Source: Rhodobacter sp.
GTDB taxonomy: Bacteria > Pseudomonadota > Alphaproteobacteria > Rhodobacterales > Rhodobacteraceae
Direction: 5' to 3'
DNA: 64,000 bases
Assembly (NCBI GenBank): GCA_027487575.1
Contig: JAIYDJ010000120.1
Span: forward strand, 1-64,000
This document shows, piece after piece, positions 1-64,000 of the stretch (its first letter is position 1; each line of letters starts with the position of its first letter). The notes below the pieces were generated by a model. The model did not search any database, was not told the origin of the DNA, and saw only the letters and a list, made by a program, of their open reading frames with translations. The position numbers and the translations under genes were made by a program.

Positions 1-55
1 CGTGCTCCTTCAGAATGCCGATGATCTGGTCTTCGGTGAACCTGCTGCGCTTCAT
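1..55 (-). mobile_element. IS3-family transposase OrfA, N-terminal fragment cut by the window edge
   Basis: Reading leftwards from the ATG at 55, the 18 visible codons give MKRSRFTEDQIIGILKEH, the typical first residues of the helix-turn-helix OrfA subunit of IS3-family transposases. The rest lies outside the window, so intactness of the element and the identity of OrfB cannot be judged. The IS end probably lies between 56 and about 110, but I could not define the terminal inverted repeat. It is the first sign that the left flank is mobile DNA. Confidence 0.75.
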
Positions 56-97
56 CTCTGGTCCTTTCGGTTGGGCCAGAGTCTATCTCAAACTGGA

Positions 98-301
98 TTA
101 GGCCGAGGGGGCAACGTCATCGGGCATCCCGGCGCGGTAGGTCTTGAATGCCCCATGCACCCAGTGCTCAGGAACGGTGATCGGGTCTGACTTCCCTGCT
201 CCCGGCCCTTCGACCAGGACGCGCAGGGCGTTCACCCCGGCTAGCTTCCGCTCCCTGCCATCCAGCCAGTCATCGGGCGTAAGCTCAGCGAACATCTGCA
301 T
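98..301 (-). CDS. small hypothetical protein next to the IS
   Basis: A 67-residue ORF starting MQMFAELTPDDWLDG. The start was chosen because GGAGG lies about 7 bases upstream of this ATG, whereas the longer in-frame start at 397 has no ribosome site. There are no membrane segments, cysteine motifs or recognisable domain. It ends APSA-stop only about 40 bases before the transposase start, so its C-terminus may have been altered by the IS insertion. Function unknown. Confidence 0.4.
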   Translation of the reverse strand: MQMFAELTPDDWLDGRERKLAGVNALRVLVEGPGAGKSDPITVPEHWVHGAFKTYRAGMPDDVAPSA

Positions 302-537
302 GGTTGCCTCCAGCGTCAATGAGAACTTAACAGGAACATTGCCAAGACCGCGTGGATGTGGCAAGATGTTAACGTGGTCGCGCCTGCACTTGTCCACAGG
401 GAATTGGCCAGGAATATGCTGTCTATGGCGGATTGACGCATTGAGAACGTGCGGGCATCTTCGCCCATATGAACCTCACCTCGCTTATCTGCGCCGAAAA
501 GGCGGTTACTTACCACGGTAAATGGAAAGACGGGGAA

Positions 538-951
538 ATGCCTCGGTCTGCATTTCCGTTATCGAGAGTGAAATCAAAGGCGTACAAGCTAGGGAACCGA
601 AGGTGGAGGGTTCTATGTTTTGATGCTGCAGGTCAGAAGTGTAGGTTGTTGATAAACTACAGCAGCGCACTCGGTCAGTATCAAGCCATGCTTGGTATCG
701 ATCATAGTGGAGATACGAAGGTCGTGGCACGGTTAGAGCGGCACCCGACACACGGAGGATGGCACGCACACGTTGCATGCGACACCGATACAGTTGCATC
801 GGGCATAAAGGGCGGGCAGACGGTGAAAAAGCTCTCCGGGAATTGTGGGATCTATAAACGTTCGGTACCGGCGAGCGATGAAGAAGCTTTCAACATGGCT
901 GTCGATTTCTTCAAGCTTCACCTCACGGGCGCTGGAGGTTTTCTCCAATGA
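538..951 (+). CDS. hypothetical protein, first gene of a two-gene unit with a DUF1828-like protein
   Basis: This 137-residue ORF (160 residues if the ATG at 469 is used) is placed at 538 because GGAAAG and GGGG precede that ATG and nothing like a ribosome site precedes 469. The middle is rich in His and Asp (RLERHPTHGGWHAH, residues about 76-89) and the tail looks helical. Its TGA overlaps the ATG of the next gene as ATGA, so the two are translationally coupled. I do not recognise the family with certainty. Coupling to a DUF1828-type protein in mobile DNA suggests a toxin-antitoxin or defence pair, but that is inference. Base composition is AT-richer than the chromosome. Confidence 0.55.
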   Translation: MPRSAFPLSRVKSKAYKLGNRRWRVLCFDAAGQKCRLLINYSSALGQYQAMLGIDHSGDTKVVARLERHPTHGGWHAHVACDTDTVASGIKGGQTVKKLSGNCGIYKRSVPASDEEAFNMAVDFFKLHLTGAGGFLQ

Positions 952-1733
952 AGAAAGAGCTGTGTGAGGCGTTTTGCCAGGGGTTAGAAGTTGTCAAAGT
1001 GCCGATCGGCCTTGCCGTTGGCACGAACTTCAAGACGGAGTATGGCGATAACATTTCGTTTTACATTTGCGGCCCTGACCAATCAGACTTCTACGTCATC
1101 CAAGACGACGGAACTACTGTTACCTTGATCGAAGCCAGTGGGGCAGACCTGTCAATTGCCACAAGAGCAGAGGCTTTCGCTAGCCTACTTGACGAGTATG
1201 GCGCTGAGTACGACACGACTACCTTTGAATTGAAATCTAAGCCCTTGACCCGTAACCAAGTAGCCCCGGCAGCTATCCAGTTTGTTGCTCTTCTGCTGAG
1301 GGTTCAAGACTTAGCATTGACCTCTACTGAACGCGTTCAGTCAACTTGGGTAGAGGAAGCAACGGCTATGCTTGAGCGGGCAGTTGAAGGAACAGCTACA
1401 ATCCAGTTCAAAGCTCCGGTTTTCGCTGACTTAGACGAGTTCCCAGCCGATGTTGTTCTGCGCGGAAACGATAGGAAGCCCGTTGCTTTGTTCTTTGGTG
1501 TTACAGATACCAAAGTGTATGAGGCTTTACTATTGCAATCATACGCAAAGTATCAGATGCAACGCGAGTGCCATGTGGTAGTTCTGCTAGAAACTGATGG
1601 CTCAGTAACAAAGAAGGCTCGACAGCGGGCCGATAACCATTTGATTGTTCCCCGTTTCAAGGGCAGCAAGTCTGATGCTATTGGGCGTATAGTCGAGGTA
1701 GCAACTGGTCAGAGGCCAGGGGTCTTTCACTAA
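948..1733 (+). CDS. DUF1828-like protein
   Basis: A 261-residue protein. The N-terminal part (about 1-95, FYVIQDDGTTVTLIEASGA) resembles DUF1828, and the C-terminal part (about 130-255) resembles the DUF1829-type region that follows it in related proteins. There are no membrane segments. It starts inside the stop of the preceding gene (ATGA overlap). DUF1828 proteins are common in phages and mobile elements; their biochemical role is not established. The family call rests on overall pattern only. Codon use (AGA, CTA, TTA codons) differs from the high-GC backbone and fits horizontal origin. Confidence 0.6.
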   Translation: MKKELCEAFCQGLEVVKVPIGLAVGTNFKTEYGDNISFYICGPDQSDFYVIQDDGTTVTLIEASGADLSIATRAEAFASLLDEYGAEYDTTTFELKSKPLTRNQVAPAAIQFVALLLRVQDLALTSTERVQSTWVEEATAMLERAVEGTATIQFKAPVFADLDEFPADVVLRGNDRKPVALFFGVTDTKVYEALLLQSYAKYQMQRECHVVVLLETDGSVTKKARQRADNHLIVPRFKGSKSDAIGRIVEVATGQRPGVFH

Positions 1734-1958
1734 CTGGTTATCCCCACCCATTTCGTCGGTCCCGCCGTAATGGTTTAGTAGTTGATACGGCTAGGTGTGG
1801 ACAACCGGATTCGACTCCTTTTGTTAGTTGAGTATACTTGAGCTACCTCTAACAGGGGTGGCCAGTAATACAAATACCAAAACAAATACTGGAACCTCCT
1901 TTGTGGTCGGTATCCGAGCTTGTCTCGGTTACTGGCCAGAGTGGAGGTTTTATCATTA
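1734..1958 (+). other. intergenic stretch before the phage-like replication gene
   Basis: About 225 AT-rich bases separate the DUF1828-like gene from the replication-type gene. ACTGGCCAGAG at 1931-1941 resembles GTGGCCAGTAA at 1858-1868 in inverted orientation, which could form a long-range stem. I see no gene here; a leader or promoter for the next operon is likely. Confidence 0.3.
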
Positions 1959-2711
1959 ATGAACAAGGGTATGGGAGCACAGAAGTGGTATAAGTTCTAT
2001 GGACAGGAGTATTTGTCTGACCCGAAGATAGAAAGGCTCTCGCCTACAGAGCGGTCATGCTGGGTTACCCTTCTCTGCATGGCTAGTTTGACAGAAGGGA
2101 AGATTAGATTTTTGACGGTCCAGACGCTACTGACACGTTCAGGCGTACAGTTTGATCCGTACCACCCAGAAGAGTGGGAGCAGTGTCTCGGCGTACTTCA
2201 AAAGTTTGAAGAGCTTGAGATGATCACCTGCCACGAGAACGGAGACATCACTCTTAGTAACTGGGAAAAACGGCAGGAGACAAACCTGACAGACGCAGAA
2301 AGAGCCAAGAGTTATAGGGATAGAAAGAAGGAGCGTCACGATAACGTCACGGAGCAAGTGACGAAGGTCACCCAAGATAAGAGTAGAGTAGATAAGAGTA
2401 GAGTAGATAAGAAAGATAAGTACGGTGTTTTAAAGAATGTACTTCTCAGCGAGGACGAGCACACCAAGCTTAAAGAAAGATACGGAAACATAGCTGTCTC
2501 AAAACTCGTAGATCAGCTGTCTACCTACATGGAAAGCAAGGGGCAGAAGTACAAAGACCACTATGCCACCATCCTAAACTGGGCAAAGCGTAAGGAGCTC
2601 GAAGAACTCAAGCCGGTTGCACCGCCAGTAGTCGAGGTTGTGTTTACCCCGGAGCAGGTAGCTGCGAACTTGGCGAGGGCCGCGAAAGTGAAGGAAGTAC
2701 TAAGAAGATAA
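1959..2711 (+). CDS. phage/plasmid-type replisome organizer-like protein
   Basis: The start is placed at the ATG of MNKGMGAQKWYKFYG (250 residues); the ORF is open from 1920 but the extra residues look non-coding, and the next ATG (GAQKW) is also possible. The N-terminal 100 residues (GQEYLSDPKIERLSPTERSC) resemble the winged-helix domain of phage replisome organizers. A charged Lys/Arg/Asp-rich linker follows, containing a small duplication (DKSRVDKSRVDKKDK), and the C-terminal part (VLLSEDEHTKLKERYG) resembles the tail of phage and plasmid replication proteins. It probably recruits helicase or primase at an element origin. Composition is much lower in GC than the chromosome. Gene order with the next ORF suggests one phage-like operon. 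Confidence 0.6.
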   Translation: MNKGMGAQKWYKFYGQEYLSDPKIERLSPTERSCWVTLLCMASLTEGKIRFLTVQTLLTRSGVQFDPYHPEEWEQCLGVLQKFEELEMITCHENGDITLSNWEKRQETNLTDAERAKSYRDRKKERHDNVTEQVTKVTQDKSRVDKSRVDKKDKYGVLKNVLLSEDEHTKLKERYGNIAVSKLVDQLSTYMESKGQKYKDHYATILNWAKRKELEELKPVAPPVVEVVFTPEQVAANLARAAKVKEVLRR

Positions 2712-2721
2712 CCGACAATCT

Positions 2722-3150
2722 ATGAAACTAGAAGACCAAGTTGTCAGCCTAGAGCTGGCGAAAAAGTTGAAGGAGTTGGGGGTTAAGCAGGAGAGCCTGT
2801 TTAAGTGGAACTTAGACAGGATACGGGGGCGTTGGGAGATTAGCCAATACATTATCTCGACCAACTTTGAAGATGAAAAATGTTCCGCCTACAGCGTCGC
2901 AGAGCTGGGGGAGATGTTGCCTCACACTATAAATCTTAAGGGTGATGTAACATGCAGTGAGTGCGATAGCGTGCTAGAAAAGGGTAAAACACATAGCCCA
3001 ATCTTGTCCATATGGAACACTGATCCCCGGCACTGGGGAATTGCCTACCAAGGAACTCATATCGCGCTAACAAAACATGGTGATAACGAAGCCAACGCCC
3101 GCGCGAAGATGCTCGTCTACCTCATTGAGAACAAACTTGTTGCTATATAG
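2722..3150 (+). CDS. phage-type hypothetical protein
   Basis: A 142-residue protein beginning MKLEDQVVSLELAKKLKELG, an opening I recognise from uncharacterised proteins of phages and mobile elements in many phyla. A CSEC motif (about residues 76-79) could bind metal, and the C-terminal third resembles a small helical domain (ALTKHGDNEANARAKMLVYL). It sits 10 bases after the replication-type gene and ends just before a strong terminator, so it is the last gene of that operon. Function unknown. Confidence 0.6.
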   Translation: MKLEDQVVSLELAKKLKELGVKQESLFKWNLDRIRGRWEISQYIISTNFEDEKCSAYSVAELGEMLPHTINLKGDVTCSECDSVLEKGKTHSPILSIWNTDPRHWGIAYQGTHIALTKHGDNEANARAKMLVYLIENKLVAI

Positions 3151-3187
3151 ACAAACACCCCGACACTCTGTACGTCGGGGTGTTTGT
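3151..3187. terminator. strong hairpin terminator between convergent genes
   Basis: ACAAACACCCCGAC (3151-3164) pairs perfectly with GTCGGGGTGTTTGT (3174-3187) around a 9-base loop. The AT-rich outer pairs supply a T-rich exit on either strand, so it can stop the plus-strand phage-like operon and the minus-strand winged-helix operon. Confidence 0.85.
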
Positions 3188-3202
3188 ATATTCGCTAGCA
3201 CC

Positions 3203-3286
3203 TCACAGCACTTGGACGATGGCGACGATCAACGCGGCCACTGTGAGAGCCAAAGTAACGTAGCGGTATGTTTCTTCGCTCATCAT
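3203..3286 (-). CDS. 27-residue single-span membrane peptide
   Basis: Reading leftwards from the ATG at 3286 gives MMSEETYRYVTLALTVAALI followed by VAIVQVL and TGA. About 18 hydrophobic residues form one membrane span. The ATG overlaps the TGA of the upstream winged-helix gene as ATGA, the arrangement of a translationally coupled gene. Peptides of this kind are found in phage holin/lysis cassettes, type I toxins and membrane regulators; nothing here decides between them. Too short for routine gene callers. Confidence 0.5.
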   Translation of the reverse strand: MMSEETYRYVTLALTVAALIVAIVQVL

Positions 3287-3804
3287 GCTGCCTCCACCTT
3301 CTTCGAAGTAGGCTTCTTCTTCGGCGCTACGTTGTGCGCTTTCCACACTGCCTTCTTCCCTTCAGCTTTCAGCTTGGCCGTCTCCTCGGCAATCTCAGTA
3401 AGGCGCTCAACGAGGCCACTCAGATCATAGGCGTTGGACGTCCGCCCGTTGTTGTTCGGCAGGTACCGATCCTTGCGATTAATAAGCCCCATCTTTTCCA
3501 TCTTGGCCGTTGACCGCTGTACGGTCTTCTCGCTGACGTCCAAGCGTTCAGCGATGGTGCGTTTGGAGGGCCACGGCAGGTCATCCGCCTTCCACCAGTG
3601 CTCCATGATGTGCAGGAGCACTGCCAGATCGTTAGCATTGATACCGAGCCGACGCTGGCCTTGAAGCATGACTGACGGCACGACCGTAAAGCGTTGGCCC
3701 ATCGTCACCTTCCCCCACTTCTCTTCGAGAGTGGTCGCGTTGTCTGTCTTCTTCGGAGCAGCTTCCGATGATGTAGCTTGCGTTTCCGCTTTCAAGTCGT
3801 CCAT
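3283..3804 (-). CDS. winged helix-turn-helix protein (HTH_36 type)
   Basis: 173 residues from the ATG of MDDLKAETQ, chosen because AAGGAG lies 5 bases upstream; a start at 3846 lacks such a site. Residues about 35-125 form a replication-initiator-like winged helix (NDLAVLLHIMEHWW, SKRTIAERLDVSEKTVQR, MGLINRKDRY). The C-terminus is a Lys/Ala-rich tail that could contact DNA. Proteins like this occur near integrases and replication loci of alphaproteobacterial elements. It is coupled to a 27-residue membrane peptide gene. Repeated TATGGACAT boxes lie about 80-110 bases upstream of the start and may be its operator. Confidence 0.65.
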   Translation of the reverse strand: MDDLKAETQATSSEAAPKKTDNATTLEEKWGKVTMGQRFTVVPSVMLQGQRRLGINANDLAVLLHIMEHWWKADDLPWPSKRTIAERLDVSEKTVQRSTAKMEKMGLINRKDRYLPNNNGRTSNAYDLSGLVERLTEIAEETAKLKAEGKKAVWKAHNVAPKKKPTSKKVEAA

Positions 3805-3881
3805 GGCATCTCCTTTTTCGTTGCCTGTGAGGAGGAGATGGCCCATAGTACCAACAATAAAAGGGATGCGACCAGCCGTCC

Positions 3882-3913
3882 TATGGACATAGATGGCTAC
3901 TAGGTATGGACAT
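3882..3913. promoter_or_regulatory. repeated TATGGACAT boxes upstream of the winged-helix gene
   Basis: TATGGACAT occurs at 3882-3890 and again at 3905-3913, 23 bases apart. The first copy lies inside an imperfect palindrome CTATG-GA-CATAG (3881-3892). This spacing is typical of a paired operator on one DNA face. The divergent stretch 3805-4118 otherwise holds no gene that I can support. Confidence 0.35.
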
Positions 3914-4118
3914 GCAAGTCCCTAGACCCTCTAGTCGGGGGTGTCCACTAAAGTAGATGCCTCGTCGTTCTAACAGGATGCATTGTCGTCAGGACGCCAT
4001 TACGCAGTAAGGCCCTGGACATTGGTGACCATAGGTAATCCGAAAAACTTGTAGTTTCGACGGCCCTCGGTTGGTGTCCCCCAGCTCACGAGGATGGTGG
4101 TGCTACAATGATCTACAT

Positions 4119-4367
4119 ATGCAATTCAAAATCGGGCAAACAGTAACCCGCCAAGACCCAGGCGGACACCAGACCACGTTCAACATCCAGAGCAGTATGG
4201 ACGTCTAGTACCACACCGACCTTGAAGCTAAGGGTTACCGGTACCAGGACATCAGCACGAAGGTTGACCGGCTGGACTTCGATCTGCCGGAGGTAGTCGC
4301 AACCGAGACCGTGAAGCCACGGGTCCATGTAGCGAGCGAGATGGTTTGCACTGCGTGCGAAGGATAA
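4119..4367 (+). pseudogene. small ORF interrupted by one in-frame TAG
   Basis: From ATG 4119 the frame gives MQFKIGQTVTRQDPGG and runs to DV at codon 29, where codon 30 is TAG (4206-4208). It then continues open as YHTDLEAKGYRYQDI to a TAA at 4365-4367, ending VCTACEG. The two halves read like one 82-residue protein with a C-terminal CxxC. TAG is used as a normal stop by the nearby gene ending at 3150, so recoding is unlikely. A point-mutated gene or a sequencing error is the simplest reading. Function unknown. Confidence 0.35.
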
Positions 4368-4431
4368 GAGACTAAAAAGCGACTAGTAACGAAAAAGAGG
4401 TCAGCGTTCTTGCGCTAACCCCTTGTTTTTA

Positions 4432-4449
4432 TTGGCTCCGGCGGTAGGG
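4432..4449 (+). repeat. distal attachment site (att copy of the tRNA-Asn 3' end)
   Basis: TTGGCTCCGGCGGTAGGG here is identical, in the same orientation, to 34132-34149, which covers the last 17 bases of tRNA-Asn. A direct repeat of a tRNA 3' end with an integrase gene just inside the tRNA-proximal end is the signature of site-specific integration. It marks the left boundary of the island; the next base already differs (C against A). Confidence 0.85.
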
Positions 4450-4517
4450 CGTGGAGCCAAATTCGGCCATTCTGCAAGCATTTGATTCGTAACGGAATTT
4501 GCTGCGGCGAAAGTCGT

Positions 4518-4541
4518 CTGTGATACAGTTCTGTGCAACAG
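4518..4541 (+). promoter_or_regulatory. putative integrase arm-type sites, left end
   Basis: CTGTGATACAG (4518-4528) and CTGTGCAACAG (4531-4541) lie 13 bases apart, about 70-90 bases inside the left att core. The same pair, in the other order but with the same 13-base step, lies inside the right end at 34055-34078. Matching short repeats at both ends, inside the cores, are what arm-type binding sites of a tyrosine integrase look like. Confidence 0.6.
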
Positions 4542-4594
4542 TTGTAGCACAAGGTTGTGGATAGCCTTTTGGACGGCGGGCAGCAAGATGCGGC

Positions 4595-6814
4595 CTACAC
4601 CTGTTGGCCGGAAGCAACCTGTTGCATGCCTTCGACGGTGTGAGTGCCAGTGGCTTGTTCAGGCGAAAGCGCAAGCCGCACCGGACGGTCCGCATCGATC
4701 ACACCTTCGAGGTCTGGCAGAAACCGCCCCACCTCATGCCCCGAAAGATGACCCTGCTCGACAAGCGCCCGGGCAATCTTCGCCACAGCGTCGCGATAGG
4801 GTTCCACCAGTTTCTGGGCCCGAGCGGACTGGGTTTCCAAGCGCTGACTGACATTCCGGCGCTCACCCTCAGACATCGGGCGTGTCTCACCGCCCACGGG
4901 TTCCCAGACCAGACCGTTCAGACCAAGCCCCGCCGCCCTTTCCAACTGCAGGGCGAACGATGTCGCCAGCGCAAGGTCCGAATTCTGATCGCCGCCTGCC
5001 CCGCCGGATGCTTCGCCGAACATGATCACCTCAGCAGCGCGTCCCGCCAGACAATAGGCGATCTGGTCGTCGAAGGATTCGATCGTCCCTTCCCACGCGG
5101 TACGGTAGATCAGAATTTGGCCACCTTGGTCCTTGAACGACATTTCGAAGATCTCTCCGATCCCCAGCAGATGCGCGATTAGAGCGTGCCCGGCCTCGTG
5201 CACGGCGATCCGCCGAGCCAAAGGTGAGTCAGGCACTTTCGCGCCGGAGATAATCGCGATCACGTGGCCCGAAGTGAGCCGCACGCCATCTGTCCGGGCT
5301 CTGGCGCGGGCCAGCCTAATCGCTCCTGCAATGTCGGATGGGGTTTTCCCCCGGGCAGCGCTAACGACGGTAGATAGATCGGGAAGGGAATCGGCGCCGA
5401 GATGATGGCGAAAGATGCGTTCAATCCCCTTGGCATCTGGCAATGGCACTGTAACGTGCATGTCCAGCCGACCCGCGCGAAGGATCGCCGCATCGATATT
5501 CTCGGAATTGTTGGTCGCGGCGATCAGCATAATTCCTTCAGTGTCCGCGACCCCATCCAACTGCGCGAGCATCTCGTTGACGACTTGGCGACGATAGTTC
5601 CGCGCATGACTGTCCGTGTCTTTGCGGTCTCCGATGCTGTCCAATTCGTCGATAAACAAGATACACGGCGCTTTGCTGCGGGCCTCCTCGAAGGTCGCAT
5701 TCATTGCCCGTAACATGTCGCCCAGATGCCCGTTGCTTTGCCACTGCCCCACCGTCGCCGCGATGAACGGCAGACCCGTTGCAGCCGCAATGCATTGCGC
5801 TGCATAGGTTTTGCCTGTGCCCGGCGCGCCGTTCAGGAGCAGGCCATGCGGGACCTCGGACCACGGAAGACTGCCATAGGCGAAAGCCTTCATATCCGCA
5901 ACGATCTGCCGCGCGACCCGGTAGAGAGTCCCCGAACCTTCCAGTTCGGACAGTCGATCCGTTGCCGGACGGAAGGCCACCATCCGTGAGAGAGCTTGGG
6001 CAACACGGAGCGTCGAGGCTTCGCGAAACGCGCTGAAAAGCTGCACTTTGGACAACCTTGACAACCCTTGATCGTCGGGCAGAGACGCCAGCAAGATCTT
6101 ACGGTCAACACGGCCTGTGCGAGAGTGGCTTTTCGTCAAGGCATAGAGCACCGCTTCGCGCGACAGCGGTGGGATCCTGATGGGCTTGGGCAGCACGTCG
6201 CGCAAGGATTTCGGCAGCAGGGCCGGATCGGACAGCATGACGACTAGGGCGGGACGCAGGGCCAGCGCGTCCTCGACCCTCGTCAAAGTAGCTTTCAACG
6301 TCGAGGCCGCGCCATCGCCCCGAGACACCGTAGTGCAATGCACTGCCTGTTCCCGAAGAGACCCCTTCAGGGTTTGCGAAACCAGAATGGGTTTCGGAAC
6401 CAGACCGTTGCGCACGACATCCCCCAAGACGGACAGGTCTGCGGCATCTGCAATCTGCAAAACGGTCACCGCCCCAGTGCGGGTCAGGCCTTCCACCATG
6501 CGTCGGCCGCAAAACGTCTGCGCCATCCGCGCGCACATCAGCGCCAAACATAGATCGACAGGCATGTCGGGCATGGCTTGCCCTGTTGCATCGGCAGCCA
6601 AAAGATCGTCATTTGCAGCCGCCATTGCCTCAGCTTCCTCCGGCGAAAGCGCATCCTCAGCCGAGGTTTTCGCCCAAAGTTCACCGATTTCCGCAGCGAT
6701 CTGCGCGTCCGTTGCCGACTCCACGTGCGGTTTTCCGTTGTCCGTGATCGCATCAAGGATCGAATTGGCGAAACCGTGCCACGCCGGGACCTTAAAAATC
6801 TCTCTTGGTTTCAT
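4595..6814 (-). CDS. soluble AAA+ ATPase fused to an M41 (FtsH-type) metallopeptidase domain
   Basis: 739 residues from the ATG with AAGGA upstream. Residues 1-280 match nothing I know. An AAA+ module follows: Walker A GAPGTGKT (about 329-336), Walker B CILFIDE (about 384-390), then ATNN and an RAGR-type arginine finger region. A peptidase M41 region has the zinc motif HEAGH (about 539-543) and a downstream GGDQNSD that may supply the third ligand. Canonical FtsH has two N-terminal membrane spans; none are visible here, so this is probably a cytosolic ATP-dependent protease with an N-terminal substrate or partner domain. It is the last gene of a leftward set with a 52-residue peptide and a CoiA-like nuclease, close to the island end. 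A defence or element-maintenance role is possible but unproven. Confidence 0.8.
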   Translation of the reverse strand: MKPREIFKVPAWHGFANSILDAITDNGKPHVESATDAQIAAEIGELWAKTSAEDALSPEEAEAMAAANDDLLAADATGQAMPDMPVDLCLALMCARMAQTFCGRRMVEGLTRTGAVTVLQIADAADLSVLGDVVRNGLVPKPILVSQTLKGSLREQAVHCTTVSRGDGAASTLKATLTRVEDALALRPALVVMLSDPALLPKSLRDVLPKPIRIPPLSREAVLYALTKSHSRTGRVDRKILLASLPDDQGLSRLSKVQLFSAFREASTLRVAQALSRMVAFRPATDRLSELEGSGTLYRVARQIVADMKAFAYGSLPWSEVPHGLLLNGAPGTGKTYAAQCIAAATGLPFIAATVGQWQSNGHLGDMLRAMNATFEEARSKAPCILFIDELDSIGDRKDTDSHARNYRRQVVNEMLAQLDGVADTEGIMLIAATNNSENIDAAILRAGRLDMHVTVPLPDAKGIERIFRHHLGADSLPDLSTVVSAARGKTPSDIAGAIRLARARARTDGVRLTSGHVIAIISGAKVPDSPLARRIAVHEAGHALIAHLLGIGEIFEMSFKDQGGQILIYRTAWEGTIESFDDQIAYCLAGRAAEVIMFGEASGGAGGDQNSDLALATSFALQLERAAGLGLNGLVWEPVGGETRPMSEGERRNVSQRLETQSARAQKLVEPYRDAVAKIARALVEQGHLSGHEVGRFLPDLEGVIDADRPVRLALSPEQATGTHTVEGMQQVASGQQV

Positions 6815-6842
6815 GTTGTTATCCTTGCTTTGTGGGATGGTT

Positions 6843-7001
6843 TCAGCGACCGCGTGTAAACGGCGGGCGCGGCAGCGAAATCGGGCGGCGTGGGCGGCGC
6901 GAGAACATCGCGTCGAACTGAAACGCCAGAACGGCATCGCGGTGGGCGCGCAATGTCGGGTCGTTTGCGGTGCCGGGTTCCTGGGGGAAATAGGTGCGCA
7001 T
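6843..7001 (-). CDS. 52-residue basic peptide between the protease and nuclease genes
   Basis: ATG at 7001 preceded by GAAAGGA with 7-base spacing. It encodes MRTYFPQEPGTANDP and ends in an Arg/Pro-rich tail (RRPRRPISLPRPP). It lies 28 bases upstream of the AAA+/M41 gene on the same strand. The strong ribosome site argues that it is translated. The proline/arginine tail could be a protease adaptor or substrate tag; function unknown. Confidence 0.5.
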   Translation of the reverse strand: MRTYFPQEPGTANDPTLRAHRDAVLAFQFDAMFSRRPRRPISLPRPPFTRGR

Positions 7002-7072
7002 ATCGTAGTCCTTTCAGGAGTTGGGTTGATCTTGGTCGGTAGAAGGCTGGGCGCCGTCCTGCGTGGTTGCGG

Positions 7073-7470
7073 TCAGGAAAGCTGAAGTTGGTCGGCAAGG
7101 CCCGGGAACAGACGGCGCAAGACCGGCTGCCAAACCTGGGTTAACACGGCCCGCTGATCGTCGGTTGAGGCGTCAAGGGCACGTTGAAGAACCGATGGGG
7201 TCTTCGGGCCGAGGCGGTGCACTGAGGCTGCCGCCTCTGGCAACTGCATGGCCACTTTCAGCACATGGGCCCAGCGATACCGGCGATCGCTGTAGTCGAT
7301 GTTCAGCGCGCCGTTGATCACCGCGCCGACGGCTGTCGGTGGATAGGCGCTGCCATCGGAAACCTTGCCGTTGAAGAGGGTGACCAGAGCACCGATGAGG
7401 GGGAGGATCCCGGAAGCCGTCAGATCCGCAGCACTGGTCGCCGCTTTCGAACAAACACGGGCGTTTAGCA
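7073..7470 (-). pseudogene. C-terminal part of the CoiA-like protein, out of frame
   Basis: This frame is open from about 7500 to the stop at 7073 and reads like protein (KFADLLNAR, ILPLIGALVTLFNGKV, INGALNIDYSDRRYRW), yet no ATG, GTG or TTG start stands at its head; the first ATG-like start lies well inside the conserved stretch. It follows directly, in another frame, the end of the CoiA-like ORF at 7465. The simplest reading is one longer protein of about 420 residues split by an indel near 7465-7490. If instead it is a separate gene, its start must be non-standard. Confidence 0.5.
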
Positions 7471-8349
7471 GGTCCGCAAACTTGCGTGGATTGCGGTCAG
7501 CGACCGCCTGAAAGCAGGAAGATCGCCAGCGAATGCCGGGGTTTTGGCGTGATGGCCCAGCAGTGTTTTCAACGTTGATCCAGTGACAAACTCTACCTTT
7601 GCCGTGATCTGGTTTCCGGCATCAGTCGCGGTGATAAACTTCATCGTGAGGTTGCCCGTGCTGCGGGTCAGGGCAGCGCAGTCCTCGTCCCAAGCAAGGA
7701 TTTTCCCTCCCTGGGGAGCAAGAAGGTCCTGAAAGCCCTGCAAGTTCAGCAGGTTGGTATTTCGACCATCAATAATCCACGTATGCGGCATCCAGGAAGG
7801 GTCGTAGGTCCTGTCGCGCCCCATGATTGTATCGATCAGCGGCGGTGACAGCTGCAAATCAAATGCCAAGGGCCCGAAAGTCGAGATCGCCAGCACATCT
7901 GGCCTCCGGGAGCGGCCATCCGGAGAGCGGACCGAAATTTCGCTCCCTGCCGACTGAAAAGAAGGGTCGGACACGATCGAATCTGCGAGGGAGATCTTGA
8001 GGTGGAAGTGGCGTTCGCCCTCTTGTTTGCCGTTATATCTTTTGGCTTGAACGACATCGACAGTCGAACAGCGTTCCCCCGTGGCGGGGCAATCTGCGCC
8101 GGTGCCAAAAGCATGGGCAAAATGCGCGCGGCGCCCGCCTGTATCTTGGCACGACGCAACGGATCGGACGCGAATGCGAACCGGCGCACCACAATGTCCG
8201 CAGGTATAGGAGCGGGGGCGCGCAAGAGCGAGGTCTTCAGCGTCCATCGCGTCAAGGAGCGGAGCAGCAGTCCAGAGTTTCGGCATCTCTGAGGGGCCAA
8301 GCTCTTGGACAAGACGGATGGACCGCGCCGAGGCGGTTGTGGATTTCAT
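7465..8349 (-). CDS. CoiA-like nuclease-fold protein (DUF6035-like)
   Basis: 294 residues. A zinc-ribbon-like CGHCGAP (about 50-56) and HFAH (76-79) precede a restriction-endonuclease-like core RRPDV (about 148-152) and FDLQLS (163-168), the D...DxQ spacing seen in competence-protein CoiA relatives. Such domains cut or process DNA. The ORF ends LRTC-stop at 7465, and a coding stretch continues downstream in another frame, so the C-terminus is probably frameshifted. It is the first gene of the leftward set ending with the AAA+/M41 protein. Two palindromic boxes stand upstream, shared with a divergent MarR gene. The family call rests on motifs and could be refined. Confidence 0.6.
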   Translation of the reverse strand: MKSTTASARSIRLVQELGPSEMPKLWTAAPLLDAMDAEDLALARPRSYTCGHCGAPVRIRVRSVASCQDTGGRRAHFAHAFGTGADCPATGERCSTVDVVQAKRYNGKQEGERHFHLKISLADSIVSDPSFQSAGSEISVRSPDGRSRRPDVLAISTFGPLAFDLQLSPPLIDTIMGRDRTYDPSWMPHTWIIDGRNTNLLNLQGFQDLLAPQGGKILAWDEDCAALTRSTGNLTMKFITATDAGNQITAKVEFVTGSTLKTLLGHHAKTPAFAGDLPAFRRSLTAIHASLRTC

Positions 8350-8366
8350 GGTTCAACCTATATAGT

Positions 8367-8430
8367 AGTGTGGCTGCATTACATATAGAGCAAGAGGCGG
8401 CCGCCTTCAAGGTATTAATGTAGCTACATT
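8367..8430. promoter_or_regulatory. two palindromic operator boxes between the CoiA-like and marR genes
   Basis: AATGTAGCTACATT (8417-8430) is a perfect 14-base palindrome. AGTGTGGCTGCATT (8367-8380) is a degenerate copy exactly 50 bases away. The box nearer the CoiA-like gene lies about 18 bases upstream of its start, beside TACTAT, which could be its -10 element. Such paired palindromes in a divergent region next to a MarR gene suggest that the MarR protein represses both directions. Confidence 0.5.
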
Positions 8431-8551
8431 ACATAAAGCATGCAATTTCGATATTCTAGGTCGAAGGCCCGCAAAAATGATGCCACCGCATCATGTTGCG
8501 GTGGGCACGCCCCTCGCCTAAAGTCATGCAGGTTGATGGGGGAAAGCGGCA

Positions 8552-8998
8552 TTGAGTTCGTTTGATGGATCTCTGGCGGTCTTGCTGCCGGAAGCAGGGC
8601 GGCTGATCACAAAACGGCTGGAAGAACGCCTGCGTGTGTTCCAGCTCACCATGGCGCAGTTCGAGATTCTGGAAATGCTGTGGACCGCTTCAGGGGGTTC
8701 GATTTCGCAGAAATCCATCATTGAAATGCGAGGGGTCGAGGCCGCGACAGTGGGCACAACGCTTTCGCGCCTTGAACGTGATGGCTTAGTGGTACGGTTA
8801 CCAGACCCCGATGACCGGCGCGGAAAACTGGTGGCTGCAACCGACAAGGCATGGGAGCGACGAGACCACGTTCATGGGGCCATGGTGGAACTGGAAGCCG
8901 AACTTCAGGATTTCCTGAAGATCAAGGCAGACCTGAAAGACATAATCGCGCGTTTTCGGAATGATGGTCGTGGCGACCTTCGGGACAGTTCAGCATAA
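8552..8998 (+). CDS. MarR-family transcriptional regulator
   Basis: 148 residues from a TTG start preceded by GGGGGAAAG. A winged helix spans about residues 30-100 with QFEILEMLW, VEAATVGTTLSRLERDGLV and RLPDPDDRRGK, the wing Asp-Arg typical of MarR proteins. Flanking helices would form the dimer. It is divergent from the CoiA-like/protease set, and the region between carries two palindromic boxes. It probably senses a ligand or stress and controls its neighbours; no ligand can be inferred. Confidence 0.8.
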   Translation: MSSFDGSLAVLLPEAGRLITKRLEERLRVFQLTMAQFEILEMLWTASGGSISQKSIIEMRGVEAATVGTTLSRLERDGLVVRLPDPDDRRGKLVAATDKAWERRDHVHGAMVELEAELQDFLKIKADLKDIIARFRNDGRGDLRDSSA

Positions 8999-9301
8999 TG
9001 GGATCGGGCGCAGCGGGCGGAAAACGGCCTGACGACAGTGCGGCAAAGCGTCCAGAGCATCGAGCTGAAGCAGCCGTTCGTTTGGCTCGGTGAGCACTGA
9101 AGTTCGAATGGTCCTATAGGGCGGAAAGGTGGCTTGGCTGCAGGGGAATTGGTGTTCTCGTGATTATTCCTATATTCCATCCACTTGTTACAGCCCAAAC
9201 GCCCGTCCAACTTGGGCAACCGGCAGCCACCACCAAGGCCCGGCACCACTCGATTTGCATGAGTCGGTCTTTGCATTTGGCACCGGACATAGCCCCGCCC
9301 C
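8999..9301. other. intergenic stretch without a supported gene
   Basis: About 300 bases between the marR stop and the end of the leftward catabolic arm. ORFs in this stretch lack ribosome sites and protein-like composition. I see no convincing hairpin terminator or repeat. Confidence 0.4.
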
Positions 9302-9907
9302 CTAGTTTTGTGGCGGCGCGCCAAGATCTGATTTGATTCGGGCGCGGAAAACGTCTGGCATCATCCAGTTAGGTTGGTGGCCAAGAAGCATCTGGAGGAA
9401 CCCCGATGAAAAGCTGGTGTCCTGCATCGTGTTTTCCTTAAACGACCACCAATGCCGCAAATCGTCGATCGCCGGGTCCAGCGCGGTTTGATCGTGGAAC
9501 TCCTGCTCCATCGCCGCGGCATGGACCGATAGACAGAACAAGGTGCAGCAATAGCCTTCGGGCCAGAAGGCGGCGGCTGAATTGGAATCCGCCAGCGTTG
9601 CAGGGCCTGTGGCCTTCAAGGGCAAGTCCGCGGTAAGTTCGCGCAAGACCAGAGCTGCGGCGAACTCGAAGAACGCTTTACGTTCGGACTTGTCTGCCGG
9701 GCGCTGAATTTCGACCGCATTCAGCCAGCGCATGAATGCGGCGGCCAGTTTCACATCGTCAATCTCGAACGTGCAGCCAAGGTCACGCGCAGTAACCTCT
9801 ACAAAGCGCTGAAACGCCTGCTTGAACCAGCGCATCCGTCGCACCGCGATGCGCAAAGGTTCGTTGGTGGCAGGAAGCACCCCTGTGTTCAGTTTGATTT
9901 CAGACAT
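9302..9907 (-). CDS. hypothetical protein at the end of the transporter/kinase operon
   Basis: 201 residues from MSEIKLNTGVL; the longer frame upstream overlaps the preceding gene and is not protein-like. Helical, without signal peptide or membrane span. One stretch, WPEGYCCTLFCLSVHAAAM (about 112-130), is Cys-rich. It overlaps the upstream gene by 8 bases, so the two are co-translated. Family unknown. Its place as the last gene after a sugar kinase may mean a role in the pathway or may be chance. Confidence 0.6.
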   Translation of the reverse strand: MSEIKLNTGVLPATNEPLRIAVRRMRWFKQAFQRFVEVTARDLGCTFEIDDVKLAAAFMRWLNAVEIQRPADKSERKAFFEFAAALVLRELTADLPLKATGPATLADSNSAAAFWPEGYCCTLFCLSVHAAAMEQEFHDQTALDPAIDDLRHWWSFKENTMQDTSFSSGFLQMLLGHQPNWMMPDVFRARIKSDLGAPPQN

Positions 9908-10634
9908 GGGACACGTACTTTTTGTAAAGTGCCGCGATCCGGGCCACATCCTTTTCCGCAGCCGCCGCCGAAATCTCGGGGGCCAAGGCGACGGCCATGT
10001 CACTTGCAGCCATCAGCGCCGCCTCGTTCTCTTCGTCCGAGCGCGCGGCCTGCAGCCAAAGCATCACTGCAAACAGGCTCACGGCCTCCAATGATGCACC
10101 GGGAACCAATGCGGCTTGTTGTGCGGTGGTACCGCGCATGACCCGCGCATTCAGCAGACAAAAGGTCAATTGAGCGGCACGATTCTCGACTGTTTCCTCC
10201 GACACCCTGCCAGACAAGCGATCAAAGGCGGCACGCGCGGCGGCCTCGCTGACCAGCACTTTGGCTGCCCCGAGATGCCGCAACACGGTTGTAAGTGCGA
10301 CATAAAACGCCACCGCAAAATCGCCGCGTGCGTTTGGCTTTTCCATGATGTCCTGCAAAGGCAGGGCAGAAATGGCCGATCCGCCAAGCAGGTTCTTGGC
10401 GACATCCGAGGCGATTTCGTCAACCGAACGCAGAAAGTCCCCTGCCTCGCGCAGCGCGACGTTGGCAAAGTCTGACGCCGGCTTGGGCAGGACATCCAGA
10501 TCAAAGGTTTCGGCAATCGCCTCACCGCCACGGCGCAACACAAAGCGCAAGCCGCGCAGTGCTTCGCGAAGCGGCATGGCATCGGGGCGATGAAACGAAT
10601 GATTGGACAATTCAGGTATCCTCTTTAGAGGCAT
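9900..10634 (-). CDS. hypothetical helical protein downstream of the PfkB kinase
   Basis: 244 residues from MPLKRIPELS; an alternative start is at MPLREALRG. Rich in Ala and predicted helices throughout, no membrane span, no catalytic motif that I recognise. The ATG lies 6 bases after the kinase stop and the gene overlaps the following one by 8 bases, so it is part of the operon SBP-permease-permease-ATPase-kinase. Function unknown. Confidence 0.6.
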   Translation of the reverse strand: MPLKRIPELSNHSFHRPDAMPLREALRGLRFVLRRGGEAIAETFDLDVLPKPASDFANVALREAGDFLRSVDEIASDVAKNLLGGSAISALPLQDIMEKPNARGDFAVAFYVALTTVLRHLGAAKVLVSEAAARAAFDRLSGRVSEETVENRAAQLTFCLLNARVMRGTTAQQAALVPGASLEAVSLFAVMLWLQAARSDEENEAALMAASDMAVALAPEISAAAAEKDVARIAALYKKYVSHV

Positions 10635-10640
10635 TATAGC

Positions 10641-11621
10641 CTAGCCGGAAGAAGATACCAACCTGTCCTTGACCGTGCGATGCGGGGTAGCGCGCATGAA
10701 GCCAAGGGTTGTTGCGAAATCCTTGATCCCGGCCTGACTGCCCAGACCCGTGGCATTTTGCGCGGAAGATGCCTGCGCGATCTGAACCGCCTCGGGCATG
10801 GAAACCCCCTTGATAAGACCCGTCGCAAAACCGCCGTTAAAGCAATCGCCGCAGCCGCAGGTGCATTTCACATTCACCTTGTAGGCAGGTGTGTGAAACT
10901 CAGTCCCGTCGCGGTGGCGGTAATAGGCCCCGTCCGCGCCAAGGGTCAGGATGACGCAACCCGCCCCCCGGTCGATCAGAAACTGCGCCAGGTCGCGGTT
11001 CTCGTGCAGACCTGACAGGGCGCGGGCTTCTTCTTCGGAGGGCAGAAAATAATCGGTATGGGGCAAGAGGCGCGCCACTTTGGGCAGGTCGTCGGGGGTT
11101 GAGGCGAAGACATCCAGCGTGGTGATCACGCCGCGCCGCTTGGCCTCGGTCATGACTTCCTCGGTCCGGCCCTGATCCATGCGGTTCATAAGGCCGACAC
11201 CGCCGACATGCAGGATGCGGGTGTCCAACAGATCGTCGATCTGGCTGTCGTCGATGTAAAACCCGTCGGTGGCGCCTCTTTTGTGCAAGGCAGGCCGTGC
11301 GCCGTCAGGCCGGGTGGTGACGATGGAGGACGAGGTAGTGAATCCCTCGCAGCGCGCCATCATGGAAATGTCGATGCCGAACTTGGCCAGTTTCATCAGA
11401 ACCCAGTCGCCCATATCATCATAACCAACACCGCCCACAGCACGCGCGTGTAAACCGTGCTTGGCCGCCACAATCACCGCGCTGCCCGCAGCGCCGGAAA
11501 CCGCCAGCGTGTAGTCCTCGACGAAATAGGTATCACCGCCCGGTGGTATCTGGGTGACCGGGCGGCAAAGGGCGTCAAAGGTGATGAAGCCCATTGAGGT
11601 ATAATCAAACTTCGGGCTCAT
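10641..11621 (-). CDS. PfkB-family carbohydrate kinase
   Basis: 326 residues of the ribokinase/PfkB fold. The N-terminal substrate-binding region (GFITFDALCRP, SGAAGSAVIVAAKHG) and the C-terminal anion hole and catalytic base CGCGDCFNGGF (about 258-268; the usual GAGD is CGCGD here) are visible. It should transfer phosphate from ATP to the imported polyol or sugar. It overlaps the ATPase gene by 4 bases (ATGA) and closes the importer set. From its divergent partners (DRL and acetoin-dehydrogenase-type genes) I infer a C5 branched polyol such as 2-C-methylerythritol as substrate; ordinary pentitols or ketoses remain possible. Confidence 0.85.
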   Translation of the reverse strand: MSPKFDYTSMGFITFDALCRPVTQIPPGGDTYFVEDYTLAVSGAAGSAVIVAAKHGLHARAVGGVGYDDMGDWVLMKLAKFGIDISMMARCEGFTTSSSIVTTRPDGARPALHKRGATDGFYIDDSQIDDLLDTRILHVGGVGLMNRMDQGRTEEVMTEAKRRGVITTLDVFASTPDDLPKVARLLPHTDYFLPSEEEARALSGLHENRDLAQFLIDRGAGCVILTLGADGAYYRHRDGTEFHTPAYKVNVKCTCGCGDCFNGGFATGLIKGVSMPEAVQIAQASSAQNATGLGSQAGIKDFATTLGFMRATPHRTVKDRLVSSSG

Positions 11622-12664
11622 GCGGCCCCCCGGATGCGCTGGCCGTCCTCGCCAAAGAAATACAGATGCGCAGGATCAAAGGTGATGCTTATGGGAACAT
11701 CAATGTCTGACCGATACTCACGCGCGGCTTTGACCTCGATCTTCTTGGTCCCGGCCAGCACGGTCAGATAGGTGGTGTCGCCGGTCGGCTCCACCCCGTA
11801 CACCATGCCTTGCACGTTGTCGCCGCCAACATGGCAATCCTCCGGGCGCACTCCCAGTGTGACACGGCCCTGCACGTAACCGGGACAAGCGGCAGTCACG
11901 CCTGGCGCCACAAAGCGGCCGTTCTGCGCAACACCTTCAATCAGGTTCATCGGAGGGCTGCCAATGAACCCCGCGACAAAGGTGTTCGCCGGGTCGGAAT
12001 AGATCTGGTCCGGCGTCCCGACCTGCTGGATGGCACCTTTGTTCATGATGACAATGCGGTCGGCCAGCGTCATCGCCTCGATCTGGTCATGGGTCACATA
12101 GACCGTCGTTACCTTCAACTGCCGCTGCATGTGCTTGATCTGCACCCGCATCGACTGGCGCAGCTTGGCGTCAAGGTTCGACAGCGGTTCGTCCATCAGG
12201 AACACCTGCGGCTGGCGCACCACAGCGCGGGCCAAAGCCGCGCGCTGGCGCTGACCGCCCGACAGGGCCCCTGGCTTGCGGTCAAGAAAGCTGCCCAGTT
12301 CCACCATATCGGCGGCCTGCCGGATACGGGCATCATGCTCGGCCTTCGGAATCCCACGCATTCGCAGCGGGAAGCGGATGTTTTCGTAGATCGACATGTT
12401 TGGGTAAAGGGCATAGCCCTGAAACACCATTGCCACGTCGCGGTCTCGCGCGTCGATCTCGGTCATTTCCTCGCCGCCGATGACAATCTTGCCCCCGGTC
12501 GGCAGTTCCAGCCCGGCGATCATCCGCATCGTTGTAGTCTTGCCGCAGCCCGAAGGCCCCAGCAGCACCAGAAACTCTTCGTCCGCGATTTCCAAAGACA
12601 TGTTTTGCACGCCAACGAAGGCCCCGTACTTCTTTTCGATATTCTGAAGATGGATCGAAGCCAT
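11618..12664 (-). CDS. sugar ABC transporter ATP-binding protein (MalK/UgpC type)
   Basis: 348 residues. Walker A GPSGCGKTT (about 38-46), Q-loop, signature LSGGQRQRAALARA (about 134-147), Walker B VFLMDEPLSNLD and the switch His (YVTHDQIEAM) are intact. A C-terminal TOBE/regulatory domain (VTLGVRPEDCHV) is typical of MalK-type ATPases that drive CUT1 carbohydrate importers. It follows the second permease by 3 bases and overlaps the kinase gene. Energises import by the two permeases and the binding protein encoded upstream. Confidence 0.93.
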   Translation of the reverse strand: MASIHLQNIEKKYGAFVGVQNMSLEIADEEFLVLLGPSGCGKTTTMRMIAGLELPTGGKIVIGGEEMTEIDARDRDVAMVFQGYALYPNMSIYENIRFPLRMRGIPKAEHDARIRQAADMVELGSFLDRKPGALSGGQRQRAALARAVVRQPQVFLMDEPLSNLDAKLRQSMRVQIKHMQRQLKVTTVYVTHDQIEAMTLADRIVIMNKGAIQQVGTPDQIYSDPANTFVAGFIGSPPMNLIEGVAQNGRFVAPGVTAACPGYVQGRVTLGVRPEDCHVGGDNVQGMVYGVEPTGDTTYLTVLAGTKKIEVKAAREYRSDIDVPISITFDPAHLYFFGEDGQRIRGAA

Positions 12665-12667
12665 GGT

Positions 12668-13510
12668 TTATCCTTTCACTGCGCCCATTGTCAGACCGCG
12701 CGACAGGTGCTTTTGGATCAGGATCACAAGGATCAGGATCGGCACGAAGGCGATGAACGAGACAAGGGCAATTGCGTTGTAGATGATGCCGTCAGAGCCG
12801 CCAGTGAAGTTCGCCAGCGCCACCGACATGGTATAGGCGTTGGAGGTTGAGGCGATGAGCAGCGTGAACAGGAACTCGTTGATCGCAAAGATGGCCGCGA
12901 TCACGGCAGCGGTGATGATGCCGGGCAGACAGGCGGGCACGATGATTTCGCGCAGGATCGTCAGGTCGCCTGCCCCATCGGTGCGGGCGGCGTCTTCCAG
13001 CTCTTTGGGGATATCCAGCATGTAGCTGCGGATAATCCAGGTGACCAAAGACAGGTTGATTGCCGCATAGATCAGCATCAGGGCCCAGACCGAATCCAGC
13101 AGGCCAAGGGTTTTGAACAGAAAGAAGATCGGCACAGCGACAATGGCCGGGGCCATCATTCGGGTGGACAGGATGTAGAACCCGATATCCTCGCGCCCCT
13201 TGAACTCATACCGCGCCAGCGCATAGGCGGCTGGAATGGCAAGCATAAGGTCGATCACGACTGAGCCTGCCACCGCGATGACCGAGTTGCGCAGGTATTT
13301 CGCGATGGGCCAGTCGCTCATCAGCAAGTGCCACGCGTCAAGGCTGAAGGTGGGCCAGTAGATCGGCTGCGGGGTGATCACTTCGGTCCGGGGGCGAAAG
13401 CCGATGGACAGAAACCACAGGATCGGCAGCAGGCAGACCAAGGCCCAGCCTCCAAGAACCAGATAGCGTAGCAGCATGCTTTCGCCGCGGGATTTGCGTG
13501 CTTTGGCCAT
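12668..13510 (-). CDS. sugar ABC transporter permease (MalG type)
   Basis: 280 residues with about six membrane spans. The EAA loop that docks the ATPase is visible as ELEDAARTDGAGDLTILREI (about 166-185). Arg/Lys-rich N-terminus before the first span (YLVLGGWALVCLLPILWFL). The ATG abuts the stop of the other permease gene. Inner-membrane channel half for a CUT1-type polyol or sugar importer. Confidence 0.93.
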   Translation of the reverse strand: MAKARKSRGESMLLRYLVLGGWALVCLLPILWFLSIGFRPRTEVITPQPIYWPTFSLDAWHLLMSDWPIAKYLRNSVIAVAGSVVIDLMLAIPAAYALARYEFKGREDIGFYILSTRMMAPAIVAVPIFFLFKTLGLLDSVWALMLIYAAINLSLVTWIIRSYMLDIPKELEDAARTDGAGDLTILREIIVPACLPGIITAAVIAAIFAINEFLFTLLIASTSNAYTMSVALANFTGGSDGIIYNAIALVSFIAFVPILILVILIQKHLSRGLTMGAVKG

Positions 13511-14449
13511 TTACTTCTTCCCCGAATGGAAGGCGCGTTTGACGACCGTCTGGGCGATAATCACCGTCAGGATCAGCATCAGCACTGACGCCGCCGAGGC
13601 GTAGCCAAAGTTGAACATGCGGAAGCCTTGCCGGTAGATGAAGTAACTCATGGTTTCCGTGGCGCCGCCGGGCGTGCCTTGGGTCATGACAAAGACGTTG
13701 GTGAACATGGTGGTGATGTCGATGCCGCGCAGGGTGATGGCAACCACGATCACCGGGCGCATCATCGGCAAGGAGATGTTCCAGAAGATGCTAGGCCAGC
13801 TTGCGCCGTCAAGGCGGGCGGCCTCTTCAATTTCCTGATCCTGCCCCTGAAGTGCGGCCACGAAGATGATGAACAGGAACGGCGTCCATTGCCAGACATC
13901 GGCAACAATCAGCGTCAGTCGTGCCAGCGGAATGCTGCCCAGCCAATCTATATTGCCTTCGATCAAACCCAGGCGACCCAACAGATCGGAAATCACGCGT
14001 CCATCGTTGAAAGCCAGCTTCCAGATAAAGGCCACGGCCGAAGGCATGAACAACATCGGCATCAGATAGACGATGCGCCAGCCGCGAATGAACGGGTCAC
14101 GATATGCAAAATACGCAATGGCAAGGGCGATGACGGTTTGCAGGGTCAGCGAAATGGCCCCGATCAGCGCGGTATTGCCAAGTGCCGCCCAGAACTCGCG
14201 GTCCTGCAGAATGGCGGAATAGTTGCCGAAGCCGGTCCATTCCCATGTCAGGAACTTTACGACGAACAGGCTTTGATAAATGGCAAACAGCCCCGGATAC
14301 AGCGTGATGACCAGAAGATATGCCAGTGCTGGGGCCAGCAGAATATAAGGGAACGCGCGGCGCAATGCGGGGCTGCGGCGGCGCGGAGCGGGCTTGGGGA
14401 TGGCTTGCGCCACCCCTTTCGCCGGAACTGAGGGAGCATCAGTTCTCAT
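13511..14449 (-). CDS. sugar ABC transporter permease (MalF type)
   Basis: 312 residues from MRTDAPSVPAKG; the longer frame runs antisense-like through the binding-protein gene and is rejected. About six membrane spans with the EAA loop EIEEAARLDGASWPSIFWNI (about 205-224). A proline/arginine-rich cytoplasmic N-terminus precedes the first span. Overlaps the 3' end of the binding-protein gene by a few bases only in untranslated sequence and abuts the second permease gene. Forms the channel with the MalG-type partner. Confidence 0.93.
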   Translation of the reverse strand: MRTDAPSVPAKGVAQAIPKPAPRRRSPALRRAFPYILLAPALAYLLVITLYPGLFAIYQSLFVVKFLTWEWTGFGNYSAILQDREFWAALGNTALIGAISLTLQTVIALAIAYFAYRDPFIRGWRIVYLMPMLFMPSAVAFIWKLAFNDGRVISDLLGRLGLIEGNIDWLGSIPLARLTLIVADVWQWTPFLFIIFVAALQGQDQEIEEAARLDGASWPSIFWNISLPMMRPVIVVAITLRGIDITTMFTNVFVMTQGTPGGATETMSYFIYRQGFRMFNFGYASAASVLMLILTVIIAQTVVKRAFHSGKK

Positions 14450-14453
14450 CGGA

Positions 14454-16007
14454 TCAGAACGGCAAGGCTTTGCCGGCACCAACATAGAAGCCTGGCGCCG
14501 CATCGGCATAGGCCACTGGGCCGCTGCCATCCTTGAAGCCGTTCTTGGCCATGATCGCGGTCCAGGCGGCTTGCCCGTTGTCCAGCGCCTCTTTGGCGGT
14601 GATCTGACCAGTGATCGCGCGGTTGATCTCATTGCCGAGGGCCTGTTCCATTTCGAACATGCCGGGAAGGCGCGGCGAGCACCAGGCATGGTCAAGGCTG
14701 TCGGCCCAGACCTTCATCGGCTGCGATACCTTGCGCAGGTTTTCGTTGGCCAGCACCGAACGATAGCCGGGTGCCACGCCGTTGGCGTTGGCTTCGTTCA
14801 TCGCCATGATCGACGAGGTGGTCAGGAACGCCAGCATCAGGAACGCACCTTCGGGGTTCTGGCTGGTGGCCGTGACGACCGAGGTCGAACCCGCGATGTT
14901 TGGCGGAGCGAAGACACCGCCAGCAATCCGGGGTTCGTAGATGGTGACAAAGTCATCCACGATCTGGCTTTGGTCCGGCCGCATGCCTTGCGTGCCGCTG
15001 TCCTGCCACGAGATGTTTGCCGCAACTTGACCGCCCAGCCATGCCGCACGGTTTTCGCCCCAGCCCGCGCCCGACACGCCTTCGATGGCGTTCTTCGACA
15101 GGGCCAGCAGCGTTTCCAGACCCTTGATCCCGGCATCGGTGTTCAGCGTCGGGTTCCAGCTTGCGTCAAACAGCTGCATCCCGGCCTGCGCCGCGATGTG
15201 TTCCCACGAATAGGTGGACCAGAATCCGCGCGCGCCCAGCAAACCAATGCCTGCCACGCCACCGCCCAGCTTGTTGGCTTCGGCGGTGATGCGGATCAAC
15301 TCGTCATAGGTCGGAACCGAGTTCGCCAGATCAATCGGTCCGCCCAAGATCGGCTCCAGCACCGACTTGCGCAGGTGAACCATCTGGATGTCGCAGTCAA
15401 ACGGCAGGCCGACCAGCTTGCCACCGAAGTAGCCGTAGTTCAGCCGGTAGGTGTCATAGTAGTCGTCCAAGGGCAGCGCCCATTTGGCCGCATAGTCGTC
15501 CAGCGGAGCCAGGAAGCCAGGAGCCGCAAAGTCGCCCAACCATGCCGAAAAGAATTGCAGCGCGTCGAACGAGGCGTTGCCCGAAATGAATTCGGAAATC
15601 GCCTTGTCGTAGATGCTGTCGTCAGGAATCGGAACCAGCTCGACCTTGATGCCGGACAAAGCCTCGAATGGTGCCAGACCTTCGGCCGCCGACTCTTGAT
15701 CTGCAGCGCCAATGGCGAAACGAACCGTGGTGCCGCCCAGTTCAGTGCGAACCTTCTCCCAATCGACCGTGCGAATCCAGTCCTTGGCAGGGTCCCACAT
15801 CGGGGTGTTATCAAGGTTGTAAAGCTTGCGGTAATCCTCGCGGACGTACTTCTCGACCGAAATGCTGTCGAGTGTCGCTTGAATGTCCGGCAAGCCCGAT
15901 TGAGCCAATGCCGGCGTCTTAAGCCCGATGACGCCAGTGGCGGCACCAAAGGCGGCCCCCGTGCGCAAGAACGAGCGGCGGGACATGCCCCCCATACGAT
16001 TTGTCAT
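14454..16007 (-). CDS. family 1 extracellular solute-binding protein, Tat-exported
   Basis: 517 residues. MSRRSFLRTGAAFG near the N-terminus is a twin-arginine signal followed by a hydrophobic segment and an ALAQ cleavage site. The mature part is a two-lobed carbohydrate-binding protein of the kind paired with CUT1 importers. A very strong ribosome site (GGAGGAAG) precedes the ATG. First gene of the leftward operon, divergent from the DRL gene across a 264-base control region. Captures the substrate in the periplasm; specificity cannot be read from the sequence. Confidence 0.9.
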   Translation of the reverse strand: MTNRMGGMSRRSFLRTGAAFGAATGVIGLKTPALAQSGLPDIQATLDSISVEKYVREDYRKLYNLDNTPMWDPAKDWIRTVDWEKVRTELGGTTVRFAIGAADQESAAEGLAPFEALSGIKVELVPIPDDSIYDKAISEFISGNASFDALQFFSAWLGDFAAPGFLAPLDDYAAKWALPLDDYYDTYRLNYGYFGGKLVGLPFDCDIQMVHLRKSVLEPILGGPIDLANSVPTYDELIRITAEANKLGGGVAGIGLLGARGFWSTYSWEHIAAQAGMQLFDASWNPTLNTDAGIKGLETLLALSKNAIEGVSGAGWGENRAAWLGGQVAANISWQDSGTQGMRPDQSQIVDDFVTIYEPRIAGGVFAPPNIAGSTSVVTATSQNPEGAFLMLAFLTTSSIMAMNEANANGVAPGYRSVLANENLRKVSQPMKVWADSLDHAWCSPRLPGMFEMEQALGNEINRAITGQITAKEALDNGQAAWTAIMAKNGFKDGSGPVAYADAAPGFYVGAGKALPF

Positions 16008-16271
16008 TATTGTCTTCCTCCCTTTGGCGATACTTGATCGGTTACCCGCCTGCCGCGCAAGCCATGCGTCAGTGCGATCTCCTCAGACGCAATGACTGCC
16101 CAAACTGCGGTGCGTGAACTTTCGTTTCGCCAGAATATAATGTGTGCAGACATTGCGCCTGTCAATGGGGAATGTTTGCTGTATTTTGCTGCATTGCAGC
16201 GTGAACTCTTGATTGACAACGGAACAGAAGTTCATTTAGCCTTTGGCAAACACTGCAATGGAGGAACCCCG
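16008..16271. promoter_or_regulatory. divergent control region of the catabolic locus
   Basis: 264 bases between the binding-protein gene (leftward) and the DRL gene (rightward). It holds TATAAT at 16136-16141, a palindrome GCTGCA-T-TGCAGC at 16188-16200, and a TTGACA on the plus strand near 16213. The palindrome is a candidate operator for the SorC-type regulator encoded at the end of the rightward operon. A longer ORF start at 16092 runs through this stretch but has no ribosome site. Confidence 0.5.
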
Positions 16272-17591
16272 ATGCCCACGAATGTCGCCCTTACCGGATT
16301 GGCCAAGGACCTGGCCGCCCGCGCCGATAGCGGCAAGCCGATTCGGATCGGCCTGGTGGGAGCAGGAGAGATGGGAACCGACATCGTCAGTCGTGTGGCG
16401 CACATGCGCGGCATCGAAATCGGCGCCATCAGCGAGCTCAAAGCCGGAGCAGCCGCCAAGTCGGTCGAGATCGCTTACGGAAATGCCGACCGCGTGCAGG
16501 AAGTCTCGACCGCCGACGCCGCAAACGCGGCGATGGAGCAGGGCAAGGTTGCCGTTACCAACAACGTCAATGCCTTGCTTGAAGCAGGGCTGATCGACGT
16601 GGTGATCGACGCCACAGGCATTCCTGCCGTCGGGGCCGAAATCGGCCTTCAGGCAATGGAGCGCGGCAAGCATCTGGTCATGATGAACGTCGAAGCCGAT
16701 GTGACGATCGGGGCCTATCTGCGGTCCGAAGCGGAACGGCTGGGCGTGATCTATTCGCTGGGCGCGGGAGATGAACCGTCATCCTGCATGGAGCTGATCG
16801 AATTTGTCAGCGCCATGGGCCACCGGATCATTTCTGCGGGCAAGGGCAAGAACAACCCGCTGAACATCGACGCCACCCCGGATGTCTATAACGAAGAGGC
16901 GATCCGCCGCCACATGAACCCCCGCATGCTGGTGGAGTTCGTTGACGGCTCGAAAACCATGGTGGAAATGGCGGCCATCGCCAATGCCACGGGCCTGATC
17001 CCTGACAAACCCGGCATGCACGGCCCGGCTGCGGGTCGCGACGATCTTAACAAGGTGTTGATCCCCGAATCGGCTGGCGGGCTTTTGTCATCGTCCGAAG
17101 GTCGGGTGGATTACACCATCGGCAAGGGCGTGGCCCCCGGCGTGTTCGTGGTGGCCGAAATGGACCACCCCCGTATTCGGGAACGGATGGAAGATCTGAA
17201 GATGGGCAAAGGCCCCTACTTTACCTTCTTCCGCCCCTATCACCTGACCAGTCTCGAGGTGCCGCTGACCTGTGCCCGCGTGGTGCTGTATGGCAAGGCC
17301 GATATGGTTCCCATGGCCCGTCCGGTGGCCGAGGTTTGCGCCGTGGCAAAGAAGGATTTGGCCGTTGGTGATATGCTGGACCAGATTGGCGAGTACTGTT
17401 ACCGCGCCTGGATCATGGAAGCGACCGAGGCGCGCACAGCCGGTGCCATTCCCTGCGGTTTGCTGGCCGGCGCGAGAGTCACCACTGCAATTCGCAAGGG
17501 CGAGTTGATCACCTACGCCAACGCATCCGTTCCCGCAGACAGCAAGATTGCCGTCCTGCGCGCGCGGCAAGACAAGATGTTGGGCCTGTGA
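16272..17591 (+). CDS. DRL-family oxidoreductase (DXR-like, homoserine-dehydrogenase-like Rossmann fold plus SAF domain)
   Basis: 439 residues; the start is fixed by GGAGG 7 bases before ATG at 16272. An N-terminal NAD(P)-binding fold (IRIGLVGAGEMGTDIV, about 21-36), a central domain with VVIDATGIP, MMNVEADVTIG and GAGDEPSSCMELIEFV, and a C-terminal SAF-type region (IPCGLLAGARV, KGELITYANA) match the DRL family. The Brucella DRL converts 1-deoxy-D-xylulose 5-phosphate (DXP) to 2-C-methyl-D-erythritol 4-phosphate (MEP) in place of DXR. Here the gene is welded to acetoin-dehydrogenase-type genes (3-base gap) and faces a polyol importer and kinase. I therefore infer a catabolic role, oxidising MEP to DXP. 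The family call is from memory of family features; a broader homoserine-dehydrogenase-like label is the fallback. Confidence 0.7.
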   Translation: MPTNVALTGLAKDLAARADSGKPIRIGLVGAGEMGTDIVSRVAHMRGIEIGAISELKAGAAAKSVEIAYGNADRVQEVSTADAANAAMEQGKVAVTNNVNALLEAGLIDVVIDATGIPAVGAEIGLQAMERGKHLVMMNVEADVTIGAYLRSEAERLGVIYSLGAGDEPSSCMELIEFVSAMGHRIISAGKGKNNPLNIDATPDVYNEEAIRRHMNPRMLVEFVDGSKTMVEMAAIANATGLIPDKPGMHGPAAGRDDLNKVLIPESAGGLLSSSEGRVDYTIGKGVAPGVFVVAEMDHPRIRERMEDLKMGKGPYFTFFRPYHLTSLEVPLTCARVVLYGKADMVPMARPVAEVCAVAKKDLAVGDMLDQIGEYCYRAWIMEATEARTAGAIPCGLLAGARVTTAIRKGELITYANASVPADSKIAVLRARQDKMLGL

Positions 17592-17594
17592 ATC

Positions 17595-18593
17595 ATGACG
17601 CAGCCTGACAACCGCCCTTTTGCCATCCGAACCTACGCGCCAGACCAGCTGCGCGAGGCGCTCAAGCGTATGTATCTGATCCGCCGGTTCGAAGAAGGTG
17701 CCGAAGACTGCTACACGCGCGGATTGATCCACGGAACTATGCACCTGTCCATCGGGCAAGAAGCCAGCGCCATGGCCACCTGCCTGGAGTTGACGGATGA
17801 TGACAAGATCACCTCAACCCATCGGGGTCATGGGCACTGCATTGCCAAAGGCGCCGATGTCGGTCGGATGTTTGCCGAATTCTTCGGCAAAGAGACCGGC
17901 TATTGCCACGGGCGCGGCGGGTCGATGCACATCGCCGATGTGAAAACCGGGAACCTTGGGGCGAACGGCATTGTCGGCGGCGGCTTGCCGATTGCGGTCG
18001 GTTCTGCGCTGTCAGCCAAGCGTCTGTGCAAATCGGATGTCACCGTCTGCTTCTTTGGCGACGGCGCCAACAACGAAGGCGCATTCCACGAGGCGCTGAA
18101 CATGGCCGCCGTCTGGAAGTTGCCCGTTGTTTTTGTATGCGAAAACAACGGCTACGGCATGTCCACATCCACTGCCCGCTCAACGGCGGTCAAACATATC
18201 TCGGAACGTGCGGCGTCTTACTCGATGCCGGGTGTGACGGTGGACGGCAACGATTTTTCCGCCGTGGCCGAAGCCGTGCACATCGCCGTTGCGCGGGCGC
18301 GGGCCGGGGATGGGCCGTCTTTGGTTGAAAACCTGACCTATCGCTGGCGTGGTCATTCCAAATCGGACCGCAATCGCTATCGCACCAAGGAAGAGATTGA
18401 AGAGTGGATGACGCGCGACCCAATCGCGCGGTTCCGTGCCGAACTGATTGCCCATGGTCTGCTGGATGATGCCGGCGCCAATGCCATCGAGGCCGCAGCC
18501 ATTGCGGACATGGAGGCCGGGATCGAATTTGCCAAGGTCAGCCCCTCGCCGAAGCTTTCCGAAGTGACCCGCTACGTCTACGCGGAGAATTGA
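17595..18593 (+). CDS. TPP-dependent dehydrogenase E1 alpha subunit (acetoin dehydrogenase type)
   Basis: 332 residues. The TPP/Mg motif [18 protein letters not shown] begins near 152 and ends at the CENNGYG segment. [10 protein letters not shown] and the phosphorylation-loop-like RWRGHSKSD are typical of E1 alpha proteins. Pairs with the E1 beta gene that starts one base after its stop. In acetoin dehydrogenase this E1 cleaves a methyl ketol and passes the acetyl group to lipoate. Here the presumed substrate is DXP or a related 1-deoxyketose rather than acetoin, because of the flanking DRL, kinase and importer genes. Plain acetoin or a 2-oxoacid remains possible. Confidence 0.85.
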
Positions 18594-18594
18594 G

Positions 18595-19623
18595 ATGAAC
18601 GCCATGACACAAGAGCCGGCAAGCCAAACCCAAGACCTGCGCATCCTGTCCTATGCAGAGGCAATCCGCGAGGCCATGGCGATTGCCATGGAGGCCGATC
18701 CCACCGTCATATTGATGGGTGAAGATATCGGCGTTTACGGTGGGGCCTTTCAGGTGACGCTGGATCTGGTTGACCGTTTCGGCACCGACCGCGTGATGGA
18801 TACGCCAATCTCTGAACTGGGCGGCGCGGGTGTGGCCGTTGGCGCGGCGCTGACCGGGCTCAAGCCAATTTTCGAATTCCAGTTTTCCGATTTTGCCATG
18901 CTCGCGATGGAACAGATCGTCAACCAGGCCGCCAAGCTGCGCTACATGCTTGGCGGCGAGGCATCAGTGCCGGTGGTGTTCCGCCTGCCATCTGGTTCAG
19001 GCACCGGGGCTGCGGCGCAGCACAGCCAGTCGATCGAGGCATGGTTCGGCCATGTGCCTGGTTTGAAGGTGCTGCAACCATCAACCCCCGAAGACGCCAA
19101 AGGGATGCTGCTGGCAGCGCTTGCAGATCCTGACCCGGTCATGATTTTCGAACATAAGTTGCTTTACAAAATGAAGGGCCATGTCCCAGAAGGCAGCTAT
19201 CTGACCCCCATCGGCAAGGCGCTGGTGCGACGCGTTGGCACCGATGTGACCATCGTGGCCGGATCGATCATGTTGCACCGCGCACTTGAGGCGGCAGAAA
19301 AGCTGAGCTCTGAGGGGATCAATGTTGAGGTGATCGACCTGCGCTCGATCCGGCCCATTGACCACGAGACGATTTTGACCTCGGTTCGCAAAACCGGTCG
19401 GCTGATGGTGGTCTATGAAGGCGTCAAGGCCTTTGGTGTCGGGGCCGAGATCAGCGCCATGGTCGCCGAAAGCGATGCGTTCGATTTTCTGGATGCCCCG
19501 ATCCTTCGTCTTGGCGCAGCAGATGCCCCCGTGCCCTATAACCCCGATCTGGAACGCGCTTCGGTGCCGCAGGTCGACACCATCGAGGCCGCCGCGCGCC
19601 GCCTGACCCGCCGCGAGGTCTAA
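18595..19623 (+). CDS. TPP-dependent dehydrogenase E1 beta subunit (acetoin dehydrogenase type)
   Basis: 342 residues with the E1 beta signature: [16 protein letters not shown] (about 40-55), the catalytic region [18 protein letters not shown] and [20 protein letters not shown]. The C-terminal domain ([27 protein letters not shown]) completes the transketolase-like fold. Sits between E1 alpha and the E2 gene with gaps of 1 and 3 bases, so subunits are made together. Forms the alpha2beta2 E1 that decarboxylates or cleaves the ketol substrate. Confidence 0.88.
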
Positions 19624-19626
19624 GCC

Positions 19627-21261
19627 ATGCCCGTCGAAGTGATCTTGCCAAAGGTGGACATGGATATGACCCATGGCACCCTGGCCGTCTGGCATGTGGC
19701 CCCTGGCGACAACGTGACCAAGGGTGCCGCCCTGTTTGACATCGAGACCGACAAGGCTGCGATGGAAGTGGAAAGCCCTGCCTCTGGCAGGTTGCATGCC
19801 GTCACAGCAAAACCGGGCGACAAAATTGCCGTTGGCACTGTCGTTGCGTTGATTTTTGCCGAAGGTGAAGATGTGGTCAAGGTGGCCCCGGCCCCGTTGG
19901 TCGAACCCACTCCCGCAATTGGCCCGCAACCTGTCGAAGTGATCCTGCCCAAGGTCGATATGGATATGTCGCATGGCACGCTGGCCGTCTGGCACGCCGC
20001 CGAAGGTGACAGCGTGACCGAAGGCTCCGCCCTGTTTGACATTGAAACCGACAAGGCCGCGATGGAAGTGGAGGCCCCGGCAACCGGGACACTGCATCAC
20101 CTGTTGGCCGCCCCCGGAGACAAAGTGCCCGTGGGCGATGTCGTTGCCTATATCTATCCTGCCGGCATGGCCGTTGGACCCCGTCCGGTGCGGGCCGCCG
20201 TCGCAGCCCCGAAACCCGCAACGGCTCAGCCCGCAGAATCTGCGCCCGGTTCGGTGGCAGCTCCCTTTGCTTCTGCGGCAGTTACAGACAGCGCCTTGCG
20301 CGCAACCCCCGCCGCCCGCGCGGCCGCGCGTCAGGCAGGCGTGGCCCTGGCCGAGGTGCCCGGAACCGGACCCAAGGGCCGTGTCCAGCGCGATGATGTG
20401 GCGGCCTATCTGGATGGCCAGCATAGCCCATTTCCCGCAATCTCCAGCCCCGTAATCTCCGGCCCCGCCGTCTGGTCGCCGCAGCCCGGCCCGTTGCACA
20501 TAAGCACCCGCAAGGGTCAGGGCATTCCTTTGGTCTTGCTGCACGGCTTTACCGCCGACAGCCAAAGCTGGGCCCCTTTGGAAAAGGCGCTTGGCCCTGA
20601 CCGAGCCCTGATCCGCATTGACCTGCCGGGGCATGGTCGCTCTCCCCGTCGCAAGCTGCGAAGCTTTGCCGATCTGGCCCGCATGCTGGTCGAGGCCTTT
20701 GACGAGGCAACGCGCGCGTATGACCGGGTGCATCTGCTTGGCCATTCTCTTGGTGGCGCGTTGTCGATTGCGATTGCTGATATTCGTCCGCGCACCATCG
20801 CTAGCCTGTCGTTGATCGCCCCTGCTGGTCTTGGCCCGGAAATCGACGCTGCCGCCCTGACCGGCATCACCCGCGCGACCCGCGCCGAAAGCTTGGCCCC
20901 GTGGTTGCGCCGCCTGACCGCCACGCCTGAAGGAATCAGCGACGACTACGCCCGCGCCGCGATGAAGCTGCGCGCCGATCCTGCCTTGCGGGCGGTGCAA
21001 GCCGATATGGCCCACGTGCTGTTCCCCGATGGCGTGCAACCTTTCGACCTGCGCCCGGCGATTGCGCGTATCGAATGCCCCACCGCCCTGATCTGGGGGC
21101 GTCATGACCATATCCTGCCCCATCGGCATTCGCTTGCCCCGGCCGGGGATTTCGCTATTCATCTGCTGTCCGCTGCGGGTCACGTTCCGCAGATCGAATG
21201 TCCTGAACGTGTCGCCCGCATTGTGGCGCGTCACTTGGCGGGGGCCATGGCGGGCATATGA
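19627..21261 (+). CDS. E2 component with two lipoyl domains, peripheral-subunit-binding domain and alpha/beta-hydrolase domain (AcoC-like)
   Basis: 544 residues. Two nearly identical lipoyl domains (about 1-80 and 100-180) each carry the lipoylation motif ETDKAAMEV. An Ala/Pro linker leads to an E1/E3-binding domain (about 223-263, ATPAARAAARQAGV). The rest is an alpha/beta hydrolase (LVLLHGF, GHSLGG nucleophile near 365, GRHD, GHVPQ) instead of the usual CAT acyltransferase domain. This layout is known from acetoin dehydrogenase E2, where the hydrolase fold moves acetyl from lipoate to CoA. No E3 gene follows, so a housekeeping dihydrolipoamide dehydrogenase must serve. The two lipoyl domains are a recent-looking tandem duplication. 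Confidence 0.88.
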   Translation: MPVEVILPKVDMDMTHGTLAVWHVAPGDNVTKGAALFDIETDKAAMEVESPASGRLHAVTAKPGDKIAVGTVVALIFAEGEDVVKVAPAPLVEPTPAIGPQPVEVILPKVDMDMSHGTLAVWHAAEGDSVTEGSALFDIETDKAAMEVEAPATGTLHHLLAAPGDKVPVGDVVAYIYPAGMAVGPRPVRAAVAAPKPATAQPAESAPGSVAAPFASAAVTDSALRATPAARAAARQAGVALAEVPGTGPKGRVQRDDVAAYLDGQHSPFPAISSPVISGPAVWSPQPGPLHISTRKGQGIPLVLLHGFTADSQSWAPLEKALGPDRALIRIDLPGHGRSPRRKLRSFADLARMLVEAFDEATRAYDRVHLLGHSLGGALSIAIADIRPRTIASLSLIAPAGLGPEIDAAALTGITRATRAESLAPWLRRLTATPEGISDDYARAAMKLRADPALRAVQADMAHVLFPDGVQPFDLRPAIARIECPTALIWGRHDHILPHRHSLAPAGDFAIHLLSAAGHVPQIECPERVARIVARHLAGAMAGI

Positions 21262-21285
21262 TGGGGTTGAGATCAGGGATGGCGC

Positions 21286-22245
21286 ATGCAGCCGGCAAAA
21301 CAGGCCACGATTGCCCAAAGTGAAACGGACCGCCTGCGCGCCCGCGCGGTCTGGCTTTACCATGTCGAAGGCAGCACCCAGAACGACATTGCAACGCAAT
21401 TAGGGATCAGCCGCGTGATGGTGGTGCGCCTGCTCGCCGATGCCCGTCGCCGCAATGAGGTGCGGGTCACGGTTTCGGCCCCACTTGCCGAACTGATCGA
21501 ACTGGAACGGCAGCTTGAAACCCGCTTCAACATTGCCCGCGTTATCATCGCGCCTTTCGCAGACTCCGAGGAAGATCCGGTCAAAGTTATCGCGGCGGCT
21601 GCAGGGAACTTCATATCCGGACTGATGAAGTCTGGCATGACCGTCGGCGTGGGCTGGGGGCGCACACTTTACAACACGCTTCCGTTCATCACGGGCGAGA
21701 CCCTCGAAGATTTTCGCGTGGTATCCTTGCTGGGCGGCATCGCGGCAGCACGGCGGTTCAACCCCGCCGAATTTGCCTGGCAATTTGCTGAACTGTTTCA
21801 GGGCGAGGGCTTTCTGATCCCGGCTCCTGCAGTTGTTGACAGTGCCGAGACCAAACATGCCCTGCTGGAGCGATGCGGTCTGTCGGCGATATTCGAGATG
21901 GCCACAAAGCTTGACGTGGCTCTTTTGTCAGTGGGCGGTATCACCAATCTGACAACAAGCTACCGCACCGGATACGTCACCGAAGCGGATCGACGCTCGC
22001 TGATAGACGCTGGAGCAGTGGGGGACGTACTCTACAATTTCATCGACGAAAACGGTGACCTTGTGGCGCATGACGTCAACAATAGGGTCATTTCGGTCAA
22101 CCTGTCCTTGTTGCGCCGTACGAAGGAGCGGGTGTTAATATCCGGTGGGAAAGAAAAGCGCATCGCGTTGCGAGCGGCCATAAAGATTCTTAATCCTTCA
22201 ACACTGATCACCGACGAGCAAACCGCCAAGGCGCTGGTAGTTTAG
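21286..22245 (+). CDS. SorC/EryD-type sugar-sensing transcriptional regulator
   Basis: 319 residues. An N-terminal helix-turn-helix (AVWLYHVEGSTQNDIATQLG, then ISRVMVVRLLADARRR, about residues 21-56) is followed by a sugar-phosphate-binding domain (VGVGWGRTLYNTL, VVSLLGGI, DVALLSVGGI) as in SorC and the erythritol regulator EryD. Such regulators bind phosphorylated sugars or polyols and control the neighbouring operons. It closes the rightward operon, 24 bases after the E2 gene. Likely inducer: the phosphorylated substrate or DXP. Likely operator: the palindrome in the divergent region. Confidence 0.88.
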   Translation: MQPAKQATIAQSETDRLRARAVWLYHVEGSTQNDIATQLGISRVMVVRLLADARRRNEVRVTVSAPLAELIELERQLETRFNIARVIIAPFADSEEDPVKVIAAAAGNFISGLMKSGMTVGVGWGRTLYNTLPFITGETLEDFRVVSLLGGIAAARRFNPAEFAWQFAELFQGEGFLIPAPAVVDSAETKHALLERCGLSAIFEMATKLDVALLSVGGITNLTTSYRTGYVTEADRRSLIDAGAVGDVLYNFIDENGDLVAHDVNNRVISVNLSLLRRTKERVLISGGKEKRIALRAAIKILNPSTLITDEQTAKALVV

Positions 22246-22669
22246 TCGCGCACACGAACATCCGCCAAGGGGAGGAATTTCCCGGATAGCGCGAGAACGT
22301 GATCAGGCTGCGTTCGTGCTTGCGCTGACAGTGGGGGCGATCTCCGCCTTGTCGATCCCGACGAGGGCCTCAACTATCATGAAACCGCTCAAGGGCTGCT
22401 CTGCGTCATCAGTTCAAATTGCTCCGCGCCAATCAGGTGCAGGTCAGGGCCCCCGTTCGGAAACATCACGACGAGGTCGACGCGTCCTTGTTTCTGCGTT
22501 CAATAGGGTTCGTGCCATGCAATCTGGTGCGGTGCTGGAGGGTGAAACAGTTTAATCTACCAAGCCGTGTTCGCTGGCATCCATCAGGTCAGCCAGCTTA
22601 GGCCAGCGCGAGCGCAGTTATTTGGCGGCCTCGTCCGCACTGCCGCCATCCGCTCATCAAGAATGCTGC
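22246..22669. other. gene-poor junction with possible degenerate fragments
   Basis: About 420 bases without an intact gene between the catabolic locus and the restriction system. On the minus strand a short frame ending FELMTQSSP-stop near 22396 reads like the end of a protein, but it has no start and no recognisable family. It may be a scar where cargo modules were joined. Confidence 0.35.
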
Positions 22670-22698
22670 AAAAAGAATGAATGCCCGCTCTCGCGGGC
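22670..22698 (-). terminator. terminator of the restriction-modification operon
   Basis: On the minus strand GCCCGC-GAGA-GCGGGC (22698-22683) is followed by ATTCATTCTTTTT. It lies about 85 bases after the hsdM stop, the right place and orientation to end the leftward hsdR-hsdS-hsdM transcript. Confidence 0.7.
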
Positions 22699-22782
22699 TG
22701 CGTCGCAGCAGTAGGTCAGCGGCTGGATGTCCTGATTGGGCCGGCCTCGTCGCCCTCATCGTCTCCGAGGCAGCGCACAGTA

Positions 22783-24255
22783 TCATCCTGCAGGTCGCAA
22801 ACTGGCCAAAACCGAACGCAAGCTTCCCAGCCCAGCTTCAAGGTTTTCGATGATCTCCTCGGCCAAGTCATCGGGTTCAGGCAGGTTGTCCAAGTCGGTG
22901 AGGCTTTTGTCCTTCAGCCAGAACAGATCGAGGCTGGCCTTGTCGCGGACAAGCAAATCTTCGCGGGTATAGGCGCGCCAGCGACCTTCGGGGGTGTCTT
23001 CTGACCATGTGGCGGCGCGATCGTGGCGGTTGGCGGGGTTATAAAGACGGACGAATTCGGCTAGATTGGCGTACGCGAGGGGCTTCTTCTTCAATGTGTG
23101 ATGAACATTGGTGCGGTAGTCGTAGAACCAGACCTCGCAGGTCTGCGGCTCTTTCGACGCAGGGCGGTTGTCGAAGAAGATCACGTTGGCCTTGACCCCC
23201 TGAGCATAGAAAATGCCGGTTGGCAGGCGCAGGATCGTGTGCAAATCGGTCATCTGCAGCAGCTTGCGGCGGATGGTTTCGCCGGCGCCCCCTTCAAATA
23301 GCACGTTGTCGGGCACCACCACCGCCGCGCGGCCGGTGGTTTTCAGCATCGCCCGGATGTGCTGCACAAAGTTCAGCTGTTTGTTCGACGTCGTCGCCCA
23401 GAAATCCTGCCTGTTGTAGGTGAGCTCGCCCTCGGCCTCGCCTTCGTCATTCGTGAAGGTCATTGAGGATTTCTTGCCAAATGGGGGGTTGGCCAAAACG
23501 TAGTCGTAGGTCTCGGCAGACGGAGCCACCAGCGCATCGGCGGGCGAGATCGGGCTGTCGCCGACCATCTCACCGATGTTGTGCAGGAACATGTTCATCA
23601 GGGCCAGCCGCCGGGTGCCCGCGACGATTTCGTTGCCGAAGAACGTGTGGTGCTTCAGGAACGCCTTTTGGTCACGGTCCATCGGGCGGGCGGTCAGATA
23701 GTCGTAGGCGGCGAGGAAAAACCCGCCTGTCCCGCAGGCCGGGTCCGCGATGGTGCGGCCGGGGTCGGGGGCGGCGCATTCCACCATGGCGCGGATCAGG
23801 GCGCGCGGGGTGAAATACTGGCCGGCGCCGGATTTAGTATCTTCGGCGTTGCGCTCCAGCAGGCCCTCATAGATGTCGCCCTTCACATCGGCGCCCAGCG
23901 TCACCCAGTCGGTTTCATCGACCAGCGCGATCAGCCGGGCGAGTTTCGCCGGGTCCTGGATCTTGTTCTGCGATTTGGTGAAGATCTGGCCCAGCATGCC
24001 AGGGCGTTTGGCCAATTCGCGAAGGGTGTCGATGTAGTGCACCTCGAGTGCGGCGCCCTTGGGGCTGCGCAGATCGGCCCAGCCGTAGCCCGCAGGCACG
24101 CCGACATCGCGGTTGTAGGGAGGGCGACTGTATTCATCGGCCATCTTCAAGAAGATGAGGTAGGTCAGTTGCTCCAGATAATCGCCATAGCCCACCCCGT
24201 CATCCCGCAGGGTGGTGCAGAAGTTCCAGACCTTTTGAACGATGGCATGGGTCAT
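22783..24255 (-). CDS. hsdM: type I restriction-modification DNA methyltransferase subunit
   Basis: 490 residues. An N-terminal helical domain (YGDYLEQLTYLIFLKMADE) precedes the methyltransferase core with the SAM motif DPACGTGGFF (about 170-179) and the adenine-methylation motif NPPF (about 256-259). Modifies N6-adenine in the site chosen by HsdS. Third gene of the operon; its ATG overlaps the hsdS stop by 4 bases. The C-terminal coiled coil (DLDNLPEPDDLAEEI) contacts HsdS. All key residues look intact. Confidence 0.94.
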   Translation of the reverse strand: MTHAIVQKVWNFCTTLRDDGVGYGDYLEQLTYLIFLKMADEYSRPPYNRDVGVPAGYGWADLRSPKGAALEVHYIDTLRELAKRPGMLGQIFTKSQNKIQDPAKLARLIALVDETDWVTLGADVKGDIYEGLLERNAEDTKSGAGQYFTPRALIRAMVECAAPDPGRTIADPACGTGGFFLAAYDYLTARPMDRDQKAFLKHHTFFGNEIVAGTRRLALMNMFLHNIGEMVGDSPISPADALVAPSAETYDYVLANPPFGKKSSMTFTNDEGEAEGELTYNRQDFWATTSNKQLNFVQHIRAMLKTTGRAAVVVPDNVLFEGGAGETIRRKLLQMTDLHTILRLPTGIFYAQGVKANVIFFDNRPASKEPQTCEVWFYDYRTNVHHTLKKKPLAYANLAEFVRLYNPANRHDRAATWSEDTPEGRWRAYTREDLLVRDKASLDLFWLKDKSLTDLDNLPEPDDLAEEIIENLEAGLGSLRSVLASLRPAG

Positions 24256-25814
24256 GGCTTGGTCTTTCTGCGGGGTTTGGGGGTCGTTTCTGTCAGCCGC
24301 GCGAGAAGGGCCGAGGCGGGTTCATCGGCGGGGTCTTGCTGGACGAGCTGGCCAGAGAAGGCCTTTTTCAGGATAGACTGGCGCAGGGCGGTAATGCGGG
24401 TGAGGGCGGTGGTGATTTCGCCATCCATATTCAGGATTTGCGATAGCTGCGCATCAAGTATCCGGTTGATCTCTGCTTGCTCGTCGGGGCCACAGATCGG
24501 CACGGGCAAAGCCTTCAAGTCAGCGCCTGAGATGCCCGCCTGACCCGCGGTTGTTCGGATGCGGCTTTCGATGAACGCGCGTGATTCACCGCAGTTTACG
24601 GCCTTCTCGAGAAATCCCGCGTCCATACGCTTAGATGCGACCTCGCACCTGATCAATTTGTCAGGGTAAACATGTGTTCCGTCACCGCGATAGACCGCAG
24701 CAACACCAACATAGGCGCGAGACCCGTTGTAGCGCGTGAAAACAAGGTCGCCCGGCTTCAGCAAGAAGGCGTCATAGTCATCCGAGGCCTTCAAAAAACG
24801 ATAGTCGGCCATGTCGAAGGCCATTGGCCTGACCGCGCTGATCCTGAAAATCGGCAAGCTTCCAGTCTCGTCAGGCTTATCTGAAATACCATTGCGGATG
24901 GAATACGCCAACTTTTCGAAGGGCGCGTACGTCCAGCCGAACGGGAGGGATGTGAGATCGCCGAAATCAATGTCTTCGGGCCATTCTGGTCTTGGCGGCT
25001 TCCCCGGTTTGCGCCCCAACTCACCGCCCGCGCGCCATTCCGACAGGGCGGTTTGCCAGTCGTCCAGGGCGGCGGCATAGCGGGCGTCGCGTTCCTTGCG
25101 GATGCGGGACAGCAGGGTTTCTTGGGATTCGAGTTTGTCGGGGTTGGCGGCGCGCCAAGGGGCGGTGAGTTTGCCTTCAAAGGCGGCTTTCAGCAGGGCC
25201 TGGCGATAGGTCTTCAACTGCGCGCGGGCGCGGGTCAGACTGGCGGTGCCTGCGTCGAGTTCCGAGAACAGCTCCTCGATCTTGGCAACGATGCGGTGTT
25301 GTTCGGGGAGGGGGGGGAGCGGGATGCGAAGTTGCGAAAAACGGTCGTGGGTCAGGTTCAACCCACTGTCGTTGATCCCGGTCTTCATCCTGTCGATTTC
25401 GAGCTGTGTCTCTTGGCGTCTGATCAAGTATGCCAGATACTTTGGATGCAGTGCCTTCGGGTGCGGTCGGAAGCGATACATCTTTCCGGACATCATCAAA
25501 CGTGCGGGCGTTGCTTCCACCAAGCATGCCACACCACATCTGTTCCGCGGTCCCGCACATGTCATCAACACGTCACCCGCCTTAACTTCGGTCTGGGGGC
25601 GCGGTTCAAGACTTGCGGGGAGTGCCTTGTTCTCATGCGGCCAAAACTCACCATGCTGGATCGCGGTAGTCTTCAAAACACCCCAAGCACCCTCAGCCGC
25701 CGGGAAGCTCTCACACTGTGGGCTCCAACCCTGCTGGAAGGGTCTGCCGTTATCGTTGTTCTCCAAGACCTCAATGATTTGAACGTCTTGCCAACTTGAT
25801 GGCAACCCCGTCAT
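24252..25814 (-). CDS. hsdS: type I restriction-modification specificity subunit
   Basis: 520 residues with two target-recognition domains separated by a long helical spacer. The first half contains QLRIPLPPLPEQHRIVAKIE followed by a helix; the second half has LKALPVPICGPDEQAEINRI, the matching end of the second recognition domain. Each domain reads one half of a bipartite target. The two halves differ strongly in sequence, as expected. The central stretch PGKPPRPEWPED is a proline-rich link. Overlaps both hsdR and hsdM by 4 bases. Confidence 0.92.
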   Translation of the reverse strand: MTGLPSSWQDVQIIEVLENNDNGRPFQQGWSPQCESFPAAEGAWGVLKTTAIQHGEFWPHENKALPASLEPRPQTEVKAGDVLMTCAGPRNRCGVACLVEATPARLMMSGKMYRFRPHPKALHPKYLAYLIRRQETQLEIDRMKTGINDSGLNLTHDRFSQLRIPLPPLPEQHRIVAKIEELFSELDAGTASLTRARAQLKTYRQALLKAAFEGKLTAPWRAANPDKLESQETLLSRIRKERDARYAAALDDWQTALSEWRAGGELGRKPGKPPRPEWPEDIDFGDLTSLPFGWTYAPFEKLAYSIRNGISDKPDETGSLPIFRISAVRPMAFDMADYRFLKASDDYDAFLLKPGDLVFTRYNGSRAYVGVAAVYRGDGTHVYPDKLIRCEVASKRMDAGFLEKAVNCGESRAFIESRIRTTAGQAGISGADLKALPVPICGPDEQAEINRILDAQLSQILNMDGEITTALTRITALRQSILKKAFSGQLVQQDPADEPASALLARLTETTPKPRRKTKP

Positions 25815-28561
25815 GCCGACAGCGCCTCATTGATCTCGTCCAACACGGCATCCATCCCTGACCCGAACAGGGCATACATCTGCCCCAGCCCTCCTTGGGC
25901 GTCGAAGGGGGCGAAGTCCAGATCGTCGCGGGTGATGTGGATCGAGGTGGCGATATGGTCGCGGATCATCCGCAGCCAGTCCATCTGCGCCTCGGTGAAT
26001 TTCTCGCCCGCGCCGGAATGGCGGCGCAGCAGCCAGTTCTGGAAATTACGGCGGGTGCGGTCCTCGGTGGTGGTCAGGGTCTCATCCAATCCCGCCACCC
26101 GGCGGATCAGCGCCACCAGCTGCGTCAAGTCGGACAGGGGGGCGGTGCCCTTGTAGGCATCCAGATGCGCATAGGCCCGCCAGACATAGGCCGGGGCCAG
26201 ACGCGGACGGTCGGCCCGCAGGGTTTCCAGCAGGGATTTGATCATCGGATAGGTCACCTGCGCGCGGCGGGCGGGCTGGGTGAAGTAGATGGTCAGCGCC
26301 TCGATCTCGTCCCGGTGGGCGTTCAGCCAGTCGGTGAAATCCTGCGCGATGGTCTGGGCGTTGGTGGTGGTGTCGCCCGCCCAGGCGGCGTTCCGCAGGG
26401 TATCCAGCGTGTCATGGTCGATGGTCTGTTCATGGTCGCGGCGGATGGTGTCCATCAACTCGATCAGCGGGCCGGTGAAGACATTTGCGGCCTCGGTCAC
26501 CAGCGCATCGCGGGCGGTGTCCATGGCGGCATCGTCGGGGTCGGTCTGCCCCGTAGTGGTGCGGGCAAGGGTTTCGATCCGGTCACCGTCGATGGCATCG
26601 AACAGCGCGCGCACGATCTGGTTCAGGGGCTGGCCGGCCTTTTCGGTGATGCGCGCTTGTTCGTCCGGCCCCAGTTGTTTGTCCAGCCGGGACAGGCGGG
26701 CGGCGAGGGAGGACACGGTATCCTCATCCGTCGCCCCCATCATCACGCCCATCGCCAGATCACGGAAGGGGATCGAGGGTTTGGTGTCCAGGGGCTGACT
26801 CGCGGTTTTCACCGACCGGGTGACGCCCACGGCATCGACGATCACATAATGGGTCTTGGCCTGCGCCGAAGGGGTGACCTTCTTCAGATCGTCGGCCTTC
26901 ACCACGCGGGTACCCCTGCCCTTCATCTGTTCGAAGTAGTTCGCCGACTTCACATCGCGCATGAACAGCAGGCATTCCAGCGGCTTCACGTCGGTGCCGG
27001 TGGCGATCATGTCGACCGTGACGGCGATGCGGGGATAGTAGGCGTTGCGGAAATCCGACAGGACGGATTTCGAGTCGTCGGCCTGATAGGTGATCTTCTT
27101 GCAGAACTGGTTGCCCTCGCCGAACTCCTGCCGGACGGTCTGGATGATGTCGTCGGCATGGCTGTCGGTCTTGGCGAAGATCAAGGTCTTGGGCACCTCT
27201 TTCCGGTTCGGGAAAATCTCGGGCAGCTTGTCGCGGAAGGCGCGGACGACGGTGCGGATCTGGTCGGGGTTGACGACGGACCGATCCAGCTGGGTGGCCG
27301 CATAGGCCTCGTCCGCGTCCTGGGCCTGCCAGCGTTTCGCGCGGGTCTGGCGTTCGCGTTTCTCGACCAGCTGTTCGGCGCGGATCTGGCCGCCCTTCTG
27401 GGTGACGTCAGTTTCGATGAGGTAGACCTCGTTGCCAACGTTGACGCCATCGGCCACGGCCTTTTCGTGGGTGTATTCGCTGACCACGTTCTTCTGGAAA
27501 AAACCGTAGGTGCGGTTGTCGGGTGTGGCGGTCAGGCCAATCAGGAAACTGTCGAAATATTCGATGACCTGGCGCCAAAGGTTGTAGATCGACCGATGAC
27601 ACTCATCGATAATCACCACATCGAAAAACTCGGGCGGCAGCTTGGCGTTGTAGATGACGGGCAGCGGTTCGCGGCGCAGGTGGACTCGTTCTGCGGGGTT
27701 TTCCTCCTCGGCGCCCTCCTTCAGCTCTTCCCCCTTCAGGATCGAATACATCCGCTGTATGGTGGAAATGCAGACCTGGGCATGCGGGGAGATGTGGGAG
27801 GACGTCAGACGCTGGACTGTGTATAGCTCGGTGAACTTGCGGCTATCGTCGTTGGGCACGAAGGACATGAATTCCTGTTCCGCCTGCTCGCCCAGGTTCT
27901 TGGTGTCGACGAGGAACAGGATGCGGCGGGCCCCGGCGTGCTTCAAGAGCCGGTACACCTGGGTGATGGCGGTGAAGGTCTTTCCCGATCCGGTCGCCAT
28001 CTGAACGAGGGCACGAGGGCGATCCTGACGCAGCGAGTTTTCCAAGTTCGTGACGGCGGTGATCTGACAATCGCGCAGACCATCTGTGATCAGGGCCGGC
28101 AGATCATGGATCGCTGCCCGGAAAGATTTTGGCTGTGCCTGCCATTCTCCCAGGGTTTCGGGACGGTGAAAGGTGAACACCTCGCGCGAACGGGGCTTCG
28201 GATCCCGGGTGTCGGTGAAGCGGGTGATCTCGCCTGTCGCCTCATAGATGAATGGTAACGGCTCCGGATTCTTGACCCATTTCAGTTGAGCTGCGGCATA
28301 TCCGGCGGACTGATCCTCGACCGTGGTGATCTTCGCACCCCAGCTGTTCGGCTTGGCCTCGACCACCCCCAATGCGCGCTTGGACGAGAAAAGGGCATAG
28401 TCGGCAGGTCCAACGCTCGTCAGATATTCCCTGATAGCGATGCCCTTGGACGCGGTGTGATCGATAGCCTTGCTGTGCTGCACCGACCAGCCCGCAGCTG
28501 CCAGCCGAAGGTCAATTTCGTCTCGGGCAACCTGTTCGGGATTCTGGTTTAACTTGGTCAA
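25811..28561 (-). CDS. hsdR: type I restriction enzyme motor/nuclease subunit
   Basis: 916 residues from a TTG start; no better in-frame start is seen upstream. The N-terminal nuclease region has ADYALFSSK and VVEAKPN (about 53-75, D...ExK). A helicase motor follows with Walker A MATGSGKT (about 189-196), DECH box (about 317-320) and the SF2 motifs FLIGLTATP and MIATGTD. Translocates and cuts DNA lacking the methyl mark. First gene of the operon; order R-S-M with 4-base overlaps ties all three to one message and puts the nuclease first. Confidence 0.94.
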   Translation of the reverse strand: MTKLNQNPEQVARDEIDLRLAAAGWSVQHSKAIDHTASKGIAIREYLTSVGPADYALFSSKRALGVVEAKPNSWGAKITTVEDQSAGYAAAQLKWVKNPEPLPFIYEATGEITRFTDTRDPKPRSREVFTFHRPETLGEWQAQPKSFRAAIHDLPALITDGLRDCQITAVTNLENSLRQDRPRALVQMATGSGKTFTAITQVYRLLKHAGARRILFLVDTKNLGEQAEQEFMSFVPNDDSRKFTELYTVQRLTSSHISPHAQVCISTIQRMYSILKGEELKEGAEEENPAERVHLRREPLPVIYNAKLPPEFFDVVIIDECHRSIYNLWRQVIEYFDSFLIGLTATPDNRTYGFFQKNVVSEYTHEKAVADGVNVGNEVYLIETDVTQKGGQIRAEQLVEKRERQTRAKRWQAQDADEAYAATQLDRSVVNPDQIRTVVRAFRDKLPEIFPNRKEVPKTLIFAKTDSHADDIIQTVRQEFGEGNQFCKKITYQADDSKSVLSDFRNAYYPRIAVTVDMIATGTDVKPLECLLFMRDVKSANYFEQMKGRGTRVVKADDLKKVTPSAQAKTHYVIVDAVGVTRSVKTASQPLDTKPSIPFRDLAMGVMMGATDEDTVSSLAARLSRLDKQLGPDEQARITEKAGQPLNQIVRALFDAIDGDRIETLARTTTGQTDPDDAAMDTARDALVTEAANVFTGPLIELMDTIRRDHEQTIDHDTLDTLRNAAWAGDTTTNAQTIAQDFTDWLNAHRDEIEALTIYFTQPARRAQVTYPMIKSLLETLRADRPRLAPAYVWRAYAHLDAYKGTAPLSDLTQLVALIRRVAGLDETLTTTEDRTRRNFQNWLLRRHSGAGEKFTEAQMDWLRMIRDHIATSIHITRDDLDFAPFDAQGGLGQMYALFGSGMDAVLDEINEALSA

Positions 28562-28898
28562 CGCAAGCCATTCTGTACCAAAGGGTTAGGCAGACCTTGG
28601 GGCAAGCCTCTCTGTCATGCAACACAGAAGGGAGTTCGCGGGGCCCAACGGACGACGGAAGGTTGTACTGGGACTGTAAACCGCGACCGAAAAGTTCGCA
28701 CTGACACGTATAATCACATTCGGGCGGATCGAGAATCCGGATGCCTTGGCGCAATCCAGGAGTGCCGGATCACGAAGGCAAAATGATTCCCAGTTTGCCG
28801 ATGAATCTTCTCAGATCGGTTTGGGATTTTCTTGCGACCCCCATAGCCTGACCATGAACAACAAGGTTCCCCGAGTTGTCAAGAAAACGGGCTAACAC
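28562..28898. other. divergent region between hsdR and the mobilization genes, candidate oriT
   Basis: 337 bases without a credible gene. It must hold promoters for hsdR (leftward) and the mob genes (rightward). By analogy with ColE1-like modules the transfer origin should lie upstream of the MobC-like gene. I see T-rich GGGATTTTCTTGCGACCCCC near 28829-28848, but no nick-site sequence that I can name with confidence. Confidence 0.35.
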
Positions 28899-29294
28899 AT
28901 GGCAAGGCCGAGAAAAACTATTTCCGACAGGTTGACCGACAAGATCAACGTCGCGACGACCCCGGCCTTGAAGGCAGCCGCGGGGGCGGCTGCGAAGGCG
29001 CACGGCATATCGCTGTCGTGTCTGATGACCCAGGCCCTGACCCAGTACCTCGAACCGGAAGGTCGGGAGAAAAATCGCCGTTCCTATCGACGCGCCGAGG
29101 TTGTGGATGCCCTCGGACGGGCGGCCTCCGGACTCGAGGGTCTTGCCGGAATATGCCGGGGGCTCGGTCCGGAACAGGGTGCGCTGGAGTTGTCCGCAGG
29201 CTTGCTCCGTGTCGAGCGGCTTTTGGCAGCAGTGGCCCTGGGTGCCGGCAGCGCGGGCGAAGGCACTCTCGACACTGATGGTGATCCGGAATGA
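28899..29294 (+). CDS. MobC-like relaxosome accessory protein
   Basis: 131 residues. MARPRKTISDRLTDKINV followed by ALKAAAGAAAKAHGISLSC forms a short beta strand and two helices like the DNA-binding domain of MobC/ribbon-helix-helix accessory proteins. The C-terminal half is helical. Its stop overlaps the start of the relaxase ORF (ATGATG overlap at 29291-29294). Such proteins open oriT and position the relaxase. Call rests on size, fold pattern and place. Confidence 0.6.
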   Translation: MARPRKTISDRLTDKINVATTPALKAAAGAAAKAHGISLSCLMTQALTQYLEPEGREKNRRSYRRAEVVDALGRAASGLEGLAGICRGLGPEQGALELSAGLLRVERLLAAVALGAGSAGEGTLDTDGDPE

Positions 29295-30400
29295 TGCAGG
29301 GATTTTCCGCATATCACAGCGATGCCGGTGGAAGCTTGGGCGTTGTCGGTTATTTCTTCTCACCCCAACCGGGCCGGGGCACCGGGGCGACGCGCCGCCC
29401 CGAACGCTCCCCCCAGCCTGAGCGTCTGGTTGGCGATCCGAAGGTGTTCAACCTGACCGTCCGCGCCTTGCCGTTCGAGAACCGATACCGGTCTGGTGTG
29501 CTGTCATTCGATGGCAGTGACATAGACCCCGCCGCGTTCAATGACGGCGACCCAAAGGAGCGACTGATCATAGCGGCGATTATCGACCTGCTGAAAGTAA
29601 CCCTTTTCCCCGGTGTGCCGCCCGCCCCCACATTATCATCGGCACCCATACGCATACCGGTCGACTGGAACTAAACTTTGCCGTCCCACAGATGTTCGTC
29701 CGGCCAGACGGTGTGTTGCGCGCCTTCAATCCGGAGCCCCCGACCGAAGGTTCAAGGGCGCTGTGGGTCGCTATGCGCGACATGATCAATCTGCGCTTCG
29801 GTTTTGCCGATCCCGACGACCCTGCGCGCCGACAGCTTGTCTCAGGCCCATCGTGGCGGCGCAAACGGGCGGTGGCGGCAGTCCGGGACGGTTCAGTAGA
29901 TGTCGATCAGATCGATGTCCTGATCGCCAGTCTGGCCGATGGGGCAAGGCGGCTTGCGCCGCAAGACCGCGACGCCGTCATCCAGATTGTAAATGACCAT
30001 TTCGCGCTTGTGGGCATGCAGGTGACCACGGTCTCGCGCAACAGCCTGACGGTCGGGCCCGTACCGGAAAGGCGCGCGGGATCGGGGGTCGTCTTTCCGG
30101 TTGAAGGGTATCCTGTGCCAAGCCAATTTCTCGCCCGACCAGCTGAACCTGAATGATCCGGAGGCGGCGGCCGAGCGGCAAAGGGTCCTGGAAACGGCAC
30201 CCAAGCGCTATGCCGCCGCTTGGGCCAAGACTGCCGCATACAACCGGAAACGATATGGCCAAAGGGCTTGGTCCGCCATGTCCTGCGATCCGGAGGCTTG
30301 GCTGAAAGGCACCACGCCGCCTGAAACTTGCCTGCCCCTGCGCCATCACCTGCTGCCGACCACCCTCAAACCGAAAGATACCCATGCACCCCACGATCCT
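29291..30400 (+). pseudogene. MOB relaxase of the HEN (ColE1 MbeA-like) type, broken by two frameshifts
   Basis: Three reading frames join into one protein. Frame one opens at 29291 (FNLTVRALPFENRYRSGVL). Near 29625 the coding sense moves to another frame that gives the catalytic HTHTGRLELNFAVP, the His-Glu-Asn signature of HEN relaxases, then FADPDDPARRQ. Near 30080 it moves again to RLKGILCQANFSPDQLNLN. Both switches lie in homopolymer runs (five C near 29622, five G near 30085): one lost C and one extra G would restore the frame. Either the gene is decaying or the assembly has indel errors. Restored, it would nick oriT to let the island be mobilised. The third frame remains open to 31843, so the true C-terminus may be much further on. 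Confidence 0.65.
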
Positions 30401-30620
30401 TACGCCAATGGAAACCAGCCTGCTGGACACCGTCAACCGGATGCAGTCCGACCACCAGAAAGAACTGGCGCTCCAGACCCAGCAGATCGCCAATCTGCGG
30501 CAGGAGGTGGACGCCCTGCGCTCGATGATCGAACATTTGGCTGGCCAACAGAAATGGCAGACCCAAATTCTGACCGGCTTGCAACCGCTCTTGGGCCTCG
30601 CTTTGCCCCCGAAATCGTAA
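30384..30620 (+). CDS. coiled-coil mobilization protein (MbeB/MbeD-like)
   Basis: 78 residues: MHPTILTPMETSLLD, then a long coiled coil (HQKELALQTQQIANLRQEVD) and a short hydrophobic tail. Codon third positions are strongly G/C-biased as in real genes here. It lies in a different frame from the still-open relaxase frame, the nested layout known from ColE1 mbeB and mbeD inside mbeA. Probably a small relaxosome or coupling accessory; name not certain. Confidence 0.6.
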   Translation: MHPTILTPMETSLLDTVNRMQSDHQKELALQTQQIANLRQEVDALRSMIEHLAGQQKWQTQILTGLQPLLGLALPPKS

Positions 30621-30767
30621 GCCGCCTCGCCGCTGGCCTCACAGCCGTCTTTCGATGGATTGCCGATCATTATGTTGGCTTTGCCGCTATGTTGCGGGTC
30701 GGTCGGACCATCCCCCGCAGCCTGATCACTACGTTCGCCAACCTTGCCTACAGACAGGAGACCCTGC

Positions 30768-31136
30768 ATGAGCTCATCACAAGACACCCCGTTGTCACCC
30801 CTGACAGACGCCCAGATCACCGAACTTCTATCACAGATGCAGCAACTGGTTCGACTGGTCGGCCCATTGACGGCGCTTTTGGCGGGGGCATCCGGCATGA
30901 CGGGCGGCGCGGGGCAACGCCTCGAGGAACTGATCCAGCAGCTGACCAGCATAGCGGCCGGCCTGCACCTGAACGTCGACGACTTGACGCGAGTGTTTGG
31001 CTCGACCGGGACGCTGATGCAGATGGAACAGCGTATGCAGGCGATCGAAGACGCGATGCTGCGGGTGGCGGAGGTACAGGCCGAAACGGCGACGCAGCTG
31101 AGCCAGATCGGCCAGTGGATGGCGGGGACCGCCTGA
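30768..31136 (+). CDS. small helical mobilization-associated protein
   Basis: 122 residues from MSSSQDTPLSPL; CAGGAGA stands 8 bases upstream. A Gly/Ala-rich helical hairpin (LVGPLTALLAGASGMTGGAG) is followed by coiled coil (MQMEQRMQAIEDAMLRVAEV). It overlaps, in another frame, the long ORF that continues to 31843. Likely accessory to the mob module. Between 30621 and 30767 the other frame looks coding (AAGLTAVFRWIADHYVGFAA), supporting overlapping genes. Confidence 0.6.
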   Translation: MSSSQDTPLSPLTDAQITELLSQMQQLVRLVGPLTALLAGASGMTGGAGQRLEELIQQLTSIAAGLHLNVDDLTRVFGSTGTLMQMEQRMQAIEDAMLRVAEVQAETATQLSQIGQWMAGTA

Positions 31137-31189
31137 CAACGCCAGGACCGGGCAGCCCGTTCCGGCTCATTAGCTCAATCCGGCTGGCA

Positions 31190-31843
31190 ATGCGGGAAGC
31201 GGCAATGGCCGTCCCGTTCGCGATGAACCCATCGACCGACCAAACTGGCAGCTTCGCGATCAATCTTGATCTGGGAGAGATCGGTGCCTTGCAGGTTACG
31301 GCCCGCAAGGTGTGGTTGATGCAGCTCGGCGATGCCAGCCGCCTCAAGGCGATTGCTGCTACGGTCCGGCGACATCTGAACCTTGTGCCGGTCGAGGAAC
31401 CAAGTCCGACACCGGAACCGGCCATCCAGAAGAAGCTTCTCATCCTTTACGAAAGCAGCGCGGATGCGATCACCGCCAAAAATATAAAGCTCGGGCGACC
31501 GCCCATTGCGGTGATCACTTTGCCTGCGTTTAACGCGCTGAAAACGCCAGATGGTATCGAGAAGATTGCATCCGCGTTGCGCAACCGCCAGATCGCGGGT
31601 TGCCTGCTCATCGCGACATCCGCCGACGGTCCGGCGGCAGCTGTGGCGGCGGAGTGGAACAAGCTGGAAAACGCGGTTCATCGGAATGGTATGCTGGACA
31701 TCGTAACCCTTCGGCAGAACGGTCGGATGCGGATCGTAAAATCGAACGTGACCCGCCTGGCGCAGTTGGATGACGAACGCGCTGCCGAAGGCCTCGCGCC
31801 GCAACTGCCTGATGAGCAAAAACCCGACCCAGATCCATGGTGA
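31190..31843 (+). CDS. hypothetical protein at the end of the mob module (or relaxase C-terminal domain)
   Basis: 217 residues from MREAAMAVPFAM. The region SFAINLDLGEIGALQVTARK and KKLLILYESSADAITAKNI reads like an alpha/beta domain. It is in the same frame as the last relaxase segment, with no stop between, so it could be the far C-terminus of an 850-residue relaxase or a separate gene. No catalytic motif recognised. Followed by about 200 bases and a terminator. Confidence 0.5.
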   Translation: MREAAMAVPFAMNPSTDQTGSFAINLDLGEIGALQVTARKVWLMQLGDASRLKAIAATVRRHLNLVPVEEPSPTPEPAIQKKLLILYESSADAITAKNIKLGRPPIAVITLPAFNALKTPDGIEKIASALRNRQIAGCLLIATSADGPAAAVAAEWNKLENAVHRNGMLDIVTLRQNGRMRIVKSNVTRLAQLDDERAAEGLAPQLPDEQKPDPDPW

Positions 31844-32051
31844 CAGGCTTGAGCCGGTCGAGCACCAACGTTCAAAAACAAAGGGTATAGTCACCTCATT
31901 CCACGCGCATTTCCTGAACCGGAAATGCCGTGTGGGCGGGGACATTCGGGTCACGGGCCCCGTATGGATTTGATCGAACACCCACCCACACTCGCGTGGA
32001 ACCTTGGCGGTGCCTTGACTGCCGGTCTGCAGCTGCGTCTTGCGACTCATC

Positions 32052-32075
32052 GCCCCCTCGGTCACCCGAGGGGGC
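32052..32075. terminator. hairpin between mob module and integrase
   Basis: GCCCCCTCGG (32052-32061) pairs perfectly with CCGAGGGGGC (32066-32075) around TCAC. A modest T-rich run (TTGATTGAATTCTTT) follows on the plus strand. It lies between the convergent mob module and integrase gene and can serve both. Confidence 0.7.
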
Positions 32076-32153
32076 TTGATTGAATTCTTTCGCTGCAGAT
32101 CGGCCGTCAACCCTTTCTTTTTGGCAACAGATAGGTTGGAAGTTGCGTATCTG

Positions 32154-34025
32154 TCAGAAGACCCGAGGGATCAGGTTCACGACACGCAGCATGACGTCGG
32201 GTGCCGTAACCTTGTCGTAAACCTCGTTGTGGACGTCTTTGCCGACGTGTCCGACAAGATCGCGACGCTCCTTGTCGGTCACCGACGTGTCGGTTTTCAG
32301 GAAGGCGATGACGTAGTGGCGGAAGCAATGGAACGATAGTCCTTCCGCCGCCGTGCCCAGTTGCACGTCTAGCACCTTGTCCCAGTTATAGAAAAATTTG
32401 TCGCCGAAGCTGTCGGACTCGTTCGAAGGCACCAGTTCCGGGAAAAGCGCCGCTTCGCCGGCCCGTTTCCGGGCGTTTGCGTAGTTGAGGAAACCCAGCT
32501 CGATCAGGTGACCGTGGATCGGGACGATGCGCACCGCGGCTGGGTTTTTCAGGCCGCGGTTGTGGTTGATGCGGATGGCGATGCACGGCACGCTGTCAAT
32601 GACCGTGATATCCTCGGGCGCAAGGCCAAGCAGTTCCTCGCGCCGGGCACCTGTGTATACGCCCAGGAGCGGCCCCCAATATTGTCCATCCCGGATGACC
32701 ATTGGACCTGGCAGGTGACGGCGCTTGGGGTTTCTGCAGCCCTTCCAGACCGGGTGGAGGAATATCTTCTTAACCTCTGGGGGCTCGAACGGGCGGCGCT
32801 TGTCGCGGGCACGTTGCTTCTCGGGCACGCGCAGCAGGCCGGTGTCGATGGTCGGGTGGACGGCAAGGCCTTCGGATTTCGCCGTTCGGATCATTAGGTT
32901 CAGGCGGTCAAGGTGCCCGTTGATGGTCCGTGGTGACAGACCAACTTTGTCATCCGGCAGATCTTCACCGCGCTTCAGAATCTCCTCGATTGATCGTTCC
33001 GCGTCCTTGGAGCTTTTGCCGTAGGACGTCGGCAAGTTTTCGAGCGTGACCTTGAAGAAGCTCAGGTGCATCTGCTCGACGCGCGTGATGTCGGCGACAC
33101 CTGTGACCTTCGTGAACAGCGCCGCTGTTGACAGGATCTGCTTTTGGGTCTCGACCGTGCAATCCTCACGGCTCTTGTTGGCGTTGACGCGACCCGCGAC
33201 GGCCAGAATCTTCGGATCTGTGGTGAATTTGCTGGCAATCGCCACCTGCGAGCTCTCTGGCACATGCGGCACCGTCGCCGGGGCCATTACGACCGGCGGA
33301 GCGGAAACGTTGTCAGCCAACGAAACGACGGGTGTAGCGAAAAGGGCCACAAGACCTTCGACGTCCTCGGCATCCGCCGCCTGCCAAGCCGCCGCCTTGG
33401 CAGATGTCGTCAGCTGTCGAAGCATCATCACGGCGAGGGCCGAAGCCGGACCGTTCAGGGAATGCCCGTCCCCAAGCTGATCCAGTACATCCTTCGCACG
33501 TCTCAGCATCTTTGCCGTCCCCGCAGGGGAGTTCAGGTCCATCACATGCAGATCGATGGCGTCGAGCAATGTATTAACATCGGCGGCGGTGGCGCCCGCT
33601 GCCTGCAGCTTTGCCTTGTCGCTCGCCGTCAGCTGCACATTGAGGCCGCGCGTCGCGATCGTCTTCCAGGCCTTGCGCGTCGACCAGTCGTGGCGGCGAT
33701 CAATGTCGTCATCACCTACGACTGCGTCCATGCGCGTGATCATGCGCTGGCGCCTGATGCGCTGCAGTTCCTCGCGACACACGGTGTCGAGGTAATGCTT
33801 GCCCTCCTGCGGGGTCAGTCCGCCCGTCGCAATCGCCTACATGATCCTGTCGCTTTCGTAGTTCAGCCTATTTGCTAACATACGCGCATCACTCAGGTTC
33901 TTCGACCGCAACGATATCTGCAGATGTGTGATTTCTGGGGAGAGACAAGAGATCCTTCGCCGCCAAGTCCAAGTCGTCCCGCGCAGGAATAGGTTGAGGG
34001 TTCGCGCCATGCGTGTCGTCTCCAT
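32154..34025 (-). pseudogene. int: tyrosine-family site-specific integrase with an in-frame amber codon
   Basis: The main ORF (33782-32154, 542 residues) has the catalytic set: GARREELLGL (Arg), HCFRH (about 485-489), GHVGKD with His at 512 and Tyr at 522. In the same frame, 34025-33840 encodes an integrase-type N-terminus (MARTLNLFLRGTTWTWRRR ... LSDARMLANRLNYESDRIM). A TAG at 33839-33837 follows, and then the frame continues AIATGGLTPQEGKHYLD into the main ORF. Read through, the protein has about 623 residues. So one codon (CAG or GAG to TAG) splits it. It adjoins tRNA-Asn and reads into the island, as expected for the enzyme that placed it there. Expression of the catalytic part from an internal GTG at 33782 is possible. 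Confidence 0.8.
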
Positions 34026-34054
34026 GAGGACGACAGCCGCGCAGGTCGGTTTTC

Positions 34055-34078
34055 CTGTGCAACAGCGCTGTGATACAC
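34055..34078 (+). promoter_or_regulatory. putative integrase arm-type sites, right end
   Basis: CTGTGCAACAG (34055-34065) and CTGTGATACAC (34068-34078) repeat the two boxes found inside the left end, with the same 13-base step. They lie 54-77 bases inside the right att core, and an inverted repeat GGTTTTCCTG / CAGGAAAACC (from about 34048 to 34095) encloses them. Confidence 0.6.
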
Positions 34079-34131
34079 TGCGGTGCAGGAAAACCTAGTT
34101 TTCCATCCAAATCAACAACTTGCGTATAGAT

Positions 34132-34149
34132 TTGGCTCCGGCGGTAGGG
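34132..34149 (+). repeat. proximal attachment site overlapping the tRNA-Asn 3' end
   Basis: TTGGCTCCGGCGGTAGGG, identical to 4432-4449. It covers CCA, the discriminator, the 3' acceptor strand and part of the T stem of tRNA-Asn, so the tRNA stays functional after integration. Confidence 0.85.
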
Positions 34150-34207
34150 ATCGAACCTACGACCAATTGATTAACAGTCAACTGCTCTACCGCTGAGCTA
34201 CGCCGGA
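34133..34207 (-). tRNA. tRNA-Asn (GTT)
   Basis: On the minus strand the 5' acceptor TCCGGCG (34207-34201) pairs with CGCCGGA before GCCA (encoded CCA end at 34135-34133). D arm GCTC-AGCGGTA-GAGC, anticodon arm GTTGA-CTGTTAA-TCAAT with anticodon GTT, and T arm GTAGG-TTCGATC-CCTAC are all intact. It is the integration target of the 29.7-kb island. Confidence 0.97.
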
Positions 34208-34576
34208 ACGGTTCGGGCCGTATAGCAAGGGTATCCGGGGGCGTAAAGGGGGGCGGGCGGGAAAAGCGATGGGAACGCGGATGTCGGGTCGGATCGGGTC
34301 GGAACGACCGGTCTCGCGGCAAATCCGCGGCCTTGCGGGTGGGCGGCGGCGCGGCGAAATCCGCGTTGTAGGCACCACCAGAGCCGCCAGACCTTTGATC
34401 CGCCGCCCGGAGGCCCTTCCGAAGATGCGAATTTTCAGACTGTTACCGCAACCAGTGTGCGGTGGGCCGCATAAATCGCTTACGTCTTCATGATGGGCGG
34501 GGCATTCTTGGAGGAATCGTTGACGGGCACTAGCGCCCGGCATTCCCGCGCTCAATCCAGACGAAAAGGTTTCCCG
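34208..34576. other. intergenic region between tRNA-Asn and fba
   Basis: About 370 bases. It must hold the leftward tRNA promoter and the rightward fba promoter. TTGACG at about 34519 with a small hairpin GGGC-ACTAG-CGCCC just after it could be part of the fba leader. A longer ORF start at 34490 runs into fba but lacks a ribosome site. No gene seen. Confidence 0.4.
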
Positions 34577-35647
34577 ATGGCCCTGATCACCCTGCGCCAG
34601 CTTCTCGATCACGCCGCCGAGCATGGCTATGGCGTGCCCGCCTTCAACATCAACAACATGGAACAGGGCCTCGCGATCATGGAGGCCGCGAAGGCCACCG
34701 ATGCGCCGGTCATCATCCAGGCCAGCCGCGGTGCGCGGTCCTATGCCAATGACATCATGCTGGCCAAGATGATCGAGGCGCTGGCGCAGATCTATCCGCA
34801 GATCCCGCTGTGCATGCATCAGGACCACGGCAACAATGAAGCGACCTGCCTTTCGGCCATCAAGCACGGGTTTACCTCGGTGATGATGGACGGAAGCCTG
34901 ATGGGCGATGGCAAGACGCCCGCCAGCTATGACTACAATGTCGGGATCACCGAACGGGTCAGCACGATGGCCCACATGGTCGGCGCGTCGGTCGAAGGAG
35001 AGTTGGGCGTGCTGGGGTCTCTGGAAGGCGAGTCCGAGGCAGAAGACGGTCATGGCGCGGAAGGCAAGCTGGACCATTCCATGCTGCTGACCGACCCCGA
35101 TCAGGCGGTCGACTTCGTGGCGCGCACCAAGGTCGACGCGCTTGCCATCGCCTGCGGCACGTCGCACGGGGCCTACAAGTTTTCGCGCAAGCCAACGGGC
35201 GAAATTCTGGCGATGAGCGTGATCGAGGCGATCCACCAGAAACTGCCGAACACCCACCTTGTCATGCATGGCTCGTCTTCGGTGCCGCAGAACCTGCAGG
35301 ACATCATCAACGAGTTCGGCGGCGCGATGCCGCAGACCTTTGGCGTGCCGGTGGAAGAGATCGTGCGCGGCATCAAGATGGGCGTGCGCAAGGTCAACAT
35401 CGACACCGATTGCCGGATGGCGATGACGGGCCAGTTCCGCAAGGTGGCGACCCAGACACCGGCGGAATTCGATCCGCGCAAGTTTCTGAAACCGGCGATG
35501 GATGCAATGCGGGATGTGTGCAAGCTGCGGCTTGAGGCGTTCGGGACGGCCGGTCAGGCCGGCAAGATCAAGGTCATCGCGATGGAGGACATGGCGAAAC
35601 GCTATGCCGCAGGATCGCTGGACCCGGCCATTTCCGGCACGCATTGA
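34577..35647 (+). CDS. fba: class II fructose-bisphosphate aldolase, Calvin subtype
   Basis: 356 residues from [17 protein letters not shown], with AAAGG upstream. Zinc and catalytic motifs: HQDHG (about 80-84), ESEAEDG region, HGSSSVP (about 231-237) and KVNIDTDCR (about 274-282). Length and the [13 protein letters not shown] start match the CbbA-type aldolases of autotrophic proteobacteria. Makes or splits fructose-1,6-bisphosphate and sedoheptulose-1,7-bisphosphate. Followed by rpe and gph, a typical trio of Calvin cycle and photorespiratory genes. Confidence 0.95.
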
Positions 35648-35759
35648 CGTTCAGGACGCAAGGCTCCGCCGGACGCAGGGCTGCTGTTCCCCCTGGAACG
35701 CAGCAAAACTCCCAAAGGGCGGACCGGTTGGTCCGACCCGGCAACCAAGGGCGCTATCC

Positions 35760-36458
35760 ATGACGTTTTCCCGCACCATGAAGATCGCCCCGTCGATCCT
35801 GTCTGCCGATTTCGCCAACTTCGGACAGGAGTGCCGGGCGATCGAGGCGCAGGGGGCCGACTGGGTGCATGTCGACGTGATGGACGGGCATTTCGTGCCC
35901 AACATCACGTTCGGCCCGGCCACCTGCGCCGCCATCCGGCCACACATCAAGGGGGTGATGGATGTGCATCTGATGATCGCGCCGGTGGACCCCTACATCG
36001 AGGTATTTGCCGGCACCGGTGCCGATGTCCTGACGGCGCATCTGGAAGCGGGCCCGCACATCCACCGCACGCTGCAGGCGATCCGGGGGGCGGGTGTCAA
36101 AGCGGGCCTTGCGATCAATCCGGGAACATCCGTCGATCTGGTCGAGCCGTTGCTGGACATGCTGGACCTGGTGTGCGTCATGACGGTGAACCCGGGGTTC
36201 GGGGGGCAGAAGTTCATCCACAGCCAGATCGCCAAGGTCGCCCGGCTGCGCGCGATGATCGGGGACCGGCCGATCCATATCGAAGTCGACGGCGGAGTGA
36301 CCATCGAAACGGCACCCCTTGTTGCGGCGGCGGGGGCGGATGTTCTGGTCGCGGGGTCTGCGGTGTTCAAGGGCGGGTCGGTCGCGGACCCTGCCCCCTA
36401 TGGTGCCAACATCCGCGCCCTTCGCGCCGCAGCCGAAGGCGCGCTTGGGCTGCAATGA
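35760..36458 (+). CDS. rpe: ribulose-phosphate 3-epimerase
   Basis: 232 residues from ATG 35760; the family-typical start MKIAPSILSADFANFG begins six codons later at 35778. Metal-binding and catalytic residues are in VHVDVMDGHFVPN, MDVHLMI and HIEVDGGV, with the phosphate loop GADVLVAGSAVF near the end. Interconverts ribulose 5-phosphate and xylulose 5-phosphate. Its TGA overlaps the gph start (ATGA). A hairpin CGGACC-GGTT-GGTCCG lies in the fba-rpe gap at 35720-35735. Confidence 0.95.
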   Translation: MTFSRTMKIAPSILSADFANFGQECRAIEAQGADWVHVDVMDGHFVPNITFGPATCAAIRPHIKGVMDVHLMIAPVDPYIEVFAGTGADVLTAHLEAGPHIHRTLQAIRGAGVKAGLAINPGTSVDLVEPLLDMLDLVCVMTVNPGFGGQKFIHSQIAKVARLRAMIGDRPIHIEVDGGVTIETAPLVAAAGADVLVAGSAVFKGGSVADPAPYGANIRALRAAAEGALGLQ

Positions 36459-37111
36459 CCGCAATCATCTTTGATCTTGACGGAACCCTGATCGACAGCG
36501 CGCCCGATATCCATGCGGCCGTAGCACGGGTTCTGGCGCGGGAAGGCCTGTTGCCCCTGACCTTTCCCACCGTCCGCGGATTCATCGGCAACGGTGTGCC
36601 GGTCCTGATCGACAGGGTCATGGCGGCAAGGGACATCCGCCCGGACCCTGTGATGCGCGACCATCTGATCGCCCGGTTTCTGGAGGAATACGGCCCGGCT
36701 TCCACCGACCTGACAGCCCTTTACCCCAACGTCCGACCGGCCCTGCAGTCGCTGCAAGACGCGGGCCATCAGATGGGCATCTGCACGAACAAGCCCGAAG
36801 GCCCCGCGCGCAGCATCCTTGCCGCCTTCGGACTTCTGCCGTTTTTCGGCGTCGTGATCGGCGGTGACAGCCTTGGGGTGCGCAAACCGCATCCGGAGCC
36901 GCTGACCACCGCGCTGGCGATGCTGGGGGGTGCCCCCGCGCTGTTCGTTGGGGACAGCGAGGTGGATGCGGAAACCGCCCTTGCAGCCGGGATTCCCTTT
37001 GCGCTGTTCACCGAAGGCTACCGCAAGACGGCGGTCGCAGACCTGCCGCATCTGCATGCCTTTTCCGACTTTGCCGCCCTGCCCGCCCTGGTGCAGAAGA
37101 TCACACCGTAA
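36455..37111 (+). CDS. gph: phosphoglycolate phosphatase (HAD superfamily)
   Basis: 218 residues. HAD motif I FDLDGTLIDS (about 5-14), motif II CTNKPEG (about 104-110) and motif IV VGDSEVDAETA (about 161-171) are intact, with a small helical cap. Removes phosphate from 2-phosphoglycolate formed by RuBisCO oxygenation or DNA repair. Position after fba and rpe supports the cbbZ-like role. Coupled to rpe by a 4-base overlap. Confidence 0.92.
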   Translation: MTAIIFDLDGTLIDSAPDIHAAVARVLAREGLLPLTFPTVRGFIGNGVPVLIDRVMAARDIRPDPVMRDHLIARFLEEYGPASTDLTALYPNVRPALQSLQDAGHQMGICTNKPEGPARSILAAFGLLPFFGVVIGGDSLGVRKPHPEPLTTALAMLGGAPALFVGDSEVDAETALAAGIPFALFTEGYRKTAVADLPHLHAFSDFAALPALVQKITP

Positions 37112-37500
37112 CCCTTGGATGTGCCGTGAGATCCGGCCCCCGAAGCGCAGCCCTGACCCGGCGAACTGGCCCACGAACCTTCGTGGCAATCCTCATTGAC
37201 AGATAACGGGATCGTGTCATCCTTCGTCCACAATGGTGTACCGAAATTTCCGAGTCGGGTCGGGTGTTCGGGAGCCGCGTGTACAGCACACAATTCGCTG
37301 CCTTGCGACGGCACGCGGCACGCAAAAGAACTGTGTTCCGGCACCAAGCCGGGCCAGCACGAAGGGTTGCTGCGCGTCTGTCGTCTGCGATGTGGGGAAT
37401 GACCGTCGGGCCGGGGGGCCTTCGGACCAGATGGACGGGACAGGATCTGCGGTTGCGCCTGTTTCTCTGGCCGAAGGAAAAGACGAGAACGGAGGCAAGA
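37112..37500. promoter_or_regulatory. upstream region of the AppA-like gene
   Basis: 389 bases without a credible gene; an ORF open from 37264 lacks a ribosome site until 37501. TTGACA at 37196-37201 could be a -35 element. TGT-N12-ACA at 37215-37232 matches the loose PpsR/CrtJ consensus, notable because the next gene resembles an antagonist of PpsR, but a single site may be chance. Confidence 0.35.
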
Positions 37501-38802
37501 ATGCAGGGGACAGGTCCGCAGGCCAAGACGGAAGGCATGTCGGCATTCAGCGTGTTCAGCGAGGCGGGTCCGCATCTTCAGGACCCCCTGGGGCTGGCGG
37601 CGATGGTCGCGCGGATGCGCGCGGCGCACCGGACGATGGGCATCACCGGGGCGATTGCCTGCGACGAGGGCCGCATCCTGCAATGGATCGAAGGACCCGA
37701 GACTGCCGTGAACTTGCTGTGGGACCGCATCCGGCTGGACGCAAGGCACCGCGTGAAATGGGCGAACCCGCCCGAAGTGGTGACGACGCGCCATTTCCCC
37801 GGCTCGCCGCTCAGGCTGGCCATGACGATGGCAAACCTTGCAAGGCTTCATGCCCTGTCGCTCGACGATGTATTCAGCTTGCCGGACGGGATCGATCTGT
37901 CTCACACGCCACAGGAGGCGCACGATGGACTGCATTTGTCCGCAGGGGGCGGGCCGGATGGCGCAATCCGGTTTGCCGAGCCGGACGGATGGAGTCTGGA
38001 CGCGGCGCACCGCGCCCAGACAAACGGGGCATTGGAGGCGCGGACGCAAACCATCGTTGCGGTTCTGAACGGTCCCGACCCGAAGATCGCGCGCTGCCAG
38101 CTGGAAAAGATGCTGTTGCAGACCGGCGTGCTGGAAACGGCGGCGCTGGTGCAGGCGATCCATGACGAATTGCAGTCGGGCTGGATGACCGGCCGTTTCA
38201 GCGCGCTTCAGCGCCAGTTGGCACTCGCGATGCTGCAATCGGCTGTCCGGCGGCGCATGGATATCGGGGAAAACACGCGGACCATCGGCAGCGCGCTGGT
38301 CAGCCTGCTGCCCGGCACGTCTGACATGTGCGGCGTGATGGTCAAGGTTGCGCTGTTGCGGCGGGCAGGATGGTCGGTGCGGCTGCTGCTGCCTGTCAGG
38401 ATGTCCGAGATCGTTGCAGCGGCGCGCAATTTTGAACCGGACGTGATCGTACTGGCGGGGTCGCAAATGGCGTCGCACACGACGGACCTCGGACTTCTGG
38501 CCGATCTGCTGCCGAGGCTGGCCGAAACAGGGGCGGCGCCCGTGATCGTCGGCGGAAAACTGGCGGAAACCGATCCGGAACAGGTGATGAACCTGGGGGC
38601 CAGCGGTGTTTGCGCCTGCTTGACCTGGATCGCACCGATTGCGGCGCATCTGGCAGAAGAGCTGCCCATAGACCTGCGCCAGACCCGCAACCACAAGACC
38701 GGCGGACAGGTTCTGCGGGCCGACCGTGCCCTTGCGTCCCTGCTGGCCGACAGCCCGCCGGGCCGTGCAAGGCAGGCAAACCGCAGGTCGCCGCCTGTCT
38801 GA
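37501..38802 (+). CDS. AppA-like regulator: degenerate BLUF domain plus cobalamin-fold (SCHIC-type) domain
   Basis: 433 residues; GGAGG precedes ATG 37501. Residues about 13-100 follow the BLUF pattern (MGITGAIACDEG, ILQWIEG with the conserved Gln), but the flavin-ligating Tyr is Phe (SAFSVFSE) and the Trp/Met pair near the end is missing. The C-terminal 200 residues (TIVAVLNGPDPKIARCQLEK, PVRMSEIVAAARNFEPDVIV, PVIVGGKL) resemble the B12-binding-like domain of AppA/PpaA without the DxHxxG cobalamin motif. AppA of Rhodobacter senses light and redox and blocks the repressor PpsR. Here light sensing is doubtful; redox or heme sensing is more likely. Presence hints at a phototrophic or formerly phototrophic lineage. 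Confidence 0.65.
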   Translation: MQGTGPQAKTEGMSAFSVFSEAGPHLQDPLGLAAMVARMRAAHRTMGITGAIACDEGRILQWIEGPETAVNLLWDRIRLDARHRVKWANPPEVVTTRHFPGSPLRLAMTMANLARLHALSLDDVFSLPDGIDLSHTPQEAHDGLHLSAGGGPDGAIRFAEPDGWSLDAAHRAQTNGALEARTQTIVAVLNGPDPKIARCQLEKMLLQTGVLETAALVQAIHDELQSGWMTGRFSALQRQLALAMLQSAVRRRMDIGENTRTIGSALVSLLPGTSDMCGVMVKVALLRRAGWSVRLLLPVRMSEIVAAARNFEPDVIVLAGSQMASHTTDLGLLADLLPRLAETGAAPVIVGGKLAETDPEQVMNLGASGVCACLTWIAPIAAHLAEELPIDLRQTRNHKTGGQVLRADRALASLLADSPPGRARQANRRSPPV

Positions 38803-38812
38803 CCCGTGGCGA

Positions 38813-38837
38813 ACCGCCCCCCCTGTCGGGGGGCGGT
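38813..38837. terminator. bidirectional terminator between the AppA-like gene and icd
   Basis: ACCGCCCCCC (38813-38822) pairs with GGGGGGCGGT (38828-38837) around a 5-base loop, placed between two convergent genes whose stops are at 38802 and 38846. Confidence 0.7.
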
Positions 38838-38845
38838 GGTGCCGG

Positions 38846-41077
38846 TCATCCTACCTGATCGATGATTCCGGCGAACGTGCGTGACGGACGCATGACGGTC
38901 GCCGTCTTTTCCGGGTCGGTGTGATAGTAGCCGCCCAGATCGACGGGTTTTCCCTGATCGGCCGCGATCTCGGCTACGATCTTCGTCTCGTTATCGGCAA
39001 GGGCGGCGGCGATCGGCGCGAAATGCGCGGCTAGCCCGGCGTCCTCGGTCTGGGCCGCCAGCGCCTGCGCCCAGTACAGCGCAAAGTAGAAATGGCTGTC
39101 GCGGTTATCGGTCTGGCCCACCCGGCCCTCGGGCGACTTGTTGTGATCCAGGACACCCTGCGTCGCCACATCGACCGCCTTGCCCAGCACCCGTGCCTTT
39201 GCATTGCCCTTGGCATCGGCAAGGAACTTCAGGCTTTCGCCCAGGGCGCAGAATTCGCCCAGGGAATCCCAGCGCAGATGGTTTTCCTGCATCAACTGCT
39301 GCACATGCTTGGGGGCCGACCCGCCTGCCCCCGTTTCGAACATTCCGCCGCCGTTCATCAGCTTGACGATCGACAGCATCTTGGCGGACGTTCCCAGTTC
39401 AAGGATCGGGAACAGGTCGGTCAGATAGTCGCGCAGCACGTTGCCCGAGACGGAAATCGAGTTTTCGCCCTTGCGGATGGTTTCGAGCGACAGTCGCGTC
39501 GCCTCACGCGGAGCCAGAATGCGAAACGCATCGGTTGCCCCGGCAGCGGCCAGGATCGGCTTGACGTACTTGATCAGCTCGGCGTCGTGGGCGCGGGCTT
39601 CATCCAGCCAGAACACCGCCTGACATCCTTCGGCCTTCTGGCGCGAAATCGCGAGTTTCACCCAGTCCTCGATGGCCGCCTGCCGGGTGGACGCGGCGCG
39701 CCAGATGTCCCCGGCCTTGACATGGTGTTCATGCAGAACCTCGCCATTGGCCAGGATCAGCCGCACTGTGCCATCCACCGGAATCTCGAAGGTGGTCGGG
39801 TGCGAGCCGTATTCCTCGGCCTTCTGCGCCATCAGACCGACGTTCTGCACCGTACCCGCCGTCGACGGGTCCAGCGCGCCGGTCTGCTTGAAGTAGGTCA
39901 CCGCCTCGTCATAGATCGCGGCATAGGAACTGTCGGGGATCACGCAGTTGGTGTCCGCGGGCTTGCCGTCGGGGCCGTACCCCTTGCCACCCGCGCGCAG
40001 CAGCGCCGGGATCGACGCGTCGACGATCACGTCGGACGGCACGTGCAGGTTGGTGATGCCTTTGTCGGAATTCACCATATACAACGGAACGCGGTCGGCC
40101 ATCACCGCATCGATGTCGGCCGCGATGGCCTTGCCGTCTGGCATTTCCGCGACCCGCTGCAGCATCGCGCCGATCCCGGAGTTCGGATCCACGCCCGCCG
40201 CCGCCAGCGCGGGCCCGTGCCGGTCAAACACCGGCTCAAGGAACTGCTTGACCGCGTGGCCGAAGATGATCGGGTCCGACACCTTCATCATCGTGGCCTT
40301 CAGGTGGATCGAAAAAAGCACGCCGTTGCGCTTGGACCCTTCGATCTGTTCAGCCAGAAACGCGCTCAGCGCGGCGGCCGACATGAAGGTCGTGTCAACC
40401 ACGGTGCCCTCGGGATAGGTCAACCCCTGCTTCAGAACGGTCACGGTACCGTCGGTCGCAGTCAGTTCGATCCGTGCGGGTCCGGCCTGCGCCGCCGTCA
40501 GCGTGGCAGACCGCTCGTTCGCGCGGAAATCATCGCCCGACATGGTCGAGACATAGGTCTTGCTGTCGGGCGACCACGCGCCCATCGAATGCGGGTTGGC
40601 CTTTGCATAGTTCTTGACCGCAATGGCCGCCCGCCGGTCAGAGTTGCCTTCGCGCAGCACCGGGTTCACCGCCGACCCCTTGATCGCGTCGAACCGGCTG
40701 CGGATCGCCTTTTCCTCGGCGGTTGCGGGGTCTTCGGGATAGTCGGGCAGGTTGTAACCCTGCGACTGCAGTTCTTTCAGCGCCGACACCAGTTGCGGCA
40801 CCGAAGCCGAGATGTTGGGTAGCTTGATCACGTTGGCATCCGGCGTCTTGACCAGTTCGCCCAGTTCGGCAAGGTCGTCGCGCTGGCGCTGCGCGTCGGT
40901 CAGGTGTTCGGGAAAGGCCGCGATAATGCGACCCGCCAGCGAAATGTCGCGCGTGCCGACGCTGACCCCGGCCGCCGAGGCAAAGGCCCGGATGATCGGC
41001 AACAACGAGGCCGACGCGATCTGCGGGGCTTCGTCGACCTTGGTGAAGATGATGTCGGGGATGGACTGATCATTCAT
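38846..41077 (-). CDS. icd: monomeric NADP-dependent isocitrate dehydrogenase
   Basis: 743 residues, the length of the monomeric IDH-II class (about 740). Family hallmarks run through the chain: [34 protein letters not shown]-type region (about 138-150) and NPHSMGAWS. Oxidises isocitrate to 2-oxoglutarate with NADP in the TCA cycle. No sign of damage. Preceded on the same strand by a GntR gene 88 bases upstream, with its own terminator downstream. Confidence 0.95.
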
Positions 41078-41164
41078 GTTCGCGACCCTGTCTGGTTTCG
41101 AAAAGGATATTCGCCGAAACTGCGCCGACCCGCCAGCCCTGCCGACAACGCGACCCCGGCAGCA

Positions 41165-41890
41165 TCAGCCCAGCAACCGGCTGGCCACCGACCGCAGATG
41201 CGCGCGCATCGCCGACTGGGCGGCGTCGGGACTGCGCCCGGCGATTTCTTCGACGATGGCCGCATGTTCGGCAAAGCTGGAATGGTCCTGCGGCGGCCGC
41301 GTCCCGGACCGGACCACCCGCCCCCATGACACCATGCGCCGCAGCGTGTTCAACTGGTCGAACAGCGCCAGCAGGGTCGTCGACCCGCTGCTTTCCGCGA
41401 TCTGGCGGTGAAACTCGTTGTCCAGCGCCTCGTATTCCCGCCACGACGCGGACTGCATCGCGCGGTCGACGTTCAGCCTGAGCTTGGCAATGCCCGAGGC
41501 AGAGGCATGCAGCGCCGCCTCGCGCGCCAGGGCCGGTTCCAGCGCAGATCGGGCGCGCATGACATCGGCGGGGCTGACCAGATTGGCCAGTTGATCCAGC
41601 GCGCCGGTTGCGGTTCCCTCGCTGGACTCGGTCAGGAACGTGCCCTTGCCGACATGGCGCCACAACCGGTTTTCCTGCTCCAGCGCCTCCAGTGCGCGGC
41701 GCAGATCGGTCCGCTTCAGGCCAAGCTCGATGCACAGCAGCCGTTCGGCGGGCAGACGGTCGCCGGGCTTGAACGCCTTGGCGGCGATATAGGCCCGAAG
41801 CTGCGCCAGCGCCGCATTGCCCGACACGCCGGTTTCCGATGAAAGCGGACCGCCGGTCAGGTCCTGTGCTGCGGGAAGGTCGTTGGCCAT
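41165..41890 (-). CDS. GntR-family regulator, FadR/FCD subfamily (first paralogue)
   Basis: 241 residues from MANDLPAAQDL. Winged helix about 30-90 (KPGDRLPAERLLCIELGLKR, LRRALEALEQENRLWRHVGK) and an FCD ligand domain (MRARSALEPALAREAALHAS, EYEALDNEFHRQIAES, HLRSV) with the metal-binding Asp/His set. Divergent from an FAH hydrolase gene; three ATTGATTGC-like repeats lie between the two. It probably represses the FAH locus until an organic-acid ligand binds. Close paralogue at 42691-43359. Confidence 0.88.
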   Translation of the reverse strand: MANDLPAAQDLTGGPLSSETGVSGNAALAQLRAYIAAKAFKPGDRLPAERLLCIELGLKRTDLRRALEALEQENRLWRHVGKGTFLTESSEGTATGALDQLANLVSPADVMRARSALEPALAREAALHASASGIAKLRLNVDRAMQSASWREYEALDNEFHRQIAESSGSTTLLALFDQLNTLRRMVSWGRVVRSGTRPPQDHSSFAEHAAIVEEIAGRSPDAAQSAMRAHLRSVASRLLG

Positions 41891-41903
41891 GGCTGTGATC
41901 CCG

Positions 41904-41942
41904 ATTGATTGCCTTGATCTATATTGATTGCGATTGATTTGC
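41904..41942. promoter_or_regulatory. ATTGATTGC repeats between gntR and the FAH gene
   Basis: ATTGATTGC occurs at 41904-41912 and 41923-41931 (19-base step) with a near copy ATTGATTTGC at 41933-41942. Clustered direct repeats in a 100-base divergent region next to a GntR gene are a likely operator. Confidence 0.5.
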
Positions 41943-41993
41943 GAAGGGGAATCTGTGATGCAGGTCGCAACCTGCGTCAGGAGAGTTGCGCCC

Positions 41994-42680
41994 ATGCCGA
42001 ACTACGTGATCGATCCGCCCGCTGTCGTGACCTTGCCGATTGCGGGATCGGATGACCTGTTTCCCGTCCGCCGGGTGTATTGCATCGGGCGCAACTATGC
42101 CGCCCACGCGATCGAGATGGGCCATGATCCCAACCGCGAACCCCCGTTCTTCTTTCAGAAGAACCCCAATAACCTGACCACCGGCGAAAGTTTCCCCTAC
42201 CCGGCCCAGACCAGCGACGTTCACCACGAGATCGAGATGGTCGTGGCGCTGAAGTCGGGCGGCATCAACATTCCGCTGGATCAGGCGCTGGACCATGTCT
42301 GGGGCTATGGTGTGGGTCTGGACATGACGCGTCGTGACCTGCAGGGCGTCGCCAAGGAAATGGGCCGACCCTGGGAAATCGGCAAGGCGTTCGAAGAGTC
42401 GGCCCCGGTCAGCCCGCTGCGTCCGGTGTCCGAAGTCGGGCATCCTGCAGCGGGTCTTGTGCAGTTGAAGGTCAACGGCAAGCCGAAGCAGACCGGCGAT
42501 CTGAACCAGATGATCTGGAAGGTGCCCGAGATGATCTCGTATCTGTCTGATTTCTTTGAACTGGCAGCGGGCGACGTCATCATGACCGGCACGCCTTCGG
42601 GTGTGGGCGCGGTCGTTCGCGGCGACGTGATGGAATGCCATGTCGGCGGCGTCGGCGATCTGACGGTGACAGTGGTCTGA
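41994..42680 (+). CDS. fumarylacetoacetate hydrolase family protein (fumarylpyruvate hydrolase-like)
   Basis: 228 residues; CAGGAGAG stands upstream of ATG 41994. Short FAH-fold protein with VYCIGRNYAAHAIEMG, the metal ligands in HHEIEMVVAL (about 79-88) and the closing motif MTGTPSGVGAV (about 199-209). Such enzymes hydrolyse C-C bonds of acylpyruvates such as fumarylpyruvate, or tautomerise/decarboxylate 2-oxoacids. It stands between two paralogous GntR genes. The exact substrate cannot be read. Confidence 0.85.
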   Translation: MPNYVIDPPAVVTLPIAGSDDLFPVRRVYCIGRNYAAHAIEMGHDPNREPPFFFQKNPNNLTTGESFPYPAQTSDVHHEIEMVVALKSGGINIPLDQALDHVWGYGVGLDMTRRDLQGVAKEMGRPWEIGKAFEESAPVSPLRPVSEVGHPAAGLVQLKVNGKPKQTGDLNQMIWKVPEMISYLSDFFELAAGDVIMTGTPSGVGAVVRGDVMECHVGGVGDLTVTVV

Positions 42681-42690
42681 CCGGCAGCGG

Positions 42691-43359
42691 CTAGCCCGAC
42701 AGGGCTGGCAGCACCCGTTCGCGCACCGCGTTCAGATGTTCGCGCATCCGTTGTGACGCAAGCGCGCCGTCGCGGGCGGCAATGGCCGCGGCGATTGCAT
42801 CATGCTGGGCAAAGCTGAAATGGTCGGGTGGCGGCGTCTTGGTGTCGCGCCGCTGCCCCCAGACCGTGGACCGGCGCACGGCATTCACGATGTCGAACAG
42901 ATAGACCAGCAGCTTGTTGTGGGTCGCCTTGGCGATGGCGTAGTGCAGGTTGTTGTCCCACGCCTCGTAGCTGCGCCAGTCTGCGGCAGCCCGCCCGCGC
43001 TGGCTGCACGCCAGAATCTCGTCGAAGTCGGCGCGCGTGCCATAGACGGCGGCAAGCCGCGCCAGTTCCGGCTCGATCGCCAGCCGTGCCGCGATGACCT
43101 GCGCGGGGCTGGCCAGTTCGCCCAGATAGGCGACATCGGCCAGGTTGAGAACCGGGCGCGCCCCGATGAAGGTGCCGCGCCCGACGTGCCGCCAGATCAG
43201 CCCGTCTTCCTCGAGCAAGGACAAGGCCTTGCGCAAGTCGCCCCGCGACACGCCGAACTGTTCGCTCAGGTCCCGTTCGGCGGGCAGGCGGTCGTTATGG
43301 TTGAATCCCTTGGCGGCAATGAACTGCCTGATCTGTTCGGCCAGCGCGGCGGCGTCCAT
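42691..43359 (-). CDS. GntR-family regulator, FadR/FCD subfamily (second paralogue)
   Basis: 222 residues from MDAAALAEQIRQFI, with AAGGA 10 bases upstream; a start at 43392 is possible. Same layout and strong similarity to the regulator at 41165-41890 (DRLPAERDLSEQFGVSRGDL, DGLIWRHVGRGTFIG, PPPDHFSFAQHDAI). FCD domain shows WRSYEAWDNNLHYAIAKATH. Ends 10 bases after the convergent FAH gene and is divergent from the second FAH gene, which it likely controls. Confidence 0.88.
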   Translation of the reverse strand: MDAAALAEQIRQFIAAKGFNHNDRLPAERDLSEQFGVSRGDLRKALSLLEEDGLIWRHVGRGTFIGARPVLNLADVAYLGELASPAQVIAARLAIEPELARLAAVYGTRADFDEILACSQRGRAAADWRSYEAWDNNLHYAIAKATHNKLLVYLFDIVNAVRRSTVWGQRRDTKTPPPDHFSFAQHDAIAAAIAARDGALASQRMREHLNAVRERVLPALSG

Positions 43360-43576
43360 TTCTGACCAATCCTTGCATTGGTTGTTATGCACAGGGGCGA
43401 AACGCGGTTAGCGTTGGATGTCTACACCCCGAATCCGATCGTCTCGGTCAGGGACGCCGACGCTGCAGCTGTAATCAATGCTGGAATGGTTGACCAGACT
43501 GCCGCTGTTGTCCCTTTCCCCGAGAATTGCCCGTCCCCCGGCAAAAGGTGCCGGACCAGTCACAGGAACCCCCGCG

Positions 43577-44509
43577 ATGCGCTTTGCCACACTCATGTTG
43601 CCGGACGGACCGGTCGCCGCACTGCAGGGCAAGGACGGCCGTTTCCTGCCGGTTGCAGCGGCGGCACGCGCCGTCGGGGTTTCCGAAGTCTCTGTGCTGC
43701 AGGGCGGGATGCAGGCCATCATCGAAGGCGGGACTGCAGCCGTCGCCGCCGTGGCAGTCCTTGCGCAGCGGGCCGAGGCGGGCGATGCGGCCCTGTCGGG
43801 CCTGATGATCGCCGCCGCTGACGCCCGTCTGCTGGCCCCCCTGCCCCGCCCTGAAAAGAACGTGTTCTGCGTGGGCCGCAACTATGCCAACCACATCGCC
43901 GAAGGGGCAAAGGCCCAGAACACCACCATCGCCGTGACCGAAGTCCCGGTGTTCTTCACCAAGCCGCGCACGGCCGTGGTCGGGGATGGCGCGGATGTTC
44001 CGATCTTTCCGCATGTGTCCACCCAGATCGACTACGAGGTGGAACTGGCTATCGTAATCGGCACCGCGGGGCGCGACATCCCCAAGGATCGCGCTTTTGA
44101 CCACATCTGGGGCTACACGATCCTGAACGACGTCACCGCCCGCGATGTGCAGCGGCGGCACGGCGGGCAGTACTTCAAGGGCAAGGGGCTGGACGGGTCA
44201 TGCCCCCTGGGTCCCGTCATCGTGACGCGCGACGAATTTCCCGATCCGCAGAACATCCGCCTGCGCAGTCTGGTGAACGGCGAGGTCCGGCAGGACGGCA
44301 ACACCGCGCAGATGATCTTCGACATTCCGACGCTGATCGCCTCGCTGTCCGAAGGTCTGACGCTGGAACCGGGCGATATCCTTGCCACCGGCACCCCGTC
44401 GGGGGTCGGATACGCGATGACCCCGCCGAACTTTCTGAAGGACGGCGACGAGGTGGTTTGCGACATCGAAGGAATCGGGCAACTGCGCAACCGATTGCGC
44501 ACTGTCTGA
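43577..44509 (+). CDS. fumarylacetoacetate hydrolase family protein
   Basis: 310 residues from MRFATLMLPDGPVAAL; AGGAAC precedes this ATG. An N-terminal extension of about 95 residues leads to the FAH core: KNVFCVGRNYANHIAEG, the metal ligands DYEVELAIVIG (about 155-165), KGKGLDGSCPLGP and ATGTPSGVGYAM. This long type often acts on 2-oxo-3-deoxy-sugar acids or 2,4-dioxo acids. Start of a rightward operon continuing with an ABC importer and an Ldh-type dehydrogenase. Confidence 0.88.
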   Translation: MRFATLMLPDGPVAALQGKDGRFLPVAAAARAVGVSEVSVLQGGMQAIIEGGTAAVAAVAVLAQRAEAGDAALSGLMIAAADARLLAPLPRPEKNVFCVGRNYANHIAEGAKAQNTTIAVTEVPVFFTKPRTAVVGDGADVPIFPHVSTQIDYEVELAIVIGTAGRDIPKDRAFDHIWGYTILNDVTARDVQRRHGGQYFKGKGLDGSCPLGPVIVTRDEFPDPQNIRLRSLVNGEVRQDGNTAQMIFDIPTLIASLSEGLTLEPGDILATGTPSGVGYAMTPPNFLKDGDEVVCDIEGIGQLRNRLRTV

Positions 44510-44572
44510 CATGAACCGGCCGCAAGAGCCGGGGTTGAAGCCTTGCATCTGAACAATCCGGGAGGAACTGAA

Positions 44573-45592
44573 ATGCTGAACAGACGTCTCTTTACAACCC
44601 TGATGGCCAGCGCCGTGGCGCTTGGGCTGGCGGGGCCGGTCGCCGCGCAGGAACTGACGAAAGTCACCTTCGTGCAGCCCAGCCCCTCGGCCATCAATTC
44701 GTTCAACGTGTTCGTGGCGATCGGCGAAGGCTTCTTCGCGGAAGAAGGTCTTGATGTCTCGGTCGAGGCGATCAACGGGTCGGGTGCCGTGCTGCAGGCC
44801 CTGTCGTCGGGTCAGGCGCAATTTGGCCGCCCCGGCCCCGGCCCGGTGCTGGCCGCCCGCGGCCGCGATGTGGACGTGGTCTTCATCTACAACTTTGCCG
44901 CCAAGTCGAACTTCGGCGTGGTGGTTCCGGCCGACAGTCCGATTCAGGCACCGGCCGACCTGAAGGGCAAGGTCATCGGCACCGGCACGGCGGACGGCGC
45001 GGAAGTGGGCTTTGCCCGCAACGTCATGTCGGGTGCTGGCCTGACCGACGGCACCGACTATACCTTCCTGACTGTGGGCGACGGCGGCCCGGCGACGGCG
45101 GCGTTTTCTTCGGGCGAGATCGACGCTTATTCAGCCTCGACCGCCGACGCGGCGATCCTGAACCAGCGCGGCGTTCCAGTGCGCGAAATCACCCCGCCCG
45201 AGTACATGCGCTTTTTCGGCAACGGGTTCGTGACGATGGGCGACACCATCCGAAACAACCCGGAACTGGTCGAGAAATTCGTGCGCGCGATCTACAAGGG
45301 CCATGTCTTTGCGCTTGACGATGCCAACCGCGAAAAAGTGCTGGCACATCTTGCCGCTGGCAACCCGCAGGAAAGCGAGGACGCTGCCTTTGCCGCCGCG
45401 CTGTTCGATGCGGTCCGGGCCAAGACCATTCCGGTCGACATGACCAACGGCTACGGGTTCCAGCCGCCGGAAGTCTGGGAAGAATGGCAGGCCACGCAGA
45501 TCGCCGGTGGCGAGCTTGCAGGCCCGCTGCCCGACCTGACCGCCGCCTACACCAACGAGTTCACGCTCAAGGTCAACGGGAACTCCAACTGA
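44573..45592 (+). CDS. ABC transporter substrate-binding protein (NMT1/THI5-like)
   Basis: 339 residues from MLNRRLFTTLMASAVALG; GGGAGGA precedes the ATG. A Sec signal peptide ends at VAAQ (about residue 25). The mature protein has FVAIGEGFFAEEGLDVSVEA and DLKGKVIGTGTADGAEVGFA, typical of NMT1-like binding proteins for sulfonates, nitrate, pyrimidine precursors or aromatic acids. Its TGA shares a base with the ATPase ATG. Brings substrate for the FAH/Ldh enzymes of the same operon. Confidence 0.9.
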   Translation: MLNRRLFTTLMASAVALGLAGPVAAQELTKVTFVQPSPSAINSFNVFVAIGEGFFAEEGLDVSVEAINGSGAVLQALSSGQAQFGRPGPGPVLAARGRDVDVVFIYNFAAKSNFGVVVPADSPIQAPADLKGKVIGTGTADGAEVGFARNVMSGAGLTDGTDYTFLTVGDGGPATAAFSSGEIDAYSASTADAAILNQRGVPVREITPPEYMRFFGNGFVTMGDTIRNNPELVEKFVRAIYKGHVFALDDANREKVLAHLAAGNPQESEDAAFAAALFDAVRAKTIPVDMTNGYGFQPPEVWEEWQATQIAGGELAGPLPDLTAAYTNEFTLKVNGNSN

Positions 45593-46389
45593 TGCAGCCT
45601 GCCGCAGTCCTGACCGGGCAGGGCGAACCTGTCTACCAGCTTCGCAACGTGGGCAAGACCTATGCCCGCAATGCGATAACCGCGCTGGAATCGGTCAACC
45701 TGACCCTGACAAAGGGCAGCTTCTCCGCCGTCATCGGCTCGTCGGGCTGCGGCAAGTCCACATTGTTGAAGATCATGTCGGGACTTATCCCGCCCTCGAC
45801 AGGGCGGGTGGTCTTGCAGAACCGCCCGGTGACCGGCCCGCGCCGCGACATCGGCATGATGTTTCAGCAGGCCACCCTGTTCCCGTGGCGCACCACACTG
45901 GAAAACATCGTCCTGCCGATCGAGATCCGCGACGGCAAGGCAGCCGCGAGGGCGGCAGAGGTTCAGGCGCGCGCGCTGCTGGAACTTGTCGGCCTGAAGG
46001 GGTTCGAACACACTTATCCCGGTGAGTTGTCGGGCGGCATGGCGCAGCGCGCGTCGATCTGCCGGATGCTGATCACCGAACCGGCGGTCCTGCTGCTGGA
46101 CGAGCCGTTTTCCGCGCTGGATGAACTGACCCGCGATTTCATGAACATGGAATTGCAGCGCATCTGCTCATCGCGCAATGCCACAGCGTTCCTTGTCACC
46201 CACTCGATCCCCGAAGCGGTGATCCTGTCGGACGTGGTCTATGTGATGAAGCCGCGCCCCGGCCGGATCGCCGAAGTGGTCACCATCGACCTGCCCCGCC
46301 CGCGGACGCTGGACATGATGACAACTCCGAAGTTCGGCCAGATCGTCGAACACATCCGGAGCCGTCTGGACAAGGAGGCCTTCATATGA
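45592..46389 (+). CDS. ABC transporter ATP-binding protein (SsuB/TauB type)
   Basis: 265 residues. Walker A GSSGCGKST (about 49-57), Q-loop MMFQQATLFPW, signature ELSGGMAQRASICRM, Walker B VLLLDEPFSALDE and switch His VTHSIPEAV are intact. Similar to ATPases of taurine, sulfonate and nitrate importers. Coupled to both neighbours (TGATG and ATGA overlaps). Confidence 0.93.
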   Translation: MQPAAVLTGQGEPVYQLRNVGKTYARNAITALESVNLTLTKGSFSAVIGSSGCGKSTLLKIMSGLIPPSTGRVVLQNRPVTGPRRDIGMMFQQATLFPWRTTLENIVLPIEIRDGKAAARAAEVQARALLELVGLKGFEHTYPGELSGGMAQRASICRMLITEPAVLLLDEPFSALDELTRDFMNMELQRICSSRNATAFLVTHSIPEAVILSDVVYVMKPRPGRIAEVVTIDLPRPRTLDMMTTPKFGQIVEHIRSRLDKEAFI

Positions 46390-47249
46390 CCCATCTTGAA
46401 CCGGCATCCGGCACCGACGCCGATCTGGGCGATACCGTCTGGGTCGAAGAAACAAGCTGGCTGGACAAGGTTCCGCGGGCCGTGCAGATGATCTTCGTCT
46501 TTGCGGTGTTCGTGCTGTTCTGGGATCTGGTCACCCGGTTCGGGCTGGTCAGCGCCATCATCCTGCCGACCCCGCTGGAAACATTCCTCGACCTGATCTT
46601 TGTCGGAAAGAACCTTCTGTCGGGCGGGTACATGCTGGCCGCGCTCTGGATCACCCTGAAGGAAGTGTTCTACGGCTTCCTTCTGGCCCTGGCCATCGGC
46701 TTCACCCTTGGCGTCATCGTCGGCGAAACCGCTTTTGGCGAAAGGGCGATCATGCCCTATTTGGTGGCGATCGATACCATGCCCAAGGTCGCGTTTGCGC
46801 CGCTGTTCGTGGCCTGGCTTGGCTTTGACATCGACAGCAAGGTGGCGCTGGCCGCCTTCATCGCGACGTTCCCCATCATCGTGGGAACGGCGGCGGGGCT
46901 TCACGCCGCCGACACCAACAGCCGCAACCTGTTCAAGACCATGGGTGCGACGCGCTGGCAGACGCTGGTCAAGATGAAGCTGCCGATGGCGTTGCCGCAG
47001 ATTTTCACCGGGCTGAAGATCGCGTCGGTCGGCGTCATGGCGGGCGCGATCACGGGTGAGTTTCTGGGCGGTGGCAAGGGCTTCGGCGAACTGATCCGGA
47101 CCGCGGCCAGCCAGTTGAACACGCCACGGGTGTTTTCGCTGATCCTGTATCTGTCGGTCGTGGGACTTACCCTGTTTGCCCTGGTGTCCTATGCGCAGCG
47201 GCGGATCGTGTTCTGGCAGAAAGACCGGGTGGCCGGAGGGGTCGAATAG
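46386..47249 (+). CDS. ABC transporter permease (SsuC/TauC type)
   Basis: 287 residues, about six membrane spans after a polar 30-residue start. The ATPase-docking loop RNLFKTMGATRWQTLVKMKL (about 178-197) is present. Forms the channel for the NMT1-type importer. The C-terminus (VSYAQRRIVFWQKDR) is basic and cytoplasmic. Confidence 0.92.
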   Translation: MTHLEPASGTDADLGDTVWVEETSWLDKVPRAVQMIFVFAVFVLFWDLVTRFGLVSAIILPTPLETFLDLIFVGKNLLSGGYMLAALWITLKEVFYGFLLALAIGFTLGVIVGETAFGERAIMPYLVAIDTMPKVAFAPLFVAWLGFDIDSKVALAAFIATFPIIVGTAAGLHAADTNSRNLFKTMGATRWQTLVKMKLPMALPQIFTGLKIASVGVMAGAITGEFLGGGKGFGELIRTAASQLNTPRVFSLILYLSVVGLTLFALVSYAQRRIVFWQKDRVAGGVE

Positions 47250-47252
47250 GCC

Positions 47253-48311
47253 ATGTCCCGGCTTCCCGCCGCGTCGCTTGTCGAGTTTGTCGCGCAGGCC
47301 TTCCTCAGCCTCGGCGTACCCGAACGGGAGGCCAGAACCGTGGCGGGCCTGATGGTCGAAGCCGACCTGCTGGGATACGCCACGCATGGGGTGTTCCGGC
47401 TGCGACAGTATGCGGCCCGGCTCAGGGATGGCGGCTGCAACGCGGCCGCGACACCGCATGTGCTGCGGGAAACGGCGGCGACCGCGCTGGTCGACGGCGA
47501 CAACGGACTGGGCCATCTTTCCATGACGATGGCCTGTGAACTGGCGATGGCCAAGGCCCGCGAAACCGGGATCGGCTGGATCGGCGTGCGCGGTTCGAAC
47601 CACGCGGGCCCGGCGGCGCTTTATGTGCGCCCGCAAGCCGCCGCCGGGATGATCGGGATCTGCGCGGCTGTGGGCAGCGCCAACCATGTCGCCCCCTATG
47701 GGGGCACCGACCTGCTGCTGGGAACCAATCCGATTGCCATGGCCACACCGGGCGGCGCAGACCCGTTCGTGCTGGACATGGCAACCACAGTTGCGGCAGT
47801 CGGCAAGATCAAGACGCTGGCGCAGCGAGGCGAGGCGATGCCCGAAGGCTGGATGGTCGGGCGCGACGGCAAGCCGCTGACCGACCCCACCCGTCTGGAC
47901 GAAGGCTTTCTCTTGCCGATCGGCGGCGGCAAGGGGTACGGGCTTTCCATGGCCATCGGCCTGCTGGCGGGGGTCCTGAACGGAGCGGCCTTCGGGTCGG
48001 ACGTCGTGGATTTCACCGCCGACACCACCAGCGCGACCAACACCGGACAGTTCGTCGCCGCCATCGACATCGCGGCATTCGGGGACCCTGCCCTGTTCAT
48101 GGCCGGCGCAACGCGCGCCTTTGCCGAAATGCGCGCCTCGCCCCCGCTGCCGGGCCACGATCCGGTCCGCGTGCCCGGCGACGGCCGCGAAGCCGCCCGC
48201 GCAGGGCGACTTGAAGCGGGCATCACGCTTCACCCGGCGCTGCGGGCCGATCTGGACCGCTTGGCCAAAGAGCTAGACATAGCGCCGCTACCAGTGACGG
48301 AACCGGCCTGA
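47253..48311 (+). CDS. Ldh-family (malate/L-lactate type) NAD(P)-dependent 2-hydroxyacid dehydrogenase
   Basis: 352 residues of the type-2 malate/lactate dehydrogenase family: GYATHGVFRLRQYA (about 37-50), IGVRGSNHAGPAALY with the catalytic His, APYGGTDLLLGTNPIA and GGGKGYGLSMAIGLLAGVL. These enzymes oxidise 2-hydroxyacids such as sulfolactate, ureidoglycolate or 2,3-diketogulonate relatives. Fourth gene of the rightward operon, 3 bases after the permease. Probably oxidises the imported hydroxyacid before FAH cleavage; order of steps is inferred. Confidence 0.88.
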   Translation: MSRLPAASLVEFVAQAFLSLGVPEREARTVAGLMVEADLLGYATHGVFRLRQYAARLRDGGCNAAATPHVLRETAATALVDGDNGLGHLSMTMACELAMAKARETGIGWIGVRGSNHAGPAALYVRPQAAAGMIGICAAVGSANHVAPYGGTDLLLGTNPIAMATPGGADPFVLDMATTVAAVGKIKTLAQRGEAMPEGWMVGRDGKPLTDPTRLDEGFLLPIGGGKGYGLSMAIGLLAGVLNGAAFGSDVVDFTADTTSATNTGQFVAAIDIAAFGDPALFMAGATRAFAEMRASPPLPGHDPVRVPGDGREAARAGRLEAGITLHPALRADLDRLAKELDIAPLPVTEPA

Positions 48312-48479
48312 CCGCACGCCCTGCGGGCCATGTCTGGCAATGAAATGCGGGACTTGAATGATGACCCCGAAACCGTAATGGTTGGACCGGCAACCCGGTG
48401 CCGGTCAGGCGACATTTCAGGCTTGTTCGCTGTTTCAAAGGCCTGACCCCGCGCCGTCGACTTGGCGAAAGACGTGTCT

Positions 48480-51400
48480 ATGGATGAATCGCTCGACGCC
48501 TTGTATGTCAACCATCCGGATCCGATGTGGATCTACGATATGGAAACCCTGCGTTTCCTTTCTGTAAACAATGCGGCGACAGTCAAATACGGGTACGCGC
48601 AGGAAGAATTCCTGCGGATGTCGATCGCCGACATCCGCCCGTCCGAAGACCTGCCGGCCCTGCAGCAGAACGTGGCCGCCGTCAAACCGGGCCCGAACGA
48701 GGCCGGGGTGTGGCGGCATCGGCTGAAGTCCGGGAAGATCATCCATGTCTCGATTTCGGGCCACACGATCAGTTTTCAGGGGCGCCGGGCCGAACTGATC
48801 GCGGCGCGCGACGTGTCGCCGCTGGTCGAGGCGGAAAGGGCCGCGCAAGAGGCGCTGGCGCGCGAAAAGGCCGCCCGAATTTCCGGCGACAGTCTGACAC
48901 GGCAGTTCCAGATCATGTTCGACTCCGTCACCGGGATGTTCCTGGTGTTTTCGCCCGAAAGCTTCACCACCGTCGCCGTCAGCGACAGCTATCTTGCCGA
49001 ACTGGCGGTTGAACGGGCCGACATCGTGGGTCGCAACCTGTTCGACGTCCTGCCCTTGCAGCCCGCGGACGGGACCCATCAAAAGCTGCGCGACTCTTTC
49101 GCGCGTGTTGTAGAAACCGGACAGCCAGACCTGATGGATCTGCAGATGTTCCGGCTTCCCGAAGCGGACAAGGACCACCTCTGGGCCATAACGAACACGC
49201 CAGTAAAGGGGTCGGATGGCAGGCTTCTGTACGTGATCCTGCACATTCAGGACCTGACGGCGGCCATCGAGGCGATCCCGAACACGACCTATGACCCTGC
49301 CGTGGACCGCGTGCGGGCCGACCTGATCGCGCATGCCAGTGCGCTGCGCATCGACAACCTGCGCCTTGCGGACCTCGCCGCGCGGCTGCGCACCACCCAG
49401 CGCCTTCTGGGAACCGGAACCTGGGACTACGCCATTGCCGAAGACCGTCTGGGCTGGTCGGCAAACGTGTACGAGATGTACGGGGTGACGCCTGCAACCT
49501 TTGGCCATCGCTTTGCGGATTATCTGGCGCTGGTGCATCCCGCCGACCGCGCGGGCATGACGTCACACTATGACAACTTCATGCAGTCGGGCAGGCCGTT
49601 CTTCGAATTTGCTCACCAGATCTGTCACGCCGATGGCCGGATCGTGCATGTCATTGGCGTTGCCGAGAAAATCGAGACGCCCAGCGGTCCGTTTCTGCGC
49701 GGCGTGGTTCAGGACGTGACCGAACGGGTTGAATCCGCCCGGTCCCTGTCCCGGGCGCAGCGTATGCTGGAAATCGCGGGCACTTCGGCCCGGTTCGGTG
49801 CGTGGCGCTATGACGTCGTATCAAGAAAGCTGGAATGGTCCGCGCAGACGGCGATGATCCATGATGAACCCCCAGGATATTCTCCAAGTGTGGAACAAGG
49901 CATTTCCTATTATGCCCCGGAGTGCCGCGCCACGATCACGACCCTGTTCGAAGCCTGCCTGACCCGGGGCGTTCCCTTTGTCGGCGTGTTCGAGATCATC
50001 ACGGCCAAGGGACGCAGGGTGTGGGTTCGGACCATCGGCGAAGCCGAATTCGACGAAGCAGGCCGCGCCGTTGCGGTTCAGGGGTCGTTTCAGGACATCG
50101 ACGAACTGGTGACAGTGCGCAAGCGGGCCGAGGAGTCGGAAAAGCTGCTGGCCATTGCCGGCAAGGCGGTAAAGCTGGGCGGCTGGAGCGTGTCGCTGGC
50201 CGACCGTCAGGTGACCTGGTCCGATGGCATCGCCCTGATCCACGACCTGCCGGCAGGCTCGGTTCCGACGTTCGAGGGGGGCCTGGATTATTTCGCCCCG
50301 AAAGAGCGCGACGAAGCGCGCCGTGTTTTTGAAGCCTGCGCAACCGACGGCACGCCGTTCGACAATGTCCGCGACGTGGTGACGAGCACGGGCAGACGGA
50401 TCAAGGTGCGCTCGCTTGGCGAGGCGGTCCGCGACGACACCGGCAGGATCGTTGCGGTCCAGGGGGCGATGCAGGATGTCAGCGAACTGGTCGATGCGCG
50501 CAGGCAGGCCGAACAGATGTCGCAAAAGCTGCTGCGCACGTTCGAAAGCATACGCGACGGCTTTGTCACGATCGACCGTGCGTGGCGCTTTACGCTGGTG
50601 AACACCGAAGCCACGCGGATGCTGAAGTTGGCTCGGGAAGATCTGATCGGGCGCGTGATCTGGGACCTGTTTCCCAGCCTGCGCGAGTCCCAGTTCGGCC
50701 ACCACTTTACGAATGCGATGGCAAACGGCGAGACGCAGCGGTTTGTCGACTTTTCGCAGGACCTTGGCCGCTGGTACGATCTGGCGGTCTTCCCGTCGGA
50801 GGAAGGCCTTTCGATATACTTCCAGGATGTGACGACCCGGCGTCAGGAACAGGAAAGGCTGCGCCTGCTCGACTCGGCAGTTGAGCGGATCAACGACATT
50901 GTGATCATCACGCGGGCCGACAAGGACGAACCGCCCGAGAAGGCCAGCATCGTGTATGTGAATGACGCGTTCGAACGCAAGACGGGTTACTCGAGGGAGG
51001 AGGCGCTTGGCCGGACGCCCCGGATTTTGCAGGGCCCCAGAAGCCAAAGGCCCGAGTTGGACAAGATCAAGGCGGCGCTGCGGTCGTTCGGCCCCGTGCG
51101 GGCAGAACTGATCAACTACACGAAGACCGGTCAGGAATACTGGATCGAGGTCGATATCGTCCCGGTCATCGACGAGGCCCGGTCGACCACGCATTTCGTC
51201 GCGATCCAGCGCGACATCACCGAACGCAAACAGGCGGAAGAGGCGCTGCGGCTGTCTGAAACCCGGTTCCGGCTGGTCGCCCGCGCCGCCAGGGATGCCG
51301 TGTGGGAATGGGATGTCGCGGCGAACCGTCAATGGTGGAGCGACGGTCTTTTCGAGATTTTCGGCCATCCGGTCGATCCCGAGGGGAAAGTGCCGACCGT

Positions 51401-52769
51401 CTGGACCCCAAACCTGCACCCCGACGATGCGGCCACCGTGAACGCGGACCTGGATAGTCTGGTGTCCGGAACGGTCGGCAACATCCAGCACCGCTATCGG
51501 TTCCGCCGCGCCGACGGGGTTTGGACGACGGTCGAGGATCGGGCCTTCGCCATCCGGGACGATCAGGGAAAGGTCGTGCGCATTCTGGGCTGCATGACCG
51601 ATATCTCGGACCGCCTGCAACTGGAGGACCGCCTGCGCCAGTCGCAGAAACTGGAGGCGGTGGGGCAGTTGACCGGGGGGGTGGCGCATGATTTCAACAA
51701 TCTGCTGACCGTCATCATGGGCAATACCGAGCTTTTGCAGGACGGTCTGCCCAGCGGGCACCCGCTGCGCCGATATGCCGACATTACGGCCAAGGCCGCC
51801 GACCATGCGGCCGAACTGACCAGCCGCCTTCTGGCGTTTTCGCGCAAGCAGGCGCTGCAGCCCCGGGTCCTGCAGGTCGACGCAGCCCTTGCCGGCATCG
51901 AAGGGATGCTGCGCCGCACGATTGGCGAAGACATCGACATCGCAATCCACTGCGCCCCCGGGGTCTGGGAGACGGAGGTCGATCTGGGCCAACTGGAGGC
52001 GTCGCTGCTGAACCTTGCCATCAATTCGCGCGACTCGATGCCAAACGGTGGACAGCTGACAATCGATGCCTCGAATGTCGTCCTCGGTCCCGATGTCGCG
52101 GCGACCGAGCCCGACCTCAGTCCGGGCCACTTTGTGGCGATCGCGGTCAGCGACACCGGGCAGGGCATTGCCGAAGACCAGATCAACCGCGTCTTCGAAC
52201 CGTTCTACACCACCAAGGCCCCCGGAAAGGGAACCGGTCTGGGTCTGAGCATGGTATACGGCTTCGTCAAACAGACGGGCGGCCTGGTGCGCATCCATTC
52301 CGATCTTGGCAAGGGCACGACCGTCAAGCTGTTCTTTCCAAGGTTCAGTGGCATTGCCGCCGACACGAACGTGGCCGCCGCGTACGGCACCGTTTCGGGG
52401 GGGCACGAAACGATTCTCGTGGTCGAGGATGATGCCCTGATCCGCGAACAGCTTGCGGCGCAACTGGCCGGGTTGGGATACAACGTGGTCGAGGCATCCG
52501 AAGGGCATTCGGCGCTGCAGGTCCTGCGCGAGCGGGCGGACATCGATCTGCTGTTCACCGACATCGTCTTGCCGGGCGGCATGAACGGCCGCCAGATTGT
52601 CGACGCGGCCTTGACCATCCGGCCCGGTCTGAAGGTCCTTTACACATCGGGCTATTCCGAAAGCGCCATCGTGCACCACGGCCGTCTGGATACAGGGGTG
52701 GAACTGTTGAGCAAACCCTACCGGCGGTCGGAACTGGCCGACAAGGTCAGGAAGGTTCTGGCGTCGTGA
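48480..52769 (+). CDS. soluble multi-PAS hybrid histidine kinase
   Basis: 1429 residues from MDESLDALYVNHPDPMW (a TTG at 48462 would add six). About eight PAS modules come first (roughly 1-1060), with no membrane span. Two of them, near 430-560 and 560-690, are close repeats. One near 815-930 resembles a LOV domain (GYSREEALGRTPRILQG) but has no photoactive Cys. Then the H-box LTGGVAHDFNNLLTVIMGN, the HATPase (RVFEPFYTTKAPGKGTGLGL) and a receiver domain (VVEDDALIRE, phospho-Asp in LFTDIVLPGG, Lys in LLSKPYRR). A cytosolic sensor that can phosphorylate its own receiver; partner regulator not in the window. A terminator hairpin follows. Confidence 0.9.
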   Translation: MDESLDALYVNHPDPMWIYDMETLRFLSVNNAATVKYGYAQEEFLRMSIADIRPSEDLPALQQNVAAVKPGPNEAGVWRHRLKSGKIIHVSISGHTISFQGRRAELIAARDVSPLVEAERAAQEALAREKAARISGDSLTRQFQIMFDSVTGMFLVFSPESFTTVAVSDSYLAELAVERADIVGRNLFDVLPLQPADGTHQKLRDSFARVVETGQPDLMDLQMFRLPEADKDHLWAITNTPVKGSDGRLLYVILHIQDLTAAIEAIPNTTYDPAVDRVRADLIAHASALRIDNLRLADLAARLRTTQRLLGTGTWDYAIAEDRLGWSANVYEMYGVTPATFGHRFADYLALVHPADRAGMTSHYDNFMQSGRPFFEFAHQICHADGRIVHVIGVAEKIETPSGPFLRGVVQDVTERVESARSLSRAQRMLEIAGTSARFGAWRYDVVSRKLEWSAQTAMIHDEPPGYSPSVEQGISYYAPECRATITTLFEACLTRGVPFVGVFEIITAKGRRVWVRTIGEAEFDEAGRAVAVQGSFQDIDELVTVRKRAEESEKLLAIAGKAVKLGGWSVSLADRQVTWSDGIALIHDLPAGSVPTFEGGLDYFAPKERDEARRVFEACATDGTPFDNVRDVVTSTGRRIKVRSLGEAVRDDTGRIVAVQGAMQDVSELVDARRQAEQMSQKLLRTFESIRDGFVTIDRAWRFTLVNTEATRMLKLAREDLIGRVIWDLFPSLRESQFGHHFTNAMANGETQRFVDFSQDLGRWYDLAVFPSEEGLSIYFQDVTTRRQEQERLRLLDSAVERINDIVIITRADKDEPPEKASIVYVNDAFERKTGYSREEALGRTPRILQGPRSQRPELDKIKAALRSFGPVRAELINYTKTGQEYWIEVDIVPVIDEARSTTHFVAIQRDITERKQAEEALRLSETRFRLVARAARDAVWEWDVAANRQWWSDGLFEIFGHPVDPEGKVPTVWTPNLHPDDAATVNADLDSLVSGTVGNIQHRYRFRRADGVWTTVEDRAFAIRDDQGKVVRILGCMTDISDRLQLEDRLRQSQKLEAVGQLTGGVAHDFNNLLTVIMGNTELLQDGLPSGHPLRRYADITAKAADHAAELTSRLLAFSRKQALQPRVLQVDAALAGIEGMLRRTIGEDIDIAIHCAPGVWETEVDLGQLEASLLNLAINSRDSMPNGGQLTIDASNVVLGPDVAATEPDLSPGHFVAIAVSDTGQGIAEDQINRVFEPFYTTKAPGKGTGLGLSMVYGFVKQTGGLVRIHSDLGKGTTVKLFFPRFSGIAADTNVAAAYGTVSGGHETILVVEDDALIREQLAAQLAGLGYNVVEASEGHSALQVLRERADIDLLFTDIVLPGGMNGRQIVDAALTIRPGLKVLYTSGYSESAIVHHGRLDTGVELLSKPYRRSELADKVRKVLAS

Positions 52770-52798
52770 CCTGGACCGGGACGCGCGTCCTTGGACAA

Positions 52799-52819
52799 GC
52801 CCGGCAACCTTTGCCGGGC
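52799..52819. terminator. hairpin between the kinase and thioredoxin genes
   Basis: GCCCGGCAA (52799-52807) pairs perfectly with TTGCCGGGC (52811-52819) around CCT, 30 bases after the kinase stop and 20 bases after the convergent thioredoxin gene's stop. Confidence 0.65.
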
Positions 52820-52838
52820 CAGAAGGGTTCGAAGGCGA

Positions 52839-53246
52839 TCAGGACGCTGTCAGGGCCGCATCCAGCAGCGCCTTGATCTCGGCTTTCGAAGTTCCGGCAA
52901 CGATGCGGCCCAGTTCCTGCCGCCCCTTCAGCGCGACAAGGGTCGAGCGCCGGGGAATGCGAAGGTCTTTCGCCAGCGCCCCCTTGCCGTGTTCGTCCCA
53001 GTCGACAATGTAGAACACGATGTTCCTGTCATAGGCCGGGTTTTCGGCCCGCAGTTCGGCCAGAACGCGCTCTTGCGCGGCGCAGGTCGTGCACCAGCTT
53101 GCCCAGAAGTCGAGAAGCACGATCTTGCCCGCGTCCATCGCAGCCTCGGCCGAACCCGGCGTGTAAAGCAGGGAGTCCGCAGCCCCGAGCGAAAGCGGAA
53201 CGACAGTGAAGCAAGCGGACGTCACAAGAAAGGCGCGGCGGTTCAT
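52839..53246 (-). CDS. periplasmic thioredoxin-fold protein
   Basis: 135 residues. A signal peptide (MNRRAFLVTSACFTVVPLSL) precedes a thioredoxin domain with the active site WASWCTTCAAQE (about 48-59). The TTC dipeptide CxxC (CTTC) differs from standard CGPC. Encoded 34 bases after ccdA on the same strand, so electrons probably pass from cytosolic thioredoxin through CcdA to this protein, which reduces disulfides or sulfoxides in the periplasm. Confidence 0.88.
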   Translation of the reverse strand: MNRRAFLVTSACFTVVPLSLGAADSLLYTPGSAEAAMDAGKIVLLDFWASWCTTCAAQERVLAELRAENPAYDRNIVFYIVDWDEHGKGALAKDLRIPRRSTLVALKGRQELGRIVAGTSKAEIKALLDAALTAS

Positions 53247-53280
53247 GGATGGCTCCTTTGGCGGGTTCTAGATGACGGGG

Positions 53281-53994
53281 TCAGAGGATGACCGAAAAGT
53301 CGATCAGCCAGGCTGGCAGGGTGTTGATCAGCCAGGCCTCGACGATGTGATTGAGGCGGAACCACAGGGCGGCCCCGACAAGGATGAAGACCACGCCCAT
53401 GATCGGCTTTGCACGCTCGGCCAGCAGGCGCAGGGCGCCCTGACGGCGTCGGATCGCGGATTGTGCGCCATAGGCAAGCACAAGGATCAGCGTGGAAACC
53501 CCAAGCGCGAAGGCAAGCATGATCGCCCCGGCGCGGCCCAGGCTTTCGCCGGTCGAAGCCAGGGCGATAGCCGCGCCAAGCGTCGGCCCGATGCAGGGAC
53601 TCCACACCGCGCCCAGCAGTGCGCCGGACAGGAACTGACCGCCAAGTCCCGCGTCATTGGCCTGGTCGATCCGCGCATCGGCGACGGAGGCAATCCCTGC
53701 GGTCGCCGCAGAAAACCGATGTGAAAAGGCCGGTACGACCATCACCAGTCCAAAGGCCACCATCACCAGCGCCGCCATCCGGCCAAACGTATCGCCGTCC
53801 ACCCCCAAAGCCGGGCCAAGCGCCGTCACCCCAAGACCCAGCGCGACGAAGGACAGACTCAGCCCTGCGGCCAGAGCGACCGGCGCGCGGCGATCCCGGT
53901 GCAGGCTGGATGCCAGTACGATCGGCAGGACCGGCAACACGCAAGGATTGATCAGCGTCAGAAGACCGGCAAGGTAGCCGAAAACGAGTTCCAA
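53281..53994 (-). CDS. CcdA/DsbD-like transmembrane thiol-electron transporter
   Basis: 237 residues with six membrane spans. Pro-Cys motif INPCVLPVLPIV (about 15-26) and SPCIGPTLGAAIALA (about 127-141) supply the paired membrane cysteines that carry electrons across the inner membrane. First gene of the leftward pair with the thioredoxin. A sigma-type promoter matching that of the divergent ECF operon lies upstream. Confidence 0.9.
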   Translation of the reverse strand: MELVFGYLAGLLTLINPCVLPVLPIVLASSLHRDRRAPVALAAGLSLSFVALGLGVTALGPALGVDGDTFGRMAALVMVAFGLVMVVPAFSHRFSAATAGIASVADARIDQANDAGLGGQFLSGALLGAVWSPCIGPTLGAAIALASTGESLGRAGAIMLAFALGVSTLILVLAYGAQSAIRRRQGALRLLAERAKPIMGVVFILVGAALWFRLNHIVEAWLINTLPAWLIDFSVIL

Positions 53995-54086
53995 CGATCA
54001 GTCCCCCCGCGTTGTGCGGTACAAAAGCCTGCCTTTTGCAGCGGCGGTGCGCGTCCGGTTGACGCCTGCCACCCTCTGTCGCTAGG

Positions 54087-54116
54087 CAGTTCGGGACGGA
54101 AGGCGTTTACGTTACA
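54087..54116 (-). promoter_or_regulatory. ECF-type promoter for ccdA-thioredoxin
   Basis: On the minus strand TGTAAC (54116-54111) is followed after 17 bases by CGAACTG (54093-54087). The same two elements, 16 bases apart, stand before the divergent ECF sigma gene. The pattern resembles the GTAAC...CGAA promoters of NrsF-controlled ECF sigma factors such as Caulobacter SigF, as I recall it. Confidence 0.6.
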
Positions 54117-54178
54117 GCCCTTGCGACGTGGTAAGCCACAAACTGCATCGCGGCGGCTGCGATTTCTGAAACGACATG

Positions 54179-54207
54179 TGTAACAAAACAGCGTTGCCCG
54201 CGAACTG
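54179..54207 (+). promoter_or_regulatory. ECF-type promoter for the sigma/nrsF operon
   Basis: TGTAAC (54179-54184), 16-base spacer, CGAACTG (54201-54207). The predicted transcription start falls about 15 bases before the sigma ATG at 54230. Identical elements face the opposite way at 54116-54087, suggesting auto-regulation plus control of the ccdA pair. Confidence 0.6.
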
Positions 54208-54229
54208 ACAGGCAGGGACAGCAGGATTG

Positions 54230-54763
54230 ATGGACGATTGGGGAGATTTGCTGGCGGCGGCGAATTCCGGCGATGGCCGGGCCTATGCGCATTTCCTTCG
54301 CACGGTGACGCCGGTCCTGCGGGGCGTGGTCAGGGCCAGGGGCGCCGGTCTGGGCGAGGCGGGATGCGAGGACGTGCTGCAGGAGGTTCTGCTGGCCGTG
54401 CACCTGAAGCGCCACACCTGGCAGACCGGCACCCCGGTGCGCCCCTGGCTTTACGCGATTGCGCGGTACAAGGTTGTCGATGCTTTCCGCGTCCGCGGGC
54501 GGGGCGTAAACCTGCCGATCGAAGATTTCTTGGATGATCTGGCCTGCGATCCCGGACCAGACCCGACAGAGGCCGCGGACATGGCCAAGATGATCGGAAT
54601 GCTGGACGGGCGGTCTGCGAAGATCGTCCAGATGATCGGGTTAGAGGGGGCGAGCACGGCAGAAACCGGGCATGCCCTGAAGATGACGGAAGGTGCGGTG
54701 CGGGTTGCCCTGCATCGCGCGTTCAAGTCCCTGGCGACGCTAAGGGAAAGGCATGTGAAATGA
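54230..54763 (+). CDS. ECF RNA polymerase sigma factor
   Basis: 177 residues from the ATG preceded by AGGA (TTG at 54227 is possible). Region 2 spans about 20-90 (DVLQEVLLAVHLKRHTW, PWLYAIARYKVVDAFR) and region 4 about 120-172 (GASTAETGHALKMTEGAVRV, ALHRAFKSL). The stop overlaps the next gene, which is an NrsF-type anti-sigma. In this family the membrane anti-sigma releases sigma under oxidative or metal stress. Confidence 0.92.
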   Translation: MDDWGDLLAAANSGDGRAYAHFLRTVTPVLRGVVRARGAGLGEAGCEDVLQEVLLAVHLKRHTWQTGTPVRPWLYAIARYKVVDAFRVRGRGVNLPIEDFLDDLACDPGPDPTEAADMAKMIGMLDGRSAKIVQMIGLEGASTAETGHALKMTEGAVRVALHRAFKSLATLRERHVK

Positions 54764-55395
54764 AGACCGAAGACTTGATCAGGGCGCTTGCGGCCGACAC
54801 GCAGATCGAACGGCCCATCGCCAGGATGCTGGCGGTCCGGCTTGGTCTGGCAATTGTCCTGGCTGTTGCGCTGATCGGGGTCACGCTTGGCTTTCGCGAT
54901 GATCTGATGCTTTCGCTGGTCATGCCCGTGTCCGCCCTGCGCTTTGTTCTGACGGCGGCACTGGGGCTGGTCGGGGTTCGTCTGGCCCTTGTGCTGGCCC
55001 GGCCAGAAGGTCGCGCGCAGGCCCGGCTCTGGCCAATTGCGGCCGTGGCGGCCGTGGCGTTGGGCGTGCTGATCTGGGCTTATGCCGCGACCCCGCCGGA
55101 AGCGCGGCAGATGGCCGTGATGGGCAAGACGATGGTGGCCTGTCTGGTCACGATCCCGCTGTTGTCGATCCTGCCGGTCACGGCGCTGCTGGTCTCGATC
55201 CGGCAGGGGGCGACCACGGCCCCGGCGCTGGCGGGGTTCGTGGCCGGTGCGGCGGGCAGCGGCTTTGCCGCGATGGTCTATGCCATGCACTGCACCGAAG
55301 ACAGTCCCCTGTTCTATGTGACGTGGTACGGCATTGCGATCACCGGCGTCACGCTGGTATCGACCCTGATCGGGGCACGGGTCCTGCGCTGGTAG
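54760..55395 (+). CDS. nrsF: NrsF-type (DUF1109) membrane anti-sigma factor
   Basis: 211 residues with six membrane spans after a cytosolic N-terminus (MKTEDLIRALAADTQIERPI). Conserved cysteines of the family are seen in a span (VACLVTIPLLS) and a loop (MHCTEDSPLFYVTWYG). Overlaps the sigma gene by 4 bases (ATGA). Holds the sigma factor at the membrane until the cysteines sense stress. Confidence 0.9.
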   Translation: MKTEDLIRALAADTQIERPIARMLAVRLGLAIVLAVALIGVTLGFRDDLMLSLVMPVSALRFVLTAALGLVGVRLALVLARPEGRAQARLWPIAAVAAVALGVLIWAYAATPPEARQMAVMGKTMVACLVTIPLLSILPVTALLVSIRQGATTAPALAGFVAGAAGSGFAAMVYAMHCTEDSPLFYVTWYGIAITGVTLVSTLIGARVLRW

Positions 55396-55422
55396 CGCGG
55401 GCGCTGGTAACGCGGGTACGGG

Positions 55423-56241
55423 TCACGGCAGGGCTTCGAACCAGTCAAGGGCAAGCCCGCTCCACCCCGCAGGAATGCTGTGCCCGCCGAAATGCAGCGC
55501 GAAATCAAGACGGCCGCCCGGCGCACAATCGGTCCAGCGGCGCAGATGGAACGCTTCGTCGGTCGCAAAGGCATCGGGCTGCATCCGGCTGCAACCATTG
55601 GTCTTTCGCCAGGTGTGAAGCGACTGGAACACGTCCCCCTGCCGGAAATCCGGGCCAATCGCGCGACCTTCCAGCGGGACGACCTGATCGGTCCAGCCGT
55701 GCGTATGCAAAAGTCGCACGGGGCCCGCGCACAGGGCAGGTTCCGGCTGCCAGAAACTGCCACCGATGGGCGCATAGGCTGAAAACGCGTCCGGGTTCTG
55801 GCAGGCGAGATAGCTGACCATCGAACCGCCGACGGAAAACCCGGCCAGAAGCATATCGTCGCGCCTCAGCGCAAATCGGGCGGCGGCATCATCGGCAACC
55901 GACAGGATGAACCCCGCCTCATCGCGCGTCGCGGTCCGGTCGGGGTGGAAGTCCCATCGGCGGCCAGCGCGGCCCGCCATCTTCTGTCCGTCCGGCGCAA
56001 TGACAGCATAGCCGCGCGCCAGCAGGGTCCGCACCATGCCCGCGTTGGTCAGTGTGGCCGCGCCGGAACCGCCATAGCCGTGCAAGACCACCACGGCGGG
56101 ATGGGGGCCGGAATCATCGGGCAGCATCAGGTGGTATGTGCCGCCCGGCAGGGCACAGGGGTCCTCCCCGGTGCCACACCCCGCGCTGGCCGCCCTTGCC
56201 AGCAGCAACAGGGCCAGAACAATCGCGCCCCTGATCATCAT
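55423..56241 (-). CDS. exported polyhydroxybutyrate-depolymerase-like (LpqC-type) esterase
   Basis: 272 residues from MMIRGAIVLALLLLARAASA, a clean Sec signal. The alpha/beta-hydrolase core has VVVLHGYGGSG (oxyanion region), the nucleophile GFSVGGSM (about 134-141) and a C-terminal His in HFGGHSIP. Its start overlaps the opgH stop (ATGATGA region), so it is the last gene of the glucan operon. It may remove or transfer acyl groups on periplasmic glucans, which is inference; its general class is carbohydrate or polyester esterase. Confidence 0.82.
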   Translation of the reverse strand: MMIRGAIVLALLLLARAASAGCGTGEDPCALPGGTYHLMLPDDSGPHPAVVVLHGYGGSGAATLTNAGMVRTLLARGYAVIAPDGQKMAGRAGRRWDFHPDRTATRDEAGFILSVADDAAARFALRRDDMLLAGFSVGGSMVSYLACQNPDAFSAYAPIGGSFWQPEPALCAGPVRLLHTHGWTDQVVPLEGRAIGPDFRQGDVFQSLHTWRKTNGCSRMQPDAFATDEAFHLRRWTDCAPGGRLDFALHFGGHSIPAGWSGLALDWFEALP

Positions 56242-58001
56242 CGGTGCAGCGGCCGCAGCAGCCAGTCCGCCGCCGGATCGCGCTGCACCAGCCACGACAG
56301 CGGGGTCGTCAGGCACAGGCTGACTGCGATCAGCGTCAGCCATGGGGTCAGGTGCCCCAGGGCGTACAAAGCCAAAAGTGCAAGGCCAAGCCCCGTTTCG
56401 GTCGCATGAAACCGGGCCAGCGTCCTGAGGGCGGGTCGGCCCGACAGATGCGGCATCCATCCCCCGTCAAACCCTGCCGCAGTGCGCGCCACCGCGCGGA
56501 CCTGATGCACCATCAGCGACGGGGCGATCAGCACCGACAGCGCAATCTCGATCAGAACCGAGGCGGCAAAGCCGGGGGCGCGGCGCAGCGGCAGTCTGTG
56601 GTCCCGGATGTGGGCCATGACCCCCAGCAGCTTTGGCCCCAGCAGCATCAGGCCCACCATCAGGGCCAGTGCGCCCTGCGACACGGGGGGCAGGTCGGGC
56701 CAGTTCGGCAGGAAGGGGTTGGCCGAAAACACGTCGTGCAGCGCGCCGCCCTGCCCGGGACCGGCCCAAAGGATCAGCAGCGCCAGCCACCAGACCGAAG
56801 CAAGATAGGCCATCGCGCCCTGCAGCAGGTGAAAGCGCGACACCGGGTGCAGGCCGGGGACCGCCAGAAGCCGCAGGTGCTGCATGTTGCCCTGACACCA
56901 GCGCCGGTCGCGGCGCAGGTAGCCCGGCAAGGATTTCGGAGTGTCCTCGAAACTGTCGGTGGCTTCGGGCAGCATCCTGACGCCCCACCCGGCCCGCCGG
57001 ATCAGGGCGGCCTCGACAAAATCGTGGCTCAGGATGACCCCGCCGCGCGGGGCCGGACCGGACAGATGCGGCAAGCCGGCACTCGCCGCAAAGGCGCGGG
57101 TGCGAACCAGAGCGTTGTGGCCAAGGAAGTTGCCCTCGGCCCCGGTCCACAGCGCAAAGCCGCGCCCGAGGTTGGTGCCGTACACTTCGGATGCGAAGGA
57201 TTGCAGCCGTTGCCACAGGGTGTGGCCCGGCAACACGCGCGGAATGGTCTGGATCAGGCCAAGCCCGGCTTCGGTGGCCAGCCGGTCGACCATCTGCAGA
57301 ACGGCAACCGGCCCCATGACGCTGTCTGCATCAAGGATCAGCATGGCCTCGTGGGCAGCGCCGGAGCGCGTCACCCAGTCCCGGATGTTGCCGGATTTGA
57401 AGCCGGTGTTTTCCGCGCGGTGGCGGTAATGGATCGCAAGGCGCGGACACTGGCGGCGTGCTGCGGCAAAGATCGCCCGCTCGTCCAGAACATGTTCCGG
57501 GTCGCGGCTGTCGGACAGCACATGCAGCGAAAAACGGTGCCGCCCCGTTGCGGCCAAGCCCCGCAGCAGTCTGACCGCGTTGCCGATTGTCGTGTCGGCC
57601 GGCTCGCCATACATCGGCAACAGGATCGCGACGGTCATCGACTGCAAGGGCCGGACTTGGGACGTTGGGCGCCAGAACAGGCCGACGAGCGCGGTGGCGA
57701 CGGACAGGACCACCCAGTAGAAAGCAAACACCGACACGGACACCACGGCCGCCTCGGCCAGCGACAGAACCCCGTCAAGGCTGAACCATCCAAGGCCCGC
57801 CCAACCGAGGACGAACGTCACGCCCAGCGGCCCTGTCAGCGTCAGGAACCGCACCAGCCGCGTCCGGCGATCGGTCCGGATGCCGGGGGCGGCGGGGTCG
57901 GAAAAGGCCGCCGCCAGATCCTGATCCGGCATCGGCAATGTCGGTGCAGGCCGCTTTTCAGGCCAGACGTCCGGCAGGGGCAACCGCAAGGTCAAGGTCA
58001 T
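56238..58001 (-). CDS. opgH: periplasmic glucan glucosyltransferase OpgH
   Basis: 587 residues from MTLTLRLPLPDVWPEK. About seven membrane spans flank a GT2 glucosyltransferase domain: LLPMYGEPAD, LDADSVMG (DxD-type), and the product-binding QxxRW-type RDRRWCQGNMQHL. Elongates beta-glucan from UDP-glucose at the inner membrane and passes it to the periplasm. Shorter N-terminus than E. coli OpgH. Overlaps opgG by 4 bases and the esterase gene by 4. Confidence 0.94.
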   Translation of the reverse strand: MTLTLRLPLPDVWPEKRPAPTLPMPDQDLAAAFSDPAAPGIRTDRRTRLVRFLTLTGPLGVTFVLGWAGLGWFSLDGVLSLAEAAVVSVSVFAFYWVVLSVATALVGLFWRPTSQVRPLQSMTVAILLPMYGEPADTTIGNAVRLLRGLAATGRHRFSLHVLSDSRDPEHVLDERAIFAAARRQCPRLAIHYRHRAENTGFKSGNIRDWVTRSGAAHEAMLILDADSVMGPVAVLQMVDRLATEAGLGLIQTIPRVLPGHTLWQRLQSFASEVYGTNLGRGFALWTGAEGNFLGHNALVRTRAFAASAGLPHLSGPAPRGGVILSHDFVEAALIRRAGWGVRMLPEATDSFEDTPKSLPGYLRRDRRWCQGNMQHLRLLAVPGLHPVSRFHLLQGAMAYLASVWWLALLILWAGPGQGGALHDVFSANPFLPNWPDLPPVSQGALALMVGLMLLGPKLLGVMAHIRDHRLPLRRAPGFAASVLIEIALSVLIAPSLMVHQVRAVARTAAGFDGGWMPHLSGRPALRTLARFHATETGLGLALLALYALGHLTPWLTLIAVSLCLTTPLSWLVQRDPAADWLLRPLHR

Positions 58002-59530
58002 GCGGATACCCACCTGTTCAGCCAGACCTCGGCCACGCGCTGCCCGCCGCGCCAAAGTTCGGCCCGCAGTTCGGCCAGCGGCGCATCCTCCTGCAGCGTG
58101 AAGTCCAGCCGCATCCCGCCCGTGGCCGGGTTCACCTGCATATGCTGGCCGCTGATGGTGCCCGCGCTGGTGTTGACCCGCGCCTCGATCCGCGCCGGAT
58201 CATCGCCAAGCGCGGGATGTGCTGCATAGTCGATGGCGAACAGGCGCCCCTCCTCGAAAACCCTCGCCCCCGTCCGGGTGGCGATGACCGGCGCGACGCT
58301 GCCTTCGGCGGGCGAGGCGGCGCACCAGTAAAGCCGATAGTCGAAGCGGTGTTCGGACCCGGCAGCCAGCGACGCGGCGGGACGCCAGAAAGCCACGATG
58401 TTGTCGTTGATCTCCTTGTCGGTCGGAATCTCGACCAGCATCACCGCGCCTTGACCCCAGTCGCCCATGGGTTCCACCCAAAGCGAGGGGCGGCGTTCGT
58501 AATGTGCCACCAGATCGTTGTAGTCGCCGGGCTTGCGCGCGCGCTGCATCAGTCCGAAGCCGCGCGGCGACGTATCGGCAAAGACGCTGACCTCGACCGC
58601 CCGCGGGTTGGTCAGGGGACGCCAGATCGTCTCGCCCGCGCCGTTCAGGATCAACAGGCCGTCGCTGTCATGCACCGCCTCGCGGAAGTCGTCAAACCGG
58701 GGGCGGTTGATGTCGCTGTACAGAAACATCGACGTGCCGGGGGCGATGCCGACGGTTGGCAGATCGACGCGCGGAAACAGCCGGGCGCTGACGGTCATTT
58801 CGGTCGTCTCGCCCTTGGTGATCGCAAAGCTGTAGGCCCCCGAGACCGAAGGACTGTCCATCAGGGCATGGATCGTCACGGTGGGCGCGCCGGGTTCGGC
58901 GGCCTCGATCCAGAAGTCGCGGAACACCGGGAATTCCTCGGGTCCGTCACCGGCGGTATTCAGCGCAAGGCCGCGTGCCGAAATGCCGTAAGCCTGCCCG
59001 CGTGCAATGGCGCGAAAATAGCTCGCGCCCTGAAAGACGGCATATTCCTGAAAGCGGTCCCCGGCCTCCAACTCGCCCAGCAGGCGGAATCCGGCAAATC
59101 CGGTGCCGTCTTCGGGCAGCGCCGGAAATTGGTCGGTCACATCGAAGGTGCGCAGCTGGAAGGCCACCTCGCGGGACCGGCCCTTTTCGACCGCATGGAT
59201 GCCGATCTTGTGCGGGAAATACAGGCCCGCGACAAAGAATTCGGCCTGAACCGCCCCGGCCGTGCCGCGAAACAGCGTGTGTCGGGTGTCAAACCAGATG
59301 CCACGGAACGCGTCATAGGACAGGCCCAGCCAATCGGCGCTGACCGCAGGAGGCGGTGCATAGGCGGCAGCGGCCAGGGCGCGGGCGCGGGTGACGACCA
59401 TCTCGGGGTCAAACGGCACGGCGGGGCCAAGGGTCATTCCTGCAGCTTCCTCGGCTTGCGCCGGGGTCAGGCCAAGGGCGGCGAGCCCCCCGAAAAGCCC
59501 CAGAAGCTGGCGGCGCGAAAGGGGGGTCAT
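57998..59530 (-). CDS. opgG: periplasmic glucan biosynthesis protein OpgG
   Basis: 510 residues from MTPLSRRQLLGLFGGLAALG, a Tat signal (SRRQLL) cleaved near AQA. The beta-sandwich has the family segments LGLSYDAFRGIWFD, FDVTDQFPALP and LFPRVDLPTVGIAPGTSMF. Acts in the periplasm on the nascent glucan backbone, probably adding branches. Between opgC and opgH with 4-base overlaps at both ends. Confidence 0.94.
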   Translation of the reverse strand: MTPLSRRQLLGLFGGLAALGLTPAQAEEAAGMTLGPAVPFDPEMVVTRARALAAAAYAPPPAVSADWLGLSYDAFRGIWFDTRHTLFRGTAGAVQAEFFVAGLYFPHKIGIHAVEKGRSREVAFQLRTFDVTDQFPALPEDGTGFAGFRLLGELEAGDRFQEYAVFQGASYFRAIARGQAYGISARGLALNTAGDGPEEFPVFRDFWIEAAEPGAPTVTIHALMDSPSVSGAYSFAITKGETTEMTVSARLFPRVDLPTVGIAPGTSMFLYSDINRPRFDDFREAVHDSDGLLILNGAGETIWRPLTNPRAVEVSVFADTSPRGFGLMQRARKPGDYNDLVAHYERRPSLWVEPMGDWGQGAVMLVEIPTDKEINDNIVAFWRPAASLAAGSEHRFDYRLYWCAASPAEGSVAPVIATRTGARVFEEGRLFAIDYAAHPALGDDPARIEARVNTSAGTISGQHMQVNPATGGMRLDFTLQEDAPLAELRAELWRGGQRVAEVWLNRWVSA

Positions 59531-60729
59531 GTCCCAACCTCGGCCTTCAAGGGCATGTCGCGCGATGTTCCAGGTCCCGCCACCTGAACGCGCGGCCTTG
59601 CGGTTTTCCACGGGGAGGCCTTCATGAAGGCGGACAAGCGGGCCACGGCGATGATGATCGCGAACCCGGCAAGATTGACCGCCAGCGCCGCAAACGCACC
59701 TCCCCCGGCGAAGTCCAGAACCGCGCCCAGAACGCGGGCCATCACCATCGACGCCGCAAAGACCGCGAGCGACTGCTGACCCACCTTCGAGATCAGGCTG
59801 ACCGCCGCGCCGATCCAGCCGCCCTGCCGCAACCTGACGCCACCGGGGCCGACCGCGACCCAGGCCAGATAGGCGAGCGCGAGGAAGTGGACATAACGCA
59901 GAATGCCGAAGTCCGACTTGTCGAACAGCTCCGACCAGTCGCGGCGCCAGTCGCGCAGAACTTCGGACGCGCCGATGATCTTGTGCCAGGCAAAGGGAAC
60001 CGACACCACCACCACAGCCAGCGCCAGCAGCACCAGTCCGCGCTGCACCGAGGGGGCGGGCAGCCAGCCGGACATCAGCGCGAAGCCGGTGAAAAACACC
60101 AGTTGCCAGCAGAAGGGGTTGAAGAACCATGTCCGGTCGGATGGTTTCGAAAACCAGAACTCGGCGGGCAGGTTCAACCCGGACGTGCCGAGAACCCAAA
60201 GCCCCACGCTGAACACAAACGCCAGCCGCACGTCCAGTTGCGCCAGTGCCATCATCACCGGGATCAGCGCGAGGATCACCAGATACATCGGCAGGATGTC
60301 GAAATAGTTCGGCACATAGGTCAGCGTCATCAGGCCGATCAGGTTCGGCCCGGTGTTGTTCAGGAACGGATATTGGTTCAGCGCCCCGACCTCGTCGCGC
60401 GGAAAGACCCCGCTCGCGTTCAGCGCCAGCATCAGGGCCAGCGTGACGAAGAACACCCCCAGATGCACCCAGTAGACCTGCCAGATTCGCTGGGCGATCT
60501 GCAGCGTCCCCATCAGCCATCCCGCCCGGGTGAAGACCGCGCCAAAGGCGATGGCCGATGCCATCCCCGAGCAGAACACGAACATCTCGGTTGCATCGGA
60601 AAAGCCGAAGCGCGCGGGAATCCACAGGGTCCAGGGATTGCCGGTGACATGGGCGATCAGGATGATGAACATGCCGATGCCGCGAAAGAAATCGAGCCGA
60701 GAATCGCGCTGTCTGCCGGGGGTGGCCAT
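59527..60729 (-). CDS. opgC: OpgC membrane acyltransferase (glucan succinylation)
   Basis: 400 residues from MATPGRQRDSRLDFFRGIGM, about ten membrane spans. The N-terminal R-D-FFRG-type motif and IILIAHVTG are typical of OpgC proteins, which add succinyl groups to periplasmic glucans. Starts 1 base after the TPR gene stop and overlaps opgG. Gives the glucans negative charge. Confidence 0.92.
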   Translation of the reverse strand: MATPGRQRDSRLDFFRGIGMFIILIAHVTGNPWTLWIPARFGFSDATEMFVFCSGMASAIAFGAVFTRAGWLMGTLQIAQRIWQVYWVHLGVFFVTLALMLALNASGVFPRDEVGALNQYPFLNNTGPNLIGLMTLTYVPNYFDILPMYLVILALIPVMMALAQLDVRLAFVFSVGLWVLGTSGLNLPAEFWFSKPSDRTWFFNPFCWQLVFFTGFALMSGWLPAPSVQRGLVLLALAVVVVSVPFAWHKIIGASEVLRDWRRDWSELFDKSDFGILRYVHFLALAYLAWVAVGPGGVRLRQGGWIGAAVSLISKVGQQSLAVFAASMVMARVLGAVLDFAGGGAFAALAVNLAGFAIIIAVARLSAFMKASPWKTARPRVQVAGPGTSRDMPLKAEVGT

Positions 60730-60730
60730 G

Positions 60731-62068
60731 TCAGACTGCCCGGACCCGTGCGGCACGGATCAGGGCCAGCCGGGCCGTGGCATAACCGTCGGCGGTGCCC
60801 GCGCGTTGGGCCATGCGGTCGCGCAGCAGTCCTTCGGCGGCGTCCATGTAGCCGCCCCGCAAGGCGGCCTCGATCGTGATGCGGTCGAACACATCGCGCT
60901 GTGCATGGCTGCCCCCGACGGACTGCAGGTCCGCCCGCCCCGCCCGCAGATGCAGCCATGCGCTGGAGTATTCGCCGCTGGCAAAGGCGTGCAGACCCTG
61001 CGCGACGTGCAGGCCCGGATGGGCGATAACCCGCTGCGCCTCGTTGCCGTCGCGCCGGGTGGCCTGCATGCGCGCGATCAGCGCCGTGGCGGCATCTTCC
61101 CGCGCGCCACCACACAGTGCCAACATGTAGTGCAGATCGGCAAAGGCCAGACAGCCATCGGTCGCGCGATGTTCGGCCAGAACGGCAAGCTCTTCCCACC
61201 GGTCGCCGACCTTCACGCCTTCCAGTTCAAGTCGCGACAGCAAGGAGGCCGCGTTCGAGATGTCACGGTAATCGTCGGTCTTTTCGGCCCGGATGTCGGC
61301 ATCGTAATGCGCCAGCGCGATGTCGTATTCGCCAAGGTCCAGATGCATCAGCGCCCGGTGCCACCAGACGTGAAACCGAAAGTTGTTGCAATGCGCCCAT
61401 GACGCCTCGCGCCCTGTCAGCCAGTCAAGCCCAGCCCGCGCCCGGCCCGTCATGTCAAAGACATGCGCCACGGCATGCAGACCCCAGGCATCGTCCGGGG
61501 CCAGCGCGACACCCTCCTGCCCGGCACGCTCGGCCGCGGAATAGTTGCCGGTTTCCTCAAGACTGAAGGCGTGACAGCCAAGGATATAGCCGCGCGCGGG
61601 ATGGTCGTCCCAAGCGCCGATCACACCCTCGACCGAGGCGCGCATTTCTGCCGGGCGGCCCATCACGAAATGGATCGCCTGCACCAGCTTCATGGCAAGG
61701 GCATCCCTCGGGTGGGCCGCCAGGACCGCCTGCATCCGCGCTGCTGCCCGCGAAGGCCTGCCGTCCAGCCAGTCGCCCAGGGCATCGACAAAGGCGATCT
61801 CGCGCGGGGTGGCGGGTGCTGCCGCAAGCGCCGCCGCATGGGCCTGCCGCGCCACGGCCACCATTTCCGCGCGACCCAACAGAAGACAGGACAGCCCCCG
61901 GATCGCCTGGCCCAGGGCAAAATCCGGCGCTGCGGCCAGAACGCGGTTCAGGTCCGGCCCGGTGCTGGCCGCATGGGACAGAACGCCCAGGATCACCCGG
62001 TTCCAGTCCGCGATCAGGTCGTGGGGCAAGGAGGTCGGGGTTCCGCTCAAGTCGTCTGGAACCGGCAT
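60731..62068 (-). CDS. tetratricopeptide-repeat protein (TTC38-like)
   Basis: 445 residues, all helical, with repeated motifs LGDWLDGRPSRAAARMQAVL, ARGYILGCHAFSLEETGNYS and WWHRALMHLDLGEYDIALAH. Matches the TTC38-like TPR family of bacteria and eukaryotes. No signal peptide, so cytosolic. First gene of the glucan operon by position (1 base before opgC). Role in glucan synthesis is unknown; it may be an unrelated scaffold. Confidence 0.82.
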   Translation of the reverse strand: MPVPDDLSGTPTSLPHDLIADWNRVILGVLSHAASTGPDLNRVLAAAPDFALGQAIRGLSCLLLGRAEMVAVARQAHAAALAAAPATPREIAFVDALGDWLDGRPSRAAARMQAVLAAHPRDALAMKLVQAIHFVMGRPAEMRASVEGVIGAWDDHPARGYILGCHAFSLEETGNYSAAERAGQEGVALAPDDAWGLHAVAHVFDMTGRARAGLDWLTGREASWAHCNNFRFHVWWHRALMHLDLGEYDIALAHYDADIRAEKTDDYRDISNAASLLSRLELEGVKVGDRWEELAVLAEHRATDGCLAFADLHYMLALCGGAREDAATALIARMQATRRDGNEAQRVIAHPGLHVAQGLHAFASGEYSSAWLHLRAGRADLQSVGGSHAQRDVFDRITIEAALRGGYMDAAEGLLRDRMAQRAGTADGYATARLALIRAARVRAV

Positions 62069-62210
62069 TGATGAAACCCCCTGGCCTTGAACAATCAGCG
62101 GGCACAGTGCCTGCGGATGCCGTTGTTCATCTGTTCGGAGGGTTTAGGCAGGGCGTTACAGGACGCTGCCAACGCTTCAACCGCCTCACGCATCCGTGAC
62201 GCAGCGCCGC

Positions 62211-63833
62211 CTAGAAGGCCCCGTCATAGGATCGTCGCGGAATGCGCGCGGCAATCAGCGTAAAGCGCTCACGCGTTAAGCCTTTGGTCGCTTCGCGCGC
62301 AAGGGTATCGGTATCCGTCACTTCCACGCCATGGCCGCCGAAGGCACGGGCAAGGGCCGCGAAATCGGTGCCAAGCCCTGCACCCCCGAAATCCACCCCC
62401 AGATTGGGCCGCTGGGTTGCGCGCTGCTTCATCTCGATCAGGGACAGGCTGTCGTCGACCAGCACACAGATCACGATGGGCAATCCGTGCGCGGTCAGCG
62501 ATGCCAGTTCCCCCGCGCCCATTTCAAGGCCGGCGTCGCCCACAAAGGCCAGCACCGGAGCCGAGGGCCGCCCAAGCTTTGCCCCCGCCGCCAAAGGCAC
62601 GGCGCAGGCCATGGTGCACAGGCCCGAGGATTGCAGCATTCCGCGCGGCATCGGGCAGTCCCACATCTGGCTGACGAGGATGCGGTGCGCCCCGCTGTCC
62701 GCGGTGATGACCGTATCAGGCGGCATGACGCGGCGCAGGGTGGCAAACACCTGATGCGGGCCCCAATGGTCCGGCGCGGCGAACGCCGCCTTCAGGGCCA
62801 GCCGCGCGGCTTGCGGTTCCTTGGTCCAGCATGCCGGGGCGATGTGGGTCAGGCCGTCCAGCGTCACCCCTGTTCCGCCGATCAGCGGGATATCGGCGCG
62901 GTGCATGCCGTGGTCGCGGCGGGTGGGCGCGATTTCGATCACGCTGTGTTGCGGGCCGAACGGATTGCGCCAACCGATCCGCATCTCGATCGGATCATAG
63001 CCGATCAACAGGATCGCATCGGCCTGCGCGATCAGCGGCATCAGGATGCGGTCGGCCTTGGGCGAAAGGCCAGCACCGCCAAGGCAAAGCGGATCGGCCT
63101 CGGGCATCAGGCCTTTGCCCTTGTAGGTGGTGATCAGGGGAATGCCGTGCGTGCGGCAGAACCCGGCTATCGCCGCCCCTGCCCCTTCGTTGACGGCATC
63201 GACACCGGCGATGGCCAAAGGCCGCTGCGCGCGTTCCAGCATAGCGCGAGCCGTCGCCAGATCAGCGGGCAAGGGCAGACCGGGTGCAGGCACGACCATC
63301 AGGCCGACGGGCGCTTCGACAGCCAGCGCCTCGGCCACGCCGATCGGCACATCCACATGCACCGGGCCGGGCTGGCCACTGGTCGCCAGCGCAATCGCCT
63401 TCGCCATGCCTGCGCCCACTGCGCCGGGGGCCAGACGGAAGCTGCCCTTGACCACCGGGCGCAGCATCGCCTGATGGTCAAAGACCTGATGTGTGTACGT
63501 CTCGGCATCGGCCGCATCGACACAGCCGGTCAGAAAGATCAGCGGCACCCGGTCCTGCATGGCGTTGGCCACCACGTTGACGGCATTGGCCACCCCCGGC
63601 CCCAGCGTGGCCACCAGAACCGGCAAGGCCCCGGTCATGTGCCACAACCCTTCAGCCATGAAACCGCCACCGTTTTCATGCTTGACCAGCACAAAGCGCA
63701 GCCCCGCCGCATCCAGCCCCTGCATCAGGGCCAGAACCTCGCCCCCCGGAATGCCGAAGGCATGGGTGGCCCCGGCCTGCGCCAGAGCCCCCCCGATGAC
63801 ATCTGCACCGGTCTGTGTCGCCTTGCCAGTCAT
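62211..63833 (-). CDS. acetolactate synthase large-subunit-like TPP enzyme
   Basis: 540 residues with the three TPP domains: N-terminal catalytic Glu in VKHENGGGFMAEG (about 50-62), central FAD/Rossmann-like domain, and C-terminal TPP/Mg motif VGDAGLEMGAGELAS (about 442-456). Closest in look to acetolactate-synthase-like or benzoylformate-type enzymes; no regulatory subunit gene follows. Substrate unresolved. Stands alone upstream of the TPR-opg operon with a 140-base gap. Confidence 0.85.
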   Translation of the reverse strand: MTGKATQTGADVIGGALAQAGATHAFGIPGGEVLALMQGLDAAGLRFVLVKHENGGGFMAEGLWHMTGALPVLVATLGPGVANAVNVVANAMQDRVPLIFLTGCVDAADAETYTHQVFDHQAMLRPVVKGSFRLAPGAVGAGMAKAIALATSGQPGPVHVDVPIGVAEALAVEAPVGLMVVPAPGLPLPADLATARAMLERAQRPLAIAGVDAVNEGAGAAIAGFCRTHGIPLITTYKGKGLMPEADPLCLGGAGLSPKADRILMPLIAQADAILLIGYDPIEMRIGWRNPFGPQHSVIEIAPTRRDHGMHRADIPLIGGTGVTLDGLTHIAPACWTKEPQAARLALKAAFAAPDHWGPHQVFATLRRVMPPDTVITADSGAHRILVSQMWDCPMPRGMLQSSGLCTMACAVPLAAGAKLGRPSAPVLAFVGDAGLEMGAGELASLTAHGLPIVICVLVDDSLSLIEMKQRATQRPNLGVDFGGAGLGTDFAALARAFGGHGVEVTDTDTLAREATKGLTRERFTLIAARIPRRSYDGAF

Positions 63834-64000
63834 GCGTTTGGTTTCCTCTGATCACTCCGGCAAGACCAATTCCTGCAGGACCTCATCCCTGCGCGCAAGG
63901 TCGGCCACTTTTCGGGTCAGGGCGGCCTTTCAGTTCGCGACCGGCGCTGAAGAGGTGAAGTTGGGGATCTTGTCCGAAGATGCAGACTGCGGCTCCAGCC
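63834..64000 (-). other. window end; possible 3' end of a leftward gene
   Basis: On the minus strand a frame from the edge ends SDKIPNFTSSAPVAN-stop with the stop at 63932-63930. It may be the tail of a gene outside the window, but too little is visible. Otherwise this 167-base stretch holds no feature I can support. Confidence 0.25.

Follow-up and report, generated by a model that had tools for sequence, protein, structure and literature searches.

In a Rhodobacter contig, a gene of a family whose only known role is to stand in for an enzyme of isoprenoid synthesis lies within what appears to be an operon for the breakdown of a sugar alcohol. What would such a gene do there? The window, the 64,000-nucleotide stretch of DNA that we analyzed, carries a DRL (DXR-II) gene on the forward strand (16272..17591; 439 aa), with GGAGG immediately 5′ of its reading frame. 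Our analysis indicates that this DRL very likely belongs to a catabolic unit. It likely acts as an oxidoreductase converting MEP to DXP. With rather more reserve, we favor a reading in which the operon would provide a full catabolic pathway for 2-C-methyl-D-erythritol (ME).

The identity of the gene is clear. By phmmer, its product matches Brucella DRL (3UPY) end to end over all 439 residues (E 8e-196), and Pfam places a DRL_cat domain in it (224 bits); it is thus a DXR-II by full-length homology. The residues K191, K193, T229, and R320, which are reported to hold fosmidomycin or the substrate or else to mark DXR-II (PMC3847144), are all kept, which assigns the protein to DXR-II rather than to DLO1 or DLO2. 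H250, E174, F178, and Y322 are likewise present. Sampling across the whole PF21135 class was uninformative because the profile matches mostly DLO relatives, true DXR-II being rare.

Downstream on the same strand follow the alpha (17595..18593; Pfam E1_dh, 295 bits) and beta (18595..19623) subunits of a TPP-dependent E1, an E2 of the AcoC type with two lipoyl domains, an E3-binding domain, and an alpha/beta-hydrolase domain (19627..21261), and a SorC-family sugar-binding transcriptional regulator (21286..22245; Pfam Sugar-bind, 189 bits). Gaps of 3 bp between DRL and E1 alpha, 1 bp between the E1 subunits, and 3 bp between E1 beta and E2 bear out the sequence-only reading, which had described a DRL-like gene starting a tight operon with acetoin-dehydrogenase-type genes.

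A second block is transcribed divergently, on the reverse strand. It comprises a periplasmic solute-binding protein (14454..16007; Pfam SBP_bac_1), two ABC importer permeases (13511..14440, start approximate; and 12668..13510, annotated as a carbohydrate ABC permease in a Sinorhizobium relative), a UgpC/MalK-like importer ATPase of the CUT1 type (11618..12664), a PfkB-family sugar/polyol kinase (10641..11621; Pfam PfkB, 139 bits), and two conserved proteins of unknown function, orfX (9900..10634) and orf4 (9302..9907). The kinase falls below every NCBIfam equivalog cut-off and fits no named substrate class. Paired with orfX, orf4 travels with the operon (39 loci), and the two accompany it in both Rhodobacterales and Rhizobiales. 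Invariant FWPEG and WW motifs characterize orf4, which has no match in Pfam, NCBIfam, or PDB folds. The predicted structures of orf4 and orfX are confident and all-helical, and neither matches a PDB fold.

The setting looks accessory, as had been proposed. GC content is ∼65% to the right of a tRNA-Asn gene (34133..34207, reverse strand) and 51–61% to its left, on the side of the DRL operon. This step suggests the edge of an island, with the tRNA gene as its probable right boundary. Type I restriction-modification genes (22783-28561) lie between the DRL operon and the tRNA gene, replication-type genes are found at the left end, and no integrase was identified. The flanks of the DRL cassette vary from genome to genome, and in relatives the cassette is plasmid-borne.

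Does this genome depend on the DRL for isoprenoids? The sequence-only reading had named the absence of dxr as the observation that would make this copy the essential biosynthetic one. We looked for the gene and found an ordinary dxr (397 bits) in the order uppS-cdsA-dxr-rseP; the window DRL is not the sole DXR of its genome. A PF21135 search of the assembly, which is about 89% complete, found no second DRL.

The catabolic context is both real and general. Among the 80 closest relatives, the great majority have E1 alpha, E1 beta, and E2 directly behind DRL, and carriers of the four-gene set include Rhodobacterales, Rhizobium, Mesorhizobium, Nitratireductor, Ochrobactrum/Brucella, and Phyllobacterium. 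The part that varies among relatives is uptake and phosphorylation, provided by an ABC importer with a PfkB kinase, by a glucitol-type PTS that comes with GutM and a fused HPr-EI, or by a galactitol-type PTS. The glucitol-type PTS replaces importer and kinase in Rhizobiales, Terrarubrum, and Pseudoroseomonas. In Listeria, Enterococcus raffinosus, and Ligilactobacillus, where DRL identity to the window protein drops to 35–39%, this PTS stands right after DRL and a SorC regulator lies close by. Some copies of the operon have the cofactor genes lpdA, lipA, and thiC-O-S-G alongside. Thus importer and kinase (or PTS) are conserved together with a sugar-sensing regulator, the signature of a polyol operon, and the common denominator of the uptake variants would be a phosphorylated sugar alcohol that is handed to DRL. 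The active site is also constant: K191, K193, T229, H250, and R320 never vary among 114 operonic, 91 non-operonic, and 4 Firmicutes DRLs, and this set is broken in the DLO relatives.

Not every cluster has this form. Two DRLs without E1, in genomes that have dxr, adjoin FGGY kinases, with ABC-importer genes nearby, which we count in favor of the model. The Firmicutes clusters also lack E1, which we count against the model; that of Ligilactobacillus has transketolase and fructose-6-phosphate aldolase in its place. In Ligilactobacillus salivarius, DRL, glucitol-type PTS, aldolase, and transketolase lie within an inositol/sugar region, an arrangement that suggests a different fate for DXP.

The region between the divergent blocks offers candidate sites for their joint control. 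An operator-like palindrome, GTGAACTTTCGTTTCGC (16114..16130, forward strand), is conserved among relatives and is our proposed SorC site; as GTGAACTTTCGTTTCRC, its position relative to DRL is −152 to −159 in both the window and nine window-type relatives, and it occurs once within the 64-kb window. A TTGACA followed by the inverted repeat GGAACAGAAGTTC (16213..16234, forward strand), also conserved in the alignment, may represent the DRL promoter and a second regulator site. Conserved sites in a shared divergent promoter are what joint control of both operons would need, and they fit a single regulator governing importer and kinase together with DRL-E1-E2.

These elements can be assembled into a proposed pathway for a 2-C-methyl-branched tetritol, most likely ME. 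The ABC importer would take up ME, and the PfkB kinase would phosphorylate it to MEP; where a PTS substitutes for both, import and phosphorylation would be a single step. DRL would then run against the biosynthetic direction, converting MEP and NADP+ to DXP and NADPH. Joined by E3 of the host cell, E1/E2 would then split the acetoin-like C2–C3 bond of DXP, using CoA and NAD+ and yielding acetyl-CoA and D-glyceraldehyde 3-phosphate. The SorC protein would sense a phosphorylated intermediate and control both operons. The DXR reaction reportedly lies toward MEP at equilibrium, so that the E1 reaction would have to pull the DRL step; this counts against the model, as does the failure of the PfkB kinase to fit a named substrate class.

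Published enzymology is consistent with this use of DRL. Both DXR-II paralogs of M. loti, and both of O. anthropi, work as DXR (PMC3847144). In the two-copy relatives from Mesorhizobium and Ochrobactrum that we examined, one of the two DRLs is operonic. From these relatives we infer that in M. loti and O. anthropi, too, the second, functional paralog is of the operonic kind. By this analogy, operonic-type DRL very probably interconverts DXP and MEP. Moreover, Finegoldia has an active DXR-II with neither MEP nor MVA genes, and Chloroflexus has one and uses MVA only (PMC3847144); in these organisms the enzyme is not there for the MEP pathway. The component families are all known. In the literature that we searched we found no pathway for the catabolism of methylerythritol or DXP, and neither this route nor an E1/E2 that cleaves DXP seems to have been described in it.

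What does the E1/E2 complex act on? The term acetoin-dehydrogenase-type, used in the sequence-only reading, suits its architecture, with E1 alpha, E1 beta, and a lipoyl/abhydrolase E2 within one operon, and suits the E2 itself, which at 414 bits clears the NCBI threshold of 307 bits for the E2 of acetoin dehydrogenase. It fits the E1s less well. These do not group with known AcoA/AcoB; alpha (support 99/99) and beta (100/99) each make up a separate clade, close to the Aco clade but not within it, and fall away from the pyruvate dehydrogenase of the same genome. In the alignment they also differ invariantly at alpha T48, in place of human Phe61, and at beta Q96, in place of human Met81, which we take to be pocket positions in the human numbering. 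Plain acetoin catabolism was rejected because of this phylogeny and of the gene context, and the complex most likely acts on DXP. DXP, an alpha-hydroxymethylketone, resembles acetoin in being an alpha-hydroxyketone, and the chemistry that applies to acetoin would convert it to acetyl-CoA and glyceraldehyde 3-phosphate. Pyruvate dehydrogenase, also an E1, produces 1-deoxyxylulose, and in aceE mutants DXP is raised and loss of dxs is rescued (PMC3424233). E1 enzymes can therefore handle a DXP-type bond, as shown in the opposite sense.

Could the operonic DRL instead be a redundant biosynthetic DXR, maintained for dosage or for lower fosmidomycin sensitivity among neighbors that are there by coincidence? 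The conserved substrate-site residues imply that DRL chemistry has been kept, and gene dosage or fosmidomycin tolerance is what the authors of the 2013 survey proposed (PMC3847144). Yet the same E1-E2 neighbors recur across many genera despite different importers, a canonical dxr is already in the genome, and DXR-II exists in organisms without any MEP pathway, all of which make this explanation very improbable. A catabolic role with another substrate deserves more weight, although we regard it as unlikely. DRL might have turned to another branched polyol phosphate as its substrate, or acetoin or 2,3-butanediol might be the compound broken down: E1 alpha shares 52% identity with an acetoin dehydrogenase of Enterococcus, the E2 score points the same way, and Ligilactobacillus pairs DRL with transketolase and aldolase. 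Against these readings stand the invariance of the DRL substrate-site residues, the importers and kinases or PTS, which indicate a phosphorylated polyol, and the lack of a butanediol dehydrogenase or AcoR-type regulator, unlike a true acetoin cluster.

The substrate might also enter one step later. 1-Deoxy-D-xylulose would be imported and phosphorylated to DXP, part of which E1/E2 would burn and part of which DRL would divert to MEP. DXP would remain the E1 substrate in such a scheme, E. coli XylB phosphorylates 1-deoxyxylulose (PMC3424233), and FGGY kinases adjoin two of the DRLs from dxr-containing genomes. However, the glucitol- and galactitol-type PTS transport polyols, not ketoses, and DRL leads the operon and is the gene most consistently present, even where E1 is missing. 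We consider entry as 1-deoxyxylulose improbable, and catabolism of ME through MEP is the reading that we carry forward.

How does the context of DRL relate to dxr? The sequence-only reading had suggested marking the DRL phylogeny by gene neighborhood and by dxr. We surveyed 129 genomes by whole-genome searches and fetched neighborhoods; the counts are raw, and relatedness inflates the association. Among 41 DRL genomes with dxr, 35 have operonic copies only, 1 has both kinds, and 5 have non-operonic copies only. Among 88 without dxr, the corresponding numbers are 10, 27, and 51, so that a non-operonic copy, presumed to be biosynthetic, is present in 78/88. Importer or kinase genes adjoin 63/77 operonic DRLs vs 4/88 others. 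The association between context and dxr is not significant after correction for relatedness, which leaves only 7 independent pairs and thus low power. Read most simply, the counts suggest that operonic DRLs serve catabolism, with another copy kept for isoprenoids in genomes that lost dxr. The 10 of 88 dxr-less genomes with only an operonic DRL count against the catabolic model: either an operonic DRL may double as a biosynthetic enzyme, or the assemblies in question are incomplete.

The earlier suggestion that the biosynthetic DRL was recruited from a catabolic one finds support at shallow nodes of the tree. In several Phyllobacterium genomes, operonic and non-operonic DRLs are near-identical and are mutual nearest relatives, and the non-operonic DRLs of Rubellimicrobium and Pseudochrobactrum nest inside operonic clades. 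At several tips of the tree, operonic copies can thus be seen to have been taken over for biosynthesis. Rubellimicrobium roseum is a Rhodobacterales genome in which dxr was undetected, and its nested non-operonic DRL looks like an independent recruitment. At least 12 changes of context occur on the tree; both kinds of copy sit at deep nodes and the root is uncertain, so a family-wide “catabolic first” history is plausible, with support for the suggestion confined to the shallow nodes. We put at slightly under even the chance that the primary and ancestral job of DXR-II is catabolic, from MEP to DXP with a new CoA-dependent oxidative cleavage of DXP, and that replacement of DXR was recruited several times, in Brucella, Bartonella, Mesorhizobium, and others. 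Some non-operonic DRLs, in Ochrobactrum and Mesorhizobium, still have a neighbor that may be a relic of a catabolic cluster, either a HAD phosphatase or a PTS of the galactitol type.

A catabolic role would bear on an old puzzle. The 2013 survey raised the question of how DXR-II, being redundant, could have arisen alongside DXR-I (PMC3847144). Reverse use for methylerythritol consumption would explain why many bacteria carry a seemingly redundant DXR-II, and would also account for DXR-II without an MEP pathway. A branched tetritol would gain a route of degradation and acetoin-type dehydrogenases a new reaction, and caution would be advised over DXR-II as evidence of isoprenoid synthesis or as a drug target. 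ME itself comes from plants and from isoprene oxidation and aerosol.

It is useful to contrast the DRL operon with systems already known. The closest enzyme is DXR-II/DRL of Brucella abortus (3UPY; Sangari 2010, Carretero-Paulet 2013), with full-length homology and identical residues at the tested substrate-site positions. The window genome differs in keeping dxr and in placing DRL at the head of a catabolic operon; in Ochrobactrum relatives, the Brucella-type copy lies outside such an operon and adjoins transhydrogenase-like genes. AcoABC shares the E1 alpha/E1 beta/E2 architecture and, by the NCBIfam cut-off, the E2. In contrast, the E1s of DRL operons branch separately and differ at pocket positions, and a sugar importer and kinase stand in place of AcoR or butanediol dehydrogenase. 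A Clostridioides difficile plasmid record holds a cluster in the order SorC-E1 alpha-E1 beta-E2-lpdA-galactitol PTS-class II aldolase-lipoate ligase, beside ispD-ispF. Its E1 beta is 58% identical, and H46, T48, S135, and T137 in the pocket region are shared with the DRL-operon E1s; it has an aldolase-family protein instead of DRL and is possibly a pathway for another 1-deoxyketose phosphate. Finally, erythritol and threitol operons share the layout of importer, kinase, oxidoreductase, and SorC-type regulator, and a pair of GlpD-like and Zn-alcohol dehydrogenases, which has no role in our model and counts against it, stands beside some DRL clusters as well. Where erythritol and threitol operons use dehydrogenases and isomerases, the DRL operon would combine a reductoisomerase with thiolytic cleavage by E1/E2.
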